This document shows positions 1 through 29,207 of a stretch of 29,207 bases of DNA, piece by piece (position 1 is the stretch's first letter; each line of letters starts with the position of its first letter). Below the pieces are notes generated by a model. That model ran no database searches, was not told where the DNA came from, and was given only the letters and a program-made list of their open reading frames with translations. This DNA comes from a virus: the IMG/VR virus record IMGVR_UViG_3300024261_000119, positions 1 to 29,207 of that record, one strand, 5' to 3'. The translations under genes and the position numbers were made by a program.

Positions 1-1638
1 ATCACAAACTACTTTGAAGTCTGTGAGTCCTCTACGTCCCTGTACTTCCCTCAAAAAAGGAGTAACAATATTAACAAATTGTGACCTTGTGAATTCATCA
101 TTGAATTCAAACAACATTGCTTTAGCCGCAACAGCAATTGCTTTCTCAAGAACAATGAATAACCTACGAACATTAATACGATCAAATGCTGTTGGTGTAA
201 TTTGCATAGTTCTATCACCAAAAAGAATAACACCAGCACCCTGTTGTGTCGTAATAGGATTAATACCTAGTTGATAAATCTCATCACGATCTGGTTTTGT
301 TGGTTCCCAAGAAGATTTTACAATATTTTTAATTACACCTCTTGTCAAACCAGCAGGTGACCACCAAGCATCATTCGTGAAATCAGTTCTTGCACAAAGA
401 CCAGCAATGTCACCGTTCATTGGAACATAAACAAAAATGTCACGATAACGATCATATTGATATTTCCATGCACCATCCATAATAGCATAATTAGAAGAAC
501 CGAGTGCAGTACTATCTGCTTTAAGTGCAGTTACTGCTGCATCGTTACTAGCAGGAGTAACAACAGATGCTCTGTTAGGAGATACAAATGCAACACAATC
601 TTTTCGTTTTGATGCAATATTGTCAATGATGTGACTTCCAACAACAGTGCTACCAGCACCAGACATTATCAGAGTAACATCAACAGTATCAGCATCCACA
701 TAAAGATCATATGCCGCTGTTAAATCAGCATTAACTAAATCAGAACCATCAAGACCGGCAGTTAAACTACCACCAATAATCTGATCTGCTGCAGCAGCTG
801 CATTTAATCTTTTAAAAGTTGTACCAGATTTACTTGCACCTGCATCAGCTGCTGGAGAGGCATCAAGTGAAGATTCGGTAATTTTATTTCTGGAACCTAA
901 CCAAATATACTTTGATTCATTTCTCAAAACATTTCCTACATAATTTGATGAACCATTAAATTTTTTCGCATCAATTGCTTTACTTACATAACCATGTGCT
1001 TCTACTACTTCTCCAGGCTCACCCGTAAACAAACCATCCTCATCAATAACAAGAACGTGCATTTCATCATTTGATCCACCAACAGAAGCAACGTCAGCAG
1101 ATGTTGCAGGAGCACTGTCAAAAGATGCTAAGAATAATTTTTGGTCTGTTGTTCTTGCACCTGCTGCTGTTCCTTCGGCTGTTGCCCAACCTGTTCCATC
1201 TAGTGCAATCGCTTTTAAACTATTTCCTCTTACGCCGGGATATTTGGCAATGAATAATGTGTCACCAGCTGTTAAAGCACTGAGATCACTTTCATAATCA
1301 TCTCCATTTTGTACAACTGTACTATTTGTTCCAGTAAAACCAGCGTTATCATCTCCAACTACAGAGTTTCTTGCATCGTCTTTAACATTTCTAACTACCA
1401 AAAGATTATTTGAATATGCTAGGTAATTAGCAGCTGACCAAAAATGTTCAAACGTATTAGTGGTTGGTTCACCGAATGTTTTTACTAAATCATTTTCTGT
1501 TGTAATTCTTACTCTTTCTAAAACTGGGCCCCATTGAAATTGACCCGCTACTGCACCAATACTTGTTGCAACATTAGGTACTACAGTAGTTAAATCTCTT
1601 TCAGTAACTACTACGCCTGGGCTGACTTGAAATGGCAT
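1..1638 (-). CDS. 18: Tail sheath protein gp18 (C-terminus cut by window edge)
   Basis: The frame opens at an ATG at 1638 and stays open for 546 codons to base 1, so the C-terminus lies outside the window. The N-terminus MPFQVSPGVVVTERDLTTVV is the typical start of T4-like sheath proteins. The distal part contains WWSPAGLTRG, an aspartate-rich segment before QLGINPI, and GVILFGDRTM, which are hallmarks of the conserved sheath domain in contractile tails. The middle (roughly residues 150-330) is rich in Ala, Ser and Asp and corresponds to the surface-exposed variable domains. The protein polymerises around the tail tube and contracts on infection. The start is preceded by AAAGGAG at good spacing. 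It follows terminase gene 17 by 64 bases, the same order as in T4. Confidence 0.95.
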   Translation of the reverse strand, partial: MPFQVSPGVVVTERDLTTVVPNVATSIGAVAGQFQWGPVLERVRITTENDLVKTFGEPTTNTFEHFWSAANYLAYSNNLLVVRNVKDDARNSVVGDDNAGFTGTNSTVVQNGDDYESDLSALTAGDTLFIAKYPGVRGNSLKAIALDGTGWATAEGTAAGARTTDQKLFLASFDSAPATSADVASVGGSNDEMHVLVIDEDGLFTGEPGEVVEAHGYVSKAIDAKKFNGSSNYVGNVLRNESKYIWLGSRNKITESSLDASPAADAGASKSGTTFKRLNAAAAADQIIGGSLTAGLDGSDLVNADLTAAYDLYVDADTVDVTLIMSGAGSTVVGSHIIDNIASKRKDCVAFVSPNRASVVTPASNDAAVTALKADSTALGSSNYAIMDGAWKYQYDRYRDIFVYVPMNGDIAGLCARTDFTNDAWWSPAGLTRGVIKNIVKSSWEPTKPDRDEIYQLGINPITTQQGAGVILFGDRTMQITPTAFDRINVRRLFIVLEKAIAVAAKAMLFEFNDEFTRSQFVNIVTPFLREVQGRRGLTDFKVVCD

Positions 1639-1702
1639 TTTAATTCTCCTTTACAATTAATTACATTTTTTATATTAATATATTTTTCATCAATTGCATA
1701 AT

Positions 1703-3319
1703 TTAATTTACTGTTTCCCATATTGTTCCATCTGAATCTATCTCATATTCTTTCTGATTTAATCCATTATCAATAACACCAAAAGGTGTCGTTAAATCTT
1801 CTAATTGATTCATTTGATTTTGATATAAATTATCTCTTATATTTTGATTACTTAAATCTTTAAAATATTGTTGGTCTATTAACCAAGCAAATAAAACTAA
1901 AGTGATTACCAAATCATCATTAGTTCCCTCTTCGCCTGAAAAGGATTCACCAATAGCAATAAAGGTTGTTAGTTCTGTTATAATATCATAATCATTAAAT
2001 AAAAGTTTATTTTCTTCAATTAGTGATTTTAAGTTTGAACAACCCAACTTTTTCATTGTTTTGGTTGTTCTTACACCAAATGCAGATTCTCTCTTAGCAC
2101 CACTACTTAATTGCTGTCCATGCCTACCATACCATGATGTTGAATATAAATGCTCATACTCTAAATCATGGTGTAAAACGTCAGCAACTTGAGAACCAAT
2201 GTCATTTATTTCTACTAAAACATATGCATAATTATATCTCTTTCCAATAGTATTTATAATATTGGGAAAGTGTAGGGGTGCGACGGTGTTATTTCGGTAT
2301 TTAGCCACTATTTTGTACGGAATTTCGGTAATATCAAACACCGAAAAGGCGGAATAGTCCTGTCCTTGACCTCTAGCTACGTCAACGGTGATAGTATATG
2401 TATGTCCATCAACCGGCTCTTCATGTACGTCTAACCCATCTCTAGTGAATAATGGTGCATTATATGACATTTCTTGCAGTCTTTCGGTAGAAATCAGAGT
2501 ATTTGTAGAACCTAAAAACTCTGCTTCATACTCCTGTCTGAAAGCATCTTCACCAATAGTCGATACAGTTCTCTTATACCATTCGTCATCTCGGCCCGGA
2601 ACATTTGACCAATGAACCTTGAAAGGAAAAAATGTATTATTTCCCTCTTCAGCATCATTCCAGAATTTATAGAATAGATTAAATCCGTTTGGAGTAGATA
2701 CAATAATAACCTTTGTTTCTTTACCAGACGAAATTGTAGGGTAAACTGAGCGAATAAATTCGTTTGCAATATGTCTCTGAACATGAGCAAATTCATCTAG
2801 GAGAATACAAGAAAATGAAAATCCACGAATAGCACTTGAAGATGTGGAAGAAGCAATAACTTTACTTCCATTCTCAAGTTCCATAGAACCTTTATTCCAT
2901 TCTCTTAAACCTTGCTGGAGAAACTTTGGGAGATGCTGATAGGATGTTTGAACACGGCCGAGGATTTCACGAGCAGTGATTGCCTTGTTAGCTAGAATAC
3001 CAACAATTTTTTCTTGATTAAAAAGAATATAGTGTAATAACCAACCGATAGTAGTTGTAGTTTTACCAACCTGTCTACCTGTTTTTACAATGACATTTCT
3101 ATTTTCTGTTATAGCGTTTACTAAGTTTTTTTGAAAATCATACATCTTAAAAGGAACAAGGCCTTCATCAACGTGCACAATCTTCACATAATTTTCTAAA
3201 AAATAGATAGGATCATCTTTACACTTAATGTATTCCTCTATCTCTTTTTTAGTAAACTTATGTGGTACACCTAAACCTTTTAAAAGGTTATTTCCTAAAT
3301 AGGAATTATCTTCTGGCAT
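1703..3319 (-). CDS. 17: Terminase large subunit gp17 (packaging ATPase and nuclease)
   Basis: This 538 aa protein is the motor that pumps DNA into the prohead and cuts the concatemer. The N-terminal ATPase shows a Walker A motif TGRQVGKTT near residues 80-88, a Walker B motif CILLDEF near 171-177 with the catalytic Glu after the Asp, and a coupling motif STPNG near 208-212. The C-terminal RNase H-like nuclease has Asp313 in TVDVARG, Asp321, Glu370 in VLVEINDIG and the NDDL pair near 467-470, matching the three catalytic acidic positions of T4 gp17. T4 gp17 is longer (about 610 aa). The gene starts one base after the stop of gene 16, so the two are probably translationally coupled. Confidence 0.97.
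   Translation of the reverse strand: MPEDNSYLGNNLLKGLGVPHKFTKKEIEEYIKCKDDPIYFLENYVKIVHVDEGLVPFKMYDFQKNLVNAITENRNVIVKTGRQVGKTTTTIGWLLHYILFNQEKIVGILANKAITAREILGRVQTSYQHLPKFLQQGLREWNKGSMELENGSKVIASSTSSSAIRGFSFSCILLDEFAHVQRHIANEFIRSVYPTISSGKETKVIIVSTPNGFNLFYKFWNDAEEGNNTFFPFKVHWSNVPGRDDEWYKRTVSTIGEDAFRQEYEAEFLGSTNTLISTERLQEMSYNAPLFTRDGLDVHEEPVDGHTYTITVDVARGQGQDYSAFSVFDITEIPYKIVAKYRNNTVAPLHFPNIINTIGKRYNYAYVLVEINDIGSQVADVLHHDLEYEHLYSTSWYGRHGQQLSSGAKRESAFGVRTTKTMKKLGCSNLKSLIEENKLLFNDYDIITELTTFIAIGESFSGEEGTNDDLVITLVLFAWLIDQQYFKDLSNQNIRDNLYQNQMNQLEDLTTPFGVIDNGLNQKEYEIDSDGTIWETVN
2251..2258 (-). promoter_or_regulatory. Possible internal late-promoter octamer in gene 17
   Basis: The minus strand reads TATAAATA, the T4 late-promoter core, inside the terminase coding sequence and about 610 bases before gene 18. 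T4-like phages do use intragenic late promoters. The same octamer also occurs by chance in AT-rich coding repeats of this window (for example 21743-21750 and 21869-21876), so this is weak. Confidence 0.2.
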
Positions 3320-3320
3320 A

Positions 3321-3734
3321 TTATTTTTTCTTTTTCATTTCAAGAAGTTTTTGAAGTTCGGAAGTGCTACCAATGAAAAGATTATTTTCATTCTTCGTAG
3401 GTTTATTTGTTCCTTCTACTTCTTTCTTGGTTTTTTGTAATATCAAAAGTTCTTTAGTTGTTGCAGCTAAAGAATTCATAAGTTGGGTTGCAACCTCAAA
3501 TGCTCTAGGTTGTTCACCTTCTTTTGCAATAGCTAATAATTCTACTAGTGCTTCATTTCCTTTTTCAATAATGTTATGATACTGATCCCTTGAGAAATCA
3601 TAGTCACTTGTTAAGTCAGTAGTTGTTGTTTCTACTGCTGGTGCTTTCTGTATTTCTTTAGGTTCTTCAATATCAATAATATCATCTGCAATATCTAAAA
3701 TATCATTCAGTTGTTTTACAGTTTCTTTTTTCAT
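3321..3734 (-). CDS. 16: Terminase small subunit gp16
   Basis: This 137 aa, strongly charged helical protein matches T4-like gp16 in its central segment. DYDFSRDQYHNIIEKGNEAL is followed by PRAFEVATQLMNSLAATTKEL, which aligns by eye with the T4 type pattern DY..AR...L...G..A......A....HPRAFEV...L. The N-terminus is acidic (DIADDIIDIEEP) and the C-terminus is lysine-rich. The small subunit forms a ring that regulates gp17 and selects DNA for packaging. It lies directly before gene 17, as expected. Translation starts at the ATG at 3734, 9 bases after the stop of the 264 aa gene. Confidence 0.9.
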   Translation of the reverse strand: MKKETVKQLNDILDIADDIIDIEEPKEIQKAPAVETTTTDLTSDYDFSRDQYHNIIEKGNEALVELLAIAKEGEQPRAFEVATQLMNSLAATTKELLILQKTKKEVEGTNKPTKNENNLFIGSTSELQKLLEMKKKK

Positions 3735-3743
3735 AAAATCTCA

Positions 3744-4538
3744 TTAAGGATTATCAACTAATATAACATCAAATACTGAACCAGCTGCACAAGTGTTTCC
3801 TGCTTTTCCCTGAATTTCAATATCTGTTTTTTCAGGAAATCTAAGAGGAACAGGATAATCATATGTAACTGGAACACCAAAAGTTCCAAACAATCCTTTT
3901 GTTAAAAAAGCACCACCAAATTCTCTAACAACTAACTTAAATAATACATCTGTATTTTTAGAAGGTGATGCTTGAAGTTTCATTAAGTAACCAGTTTTTC
4001 CAGCTGGTACTGTGTAAACTGCCATTAAAGTCTGTCCGTTTCCTTCCAATATCTCTGCTCTATTTGCACCATCAATTTGAATCTCAATTTTACCAACATT
4101 AGTAGATTGACCTGTTGCTGGAACTTTTACTAATGCTCGATACACTCTAAAAAACAACTGTGTTCCAGCTGAACCACCTATTGTAATATCTTCTTCTATA
4201 GGAAGATAGTTTGCATCTAAACCCTGTATATTGATTACTGCACCATCATCCGATGAATCATCACTTGTTACTGTTGCAATAGTTGCGGTTGATGCATATG
4301 TATAAATACCACCAGCATTCCAAATTGTATGATATCCACTACCAACACCTATGTTTGACGAAAATCCAAATTTATTAATATGTGAATAGCCTGTAAGTTC
4401 TCCAGCAGCAATCGGAATATTAGCTGAAGCACCAAAACTATTAGAAATATTACCATCCTCATCAGCAATCATTACTACTTCAAAGTTGGTAGTGTCCGGC
4501 GGCCTATACGATTGTTGGTCTATTCTCCATTGTGCCAT
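3744..4538 (-). CDS. Uncharacterised virion structural protein between genes 15 and 16
   Basis: This is a 264 aa protein without a match to a T4 gene at this position. It starts MAQWRIDQQSYRPPDTTNFE, has a glycine-rich N-terminal third (around SSNIGVGSGYHTIWNAGG), then alternating beta-type segments and no membrane span. In marine T4-like phages I recall similar proteins being annotated only as virion structural proteins. Composition and location between the sheath terminator and terminase genes fit a neck, head-decoration or tail role, but the sequence does not show which. The start has a clear AGGAG ribosome binding site 9 bases upstream. Confidence 0.8.
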   Translation of the reverse strand: MAQWRIDQQSYRPPDTTNFEVVMIADEDGNISNSFGASANIPIAAGELTGYSHINKFGFSSNIGVGSGYHTIWNAGGIYTYASTATIATVTSDDSSDDGAVINIQGLDANYLPIEEDITIGGSAGTQLFFRVYRALVKVPATGQSTNVGKIEIQIDGANRAEILEGNGQTLMAVYTVPAGKTGYLMKLQASPSKNTDVLFKLVVREFGGAFLTKGLFGTFGVPVTYDYPVPLRFPEKTDIEIQGKAGNTCAAGSVFDVILVDNP

Positions 4539-4561
4539 AGTATTATTCTCCTATATATCTC

Positions 4562-5575
4562 CTATAAATCAGTTATTGTTGTTGTAGTATTTCTTGGTGC
4601 ATCATCAGGGTCAGCAGTTTCTGGGTCTGGTTTAATATCAATATTAACTAACTGAATATCATCATCATTAAAACTTGTTCCAGAATTAACATCTACTTCT
4701 CTGATTATTCCAATATCAGATGTTGGGCCATACAGATATCCTTGGACTGTAAATGATAGAGTATGAGTTAAAGACCTTCTAGTAAGAAAATCACCCTCAT
4801 AATCATCCTCTGTTGAAATGCCGTTTAACACAATAGGTATGTCTCTTTTAATACCAAGTGTTTTCATTTCATTTAGAGTAACATGATACTCTGGTGTAAA
4901 ATATGGTAAAATCTGTTCTAGTATCTGAGCTCCATCATCACTATTCTTAACCATGATAGATAAATCAATCTCAAAGTTATATGGTACAGGTGTATAAGCT
5001 GTAACTAAAGTATTAAGATTAGCATCAAGATTTGATTTTGCTGTTGCAGTTACACCACCTGCTGGTGCATCAGCTATAGTAACAGTCGGTGTATTTTCAT
5101 ATTGTGTTCCTGCAACATCAAGGGTTATAGAAGTTACAACACCTTCGGTAATCGTTGATGTAGCCGTTGCTGTTATTCCAGTTGACGATGACGGAGGTGC
5201 TTCAATTGTTATTGCAGGTGCTACTGTATAACCAGAACCACCATTTATTATTTCAATATTATCAAGATTACCAAGAGGTTTTATTTCTTTTATTTTTTTC
5301 GTTGTCTGTAATTTTCTTGTTGCATCATACGTCATTGTTGTTATTTCAAATGACAATCTTGGAAGTCTAATACCAACAGTTTCTTTTTCTTCATCAATAG
5401 GCCCTTCTAATTTTGTTAGGTATTTCTGTGCAGGGCCATATGAAATAGGAACTTTAAATTCACTTTGAACATCACCGTCTGATTCTACTCTCTTTACTTT
5501 TATATCATTGAATACTGTACCAAATAATATAACAATATTTCTGATATTCTTATTGTAAAAATATTTTCCAAACAT
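4562..5575 (-). CDS. 15: Tail sheath stabiliser and completion protein gp15, with an inserted repeat domain
   Basis: The N-terminus MFGKYFYNKNIRNIVILFGT and the segments VPISYGPAQKYLTKLEGPID, ILEQILPYFTPEYHVTLNEM and LTRRSLTHTLSFTVQGYLYG follow the T4 gp15 pattern. The protein caps the top of the contracted or extended tail and joins it to the neck. I chose the ATG at 5575 because its A is also the last base of the gene 14 stop codon (TAATG), with GAGGGAGA upstream; a longer ATG-initiated reading from 5596 lacks these features. The product is about 337 aa against 272 in T4. The excess is an insert of about 85 residues (roughly 105-190) with two degenerate GGSGYT..P.ITI-type repeats. Confidence 0.9.
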   Translation of the reverse strand: MFGKYFYNKNIRNIVILFGTVFNDIKVKRVESDGDVQSEFKVPISYGPAQKYLTKLEGPIDEEKETVGIRLPRLSFEITTMTYDATRKLQTTKKIKEIKPLGNLDNIEIINGGSGYTVAPAITIEAPPSSSTGITATATSTITEGVVTSITLDVAGTQYENTPTVTIADAPAGGVTATAKSNLDANLNTLVTAYTPVPYNFEIDLSIMVKNSDDGAQILEQILPYFTPEYHVTLNEMKTLGIKRDIPIVLNGISTEDDYEGDFLTRRSLTHTLSFTVQGYLYGPTSDIGIIREVDVNSGTSFNDDDIQLVNIDIKPDPETADPDDAPRNTTTTITDL

Positions 5576-6429
5576 TATAAGTCTCCCTCGCTCCACGGAT
5601 CAACTTCACTGAAATCTAAAATATTATCTCCATCAGTTTCAAATATTTTATTATCATCATATTCAGTAGATGAACTAACTTGATCGTCAACAGAAATTAA
5701 ATCAAGTGAAGTATTACTTTTAGCACCTACAACATCTGTGCCGGTTGCAAATGAACCTGATACTCTATAAACATTCAATTTATTTCCTTCTTGACTTGCA
5801 ACTTTAGCAGTAACAACTGAGGTAGCTATTGATGAACCTTGAAATACTATCTCACTAACTTGATATGCTTCTGAACCAGCCAATGTTAATTCAATTGTAG
5901 TTGAATTCTCTCTTTCGATTTTATCAAATATAGCACCCTGTTCAATTTCTTCAATATCAAAAACTTGATTACTATATCTAAATAACTCACAAGTCAATTC
6001 ATATACTGTATTTTTTCCTAAACTATAAAAAGGTTTTTCGTGTTCAACAAATTTAATTTCGTATAAACCTTTTCCAAGAGGAAAATAAATCAAGTCACCT
6101 TCTTTTGGTGCAGCATTAAAAACTTCTTCTGTAAATCTTTCTTTATTTACAATCAATATTAATTCATCTTGAACATCCAATCCAAATTTTGAAACCATAT
6201 CACCAGCACCACCAAAACCTTCAGGTGTGTTTATATACATCTCAACTTCTCTTGTTTTAGTAAATTTAGATAATGCATCTTCATTAAGAATATCATCACG
6301 TTTTACTTCTGTTCTTTCAAGATACAATACATCAATTCCATTTATTTGAATTACTTCTTTGGTTAAACTATTAAGTAATTCTTGTTGTGGAAATGAATTG
6401 AAATTTTTAAAAAATTGATTAGTTGGCAT
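5575..6429 (-). CDS. 14: Neck protein gp14
   Basis: This 284 aa protein begins MPTNQFFKNFNSFPQQELLN and contains INGIDVLYLERTEVKRDDIL and the segment around YINTPEGFGGAGDMVSKFGL, all typical of T4-like gp14. It works with gp13 to complete the filled head and attach the tail. Residues roughly 190-250 (around FQGSSIATSVVTAKV and GSFATGTDVVGAKS) look like a separate small beta module between the conserved core and an acidic C-terminus. The gene starts one base after the stop of gene 13 and its own stop overlaps the gene 15 start by one base, so 13, 14 and 15 are likely translationally coupled. Confidence 0.9.
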   Translation of the reverse strand: MPTNQFFKNFNSFPQQELLNSLTKEVIQINGIDVLYLERTEVKRDDILNEDALSKFTKTREVEMYINTPEGFGGAGDMVSKFGLDVQDELILIVNKERFTEEVFNAAPKEGDLIYFPLGKGLYEIKFVEHEKPFYSLGKNTVYELTCELFRYSNQVFDIEEIEQGAIFDKIERENSTTIELTLAGSEAYQVSEIVFQGSSIATSVVTAKVASQEGNKLNVYRVSGSFATGTDVVGAKSNTSLDLISVDDQVSSSTEYDDNKIFETDGDNILDFSEVDPWSEGDL

Positions 6430-6430
6430 A

Positions 6431-7198
6431 TTAACCTACATATCCATCTGCTGGAAGTTCATATTTAAGACTTACTTCTTCTTCTATCTGTCTTATTTCT
6501 TCAACAGCTTCATCATAAATTGTTTTACCATCAAGTGTAATACCGCCTGGCAATACAACACCTTGAAACTTTTTCAGATTCTCTCCCCATTGTCTTTTGA
6601 TTAAAGCGGTTGTATATTTTTTCAAAAACATATCATTCCAAACTTCTGGATAAACAGCAGGGTCTAATGCTCTATAAGCTTCAATAACTAAAATATCATC
6701 TACACTAAATTTTTTTGACCAATCAGCTTCTAAATAAACTCTATTCTGTTTTCTATTAAACATCATCGTTGGTGCAATAGAAAACAATTGTTCGATTTCA
6801 GAAAAATTTGTTAATGTCATACTCCATTGAATCAATGAAGAACCAGAAAAATTATTTAAGTCGTTTAGTCTTAACTGATACTCTTCATTAAAAAACCCAC
6901 CCTGAAACGAATCAAAACTAGGAATAGGTAATACCCTAACAACACTAATAACAGGCCCACCATCAGGTGATACAGGATCACCCATAGGAATATATTCATT
7001 GTCAATATCAGTTTGTGTAATAATGTGTTTTAGAAAAACTTTTTCCACACCATCAAAATGATATTCTTGAAAAAATTCTAATGAATCATCAACTCTTTCA
7101 TCTAGCTGATCGTCATCTATATTGATTTCAATTACAGGTTGTCCTAATCTCCTTAAACAATAATCTATCAATCCCTGTCTTGAAGTTACACTAGCCAT
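6431..7198 (-). CDS. 13: Neck protein gp13
   Basis: This 255 aa protein starts MASVTSRQGLIDYCLRRLGQ and continues with PVIEINIDDDQLDERVDDSL and EFFQEYHFDGVEKVFLKH, the conserved N-terminal helical region of T4-like gp13. It contains the KYTTALIKRQWGENLKKFQG segment and ends in a helix-rich tail (VEEIRQIEEEVSLKYELPADGYVG). It helps seal the head and form the collar. A ribosome binding site AAAGGAAAA precedes the ATG. It opens the gene 13-14-15 group. Confidence 0.92.
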   Translation of the reverse strand: MASVTSRQGLIDYCLRRLGQPVIEINIDDDQLDERVDDSLEFFQEYHFDGVEKVFLKHIITQTDIDNEYIPMGDPVSPDGGPVISVVRVLPIPSFDSFQGGFFNEEYQLRLNDLNNFSGSSLIQWSMTLTNFSEIEQLFSIAPTMMFNRKQNRVYLEADWSKKFSVDDILVIEAYRALDPAVYPEVWNDMFLKKYTTALIKRQWGENLKKFQGVVLPGGITLDGKTIYDEAVEEIRQIEEEVSLKYELPADGYVG

Positions 7199-7213
7199 GC
7201 TATTTTCCTTTTA

Positions 7214-7468
7214 TTACTGTGGGGTGATTCCCATTGTTTCCACTTGCTTTAAAATATTTTCCTTATCTTCATTAGCAAGAAGTAGTTGTGCTTCAATCTG
7301 AACCATTTTTCCATTAAGTTCATTCACTTTATTTTGAAGAACATTGATGAGTTTTTGTGCATAATTCAATTGATTCTGCAATTGTTCTTTTGTTACTTCT
7401 GGATCAACATTTTGTTTTGCTAATGGTGCTCCTTGTGGTTTTTCAGTCGCTTCTTCTTTTTCAGCCAT
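7214..7468 (-). CDS. Small coiled-coil protein of unknown function
   Basis: This 84 aa polar protein has a disordered, charged N-terminus (MAEKEEATEKPQGAPLAKQ) followed from about residue 28 by a long heptad-like helix (QLQNQLNYAQKLINVLQNKV and onward). No catalytic motif or membrane span is seen. It sits 15 bases before gene 13 and is preceded by AAAGGAG, so it is probably expressed with the neck genes. It could be an assembly chaperone or virion component; this is inference from position and shape only. Confidence 0.75.
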   Translation of the reverse strand: MAEKEEATEKPQGAPLAKQNVDPEVTKEQLQNQLNYAQKLINVLQNKVNELNGKMVQIEAQLLLANEDKENILKQVETMGITPQ

Positions 7469-7506
7469 TTCATTAACTCCTTTAATATAGAATTATTAAA
7501 TTGATA

Positions 7507-7797
7507 TTATTTCCCTCTTTTTTTATTTGCAGATTCATCAGCTCTTGCAATACGTTCTTGATCCGCTTCTAAACCATACCTAGTTCTTATCATTGTATCA
7601 AGTTTTAAAATATCTGTTTGTAATACTCTTATTCTATCAATGAGTTGAACGAGTATATCTGTTTGATAACCTATCTTTCCTGTTAGTGAATCTTGTAACC
7701 ATTTTACAATTTTCCAAAAACCCCACCCAATCAATAGCAAACCAACAATCGGCACACCTAATTTTTCAATTAGGTCAGTGGTTTCGTTTAATTGCAT
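7507..7797 (-). CDS. Single-span membrane protein, holin-like
   Basis: This 96 aa protein has a short polar N-terminus, one hydrophobic segment at about residues 13-33 (LGVPIVGLLLIGWGFWKIVK) and then an amphipathic charged helix ending in basic residues. One membrane anchor plus a cytoplasmic helix resembles small BhlA/UviB-type holin-related proteins, but T4-type holins look different and no lysis gene adjoins it. It could equally be a membrane-anchored assembly factor. It is the first gene after the terminator at 7831-7871, with AGGT upstream as a weak ribosome binding site. Confidence 0.7.
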   Translation of the reverse strand: MQLNETTDLIEKLGVPIVGLLLIGWGFWKIVKWLQDSLTGKIGYQTDILVQLIDRIRVLQTDILKLDTMIRTRYGLEADQERIARADESANKKRGK

Positions 7798-7830
7798 TTC
7801 TTTTACCTATATGTAATATGTATAACTCCT

Positions 7831-7871
7831 AAAAAAAATAAAAGGGGACAGGGAAAATCCCCATCCCCTTT
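7831..7871 (-). terminator. Rho-independent terminator after the 407 aa fibre gene
   Basis: On the minus strand AAAGGGG pairs with CCCCTTT and, after a three-base internal loop, GGGA pairs with TCCC around a three-base loop. The hairpin (7841-7871) is followed by a long T tract (7831-7845 read on the minus strand). It lies about 40 bases after the stop of the fibre gene and separates the fibre block from the neck block. Confidence 0.85.
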
Positions 7872-7910
7872 CAGTGAATCTACTCATGTTGTTTCTAAAA
7901 TAAACTAAAC

Positions 7911-9134
7911 TTAGAAAGTACCGCCGTCCATAACGTCAGTCCATGCTGGAGCGCCATTAGAGTCGATAGCTAGTTTCTGTCCAGCAGAACCAGCTGTCAA
8001 TACTGTCATGTCAGCTGTACCAGCACCAACTAGGATGCCATTACTAGCAACAGCTTGAAGACCAGTACCACCAAGAGTTACAGGCATTTCAGACTGAACA
8101 CTCCATGTTCCACCTGATACTGTACCAACACCAGTTGAACTAGAGGTATCAATACCGAGTCCACCAAAAGTAGAAGAAACAATATCAGCATTCCATGTAC
8201 CAGTAGTGATTGTTCCTAAACCTGTGATATTGGTTTGAGAAGCAGTTGTCAATGTACCATCAATTTCGCCGAAAGCAACATTACCCAGAGAACCAGAGAA
8301 AACTTCAGAAGTATTAGTTGCGTCAGCAATATACTTGAATTTTGAATCTGAATCATCGTAACCAAACCAACCAGTTTTAGCAGCACCATCGTTGTATTTG
8401 AATTCAATACCACGGTCTTTATTATCGTCTGTACCATTCTCACCGATAACAAAAATTGGATCAGCAACAGAAACGGTTGTTGAATCAACAGTTGTTGTTG
8501 TACCAGTAACAGTCAAGTTACCTGAAATAGTAACATTATTTGTTAGACCGATTGTTACTGCAGCACTTTCAACACCATTTGCAGAAACAGCAATTTCATT
8601 TGAAGTACCTGTGATTGTTGAAATGTAGCTACCAGTTGTGTCTGTACCTAGAGCAACTGAATTAGCTTGTACTGTGTTAACTGAAACTGTACCATCAGTA
8701 GCAATAGAAACATCACCTGACAATGCTTTATTATCCCATGAATCTGTACCATCATAAATCAGCACGTGTCCACCTGCAGGAGCTGAGATATTTGTATCAG
8801 ATGCTGATGAAATAGCATTTGTTCCAGAAAGAACTTGACGATCAACATATGCTGTTGTTGCTAGTTTAGTTGAGTTATCATCTGCTGAAACTGTAGTTGC
8901 TGTAGGAGCTCCTGTTAGAACTGTGTTGTTTAGAATATCTGTAATGAAATCAGATGAATCTGTACCACCAATTTTACGCACAACAGCACCAGCTGATGTC
9001 ATATCACCAATGTACAAACAACCAGCACCACCACCTGTACCGTGGTCAACCCATGCCAATTCACCTTTTTCAAGTGATCCTGCAACAGGAGAATTTGAGC
9101 CAGACGACCTTCTAATTTGAATTTGATTAGCCAT
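7911..9134 (-). CDS. Tail fibre or adhesin-type structural protein (407 aa)
   Basis: The N-terminus MANQIQIRRSSGSNSPVAGS followed by LEKGELAWVD and CLYIGD resembles the small N-terminal domain found on many phage fibres (Mtd_N-like). The rest is a Gly, Thr, Ser and Ala-rich beta-repeat protein with no Cys-rich or enzymatic motif. It carries the cassette DNSTKLATTAYVD also found in the 275 aa fibre at 21474-22301, and repeats of LGTITTGTWNADI type. It ends DGGTF, similar to DGGVF on the neighbouring 76 aa protein. A strong terminator follows. Most likely a fibre or whisker-like appendage. Confidence 0.8.
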   Translation of the reverse strand: MANQIQIRRSSGSNSPVAGSLEKGELAWVDHGTGGGAGCLYIGDMTSAGAVVRKIGGTDSSDFITDILNNTVLTGAPTATTVSADDNSTKLATTAYVDRQVLSGTNAISSASDTNISAPAGGHVLIYDGTDSWDNKALSGDVSIATDGTVSVNTVQANSVALGTDTTGSYISTITGTSNEIAVSANGVESAAVTIGLTNNVTISGNLTVTGTTTTVDSTTVSVADPIFVIGENGTDDNKDRGIEFKYNDGAAKTGWFGYDDSDSKFKYIADATNTSEVFSGSLGNVAFGEIDGTLTTASQTNITGLGTITTGTWNADIVSSTFGGLGIDTSSSTGVGTVSGGTWSVQSEMPVTLGGTGLQAVASNGILVGAGTADMTVLTAGSAGQKLAIDSNGAPAWTDVMDGGTF

Positions 9135-9201
9135 TTAATTTTTCCTTTAAATATTTGTTGTTAGGTTTATCACATTTAACATTGTAATCATAAAATAAAA
9201 A

Positions 9202-9273
9202 TCAAGCCCTACTCCATGCCATTGTATAACTTAAAACCCACCACTTATTTTCTTTAAAATACACCACCATCAT
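9202..9273 (-). CDS. Possible 23 aa Trp-rich micropeptide
   Basis: An ATG at 9273 opens MMVVYFKENKWWVLSYTMAW followed by SRA and a stop. It overlaps the last 20 bases of the 76 aa gene in another frame and fills most of the gap to the 407 aa gene. The aromatic-rich composition differs from the surrounding fibre genes. Only comparative conservation could show that it is real. Confidence 0.3.
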   Translation of the reverse strand: MMVVYFKENKWWVLSYTMAWSRA

Positions 9274-9484
9274 TATCGTTGATAACTTCTATGTCTATTG
9301 GAACAAATTTTCCCGTTGCAGCATTATAAACCAAAACATCATTATCATTTAATCCAGTTTTATTTACATCTGATAAATCTACCAGAGGAGGAACATCACC
9401 AGTACCAGAACCAGATTGTTGAGCATTAGACACTGCCGGAGAAAATACTGTATTTCCTGTGTTTCTATTAACTTGAATTGGCAT
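9254..9484 (-). CDS. Small fibre-associated protein (76 aa)
   Basis: This small acidic protein starts MPIQVNRNTGNTVFSPAVSN, has a short linker rich in Gly and Ser, then VDLSDVNKTGLNDNDVLVYN and AATGKFVPIDIEV, a pattern found near the C-terminus of many phage fibre proteins (LSDV.....DG..LVYN...G.WV). It ends NDNDGGVF. The start overlaps the stop of the upstream 194 aa gene by one base (TGATG), indicating translational coupling. It may attach to or cap a neighbouring fibre; function is not known. Confidence 0.7.
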   Translation of the reverse strand: MPIQVNRNTGNTVFSPAVSNAQQSGSGTGDVPPLVDLSDVNKTGLNDNDVLVYNAATGKFVPIDIEVINDNDGGVF

Positions 9485-10068
9485 CAGTCAGTTGTTATTT
9501 CGGGTCTAATTGTTATTACCCCTTGAATAACCCTTTCTTTTGGTTGTTCTAAATATCCACTTCCACCATCAACTATATTTATAACAGTTATTTCTCCACC
9601 AGCAACTGTTGCAGTTGCAGTTGCAGTTGTTCCGCCATCAGAAAGTGGATCAGCTATTGTAATAGTTGTAGCTTCAGTATAACCAGTACCACCATTAGTA
9701 ACTTTAATATTTGAAATAACACCATCGGAATTTACAAATGCTATAGCTGTAGCTTCATTACCATCACCACTAATACCTATTGCTGGTGTTCTTCTATCAG
9801 TTGCTTCAACATCATACAAATATTTACCAGATTTTAAGTTACTAGTCTGTTTAGGAGTTAATGCCAATGTCATATTACCTGTAACAGCATTCAATATGTT
9901 TATTGACATAAATTCCTTCACAGCAACTGATCTATAATGGCGTTTTATTTTAGATTCAAGAGTCCAGCCAGTTATATCGCGAGTACTGCCATTATTATTT
10001 AACATATTAATGTCAGCGTCCCAACTTTGACCAGCATTTATATCTTGATTCCATTTTACTGTTGCCAT
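9484..10068 (-). CDS. Structural protein with baseplate-type core and inserted GGxGY repeats (194 aa)
   Basis: Residues 1-95 (MATVKWNQDINAGQSWDADI through SGKYLYDVEAT) and the last 20 (RVIQGVITIRPEIT) form a pattern common in phage baseplate or upper-fibre proteins, where YDVE is followed shortly by a G.....P.VT strand. In this copy the two parts are split by about 75 residues with two repeats around KVTNGGTGYTEATTITIADP and VDGGSGYLEQP. The same repeat type is inserted in gp15 of this window. The gene is 15 bases from nothing recognisable upstream, and its stop overlaps the start of the 76 aa gene. Confidence 0.75.
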   Translation of the reverse strand: MATVKWNQDINAGQSWDADINMLNNNGSTRDITGWTLESKIKRHYRSVAVKEFMSINILNAVTGNMTLALTPKQTSNLKSGKYLYDVEATDRRTPAIGISGDGNEATAIAFVNSDGVISNIKVTNGGTGYTEATTITIADPLSDGGTTATATATVAGGEITVINIVDGGSGYLEQPKERVIQGVITIRPEITTD

Positions 10069-10079
10069 ACTTTATACCT

Positions 10080-10133
10080 TTATTCTTTTGGTTGAGTGGT
10101 TCTTAAGGCAACCTTTTCGTCATTTTGAGTCAT
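10080..10133 (-). CDS. Possible 17 aa peptide
   Basis: An ATG at 10133 encodes MTQNDEKVALRTTQPKE and a stop, in the 93 base gap between the 178 aa and 194 aa genes. The region upstream of its ATG is A-rich without a strong ribosome binding site. Composition is plausible for a peptide but evidence is limited to an open frame in an otherwise empty gap. Confidence 0.22.
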   Translation of the reverse strand: MTQNDEKVALRTTQPKE

Positions 10134-10161
10134 TTTTTATTTTTCTTTTTAGTATCGTTTA

Positions 10162-10698
10162 TCACCCTAATGCGATTGCCATCGTAACAGCATTTGAATC
10201 AACGGGTGCAGTTGACATTGATGTTCCATCTGCAAAAGTAATTTTATTTCCAGACATTATATGAATACCATCACCTTTGATTTGTATAACTGCTCCACTT
10301 GAACCATTTTCTTGTACATGAAATTCTATAATAGCATCTTCACTACTAGCTGATGCATCTGCAATCTTACTTGTTATCTTTGCAAATACTACCTTATCAC
10401 TATTATCATTTTCACCTTGAAACTTAATTTCTCCAATTGCATCAGAGTCAAACGGTGAAAAGGAGTTTCTGTATAAATCTAATACAGGCCCTGCAGCAGA
10501 ACTAGTATCTGTAGATATTAGTTCTAACGCTGTTCTACCTATAGTAGTGTCAGATATTGTAACTATTGAATCATCTGATTTTCTCGTATATAGCTTTTGA
10601 TCTGCAACATTCATGCAAATCTCACCAACTGCTAAATCACTAGTAGTCGGAATAGAGTTAGATGTTTCACTTCGTTTTATTTTTATAATATTTGTCAT
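10162..10698 (-). CDS. Short fibre protein with Mtd_N-like start and AVTMAIALG tail (178 aa)
   Basis: The N-terminus MTNIIKIKRSETSNSIPTTS followed by DLAVGEICMNVADQKLYTRK fits the small N-terminal domain of many phage fibres (Mtd_N-like pattern KI+RS....P....LA.GE...N..D..+Y.+). A middle beta domain follows and the protein ends SNAVTMAIALG. That nonapeptide is identical to the end of the 1150 aa fibre. I chose the ATG at 10698; an alternative TTG start nine bases upstream exists. The ribosome binding site is weak. It probably forms a tail appendage subunit. Confidence 0.75.
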   Translation of the reverse strand: MTNIIKIKRSETSNSIPTTSDLAVGEICMNVADQKLYTRKSDDSIVTISDTTIGRTALELISTDTSSAAGPVLDLYRNSFSPFDSDAIGEIKFQGENDNSDKVVFAKITSKIADASASSEDAIIEFHVQENGSSGAVIQIKGDGIHIMSGNKITFADGTSMSTAPVDSNAVTMAIALG

Positions 10699-10730
10699 AA
10701 ACAACAATCATGTTATTTGAATCAAGTTTA

Positions 10731-11063
10731 TTAGAGCCAAGAAGGCTGAGAATCACGGCTAATATGTTCCTCTGTTACAATATATTGATCTAAATTATTT
10801 TTATATTTATTGTAGAACTCTTCTGTACACCTTAAATTAACAAAGAACCCATGATAGTATTTTTTATGGTCGATGGTATACCCTCTAGCATGATACCTAG
10901 CAGGTGTCTTAATCAATTTACCAAATGGATTCAAATCATATTCAACTGTCGCAATACACCATCTTGGTTTTTTTGTTTCAACATCAACCTCTGTCAAAAA
11001 CGGAAGATAAGTCATTAAGTCTAATTCACCACGCGTACTTCTTAAAAGAAACTCTTTCCACAT
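10731..11063 (-). CDS. Hypothetical protein (110 aa)
   Basis: I do not recognise this protein. It starts MWKEFLLRSTRGELDLMTYL and contains KPRWCIATVEYDLNPFGKLI and GFFVNLRCTEEFYNKYKNNL; it is rich in aromatic and basic residues, unlike the fibre genes on either side, and looks globular and soluble. It is the first gene after a hairpin at 11110-11131 and a late-promoter octamer at 11093-11100, with AAAAGGAAAAT as ribosome binding site, so it probably has its own late transcript start. The mixed charge suggests an enzyme-like or adaptor fold rather than a fibre. Confidence 0.75.
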   Translation of the reverse strand: MWKEFLLRSTRGELDLMTYLPFLTEVDVETKKPRWCIATVEYDLNPFGKLIKTPARYHARGYTIDHKKYYHGFFVNLRCTEEFYNKYKNNLDQYIVTEEHISRDSQPSWL

Positions 11064-11092
11064 TTTTATTTTCCTTTTTAGATGTTATCAAG

Positions 11093-11100
11093 TATTTATA
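11093..11100 (-). promoter_or_regulatory. T4-type late promoter
   Basis: The minus strand carries the octamer TATAAATA between the hairpin ending the 1150 aa gene and the start of the 110 aa gene. Its downstream end is 30 bases before the ATG at 11063, a typical distance for a late phage transcript with a short leader. This is the best-placed late promoter in the window. Confidence 0.75.
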
Positions 11101-11109
11101 AGAGTAATA

Positions 11110-11131
11110 GGGGGATGTTTAAACATCCCCC
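11110..11131 (-). terminator. Perfect 11 bp inverted repeat after the 1150 aa fibre gene
   Basis: GGGGGATGTTT is followed directly by its exact reverse complement AAACATCCCCC, starting 9 bases after the fibre stop codon. The trailing sequence on the minus strand is only partly T-rich (TATTACTCTTAT), so this may be a terminator or an RNA 3'-end stabiliser. A late promoter follows at once. Confidence 0.7.
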
Positions 11132-11140
11132 TTGTCTTTA

Positions 11141-14100
11141 TTAACCAAGTGCAATTGCCATTGTTACAGCCGTTGGATCAACTTCAGTCATTGTAGGTGT
11201 CGCCCAAACTCCATCACCACGCAAGAATGTTGTATTATTAGCTGTACCTGTCGCTGACAACATTGTAGGTGTAACAACACCAGCAGAAATCTGGATGTTA
11301 GAGATTGTTCCACTAACATCACCACCAACTGCCGTATTACCAACATTGGTTGAATCCGCTGCCCATTCAGGAGCAGTTGCACCAGAGTTGATTGTCAATA
11401 CTTGACCAGCTGTACCTTTTGCAAGTCGAACATAATCAGTTCCGTTATAATACATAACGTCACCTGCTGCATCAGAACCAAGTGCAATGTGAGAACCTGT
11501 TACAGAGTTATTAGCAAGTTCAGAAGAACCGATTGCATTAGCATTGATTTGGATGTTAGAGATTGTTCCACTAACATCACCACCAACAGAAGTTCCACCA
11601 ACATCTGTAGAATCAGCAGACCATGCTGGGTCATTTGCTCCCATTGTGAGAACTTCACCAGCTGAACCTTTTGCAAGTCGAGCATAATCTGTACCATTGT
11701 AATAAAGGATATCACCACGAGCATCAGAACCCATTGCAATCTTAGTTCCATCAACTGCATTAGCTTGAATCTTAGCTGTTCGTACTGCACCATCTTGTAA
11801 CTCAGAGAATGTAACACTATTAGCTGCCAAGTCCTCTGCAACGATAATATCCAATTGGATTTTATCAGAAGTAATTGAGTTTGCACCCAATTTAGCATTT
11901 GTAATAGCACCGTCTGCAATTTCTGTAGTATCAACAGCACCAGCAGAAATCTGAATGTTAGAGATTGTTCCACTAACATCACCACCAACCGATGCATCAC
12001 CAATAGTTGTATCAGTATCATCAACGAATGAAAGTACGCCGTTACCATCGGTAGAAAGGATTTGACCATTCGTACCATCTGTTACTGCAAGTTTCGCAAT
12101 CGTAACTTGATTATCAGCAATCTTAGTTGTTGTTACTGCGTTTGTTGCTAACTTGGAGTTAGAAACAGCTGTACCAGCAATCTTATTATTTGTTACAGCA
12201 CTGTCTGCGATGTCTGCTTCGACAATCGTACCATTAACGATATGAGCTGATGTAACTGAGTTATCAGCAAGTGCATTTCCGTCAACTGAATCATCAGAAA
12301 TATGTCGTGCTTCAATTGCATCATTTTTAATATGGTCTGAATCAACAGAACGCAATGCATCATTAGAAGCATGGTCTGCCAATTTAGCAGAAGTAACTGA
12401 GTCATCTTCAAGTTTTGCTGTAGTAATATTTGCATCAACAATGCTTGCTGTTACTACTGCATTACTATCCAACTTAGCTGCTGTTACAGAATCATCTGCC
12501 AACTCTGTAGTATCAACTGCACCTGCAACAATCTGTGCATTTGAAACAGTACCAGACAAATCACCACCAACTGAAGTAGCACCAACATTTGTTGGATCAG
12601 TAATAAATGATAATACACCAGAACCATTAGTAGAAAGAAGTTGACCTGCTGAACCATCTGTAACATCAAGTTCAGTAATACCAACTGCATTCGTAGCAAT
12701 CTCTGATGTATCAACTGCGTTAGCAGCAATCTCATTTGAAGTTACAGCATTCGCATTAATCTGAATGTTAGAAACTGTTCCACTAACATCACCACCAACA
12801 GAAGTTCCACCAACGTCTGTGGAATCTGACGCCCATTCAGGAGCAGAAGCACCAGAGTTGATTGTCAATACTTGACCAGCTGTACCTTTTGCAAGTCGAG
12901 TATAATCAGTTCCATTGTAATAAAGAATATCACCAGCTGCATCACTACCAATTGCAATCTTAGTTCCATCAACTGCATTAGCTTGAATCTTATCAGTTGA
13001 AACTGCATTGTTAGCAAGTTCTGCAACTGTAATTGCATTGTTCGCAACGTCTTCAGCAACGATAACATCAAGACCTAAATGAGCAGAAGTAATAGAATTA
13101 TTAGCAATCTCTGTACCACCAACCGCACCAGCAGCGATTTTCGCATTGGTTACTTGATCGTCACCAATATTTGCTGTTTGTATTCCACCAGCAGCAATAT
13201 CACCAGTAACAATTGTTCCATCAAGAATTTTTTGTGATGTTACAGCACCATCTGCAAGTTTTGATTCAGTAAGAGAATTGTCAAGAATCTGTACAGCATT
13301 CAATTCAAGATTTTGTGCATCATCATTTCTACGGAATGAAGAATTTTGTAATTCTATATCTGTAAGAACATTAGAATAAATTTTAAAGTTTGTTAACCAA
13401 CCACTACCAGATGTTAATCCTTCACCATGAAAGAATTTAATAGTATAAGAACTTGTTGAAGTATTAGCTGGAAGAACAACAGTTGTATCAGGAAGATTTG
13501 CTGAAAGACTACCGTTTTGTCCCATATGTAGTCGGTTAGACTTCATAGCAACGACATTACGGAAATCTTCATGACTTGTATTAGAAAATCCTGTTGCAAA
13601 AGGATCAGAATTTAGTTGACTATTACCAGAACTAACAACCTTCAATGATGAATTACTCAATAATGTTACATAGTTAGCATTTGATGCATCTTGATAATGA
13701 TAAACAGGTGTTCCAGTTGTATTCAATGGAGTAGCATCAATTAAAAATGATGCACCAACATCAAAGTTCCATTTTCCTTCTGTATCTTCAACAAATGCAA
13801 CATCAGCTGTTCTTGTTACGGAAACAGTTGTAGTTGCAATATAAGAAGTAGCATAGGCTTTCTCTTCAACTTGCATACCCCATAGATAAATACCTTGAGA
13901 ACTAGTAGTTGCATAAGTATTTGAAACACCATTATCAGGACGTGCTTTCATATACAATTCTGTATCTGAATTAGCATCTGCTGTAAATGTTACTTTACAA
14001 CGATACCACCCATTCGCATATGCTTGAATTGATGCCGAGTCAACAGTTCCACCAGATGCACCAGTTTCACCAGTTGATAAGTTAAATGTTTGTGCGTATG

Positions 14101-14593
14101 TTCTACCTGTTTGGTCATTATCCTTATTGGAAAGTTCCAAAAAATTTAATTCTTTTTTCTTAGCAAATACTGATACTGTATATGTAGTTCCACTAGTAAA
14201 AGTCAAACCTTGTTGTCGAGCTGCAATGATACCAGTTGTTGTTGATGAAGCAACTAGTTGGTCAGCATTCGTTGCTCCGTCAGGTGACTTAATAGCATTA
14301 GTACTAACACTACCTGTATTGGTTAAGCTGGATGTTGTTGTAATCCACGAAGCATTACCTAAATCATGTGACTGCAAACAAGTATTTGTTGATGACTCTT
14401 CTAATAACCAACCTCTATGTCTACCAATATTAGTAGGGTCAGAAAAATAATCCTGTCTGATAGTATTTGCTGGAATGGTTTCAATCAAACCAATAGAATT
14501 AATTCTAGTAGCTGAAGAACTTCGTGAAAAATTAAGTTCAACGGGTATGATACCAGATGAATTTAATGCTAGTGTACTCTTAACTATTGACAT
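11141..14593 (-). CDS. Large repetitive tail fibre (1150 aa)
   Basis: The N-terminal 430 residues hold two probable beta-sandwich domains. The first runs from FSRSSSATRINSIGLIETI through GWLLEESSTNTCLQSHDL, PDGATNADQL and a GWYRCKVTF strand, a pattern common to phage carbohydrate-binding-type domains. The second spans about 270-430 and resembles a LamG or concanavalin-like fold. From about 440 to the end there are dozens of short units of the form NAVT..KIAD, interspersed with longer repeats SVGGDVSGT.SN.QI, GD(I/V)(L/M)YYNGTDY.RLAKG and STNGSGVLSF. This architecture builds a long trimeric fibre shaft. It ends AVTMAIALG. The ATG at 14593 follows AAAAGGA. The repeats make the gene prone to internal recombination. 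Confidence 0.88.
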   Translation of the reverse strand: MSIVKSTLALNSSGIIPVELNFSRSSSATRINSIGLIETIPANTIRQDYFSDPTNIGRHRGWLLEESSTNTCLQSHDLGNASWITTTSSLTNTGSVSTNAIKSPDGATNADQLVASSTTTGIIAARQQGLTFTSGTTYTVSVFAKKKELNFLELSNKDNDQTGRTYAQTFNLSTGETGASGGTVDSASIQAYANGWYRCKVTFTADANSDTELYMKARPDNGVSNTYATTSSQGIYLWGMQVEEKAYATSYIATTTVSVTRTADVAFVEDTEGKWNFDVGASFLIDATPLNTTGTPVYHYQDASNANYVTLLSNSSLKVVSSGNSQLNSDPFATGFSNTSHEDFRNVVAMKSNRLHMGQNGSLSANLPDTTVVLPANTSTSSYTIKFFHGEGLTSGSGWLTNFKIYSNVLTDIELQNSSFRRNDDAQNLELNAVQILDNSLTESKLADGAVTSQKILDGTIVTGDIAAGGIQTANIGDDQVTNAKIAAGAVGGTEIANNSITSAHLGLDVIVAEDVANNAITVAELANNAVSTDKIQANAVDGTKIAIGSDAAGDILYYNGTDYTRLAKGTAGQVLTINSGASAPEWASDSTDVGGTSVGGDVSGTVSNIQINANAVTSNEIAANAVDTSEIATNAVGITELDVTDGSAGQLLSTNGSGVLSFITDPTNVGATSVGGDLSGTVSNAQIVAGAVDTTELADDSVTAAKLDSNAVVTASIVDANITTAKLEDDSVTSAKLADHASNDALRSVDSDHIKNDAIEARHISDDSVDGNALADNSVTSAHIVNGTIVEADIADSAVTNNKIAGTAVSNSKLATNAVTTTKIADNQVTIAKLAVTDGTNGQILSTDGNGVLSFVDDTDTTIGDASVGGDVSGTISNIQISAGAVDTTEIADGAITNAKLGANSITSDKIQLDIIVAEDLAANSVTFSELQDGAVRTAKIQANAVDGTKIAMGSDARGDILYYNGTDYARLAKGSAGEVLTMGANDPAWSADSTDVGGTSVGGDVSGTISNIQINANAIGSSELANNSVTGSHIALGSDAAGDVMYYNGTDYVRLAKGTAGQVLTINSGATAPEWAADSTNVGNTAVGGDVSGTISNIQISAGVVTPTMLSATGTANNTTFLRGDGVWATPTMTEVDPTAVTMAIALG
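11381..11429 (-). repeat. 49 bp direct repeat inside the 1150 aa fibre gene, copy 1
   Basis: These 49 bases are identical to 12851-12899 and lie in the same reading frame, encoding a shared piece of LAKGTAGQVLTINSGA. Similarity continues with scattered changes for about 50 more bases. A third, more diverged copy lies near 11640-11700. Confidence 0.9.
12851..12899 (-). repeat. 49 bp direct repeat inside the 1150 aa fibre gene, copy 2
   Basis: Identical to 11381-11429. The two copies are 1470 bases apart, a multiple of three, so crossing over between them would remove 490 codons in frame. Confidence 0.9.
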
Positions 14594-14607
14594 ATTCTTC
14601 GATCCTT

Positions 14608-14765
14608 TTAAATTTTAGGGTATTTAATTTTAATTGATTGTCGCTTTACCACTAAAGCAGATGTTTCCAATTTGGAAGCATCGAGATTTTGTATTACACC
14701 TAAAGATAGTTTATATATTCTTACATATTGTCTCGAATATATTCTTTGACTACATCCTTACTCAT
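14608..14765 (-). pseudogene. Frameshifted small gene, probable accessory-protein remnant
   Basis: An ATG at 14765 encodes MSKDVVKEYIRDNM and stops at 14721. In another frame an open stretch without ATG (14757-14608) reads RIYKLSLGVIQNLDASKLET and then SALVVKRQSIKIKYPKI. The end closely resembles AKRQAVKLKYPKS, the end of the accessory protein at 24438-24767. Joining the two frames near the middle would give a small helical protein of about 50 aa. It lies between the 99 aa accessory gene and the 1150 aa fibre. It may be a decayed gene or a sequencing error. Confidence 0.45.
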
Positions 14766-14816
14766 ACCAGAACCTTCATCAATATACTATAGTCATTTTC
14801 TACCATTTATGTTCTT

Positions 14817-15116
14817 TTAAGGCTTACGATGAGCAGCTTTAACAGATGCAATATGTGCTTGATAAACAGTCATACCTTGTTCACCAATCATTTCTAGTTG
14901 TTCTGACCATATACCATAACCACCATCTGCCATTTTTGCAGTACGCTTTTCTTCCCATGATTTTTCTGGTACAACATAAGGCGTTGGTGTATTGCCAGCG
15001 TCAATCCATTCTTGAATCATTACCCTATGGCGATTACCCATGTCATCAGGAACAAATACATTATCGTTGACTTGATAACTGCCATCTTCCTGTAGTGCTA
15101 CTTTTGCGATTTCCAT
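14817..15116 (-). CDS. Small fibre-accessory protein (99 aa)
   Basis: This protein starts MEIAKVALQEDGSYQVNDNV and ends with YGIWSEQLEMIGEQGMTVYQ followed by AHIASVKAAHRKP. It is clearly paralogous to the 103 aa protein at 15248-15559: both share a .VA/IQLQEDGSY N-terminus, a GNRH..M motif, K.R..ADGGYG and a C-terminal QLEM.GEQG....AHI..VK. The C-terminal pattern also recurs more loosely in the accessory proteins at 19874-20263 and 22317-22721. Its location after a lost fibre gene suggests a role in folding or attaching the distal fibre. That role is inferred. Confidence 0.75.
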   Translation of the reverse strand: MEIAKVALQEDGSYQVNDNVFVPDDMGNRHRVMIQEWIDAGNTPTPYVVPEKSWEEKRTAKMADGGYGIWSEQLEMIGEQGMTVYQAHIASVKAAHRKP

Positions 15117-15150
15117 TATTTTTCCTTATTAATTAATAGTTAATAGTATT

Positions 15151-15246
15151 TTAGTGTCTTGCGTCAACAAGTATCCAGCAAGTGTCCGTCCCATCCCTAC
15201 TGAGCACGACTGCGGCCCCTGCTGTTCCGGCCCCTGCATTTAAAAT
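15151..15246 (-). pseudogene. C-terminal remnant of a lost fibre gene
   Basis: A frame without start codon encodes ILNAGAGTAGAAVVLSRDGT followed by DTCWILVDARH and a stop. The gap is otherwise empty and is more G+C-rich than its flanks. The last residues (VDARH) recall the end of the 497 aa fibre (ADSRH). It fits the tail end of a former fibre gene that once preceded the 99 aa accessory gene and was replaced upstream by recombination. Confidence 0.5.
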
Positions 15247-15247
15247 C

Positions 15248-15559
15248 CTATACAGGTTTAGGGTGATTAGTTTTAACTGTCTGAATGTGAGCCATAAATG
15301 CTACCTCACCTTGCTCACCGAACATTTCTAACTGTTCTGACATGGTTCCATAGCCACCATCGGCAATAGACTTGAGTCGTTTGTCGAGCCAAGTTTCTAC
15401 ATAAGTTTCTACATAAAGCGCGACAGGCAAAACAGTTGCTCCATCAGCTATGTCCTCCAATACCATCTTATAGTGCCGATTGCCTGGGGAATTAGGCACG
15501 TTCAAATCATCGGCTGTGTAACTACCATCTTCTTGTAATTGTATTTTTGTGAAATTCAT
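15248..15559 (-). CDS. Small fibre-accessory protein (103 aa)
   Basis: This paralogue of the 99 aa protein starts MNFTKIQLQEDGSYTADDLN, has GNRHYKMVLEDI in the middle and the C-terminal stretch YGTMSEQLEMFGEQGEVAFM, then AHIQTVKTNHPKPV. Residues about 50-58 repeat VETYVET, a small tandem duplication visible in the DNA. It starts 9 bases after the stop of the 497 aa fibre, so it forms a fibre-plus-accessory pair. A chaperone or attachment role is likely from position, not shown by sequence. Confidence 0.75.
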   Translation of the reverse strand: MNFTKIQLQEDGSYTADDLNVPNSPGNRHYKMVLEDIADGATVLPVALYVETYVETWLDKRLKSIADGGYGTMSEQLEMFGEQGEVAFMAHIQTVKTNHPKPV

Positions 15560-15568
15560 AAGTGTCCT

Positions 15569-17062
15569 TTAGTGTCGTGAGTCTGCCATCCAATGCCCAA
15601 GTATTCCGAATTTTGCTACAACCGAAGAGGACTTAACCCGAAATGACTTATGTCCTATAAAGTCCGTGGTCGCCGCAATATTATTAGCCGTTGAACCGCC
15701 CACATTAGAATACCGTGACCATTTAGTTACAGTACCCGCCAAATCCCACACTGTAATTGTTGGCGTATCACGTTTTGTTCTCATCGGGATAGCCACCCTA
15801 ACATCTGCGGTTGTAGCTGGAGTTAATCCTGAACCAACTACCCCTAAGCCACCGTAAGAACTATTGTTAGTGGCAGTCCCCGTAGCAACATCCGAGTCGT
15901 AAGATGTCTCCACATAAAATTCCACCTGATCCTTAACAGTAGCAATCGGAGGTGATGTGAATGTCGGAGCCGTTGAGCCTAGGTAGAGGCCCACTTGGGA
16001 AATGTAAAAGTTGTTAGCGGTATTATCCAGAACATTAACTATTCCCGCAACTCCAATAAATTCACCTGCTTCCCAAGTATTAGCCGCACTAGCGTGACGA
16101 GTAGTACCCGTAAGTAGAGTGAAAACAACATACACTCCAATTTTATCTTCTGTAAACTCCCAAGTCCCCGTAGTATCAAAGGTTAGCGTAATAGTTATAT
16201 ACTCCCAAGTATCAGCAGAGCTTACTGTATATGTCGCAACATAGCTTCTGTTAGCGGCATTATTAAAGAAAGCCACCGCGTGAGTACCTGTCTTTGGTGA
16301 GCGTACCCAAAATGCAAGTGTTGCTTCCCGCTGGTGTAAGTTTTTATAATCCGTTCCTGTTATGTAATGACGCATAGCCGCTTGGTCGCCAGCCGCAATA
16401 GACGCGAGTGCTGTCGTAACATCCAGCTTCAAGCAACTGGCGGATTGATGTCCTGATTGAGCGAAAGTTGGGAGAACTGTCGTTTCCTCAATCATATTGA
16501 GTGCCGCCGGTGTGCCACCACCTACAGAGGCTTGAAATAACGCAGGGCCGTATCCTTCCGTATTAGCAATAGTAGTACCTTCAGGCCACTGTGTAAAATC
16601 CCCATCAATAATAAAATTACGCTTATCTCCACCAGCAGGGGCAGGAACCAAATCCAAAATCCCCTGAATAGTATCTTTTTTCTCATTACCCGAATCGCTA
16701 GAATCGGCAAATAAAATTTCATCTGAAGCCGTGATAGTTGTGTCAGTAAAGTCTGTTACAAAGTTTCCTGAAGATACTTTAGCGTTTGTTACAGTCCCAT
16801 CAGCCGGAGATCCAATCGTCAAAGTTGAACCACTAACAGCCATCCCAATCACGCCATTCGCAGGAGTAGATGTTCTGGTTAATGTAAGTCCTGAAACTGT
16901 GTAATCAGTTGTAGGTACTTGACGAACCCCGTCCTCGAAATAAGCTACGTTATTAACAGAGCCAGGATCAACAGATAAAGTTAAAGTTGTATCTGAATTA
17001 TTCCAAGTTTTAGTGTCAACAACAGCATCAGCATCTTGTAATTCTCTTCCTATATAAGCCAT
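15569..17062 (-). CDS. Tail fibre with shared MAYIGR module and jelly-roll-like distal domain (497 aa)
   Basis: Residues 1-13 (MAYIGRELQDADA) and 86-140 (PADGTVTNAKVSSGNFVTDF through IQGILDLVP) match the N-terminal modules of the fibres at 18941-19654 and 20276-20956. Between them lies an extra segment (VDTKTWNNSDTTLTLSVDPG and on to residue 85) that the other two lack. The distal part starts NFIIDGDFTQWPEGTT, then has LAFWVRSPKTGTHAVAFF and DTWEYITITLTFDTTGTW, a well-known phage fibre pattern resembling carbohydrate-binding jelly rolls. A late segment, VEFYVETSYD, resembles the CqRYY.KSYD motif common in such fibres. It ends ADSRH. Confidence 0.85.
   Translation of the reverse strand: MAYIGRELQDADAVVDTKTWNNSDTTLTLSVDPGSVNNVAYFEDGVRQVPTTDYTVSGLTLTRTSTPANGVIGMAVSGSTLTIGSPADGTVTNAKVSSGNFVTDFTDTTITASDEILFADSSDSGNEKKDTIQGILDLVPAPAGGDKRNFIIDGDFTQWPEGTTIANTEGYGPALFQASVGGGTPAALNMIEETTVLPTFAQSGHQSASCLKLDVTTALASIAAGDQAAMRHYITGTDYKNLHQREATLAFWVRSPKTGTHAVAFFNNAANRSYVATYTVSSADTWEYITITLTFDTTGTWEFTEDKIGVYVVFTLLTGTTRHASAANTWEAGEFIGVAGIVNVLDNTANNFYISQVGLYLGSTAPTFTSPPIATVKDQVEFYVETSYDSDVATGTATNNSSYGGLGVVGSGLTPATTADVRVAIPMRTKRDTPTITVWDLAGTVTKWSRYSNVGGSTANNIAATTDFIGHKSFRVKSSSVVAKFGILGHWMADSRH
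16643..16807 (-). repeat. Shared fibre N-terminal module, copy A (distal part)
   Basis: Encodes PADGTVTNAKVSSGNFVTDF through GILDLVP. DNA is highly similar to parts of 19451-19654 and 20756-20956. The first 13 codons and the leader (to about 17082) are also shared, split off by a 72-codon insert. Confidence 0.85.
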
Positions 17063-17085
17063 TTATTTATCCTTTTAATTATTGT

Positions 17086-17226
17086 TTATTCCCCTTGTTT
17101 AGCTTTCAGCTTTCAAGGCTAGTAATTCGTCTAAGGTTGTAGCCGTATCAGCCCCGTTTGTAATGTCTCTCAATCGGTTTTTTCAGTGACTATGGCAGTA
17201 GTGTCGGCTCCTGTCTCCTGAGCTTT
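17086..17226 (-). pseudogene. Truncated copy of a frameshifted small gene
   Basis: This block is nearly identical to 19680-19813 except for a 7 base duplication (AGCTTTC twice). It lacks the start codon and first 18 or so codons of that copy. The encoded end would be RDITNGADTATTLDELLALK, after which the duplication creates an early stop. It fills the gap between the 124 aa gene and the 497 aa fibre and is a relic of cassette duplication. Confidence 0.75.
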
Positions 17227-17238
17227 TGCCCTGCTAGT

Positions 17239-17613
17239 TTAAATAGGCTTAGTTGCTCGCAATGTTTTCTTAGCTTCAATAGCCACCTTAGTCCCTTTTA
17301 CGTGAGAGGACATAGCATCTTTTTGAGACTGAGTTAAAACGTCATAAATATCCTCTAAGTAGCGAGGGGCTTTACCGTCTGACTTATCCATTTCCTCTTC
17401 CCAGATTTCAATAGCAGGAATCTGTGATGCCCACAAAGCTTCAATAACACTCTGCTCTTCATAGCCTACCTCTAGGTCTGCCATGTCTGCGCCCAGACTT
17501 TCAGCGTTATTCCTCATGGCCTGCAAATGGTATGGGTTGCTTGGATCACCACCACCTTGATATTCTAAAACCTTGCCTGTCGAAATGACTCGGCTGTATC
17601 TAACTGTTGCCAT
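17239..17613 (-). CDS. Hypothetical fibre-locus protein (124 aa)
   Basis: The preferred start is the ATG at 17613 (MATVRYSRVISTGKVLEYQG), because AAAGGAGA lies 5 bases upstream; a longer frame from 17640 is possible. The protein is acidic in the middle (IPAIEIWEEEMDKSDGKAP) and ends in a basic helix (KVAIEAKKTLRATKPI). I do not recognise it. Its position after the 244 aa adhesin and its size suggest a fibre-accessory role like the other small genes here, although it lacks their QLDM/QLEM motif. Confidence 0.7.
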   Translation of the reverse strand: MATVRYSRVISTGKVLEYQGGGDPSNPYHLQAMRNNAESLGADMADLEVGYEEQSVIEALWASQIPAIEIWEEEMDKSDGKAPRYLEDIYDVLTQSQKDAMSSHVKGTKVAIEAKKTLRATKPI

Positions 17614-17645
17614 AAAATCTCCTTTTTTTAAAAATTTCAATGATA

Positions 17646-18380
17646 TTAACCGAACTTAATACAGACGTATTCAATATTCATAGTGCCTGTGGGTGATCCA
17701 GTTTTTGTCCAAGTGATGGTAAACCCATCTGCATCCATCTGTTTCAATATCCCTTCTATAAAATTTGATCCGGGCGTTGTACCCTCAGATCTAATTCGAT
17801 TTGCGTTAGCCTCCCAAGATCCGGCAGTCTGGGCCTCGTTATGTTGCCATGACATTTGTTCCACACCATGCCCCGGAGGCATAAGATAACCAAAGTTCAG
17901 ACCACCAGAAGCATCATTACCCACACCACAGTTAAAAATTACCATGTCAGGAGTAAACCCACATCCTGCGAAGGATTGATCCGCACTAGCATCAGCCCTA
18001 TTCTTAACAGCAATGCCTAGCATATAAAATCCAGCACTTGACGAACTTGCAACCGGACTCCCACCACTCACCAGACTATGCCCAACCTGAACAACCGTAT
18101 CAGCCGCAACAGCAGTAAAGGTTAACCTATCTCCTGCCGCAGTCGTGAAGTTAGCCGCACCTGATAAGACCAGACTTGCACCGTTGGTCAGCGTGACAAT
18201 GCCATCAAACTGTAGAGTGAACGTCCTTCCAGCATCAACGGTAAATCCTGTGATACCTGTCGTGCCTGTAATGTCGAAGTAAGAACCGTCTGTTCCAACA
18301 GCCAGCGTACCAGCCGAGGCTATATCAGCCCCCTTCGTGCCATCTTCTTGTAATGCCCCTGTTACTTTTGTCGTAGTCAT
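17646..18380 (-). CDS. Tail adhesin-type protein (244 aa)
   Basis: The start MTTTKVTGALQEDGTKGADI leads into SAGTLAVGTDGSYFDITGTT and TLQFDGIVTLTNGASLVL, a stretch seen in many phage fibres where a short knob follows the attachment helix. The distal half (GFYMLGIAVKNRADASADQS, then GFTPDMVIFNCG and FGYLMPPGHGVEQMSW) looks like a compact beta domain of the kind used for receptor binding. The start overlaps the stop of the 118 aa gene by four bases (ATGA). MTTTKV and its leader resemble the start of the frameshifted gene at 19680-19867. Confidence 0.75.
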   Translation of the reverse strand: MTTTKVTGALQEDGTKGADIASAGTLAVGTDGSYFDITGTTGITGFTVDAGRTFTLQFDGIVTLTNGASLVLSGAANFTTAAGDRLTFTAVAADTVVQVGHSLVSGGSPVASSSSAGFYMLGIAVKNRADASADQSFAGCGFTPDMVIFNCGVGNDASGGLNFGYLMPPGHGVEQMSWQHNEAQTAGSWEANANRIRSEGTTPGSNFIEGILKQMDADGFTITWTKTGSPTGTMNIEYVCIKFG

Positions 18381-18733
18381 ATTGGTTTATTCCCCCTTAA
18401 AAGAATTTTAGCGTCATAGATTGCTTGCTCTGCAGGAGAATCTGCTACTCCTGCCATTACCTCTGTAATAAAATCTTCACGGTTGCGGTTCATAGGTGAG
18501 CTTCTAATGTCAACCTTCCATTGCTCCGAAGCTGTTAGAGGGGGTGGCAAAGCATCCAAATCTCTTTCAACCCTATTCCTATAATTACCAGCCAAGACAG
18601 AAACATCATATTCAGCTTCCCATCTAGCCACCTTCGCCAGAACGTGAGCTTCCTCTTTAGCGTTATCAGCCCAAGTCTGTCCGTCTTCTACTATGTGGTT
18701 TAATACATCTAATTGTCTTTGAGTTAATATCAT
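18377..18733 (-). CDS. Small fibre-locus protein, full-length member of a tandem duplicate pair (118 aa)
   Basis: The first 27 residues (MILTQRQLDVLNHIVEDGQT to ADNAKE) are identical to those of the 64 aa gene immediately upstream. The remainder (EAHVLAKVARWEAEYDVSVL and on) is helical and looks like an intact soluble protein. The C-terminus LRGNKPI is read through DNA that is nearly identical to the end of the 129 aa gene at 19874, where another frame gives KGE and a stop. This suggests that the end of this gene was altered by a frameshift. Function unknown. Confidence 0.7.
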   Translation of the reverse strand: MILTQRQLDVLNHIVEDGQTWADNAKEEAHVLAKVARWEAEYDVSVLAGNYRNRVERDLDALPPPLTASEQWKVDIRSSPMNRNREDFITEVMAGVADSPAEQAIYDAKILLRGNKPI

Positions 18734-18924
18734 TGGTTTAACAAAGCTCCTGAAAAATAGGTTGAGCCGGGAGAAGTATCTTGAATATCTGCATTGTTAG
18801 AGCCTCCCGTCATTTGAAGTACAACATGAGCCGTATCACTCGCCTCTTTAGCGTTATCAGCCCAAGTCTGTCCGTCTTCTACTATGTGGTTTAATACATC
18901 TAACTGTCTTTGTGTTAATATCAT
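18730..18924 (-). CDS. Chimeric partial duplicate of the 118 aa gene (64 aa)
   Basis: Residues 1-27 match the 118 aa protein exactly, then the sequence switches to an unrelated ASDTAHVVLQMTGGSNNADI and QDTSPGSTYFSGALLNQ. The second half, rich in Gly, Ser and Asn, looks like the end of a fibre-type protein. The likely origin is a recombination between a copy of the small gene and the 3' end of a lost fibre gene. The stop overlaps the next start by four bases. It may not be functional. Confidence 0.5.
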   Translation of the reverse strand: MILTQRQLDVLNHIVEDGQTWADNAKEASDTAHVVLQMTGGSNNADIQDTSPGSTYFSGALLNQ

Positions 18925-18940
18925 AATATCCCTATATTGA

Positions 18941-19654
18941 TTAGGCTAAAAGGCAACCCATAAAGAGCGAATTTGTAGCGGTGACATCTACCGTATCTGA
19001 CCCTACGTTATATCCCTGTATATTTATCTTTGCTGTGTCTGCGGAATCCATATCTGCCACAAAACCAAACGACACGATAGTAATACCAGACGATGCTCCT
19101 ACCGCGGCAAGATCAATTCTGTAAGCCTGAAATGTCTTATTGCTTGTGACCATCTTAACGGTGAAATCCGTACAAGAAGCAATCCCATTCAGATGCAAAA
19201 CACCTTGCAAAAGATATCTGCCACTTACGGGAGCCGTAAAAGTTCCGTTGCTGAAATCTGCGTTTTGGTCAAAAGTCTCAGTCCAAATTGCCCCTGTAAC
19301 GTCATACGAAGTCCCATTACCGGTTACATTGTTCTGAGTCGAATTAATGTAAGCGTGGAAACAAGGTTGTAGAGGCATAGTAATTTCGTGTGCTGAAGAA
19401 ATAACCATCCCACCACTTGATCCACTGTCAGATATAGAAGGGGTGTTATCTGGAACCAAATCCAGAATACCTTGAATATTATCTTTTTTCTCTGCCTGTG
19501 TATCGGTAGCGTCAGCAAATAAAATTTCATCTGAAGCCGTGATAACTGTATCGGTGAAGTCTGTGACAAAGTTACCTGATGATATTTTAGCGTTTGTTAC
19601 AGTCCCATCAGCCGGAGCATCAGCATCTTGTAATCCTCTTCCTATATAAGCCAT
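18941..19654 (-). CDS. Tail fibre with shared MAYIGR module and C1q-like tip (237 aa)
   Basis: Residues 1-68 (MAYIGRGLQDADAPADGTVT and on to GILDLVP) are the shared N-terminal module. After a Ser and Gly-rich hinge the tip reads CFHAYINSTQNNVTGNGTSY and NADFSNGTFTAPVSGRYLLQ. The FTAPVSGRY motif, preceded by a phenylalanine-led strand and followed by alternating strands, is typical of C1q/TNF-like jelly-roll domains, which bind ligands as trimers. It ends FMGCLLA. This fibre likely presents a small trimeric receptor-binding head. Confidence 0.82.
   Translation of the reverse strand: MAYIGRGLQDADAPADGTVTNAKISSGNFVTDFTDTVITASDEILFADATDTQAEKKDNIQGILDLVPDNTPSISDSGSSGGMVISSAHEITMPLQPCFHAYINSTQNNVTGNGTSYDVTGAIWTETFDQNADFSNGTFTAPVSGRYLLQGVLHLNGIASCTDFTVKMVTSNKTFQAYRIDLAAVGASSGITIVSFGFVADMDSADTAKINIQGYNVGSDTVDVTATNSLFMGCLLA
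19451..19654 (-). repeat. Shared fibre N-terminal module, copy B
   Basis: Encodes the contiguous 68-residue form of the module. The leader and start codon region (to about 19673, TTAAAAGGATAAATAAATGG) are shared with copies A and C. Confidence 0.85.
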
Positions 19655-19679
19655 TTATTTATCCTTTTAATTAATTGGT

Positions 19680-19867
19680 TTATTCCCCTTGTTTAGCTTT
19701 CAAGGCTAGTAATTCGTCTAAGGTTGTAGCCGTATCAGCCCCGTTTGTAATGTCTCTCAATCGGTTTTTTCAGTGACTATGGCAGTAGTGTCGGCTCCTG
19801 TCTCCTGAGCTTTAATAAACTTAATATCTTCCGCCTCTAGTGCTGGTGAAACCTTTGTCGTACTCAT
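19680..19867 (-). pseudogene. Small gene interrupted by a one-base frame change at an A run
   Basis: From an ATG at 19867 the frame reads MSTTKVSPALEAEDIKFIKA and stops at 19757 after 36 aa. A shift of minus one at the run of six A bases (GAAAAAAC on the minus strand) continues as NRLRDITNGADTATTLDELL then ALKAKQGE and a stop at 19680, giving about 62 aa. The leader has a good purine-rich ribosome site. The truncated copy at 17086-17226 has exactly the same A run. It is either a fixed frameshift duplicated later or a slippage-dependent product. MSTTKV resembles the start of the 244 aa adhesin. Confidence 0.6.
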
Positions 19868-19873
19868 ATTGGG

Positions 19874-20263
19874 TTATTCCCCCTTAGGATAAGCGGCTTT
19901 TACAGCCCGAATGTGGTCTACCCAAGTAGTCGTGGCGTTGATGATGTCGTGGTACTGCATATCTAGCTGATCCACAATAGAACTATAAGCCTCTTTTCTT
20001 TTAATATCGTAGGGTTTTGCATCCTCAATAGCAGTCTCGTCAATAGCAAACTGAGTATCGTTAGGTGTTAATGTTTTATTAACACTATCTACCACCAGAT
20101 AATCAAACATATTGCCTTGGAAAGTATCTAATACATAGAAAGCATTAGGGTAGTTATCTACCACTTTAGCTACATGAGCAATAGCCTCTTCCTCTGTGTC
20201 TACATCCTGATATTTTGTTATTTTATTATTTTCATCAAAATCTACTATTACTTTATATGTCAT
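19874..20263 (-). CDS. Small fibre-accessory protein (129 aa)
   Basis: This acidic protein starts MTYKVIVDFDENNKITKYQD and carries the C-terminal pattern YSSIVDQLDMQYHDIINATT followed by TWVDHIRAVKAAYPKGE. The same pattern recurs in the accessory protein at 22317-22721 and, loosely, in those at 14817 and 15248. It follows the 226 aa fibre by 12 bases and so forms a fibre-plus-accessory pair. In other marine phages I recall small proteins with this ending beside fibre genes; a fibre folding or capping role is an inference. Confidence 0.75.
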   Translation of the reverse strand: MTYKVIVDFDENNKITKYQDVDTEEEAIAHVAKVVDNYPNAFYVLDTFQGNMFDYLVVDSVNKTLTPNDTQFAIDETAIEDAKPYDIKRKEAYSSIVDQLDMQYHDIINATTTWVDHIRAVKAAYPKGE

Positions 20264-20275
20264 CTTAACCTCCTC

Positions 20276-20956
20276 TTAAATATATACAATGTTGATAGCC
20301 CCAGCATCGTAAGTTTCCCCGCCTGCCAAGTGCAATCCTATCTGAGTAAGCTCTCCAGATAAAGACTTTTTACCTGCACTCCACTCAATCTGATTAGTAT
20401 TACCAGTTGTGGTAGACGACATTGCCCAAGTATTTGTTGAACTATTTGCAAGAGCAAGGATGATTAAGCCACTATGCGTAAGAGCCGCAACATCCATTCT
20501 AATCCTGAATCCTATAGTATCTGAACTTAGGCTTGGAGTAGTTGTAACTATTTTAGCACCAGTGCTTGTATACCCAGATGCTTCCATACCGCCAGAATCA
20601 CCAAGTCTCAATGTCAAATTCTGAATTCCCGATCCTGATATACCACTCAATGTAATAAATAACAGTTTAGTGCCAGATGGGATACCAGAATGAGTTGTAA
20701 ACGTAGTTCCAGAAGTTGTTGCATACGGTGTGCCAAGAGTTGCTGTGGCAGGGGCAGGAACCAAATCCAAAATACCTTGAACAGTATCTTTTTTCTCAGC
20801 CTGTGTATCGGTAGCGTCAGCAAAGATAATCTCATCGGATGCTGTGATGACAGTATCAGTAAAGTCTGTTACAAAGTCACCGGATGATACTTTAGCTTTC
20901 GTAACCGTGCCATCAGCTGGCACCGCATCTTGAAATTGTCTTCCTATATAAGCCAT
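20276..20956 (-). CDS. Tail fibre with shared MAYIGR module (226 aa)
   Basis: Residues 1-67 (MAYIGRQFQDAVPADGTVTK through GILDLVP) are the shared module, here with QFQDAV instead of ELQDADA. The distal part starts TTFTTHSGIPSGTKLLFITL and includes LRLGDSGGMEASGYTSTGAK and TQIGLHLAGGETYDAGAINI, a pattern known from phage fibre tips (GIP.GTK....F.G.S...LGD.GG.E..GY). It is the first of the three paralogous fibres in transcription order and ends with a plain VYI. It likely forms a short trimeric fibre. Confidence 0.82.
   Translation of the reverse strand: MAYIGRQFQDAVPADGTVTKAKVSSGDFVTDFTDTVITASDEIIFADATDTQAEKKDTVQGILDLVPAPATATLGTPYATTSGTTFTTHSGIPSGTKLLFITLSGISGSGIQNLTLRLGDSGGMEASGYTSTGAKIVTTTPSLSSDTIGFRIRMDVAALTHSGLIILALANSSTNTWAMSSTTTGNTNQIEWSAGKKSLSGELTQIGLHLAGGETYDAGAINIVYI
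20756..20956 (-). repeat. Shared fibre N-terminal module, copy C
   Basis: Encodes the 67-residue form of the module. DNA identity with copy B is high (for example the ADATDTQAEKKD segment is conserved in both), and the leader to about 20975 is shared. Confidence 0.85.
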
Positions 20957-21005
20957 TTATTTATCCTTATTAATTAATTGGTTTATTATTTGTTATCGTC
21001 AATTA

Positions 21006-21332
21006 TTAGTTAACATCTTCGAGGATTGAACAAACAACATCAACAGCCGCTGAAGATGTTACACTAACCTTATCACCACTTTCAAGGATAACTTTTTGTC
21101 CTGAAATGACCTGTAATGATGACCCAACTAGGATTGGAGCATCTTTAACAATATATGCATATGATGAATCAGTTGAGTCAAACATTTCTACAGATGTAGT
21201 AACACTAGAACTTACAGTATTAGAAATATCCAATTCAAGAATAATACTATCTTTACCAACAGGAGTTGTATAAACATCTGTACGAGTGGTTACACCAATT
21301 TGTTTTGCATTTTTAAACGTGTTAGTAGCCAT
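21006..21332 (-). CDS. Small beta-rich structural protein (108 aa)
   Basis: The protein MATNTFKNAKQIGVTTRTDV, followed by YTTPVGKDSIILELDISNTV and a C-terminal VILESGDKVSVTSSAAVDVV, has the pattern of small phage virion proteins in which YT.P.G...I...I.N and L..GD.I.V.S... form a beta sandwich. Such proteins occur as decoration or tail components; I cannot tell which. It has its own leader with two late-promoter octamers, so it may be expressed strongly. The ATG has AAAGGAAAAAAC upstream. Confidence 0.75.
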   Translation of the reverse strand: MATNTFKNAKQIGVTTRTDVYTTPVGKDSIILELDISNTVSSSVTTSVEMFDSTDSSYAYIVKDAPILVGSSLQVISGQKVILESGDKVSVTSSAAVDVVCSILEDVN

Positions 21333-21401
21333 TGTTTTTTCCTTTATTGTAGTGTGTTTTTTTGATGGTAGTGTTTCGGAGTTTTACTGAACTCATACCA
21401 A

Positions 21402-21409
21402 TATTTATA
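21402..21409 (-). promoter_or_regulatory. T4-type late promoter, proximal
   Basis: TATAAATA on the minus strand lies in the 141 base gap before the 108 aa gene, 70 bases upstream of its ATG. It is intergenic, unlike chance copies within the 275 aa gene. Confidence 0.65.
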
Positions 21410-21454
21410 ATAACCATTCACTCAAAAATCATTGTAAAACAATCTTTTTTCTTT

Positions 21455-21462
21455 TATTTATA
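21455..21462 (-). promoter_or_regulatory. T4-type late promoter, distal
   Basis: A second TATAAATA on the minus strand lies 12 bases after the stop of the 275 aa gene and 53 bases upstream of the proximal octamer. Both are in the same orientation. It could be a tandem promoter or a chance match in a very AT-rich stretch. Confidence 0.5.
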
Positions 21463-21473
21463 AAATATTTTTA

Positions 21474-22301
21474 TTAACCAACAGCAATTGCTAATGCTAA
21501 TGAAATACCAGCACTAGGAGGAGTATTGTTAATCCATTTCTGAGAAGCTGCATCGTATGTTAATGTCTGGCCATCAGATGGAGTATTTAGATTTGTATCA
21601 TTCATCTCGTCTAACGTATTCTCTGTTTCTACTTGTGCATCAACATATGCTGTTGTTGCTAGTTTGGTCGAGTTATCACTAGGTGATTGTGTTACACCAA
21701 CAACTGTCCCTGCAATACTGGTTGCTGTAAGACTACCTGTTATATTTATATTACCTGTACCTGTGATGTTATTTGAGTTTAATCCCAAGTCACCATTCAA
21801 ATTACCAGACCAAGCTCCAGATAGTGTAGCACCAGCAACAGCACCAGTAGCAGTAATGTCACCCGTAATATTTATATTACCTGTACCTACTATATCATAT
21901 GAACTTAAAAGTGTAACACCGTCAAATTTACTTAAATTTAAATCACCGCCGAGAATCGGAGAATTGTCACTATAAACTTCAATGACACCATTAAATTGTG
22001 ACCCAGAGACTTCACCAGTAGTAACAATATTACCATTTATATCAATACCAGATGTTCCATTACTGTTGGTAATATCACTACCATTTAAATCCAAGTCTCC
22101 GCCGAGTTGTGGTGAAGTATCTTCAACAATATTTTTTAAACTTAAATCTGCATTAGTATTTACTTCGTTGATAGCTGCAACGATACTTGATTTATTTGTA
22201 GTAGATAAACTTGTTAAATCACCTGTTTCATTACCAAGTGTATTAGTTTTTACTCTCCACTCATCAAAAGTGTCTACTAAATTTACACTTACTATTGCCA
22301 T
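21474..22301 (-). CDS. Repetitive fibre or adhesin protein (275 aa)
   Basis: The N-terminus MAIVSVNLVDTFDEWRVKTN followed by SSIVAAINEVN is common in marine phage fibre proteins (W..KTN..G...L.T....V.AINE). The body consists of beta repeats including SPQLGGDLDLNGSDI, SPILGGDLNLSKFDG and two copies of GTGNINITG. It carries DNSTKLATTAYVD, shared with the 407 aa fibre, then a DG.TL.YD...W segment and ends SLALAIAVG, a variant of the AVTMAIALG tail of two other proteins. It probably forms part of a tail appendage. Confidence 0.82.
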   Translation of the reverse strand: MAIVSVNLVDTFDEWRVKTNTLGNETGDLTSLSTTNKSSIVAAINEVNTNADLSLKNIVEDTSPQLGGDLDLNGSDITNSNGTSGIDINGNIVTTGEVSGSQFNGVIEVYSDNSPILGGDLNLSKFDGVTLLSSYDIVGTGNINITGDITATGAVAGATLSGAWSGNLNGDLGLNSNNITGTGNINITGSLTATSIAGTVVGVTQSPSDNSTKLATTAYVDAQVETENTLDEMNDTNLNTPSDGQTLTYDAASQKWINNTPPSAGISLALAIAVG

Positions 22302-22316
22302 TTTATTATTCCTTGA

Positions 22317-22721
22317 TTATGATTTAGTATATTTATTTTTTACAGTATCGATATGAGTTTCCCAAACAGCAGTTTCATTTTTTTTATCCCAATAAATCAT
22401 ATCTAACTGTTCTCCTAATGAACCATATTCAGCTGTTCTTTCTCTAATATACAAAGGAGTTTTTTCAAGTTCATCCTGTTCAGCTTTTAACCTTACTTGT
22501 TCTTGTTTTACTTTTTCTTCACCATGTAAATTTATATATGATTGATAATCACTAATATCATTTATAATTTTATTTTCTTTACCAGACTTATATTCTATAT
22601 GTCCAGTACTACCATTCCATTGCATTGCATGAATATCTTCATCAATATCAAATTCAAATACTAATAGTTCACCATCCACAATAATGGTTTTATCTATTGG
22701 TATAATAGTTAATGTAGTCAT
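22317..22721 (-). CDS. Fibre-accessory protein with HAMQW domain (134 aa)
   Basis: The N-terminal half (DKTIIVDGELLVFEFDIDED then IHAMQWNGSTGHIEYKSG) fits a small phage domain with the pattern VDG.......IHA.QW.G..G.IEY, often next to fibre genes. The C-terminal half is helical and ends with YGSLGEQLDMIYWDKKNETA followed by VWETHIDTVKNKYTKS, the accessory ending of this window. The start overlaps the stop of the oxygenase by four bases (ATGA), so the two are translated together. Confidence 0.78.
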   Translation of the reverse strand: MTTLTIIPIDKTIIVDGELLVFEFDIDEDIHAMQWNGSTGHIEYKSGKENKIINDISDYQSYINLHGEEKVKQEQVRLKAEQDELEKTPLYIRERTAEYGSLGEQLDMIYWDKKNETAVWETHIDTVKNKYTKS

Positions 22722-23269
22722 TTATTAATTTCCTTTTCTATAAAACAATGTATAGTTAACATAAATCTGGGATAATCAGCATAATGTGCTACAGGAGTAC
22801 CTGAATGCCACATAGAACCCCTAAAAATAGTTGCTTTGCCCGGTTCTGGTGAAACAGCATGAACAATATCATTACTATTCATATTTTTAAACATTACTGT
22901 GTATCCACCCCAATCTCTTTTCCATTCTTGATTCAAACATAATAATATAGTAGGGCCATTATCTTTACCGTCTGAATGTGGAAGATTTACAGTTGCATGA
23001 TCTGAATAATTTATATAGGCATGACTCAAAGATATATCATCTGTAAATAACTTATCACATCTTTTCCATAAATCTGTTTGTATAAAATAGTCAGGATCAA
23101 AATTATAAGTCATTCTCTTTTGTTTCTGACTAGAGAATGTATTGGATACTCTGCCATAATTCCATGTACATTCATTAGTTAAATACCAAAAATCAATTGC
23201 TTCTTTTGGGGTTAAAAAATTATGTATGGTTGTTATTTTATCATTAATTAAATCTTTCTCACTAATCAT
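22718..23269 (-). CDS. 2OG-Fe(II) oxygenase, prolyl-4-hydroxylase-like (183 aa)
   Basis: This enzyme uses 2-oxoglutarate, oxygen and iron to hydroxylate a substrate. The iron-binding triad is visible as His98 and Asp100 in LPHSDGKDNG, and His155 in SMWHSGTPV; Arg168 in YPRFMLTIH is the expected 2-oxoglutarate ligand. WGGYTV and PEPGKATIFRGS are further conserved core strands. Length fits single-domain phage members. The gene has AAAGGAGAG before the ATG and lies between a collar-type fibre and an accessory gene, so the virion fibres are plausible substrates, but this is inference. Host protein or peptide hydroxylation is an alternative. Confidence 0.88.
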   Translation of the reverse strand: MISEKDLINDKITTIHNFLTPKEAIDFWYLTNECTWNYGRVSNTFSSQKQKRMTYNFDPDYFIQTDLWKRCDKLFTDDISLSHAYINYSDHATVNLPHSDGKDNGPTILLCLNQEWKRDWGGYTVMFKNMNSNDIVHAVSPEPGKATIFRGSMWHSGTPVAHYADYPRFMLTIHCFIEKEINK

Positions 23270-23286
23270 TCACTCTCCTTTATATT

Positions 23287-24426
23287 TTATGTTTTCATAA
23301 TATAAGCTAAGGCATAATAAGGCGGTAATGAGCCAGTATGAGTATGTGAACCACTACCACCAGTAGCACCCGTTGTACTTCCACTACCAACAATTTTCTG
23401 ATTATCACCGTCCGCTCTAGGCCCACCAGCCTGTTGTCCAGAGTGAGTATGTGAAGGCATCTGTGCAATAGTCAATGTATGAGCACCAGTACTTGTAGAA
23501 CCACCTGTTGCATCAACTGCTTGTCCTGAACCAGCACCAATAACAAATCTATCTCTTAAATCTGGAGTAGAATTAGTACCATCACATATAACCCAACCAT
23601 TAGGTATTGTTGCTATACTGCCACTCCAAATTGCAATAATTCCAGAAGGAACACCTTCAATACCTAACAAATTGCTACCATCCAATGCTGGCAAAACACC
23701 AGAACTAGCTAATTTATCAACAGTTACGTTTCCGTCAGCAATTTTATTTGTTGTTACAGCATTGTCTGCTATTTTAGGTTCGGTTACATTTCCGTCAAGA
23801 ATTTTTACAGTTGTAACAGCATCTGTTGCTAGTTTATCAGCAGTTACATTTGCATCAAGAACTTTTACAGTTGTTACAGAATTATCTGCTATTTTAGTAT
23901 TAGTAACAGCACCCGTTTGTATTTTTGCTTCTTGTACTGACTGTGGGCCTAATTCATTAACAGTAACAGCATTAAGTTGTATCTGTGCAGTACCAACAGA
24001 ATTAGCAGCAAGATTTGTTTGTTGTACTTCTCCAGTACCAATCTTAGCAGACACTACTGCATTATCAGCAAGTTCTGGAGTTCCGACAGCGTTAGCAACA
24101 ATCTGTGTATTACCAATAGTGCCACTTATATCACCACCTACCGAAGCACCTGAAACATCTGGTGCATTACTAAACTGTAGATTACCACTACCGTCTGTAG
24201 ATAACAATTGATTCGGCGTACCATCACTTACAGTAAGTTGTGTTATACCAACTGCATTGGAAACATTACCCATATCTTTTCTAGCAAGTGGAATACCAGA
24301 AACAGTTGAACCGTCATGCACTCTTAGAGTTTTTTCAGTAATGTCAACAGTAATCTCACCCTCATCACCAGTAAAAACATCGTGGTCAGTTGTACTCCCT
24401 CTTCGTCTTCTTACAATTTTTGCCAT
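23287..24426 (-). CDS. Tail fibre with Mtd_N-like start and tail-collar tip (379 aa)
   Basis: The N-terminus MAKIVRRRRGSTTDHDVFTG followed by DEGEITVDITEKTLRVHDGS and GIPLARKD is the Mtd_N-type domain. Residues about 60-240 are short NAVTT.KIAD.NVT repeats forming the shaft. The tip starts VPSGIIAIWSGSIATIPNGW and continues ICDGTNSTPDLRDRFVIGAG, with MPSHTHSGQQ and SGSHTHTGSLPPYYALAYIM at the end. This is the phage tail-collar domain; the HTH histidines bind metal in related short tail fibres. It is probably a receptor-binding short fibre. Confidence 0.9.
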   Translation of the reverse strand: MAKIVRRRRGSTTDHDVFTGDEGEITVDITEKTLRVHDGSTVSGIPLARKDMGNVSNAVGITQLTVSDGTPNQLLSTDGSGNLQFSNAPDVSGASVGGDISGTIGNTQIVANAVGTPELADNAVVSAKIGTGEVQQTNLAANSVGTAQIQLNAVTVNELGPQSVQEAKIQTGAVTNTKIADNSVTTVKVLDANVTADKLATDAVTTVKILDGNVTEPKIADNAVTTNKIADGNVTVDKLASSGVLPALDGSNLLGIEGVPSGIIAIWSGSIATIPNGWVICDGTNSTPDLRDRFVIGAGSGQAVDATGGSTSTGAHTLTIAQMPSHTHSGQQAGGPRADGDNQKIVGSGSTTGATGGSGSHTHTGSLPPYYALAYIMKT

Positions 24427-24437
24427 TTTCTATAACC

Positions 24438-24767
24438 TTATGATTTAGGATATTTTAATTTTACAGCTTGTCTTTTAGCAGTTACCTCATCCCACATTGT
24501 AGAGTCGCCTTCTTCTTTCTCTGCTAGTGCTACTGTTACCTCATCAATAGAAGGATATTCTACTCTTCTGCGGTCTTGATATGTTAATGATGCTTCATAT
24601 ATATCATTTAACATTTGTACAAATTCTTCATTCGTTACTTCTTTTTCTTCAAGATCAGCTGCATCATATCCACCATTAACTGAATTCTGAATCATTGTGC
24701 CAGGTACACAACCAGTTTGTTCTTCTAAAAATTCTCCTGTAGATTTTACTACGCATATATATTTCAT
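24438..24767 (-). CDS. Small fibre-accessory protein (109 aa)
   Basis: I place the start at the ATG at 24767 (MKYICVVKSTGEFLEEQTGC) because TTAGGAGA lies 5 bases before it; an ATG 18 bases upstream overlaps the end of the fibre gene and lacks this. The C-terminal half has YQDRRRVEYPSIDEVTVALA and ends TMWDEVTAKRQAVKLKYPKS. EYPSID resembles the YGSLGEQ and YSSIVDQ segments of the other accessory proteins. It follows the 461 aa fibre and precedes the collar fibre, and is likely part of the fibre assembly set. Confidence 0.75.
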   Translation of the reverse strand: MKYICVVKSTGEFLEEQTGCVPGTMIQNSVNGGYDAADLEEKEVTNEEFVQMLNDIYEASLTYQDRRRVEYPSIDEVTVALAEKEEGDSTMWDEVTAKRQAVKLKYPKS

Positions 24768-24775
24768 ATTATCTC

Positions 24776-26161
24776 CTAACTCCATGCCATGTATTGAACA
24801 GGCTGATTATTAGTAAATCCACTAGTAGTTGTCAGATCGTCCCTCTGCAAAGTAAAACCATTTGATAAAAAAGCAGTAAGTGAATATGATATATAATCAA
24901 ATAAACTAGTCCCACTATTAAACCGCTTCAAAACAAATACAACATCTAACTCTCCACCGCCATCCTGAGATGCTTGTGAATTAAAACAAGCTTGAGAAGC
25001 GAGTCTACCACCACCAATAGAGCCACTATCACTATTAGAACCTACACCCAGCGCTCCAAAAAGAACAAGTGATGGTTCAAATGGACAATTAGTTACACTC
25101 GTAGTGGTAGCACTAACATTAAGAGTAAATGAAGAAGTAAAATTTTCTCCACCAAGACCCGTTACACTACCTGAAATAGCACCTGTTAATTTACTGGCAT
25201 CAATTCCTGTTGCAAGCATAGCATTTAATATTGAACTATTTGCTACCCCTGCATTATCAGTAGTACCAGTTAAAATACCACCACCAACTGCTAATGATGT
25301 AAGCTGTGGTATAAAAGAAAGAACACCAGAACCATTAGTAGAAAGTATATCACCACTGTTACCATCTGTCGCATCTAACTTAGCAACATCAACTGAATTA
25401 TCAGCAATTTTTAATTTCGTTACTTGTGCATCAGCAATATGTTGAGTTAAAATATTATTATCAATTATATTAACACTTCTAACTGATCCTGTAGCCATCT
25501 TTGAAACTGTTATATTTGAATCAGCAATTTTTGTTGTTGTTACACTTGCATCAGCAATTTTAGATGTCGTTACAGAATCCGCTGATAATTTATCAGAAGT
25601 TACATTTGCATTTGTAATTTTTATCGTAGTAACAGCATCTGTTGCTAACTCAGCTGTTTCAACTGCACCTGCAAGTATTTGTGCATTAGAAGTTGTCCCT
25701 GATAAATCACCGCCAAGGGCAATAGAAGAAGGACTTTCAAAAGATAATACACCACTTCCATTTGTTGTAAGGAGCTGACCATCAAGACCATCAGTAACAT
25801 CAAGTTCTGCAATACCTACCTTATTAACACCTATCTGTGCATTAGATACAGTACCAGTTAAATCACCACCAACAGAAGAACCAGCAACATCAAAATCTAC
25901 AAAAGAAAGATTCCCACTTCCATCAGTTTGCAGTACTTGTCCAGCACCACCATCAGATGTAGCAAGTTCCGCTACACTTATTCTATTTAACAAATTAACA
26001 TTATCTAAATCTTCTCTAGCTAAAGGAAATCCTCCTACTGTAGTACCATCATGTATCACGATGGTTTCTTTATCAGTATCGTGCGTTAACTCACCTTCAG
26101 CACCAGTAAAGATTGTATGTTCTGCTGTTGTACCTCTACGCCTCTGTACTAGTTTAGCCAT
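24776..26161 (-). CDS. Tail fibre with Mtd_N-like start (461 aa)
   Basis: The start MAKLVQRRRGTTAEHTIFTG followed by AEGELTHDTDKETIVIHDGT and GGFPLARED is a typical Mtd_N-type domain, closely related to that of the 379 aa fibre. The shaft (about 70-300) carries VGGDLTGTVSNAQI, DGLDGQLLTTNGSGVLSF and KIADASVTTTKIAD repeats. The tip from about 330 (NVSATTTSVTNCPFEPSLVL on to VQYMAWS) is a distinct beta domain of unknown type. The start overlaps the stop of the 68 aa gene by 8 bases. It is likely a receptor-binding fibre. Confidence 0.88.
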   Translation of the reverse strand: MAKLVQRRRGTTAEHTIFTGAEGELTHDTDKETIVIHDGTTVGGFPLAREDLDNVNLLNRISVAELATSDGGAGQVLQTDGSGNLSFVDFDVAGSSVGGDLTGTVSNAQIGVNKVGIAELDVTDGLDGQLLTTNGSGVLSFESPSSIALGGDLSGTTSNAQILAGAVETAELATDAVTTIKITNANVTSDKLSADSVTTSKIADASVTTTKIADSNITVSKMATGSVRSVNIIDNNILTQHIADAQVTKLKIADNSVDVAKLDATDGNSGDILSTNGSGVLSFIPQLTSLAVGGGILTGTTDNAGVANSSILNAMLATGIDASKLTGAISGSVTGLGGENFTSSFTLNVSATTTSVTNCPFEPSLVLFGALGVGSNSDSGSIGGGRLASQACFNSQASQDGGGELDVVFVLKRFNSGTSLFDYISYSLTAFLSNGFTLQRDDLTTTSGFTNNQPVQYMAWS

Positions 26162-26360
26162 TTTGTTTTCCTAATAATTGTTGGAGTATTTCTTTAATTT
26201 CAGAAATTTCCTGTTTCATATTATTTATATCATCTATTTCGGCTTGTTTTCTTTTCTTTTCTATTTTATAGTTTTCTAAAGCTTTCAAATTTGTATTAAG
26301 AATTGCTTTAGAATTAACATCACGGACATATTGTGTTTCTTCTACTTTTACTGTTTTCAT
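26154..26360 (-). CDS. Small coiled-coil protein (68 aa)
   Basis: This protein starts MKTVKVEETQYVRDVNSKAI, has LNTNLKALENYKIEKKRKQA and a heptad helix ending EISEIKEILQQLLGKQNG. The VRD..SKAILNT..KAL..YK motif is familiar from small proteins of marine T4-like phages that lie beside structural genes. It starts 2 bases after the stop of the DUF4815-type gene. A linker or assembly role is possible; nothing in the sequence proves it. Confidence 0.78.
   Translation of the reverse strand: MKTVKVEETQYVRDVNSKAILNTNLKALENYKIEKKRKQAEIDDINNMKQEISEIKEILQQLLGKQNG
26222..26229 (-). promoter_or_regulatory. Possible late-promoter octamer before the 461 aa fibre
   Basis: TATAAATA on the minus strand lies inside the 68 aa gene, 61 bases upstream of the fibre start. 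The position suits an intragenic late promoter, but chance copies occur elsewhere in coding sequence. Confidence 0.35.
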
Positions 26361-26362
26361 AA

Positions 26363-29207
26363 TTATGCTAACGCAATGGCCCTCAAATCTTTTATCAAAG
26401 GAACTTTAGTTGTATTTGGTGAAGTCATAACAATTTTAATTGCATATGTTTTAAAACTATCATAAGTAACACCATTAGATACATAATTAGCATTTGCTCC
26501 AACTGGTGAAAATTCAAGTTCCAAATATTCGCCCAATTCGTCTGAAGCAGAAACAGCATTAGTATTTGTCGATTCATTCATTAAAGTCCAAGGCCTGTTG
26601 TCAAATGTATCATTATCAAATTGTGATAATACTTTATAATAAACAGATATTTTTGATCCAGCTTGTCTATTAGCAGTCATAAAAACTTGGATGTCTGTTG
26701 CATCAAATCCGTCTTTAAGATTAACACGGCGAGTAAGATATCTTGCTGTCGAGTCACCCCCTGCAGTATTTTCTTCATTGGTTGTGAGATTGTTAATAAC
26801 ATTCTCAATAGTAATAACACTATTTCTAGCAGTATCAATTACTGGACTAATAAACTTACTAGTAGATACAAGTTGTGCTTTAGAAATATATGTTCCTTCT
26901 GATGTTGTTGTTTCTTTTCCTGATATTACTTTTTGAGAAGCAAGTTGAAAATTAGTATTCTGAATAACAGGTTCAAAATCTGTATCAAGAGTTTTTACTG
27001 GAGGACTAGCTCCATCCTCACTAGTCATTTTTATACTCCAAAATACACCTGTATTGTTTATCCTAACTTCTTGAGGAACTAGCTGAACAATATCTGCTTT
27101 ATATTTTGTACTAGATGGGAACTCACTACCAACAACACCATCTTTAAATATAGCAGCTGCTGAACTATTATCTATTGTAAACTCAGCATAATTTAATACA
27201 AATGTTAAATCTTGATTTTGGTCTGGACTCCATGTTGATGCGTTCTGTGATTTAAAGAATACACCAGCATAAGGTTGTTCAGAAATCTTTCTATTTGTCC
27301 CAATAATATTTTCACCCATCTCAGAAATATATGCTTCATACTTCAAACTATTACTCAATACAACAATTGCATACTCGCCGGGCTGTAAATAAACCAATGA
27401 AGGGAAAGTAAACTTAGTTGCAACACTTGCATCTTCACTTACATTAACATCAGCAGGAAACTTAGAAACATCTGAAAATGGTAATACTACTCTAGCAGGA
27501 TAACCATTCAAGGTGTCTCTGATATTAACTGTTACTGGTAGTCCATCATCGTCTTTTGATTTGAAAAACAAATCAATATCTGAAAGGAAAATTCCATCTG
27601 GATATAATGCTTCATCAACCAGAAATGTTTCAGCCAATGGATCAAACCAACCACCAACATTAACGCGGTTGAATGTATTAGTTGTAGTTCTAAATTCAGT
27701 AGCACTACCTTGTCCAAATGACTGAACTCTTGGAACTCTTGATGATACTACAACATTTTCTTTTGTCTGAAGTAATCCCTGTGCTGCATAAATTACTTCA
27801 GCATATGTTGAAGCTGAGATTAAATCACCCTGAATATTATCAACTAAAAGAAATTGTCTTTCGCCAGTTCTAAATCTAAGTGTATCTGAATTTGGAATAT
27901 TGTATTTTAAATCAGAAATAGAACCACCATCATCCGTATATATTGCATCACCCAATGAACCACCTGAAGGCGTACAGAATGCTGAAACATCTTCACTATC
28001 AAAGAATGCATACACTCTTGTATTTGGTTTCATTCCCTTTACATTAACAATCAAATCCCTAGAGCGAATGAAAGGAACAACAGAAACATCAACAATCCTA
28101 TCACCAATACTATTCCTTACAGTATCAACACCAGTAATCTCATTCCTGATACCAGTTCTTGTCTGTGTTACCTGAGCTTCAACTGTCTGTGAAGTTCTTC
28201 TTCTAATAAAAGGAAATGCTGCCCTTCTATCTGTACTTGTATTAGTAGCTAAAACTCTTTCCCTTCCTGTTCCTATAGTTTGCCAATCATTAAATTGTGT
28301 TCCAAATGATAAACCAACTAAACTTTCCCAAGCATCATTTTCACCTTGAAGATTTACAACTACCTCTGGATTTGTTGTGGTGTCAATCCAGTTATCACTT
28401 GGAGGTGTTAAATCAATATTACCAACCCAAGCTAATACTGCAAATGGATTTACATTAATTGCTTTACTTGCAATAGTCTGGTTAACTAATGGAGTTGTAG
28501 TATATGGCAATGTAATACAATCACCAGTTTTTTGTACTCCAACAGATTCGGTTGAATCATAATAAACATCAGTAATCTCGGAGTTGAAGCTTGGACGTAA
28601 AATCTTTTCATCAAAATCAATAGCACATTTATAATCTGGACTCAGAACATTTCCAACACTATGACCATTAAAACCATCTACCAAAAATCCATTTTTAAAT
28701 CTATCCAAACCAGCAGTATCTTTAATTACCAATGACTCAGCATCTTTTTCTAACAATGATAAAGAAGTGTAATACTCTACATTAGCAATTCGTTTTTCCA
28801 ACTTACCAATGTCCCTCATCGTGTATCTTTTGTTTTCTATATATTGTGTAGTTACATCACTTGCTTTAAAAGTAAAAGCAGGAATGTAAATAGTATAGAG
28901 ATTCATTGTCCCATCAAGTCTTGAAGGGGGTATTGTTTTCAAAGAAGGTGTTCCTTTATTAGAACCGAACTTTCTTTCTCTACTTAAATAAACTGTATCT
29001 ACTCTTGGGAGATAATAACTATAGTCAGCTTCCCAATTTGAATTTGGAACAGGTAACTCAATATTTCCAATAGTATCTGAATTATTGTTTCTTCTTGGCC
29101 TAAAGTCTACACAATCTCTAAGTTCAAGTTCTTCACCAGTTACAGGACTTTTATATTTAGGAATATTATTAAATCCAACTGCTGAGGTATAAGAATCAAC
29201 TGAAAGA
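26363..29207 (-). CDS. DUF4815-type tail or baseplate structural protein (N-terminus cut by window edge)
   Basis: The frame is open from base 29207, so the true start lies outside the window; at least 947 codons are visible. The segment LSVDSYTSAVGF, then ELRDCVDFRPRR, DYSYYLPRVDTVYLSRE, and MNLYTIYIPAFTFKASDV with RYTMRDIGKLEKRIANVEYY follows the DUF4815 family found in T4-like marine phages. The middle and C-terminal half contain beta-type domains (for example WFDPLAETFLVDEALYPDGI and YLQPGEYAIVVLSNSLKYEA). It ends KDLRAIALA, which loosely resembles the AIALG tails of fibres here. It is probably a large baseplate or fibre-attachment protein. Confidence 0.82.
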   Translation of the reverse strand, partial: LSVDSYTSAVGFNNIPKYKSPVTGEELELRDCVDFRPRRNNNSDTIGNIELPVPNSNWEADYSYYLPRVDTVYLSRERKFGSNKGTPSLKTIPPSRLDGTMNLYTIYIPAFTFKASDVTTQYIENKRYTMRDIGKLEKRIANVEYYTSLSLLEKDAESLVIKDTAGLDRFKNGFLVDGFNGHSVGNVLSPDYKCAIDFDEKILRPSFNSEITDVYYDSTESVGVQKTGDCITLPYTTTPLVNQTIASKAINVNPFAVLAWVGNIDLTPPSDNWIDTTTNPEVVVNLQGENDAWESLVGLSFGTQFNDWQTIGTGRERVLATNTSTDRRAAFPFIRRRTSQTVEAQVTQTRTGIRNEITGVDTVRNSIGDRIVDVSVVPFIRSRDLIVNVKGMKPNTRVYAFFDSEDVSAFCTPSGGSLGDAIYTDDGGSISDLKYNIPNSDTLRFRTGERQFLLVDNIQGDLISASTYAEVIYAAQGLLQTKENVVVSSRVPRVQSFGQGSATEFRTTTNTFNRVNVGGWFDPLAETFLVDEALYPDGIFLSDIDLFFKSKDDDGLPVTVNIRDTLNGYPARVVLPFSDVSKFPADVNVSEDASVATKFTFPSLVYLQPGEYAIVVLSNSLKYEAYISEMGENIIGTNRKISEQPYAGVFFKSQNASTWSPDQNQDLTFVLNYAEFTIDNSSAAAIFKDGVVGSEFPSSTKYKADIVQLVPQEVRINNTGVFWSIKMTSEDGASPPVKTLDTDFEPVIQNTNFQLASQKVISGKETTTSEGTYISKAQLVSTSKFISPVIDTARNSVITIENVINNLTTNEENTAGGDSTARYLTRRVNLKDGFDATDIQVFMTANRQAGSKISVYYKVLSQFDNDTFDNRPWTLMNESTNTNAVSASDELGEYLELEFSPVGANANYVSNGVTYDSFKTYAIKIVMTSPNTTKVPLIKDLRAIALA

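Follow-up and report, generated by a model that had tools for sequence, protein, structure and literature searches.

Small β domains that are swapped among unrelated virion proteins have been described in phages before, as the promiscuous Ig-like domains of structural proteins (Fraser et al. 2006, cited in PMC9230969). These domains are mostly added at the ends of proteins and are thought to lie at the surface and to bind carbohydrates weakly. The extra domains of tail sheath proteins are positioned away from the tube, and a role in adhesion has been proposed for them (PMC9230969). In the 936 lactococcal phages, sugar-binding modules are carried by Dit, tail, and neck proteins, with an internal insertion in Dit; these modules match known CBM structures, and for two of them binding to host cells has been demonstrated (PMC6669499). 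In T5, the loops of the collar protein p132, which has been termed a landmark of T5-like phages, mostly make contacts within the virion (PMC10038345).

The locus described here encodes a module, which we refer to as the GGxGY domain, that shares features with each of these systems. Like the Ig-like domains, it is a small β domain that occurs sporadically among unrelated virion proteins, but it has no Ig-like Pfam match, it is made up of two internal repeats of ~38 amino acids and six strands that occur in permuted orders, and it sits inside hairpins, whereas the Ig-like domains are mostly terminal additions. As in the 936 phages, one kind of module is found on several neck and tail proteins, but no CBM match was obtained and the module is known here from sequence. 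Its two host proteins in the locus also have described relatives. The core of T4 gp15 (PF16724; PDB 4hud, 9mkb) is the same and is present at full length on either side of the insert, which by profile alignment lies at T4 residues 91-98; these form a short loop in T4, whereas 87 amino acids are found there in the protein studied here. The second host protein has a core with the fold of, and distant sequence likeness to, T5 p132 and the BppU N-terminal domain, but p132 is without the insert.

The tail block and its two host proteins

The window, by which we mean the whole stretch of DNA analyzed, is an entire viral record, 29,207 bases long, of a marine T4-like phage. The ORF list, profile matches, and gene order identify a T4-like tail block on its minus strand (Table 1), in which gp15 is followed by gp14, a gp13-type adaptor, small ORFs, fibre-like proteins, and the 194-aa protein, the gene for which sits in a fibre-rich block.

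Table 1. Features of the tail block and of the two GGxGY domains (window coordinates)
Feature	Coordinates	Strand	Remarks
Sheath-like protein	1-1638	minus	Named by sequence and gene order
Terminase-like ORF	1703-3319	minus	Named by sequence and gene order
ORF at gp16 position		minus	Named by sequence and gene order
264-aa protein		minus	phrog_8198; after the gp16-position ORF, before gp15
gp15, T4-like tail terminator/sheath stabiliser	4562..5575	minus	337 aa; hosts first insert
GGxGY domain in gp15, site 1	5021..5281	minus	Residues 99-185; abc-abc; two whole units; six AF2 strands; 3-4 aa loop in insert-less relatives
gp15 insert, unit 1 (a-b-c)	5144..5263	minus	Unit profile positions 2-38, 43 bits
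gp15 insert, unit 2 (a-b-c)	5021..5137	minus	Unit profile positions 1-38, 50 bits
gp14, head-closure protein	5575..6429	minus	phrog_460, E 1e-71
194-aa protein, T5 p132/BppU-N-like Ig-fold collar-type protein	9484..10068	minus	Hosts second insert
GGxGY domain in 194-aa protein	9541..9792	minus	Residues about 93-176; bc-abc-a; half, whole, half unit; six AF2 strands; missing from ~112-aa relatives
194-aa insert, leading half unit (b-c)	9739..9789	minus	Unit profile positions 17-35, 3.3 bits
194-aa insert, whole unit (a-b-c)	9604..9720	minus	Unit profile positions 1-37, 33 bits
194-aa insert, trailing half unit (a)	9541..9591	minus	Unit profile positions 2-18, 12 bits

gp15 matches the Pfam family PF16724 (T4-gp15_tss) with an E-value of 9.6e-72 (241.5 bits, cut-off 25) and phrog_227 with an E-value of 3e-78; its profile matches PDB 4huh/3j2m (E about 1e-40), and a Foldseek search with its model finds 9mkb_AB (E 2e-13). 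The PF16724 match is broken into two stretches, both above the family cut-off, with the insert between them. The start of gp15 is best read as the ATG at 5575, because close relatives begin with MFG.YFYN there and because this codon shares 1 nucleotide with the stop codon of gp14; the GTG at 5596 given in the ORF list would add seven residues and is unsupported.

Residues 5-91 of the 194-aa protein match phrog_1084 (E 2e-15) and phrog_3304 (E 2e-10), and p132 in the PDB (7qg9) is matched by profile at an E-value of 9e-4. Foldseek returns 8hqz and 7qg9 for its model (E 1.9e-5 to 1.2e-4), pointing to an Ig-superfamily fold of the p132 kind, and the structure search also matched the BppU N-terminal protein of phiM12 (BFVD); the whole protein has no Pfam match. 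Its ~112-aa relatives have an unbroken YDVE..(hairpin)..ERVIQG, and the flanks are joined by a short hairpin without insert in L086, L087, L023, L024, L027, and others. The claim of the original prediction that each insert splits a conserved core is thus borne out at both loci.

Unit anatomy and circular permutation

The GGxGY domain consists of two units of ~38 amino acids, each of three strands, a, b, and c, with the motifs IxIxNGGSGY, APTVTI, and GATATAxV, respectively. A single-unit profile of 38 positions resolves the gp15 insert as abc-abc and the 194-aa insert as bc-abc-a. Both total two units, and both are described by a single definition, two units of a-b-c in some circular order, the 194-aa insert being a circular permutation of the six strands of the gp15 insert. 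The AF2 models agree in strand order and differ in the strand with which the domain starts: the six strands span residues 104-111, 122-124, 137-143, 146-154, 165-167, and 178-183 in gp15 (a model of moderate confidence, mean pLDDT 72) and residues 96-99, 107-112, 118-125, 135-139, 149-156, and 159-167 in the 194-aa protein. The leading half unit of the latter is weak when scored alone, and it recurs at 5.1-5.6 bits in L012, L013, and L033. After the trailing half unit, the next strand of the core stands in for b. The range of 105-190 originally given for gp15 becomes 98-183 when numbered from the ATG at 5575, and the 194-aa insert, placed at ~97-175, does not share the register of the gp15 insert.

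Permuted orders are also found elsewhere. The order bc-abc-a occurs at a second site in the gp15 of L293, at 15, 39, and 10 bits, and the third order, c-abc-ab, occurs in 15 cellular proteins, mostly of Chryseobacterium, and probably also in the gp15 of L176 at site 2, where the first c strand falls below threshold. Arrays of about two units prevail among viral (113 of 158) and cellular (63 of 137) occurrences; longer arrays exist, and because some of these are odd-numbered, a closed fold of two units is not obligatory. The simplest reading of these patterns, and one that we infer from sequence, is a pseudo-two-fold domain of six strands with three equivalent turns, each of which may serve as the opening point. 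We put at about even the chances that the domain is a permutation-tolerant plug-in of two-fold pseudosymmetry, such that recombination would have spliced all three orders (abcabc, bcabca, and cabcab) into virion proteins, with the geometry of the receiving loop setting the order. The permuted registers of insertion are the surprising part of the finding. They were not part of the original prediction, which likewise did not include the other gp15 site or the other type of module in the same loops, both described below.

Relationship between the two inserts

That one and the same domain is present in both proteins, as originally claimed, is confirmed. The two inserts are 47% identical over 62 amino acids, and a profile made from gp15 inserts alone matches the 194-aa insert at 49.7 bits, whereas 2000 shuffled sequences of the same composition reached a maximum of 10.1 bits (mean 0.7). 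The cores of the host proteins are unrelated by BLAST, giving no match at E<=10. The inserts are thus homologous, but their hosts are unrelated. The inserts are compositionally biased, and convergence of low-complexity β sequence rich in Gly, Thr, and Ala might be offered in place of homology. An artificial consensus used as a tblastn query found nothing in the phage collection, with low-complexity masking the probable cause, though a natural copy matched 24 records. Against convergence stand the gap between the observed score and those of the shuffles and the conservation of motif order and spacing, a-b-c, across the 62 aligned residues, and we regard it as highly improbable.

The original prediction further held that the domain moves between loops. 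Over evolutionary time this is supported by repeated gain and loss at one gp15 site, by the many virion proteins that carry the domain, and by its presence in cellular genomes. A recent exchange between the gp15 and 194-aa genes is not: in the genomes compared that have both, the two inserts are no more alike within a genome than between genomes, and each is nearest to its own orthologues, gp15 with gp15 and 194-aa with 194-aa. Each gene therefore seems to have acquired its insert separately and not of late, with no recent hop between the two in this lineage. Nor are the two inserts obligately paired, since L023, L015, L024, and L027 have the gp15 insert without that of the 194-aa protein.

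Gain, loss, and competing modules

Among 165 distinct gp15 sequences, the loop measures 0-5 amino acids in 128, 82-101 in 36, and 59 in one, prevalences that are biased because relatives were drawn from similarity-ranked scans (best 80 loci) and some loci were chosen for carrying the repeat. The region is thus not universal among gp15 homologues. All 36 long loops are GGxGY domains, and the 59-aa loop is of another kind, so the insert is all-or-none. On a gp15 core tree from which the insert columns had been removed, presence takes five changes, all forced by well-supported branches; a 120-row core tree gives seven changes of insert state, six of them forced. The trio of L263, without insert, L306, with the insert at site 1, and L293, with the insert at the second, C-terminal site, illustrates this, the latter two being 84 and 79% identical to L263 in gp15, respectively.

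A second type of module competes for the loops used by the GGxGY domain. In L016, L040, and L045, a different module (GTF..DEVITGTTSGATG) occupies the hairpin of the 194-aa protein, and it is also found in gp14 of close relatives of the window and in one gp13-type protein. The gp15 proteins of L115, L130, L136, L143, and L168 carry other material near site 2. Because different modules and material occur at the same places, the loops look like docking points for several kinds of module. The C-terminal part of the window's own gp14 looks like a diverged copy of the second module (G-F-GE-VTG-TSGATG); the profile of that module matches the gp14 orthologues in L033, L032, and L008 and gives no match to the window's copy.

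Distribution and database status

A scan of viral contigs with the repeat profile confirmed at least 337 stretches among 600 listed, and the same scan of a bacterial and archaeal collection confirmed at least 286 among 585 listed. Viral carriers include gp14 (phrog_460), gp15, the gp18 sheath (phrog_23), baseplate wedge, fibres, a podovirus-type tail protein (phrog_376), and the head closure protein Hc3. Among named isolates, carriers include Synechococcus phages as well as Escherichia phage HeidiAbel_Bas97 (PQ850606) and Salmonella phage PT1, which have the module in the tail sheath, in Bas97 at about residues 149-226. Among the 1970 phage records that match gp15, coverage of the window's protein nowhere reaches 80%, which is consistent with absence of the site 1 insert from deposited isolates at that sensitivity.

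Neither Pfam nor NCBIfam holds a family for the module. A Pfam scan of 12 inserts gave only two chance matches, with no Ig-like or CBM family; a PDB sequence search with the insert profile found no relative; Foldseek searches with the whole gp15 and 194-aa models returned mainly relatives of the cores; and a literature search for the GGxGY motif yielded nothing relevant. Five PHROG families (phrog_701, phrog_5342, phrog_19630, phrog_460, and phrog_17885) match both inserts because they contain the repeat, but these are whole-protein clusters named after their hosts (head closure, tail fibre) and not descriptions of the module. Having no Pfam, NCBIfam, or PDB (sequence) entry, the module silently links PHROG families that are unrelated and leads automatic annotation astray.

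Display and function

The module is dispensable and recurrent and lies in frame on neck, tail, and collar-type proteins. That it acts as a decoration module is, in our judgment, quite probable. The best overall explanation, which we favor with somewhat less assurance, treats the insert as a decoration domain that is autonomous and mobile, with a closed fold of six strands, displayed outward, for which adhesion would be the most likely role. In this mechanism, the two ~38-aa units would form one closed β domain; as the units are equivalent, chain entry and exit could be at any one of three turns that are likewise equivalent, and the one fold could therefore be spliced into different loops as abc-abc, bc-abc-a, or c-abc-ab. 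If gp15 caps the tail as a hexameric ring, as in T4, six copies would project from a hairpin of the terminator ring; if the 194-aa protein forms a ring around the tail like that of T5 p132, up to twelve would project from the hairpin of its Ig-fold, collar-type core. Outward display is likely, because a domain of ~80 amino acids comes and goes in a loop of 3-4 amino acids with the flanking core unchanged and because the extra domains of sheath proteins lie away from the tube. Weak multivalent adhesion to a cell-surface or environmental polysaccharide, helping adsorption, is a tentative suggestion by analogy with Ig-like and CBM decorations; a scan of 12 inserts against Pfam revealed no carbohydrate-binding family, and neither a binding residue nor a ligand was detected.

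The inserts could instead be structural spacers or cement that bridge subunits (gp15-gp14-sheath or collar-fibre) and stabilize the tail or set the geometry of the fibres, with no binding to cells. Carriers are concentrated in neck, sheath, and collar-type proteins, gp15 of T4 is touched by the C-terminal arm of gp14 (PMC12270204), and cementing of the tail is a possible role of additional sheath domains (PMC9230969). Because the loops of p132 in T5 are chiefly engaged in protein-protein interactions (PMC10038345), the 194-aa insert may not be free, which makes cement a real rival. Close relatives nevertheless lack the domain at the same site, two gp15 sites are in use, and the domain recurs in fibres, tail proteins of podoviruses, and cellular proteins that are unrelated and have no common partner, so that we consider such a role rather unlikely. 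Still less likely, in our view, are near-neutral passengers, i.e. tolerated β modules placed in exposed loops by recombination and left to drift, with no selected function, until lost. Frequent gain and loss and the replacement by another module at the hairpin of the 194-aa protein would fit such a history, but the motif has stayed recognizable and in frame over long divergence of the core, with invariant G, Y, P, and A positions in the gp15 inserts, and that the inserts are prevalent at two loci in a single lineage speaks for some benefit. Returning to the decoration domain, the shared insert originally observed is confirmed, and the interpretation then placed upon it is partly supported.

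In kind, the module is nothing unusual, a promiscuous phage decoration domain, yet it has remained uncatalogued although it occurs hundreds of times in the genomes of viruses and cells. One small domain would decorate several components of a single tail machine, among them the terminator ring; we know of no report of a decorated terminator ring. Natural gp15 trios, with the insert, without it, and with it at another site, make function directly testable, as does the module in the sheath of Escherichia phage Bas97, and the three circular orders make the domain a candidate scaffold for loop insertion. If the plug-in reading is true, the GGxGY domain would represent natural and widespread circular permutation by phase of insertion, in a protein family that has so far gone uncatalogued.

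Modules beyond the GGxGY domain in neck and tail proteins

A second module type, with the pattern G-F-GE-VTG-TSGATG, is present in the head-closure protein gp14 of comparison loci L008, L011-L014, L032, and L033. In relatives of the 194-aa collar-type protein (L016, L040, and L045) it occupies the same hairpin as the GGxGY insert, and it is also borne by a gp13-type adaptor protein (L176:446-1402). The window gp14 (5575-6429, minus strand) seems to contain a diverged copy.

Yet another kind of material, a stretch of ~60 residues with the pattern Gx-I-I-E...RG...H..G, lies in the C-terminal region of gp15 from L115, L130, L136, L143, and L168, where it lies near the second insertion site; its carriers are the longer gp15 sequences. 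The 512-aa gp15 of L334 (1465-3036) has a GGxGY array at this second site, with site 1 filled by a 59-aa insert unrelated to GGxGY.

In cellular genomes, the GGxGY domain is fused to a molybdopterin-dehydrogenase-like protein and to Kelch repeats (L257:1976-4831 and L185:5835-8183). In Chryseobacterium loci it lies close to the N terminus of a ~375-aa protein (e.g. L190:3818-4945) that has no match in Pfam.

Repeats and shared patterns among the fibre-like genes

Repeat runs are common to three fibre-like proteins of the window, and at least five short ORFs between such genes have, by eye, a similar C-terminal pattern. These ORFs are possibly paralogous fibre-assembly proteins. The neighboring ORFs 18377-18733 and 18730-18924 open with identical residues, MILTQRQLDVLNHIVEDGQTWADNAKE, and look like a partial tandem duplication.

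Shared sequence patterns in the window
Feature	Pattern	Position
Fibre-like protein	NAVTxxKIADxxVTxxKL type	11141-14593
Fibre-like protein	NAVTxxKIADxxVTxxKL type	23287-24426
Fibre-like protein	NAVTxxKIADxxVTxxKL type	24776-26161
Short ORF	(Y)GS..EQLDM...W..HI..VK..YPK-like C terminus	14817-15116
Short ORF	same	15248-15559
Short ORF	same	19874-20263
Short ORF	same	22317-22721
Short ORF	same	24438-24785

A multiply decorated contig

Modules occur together on a single contig (L176:446-7530) in the gp13-type protein, in gp15, at the second site, and in the gp18 tail sheath, which has two two-unit domains. Taken together, they make this a neck and tail that bear heavy decoration.
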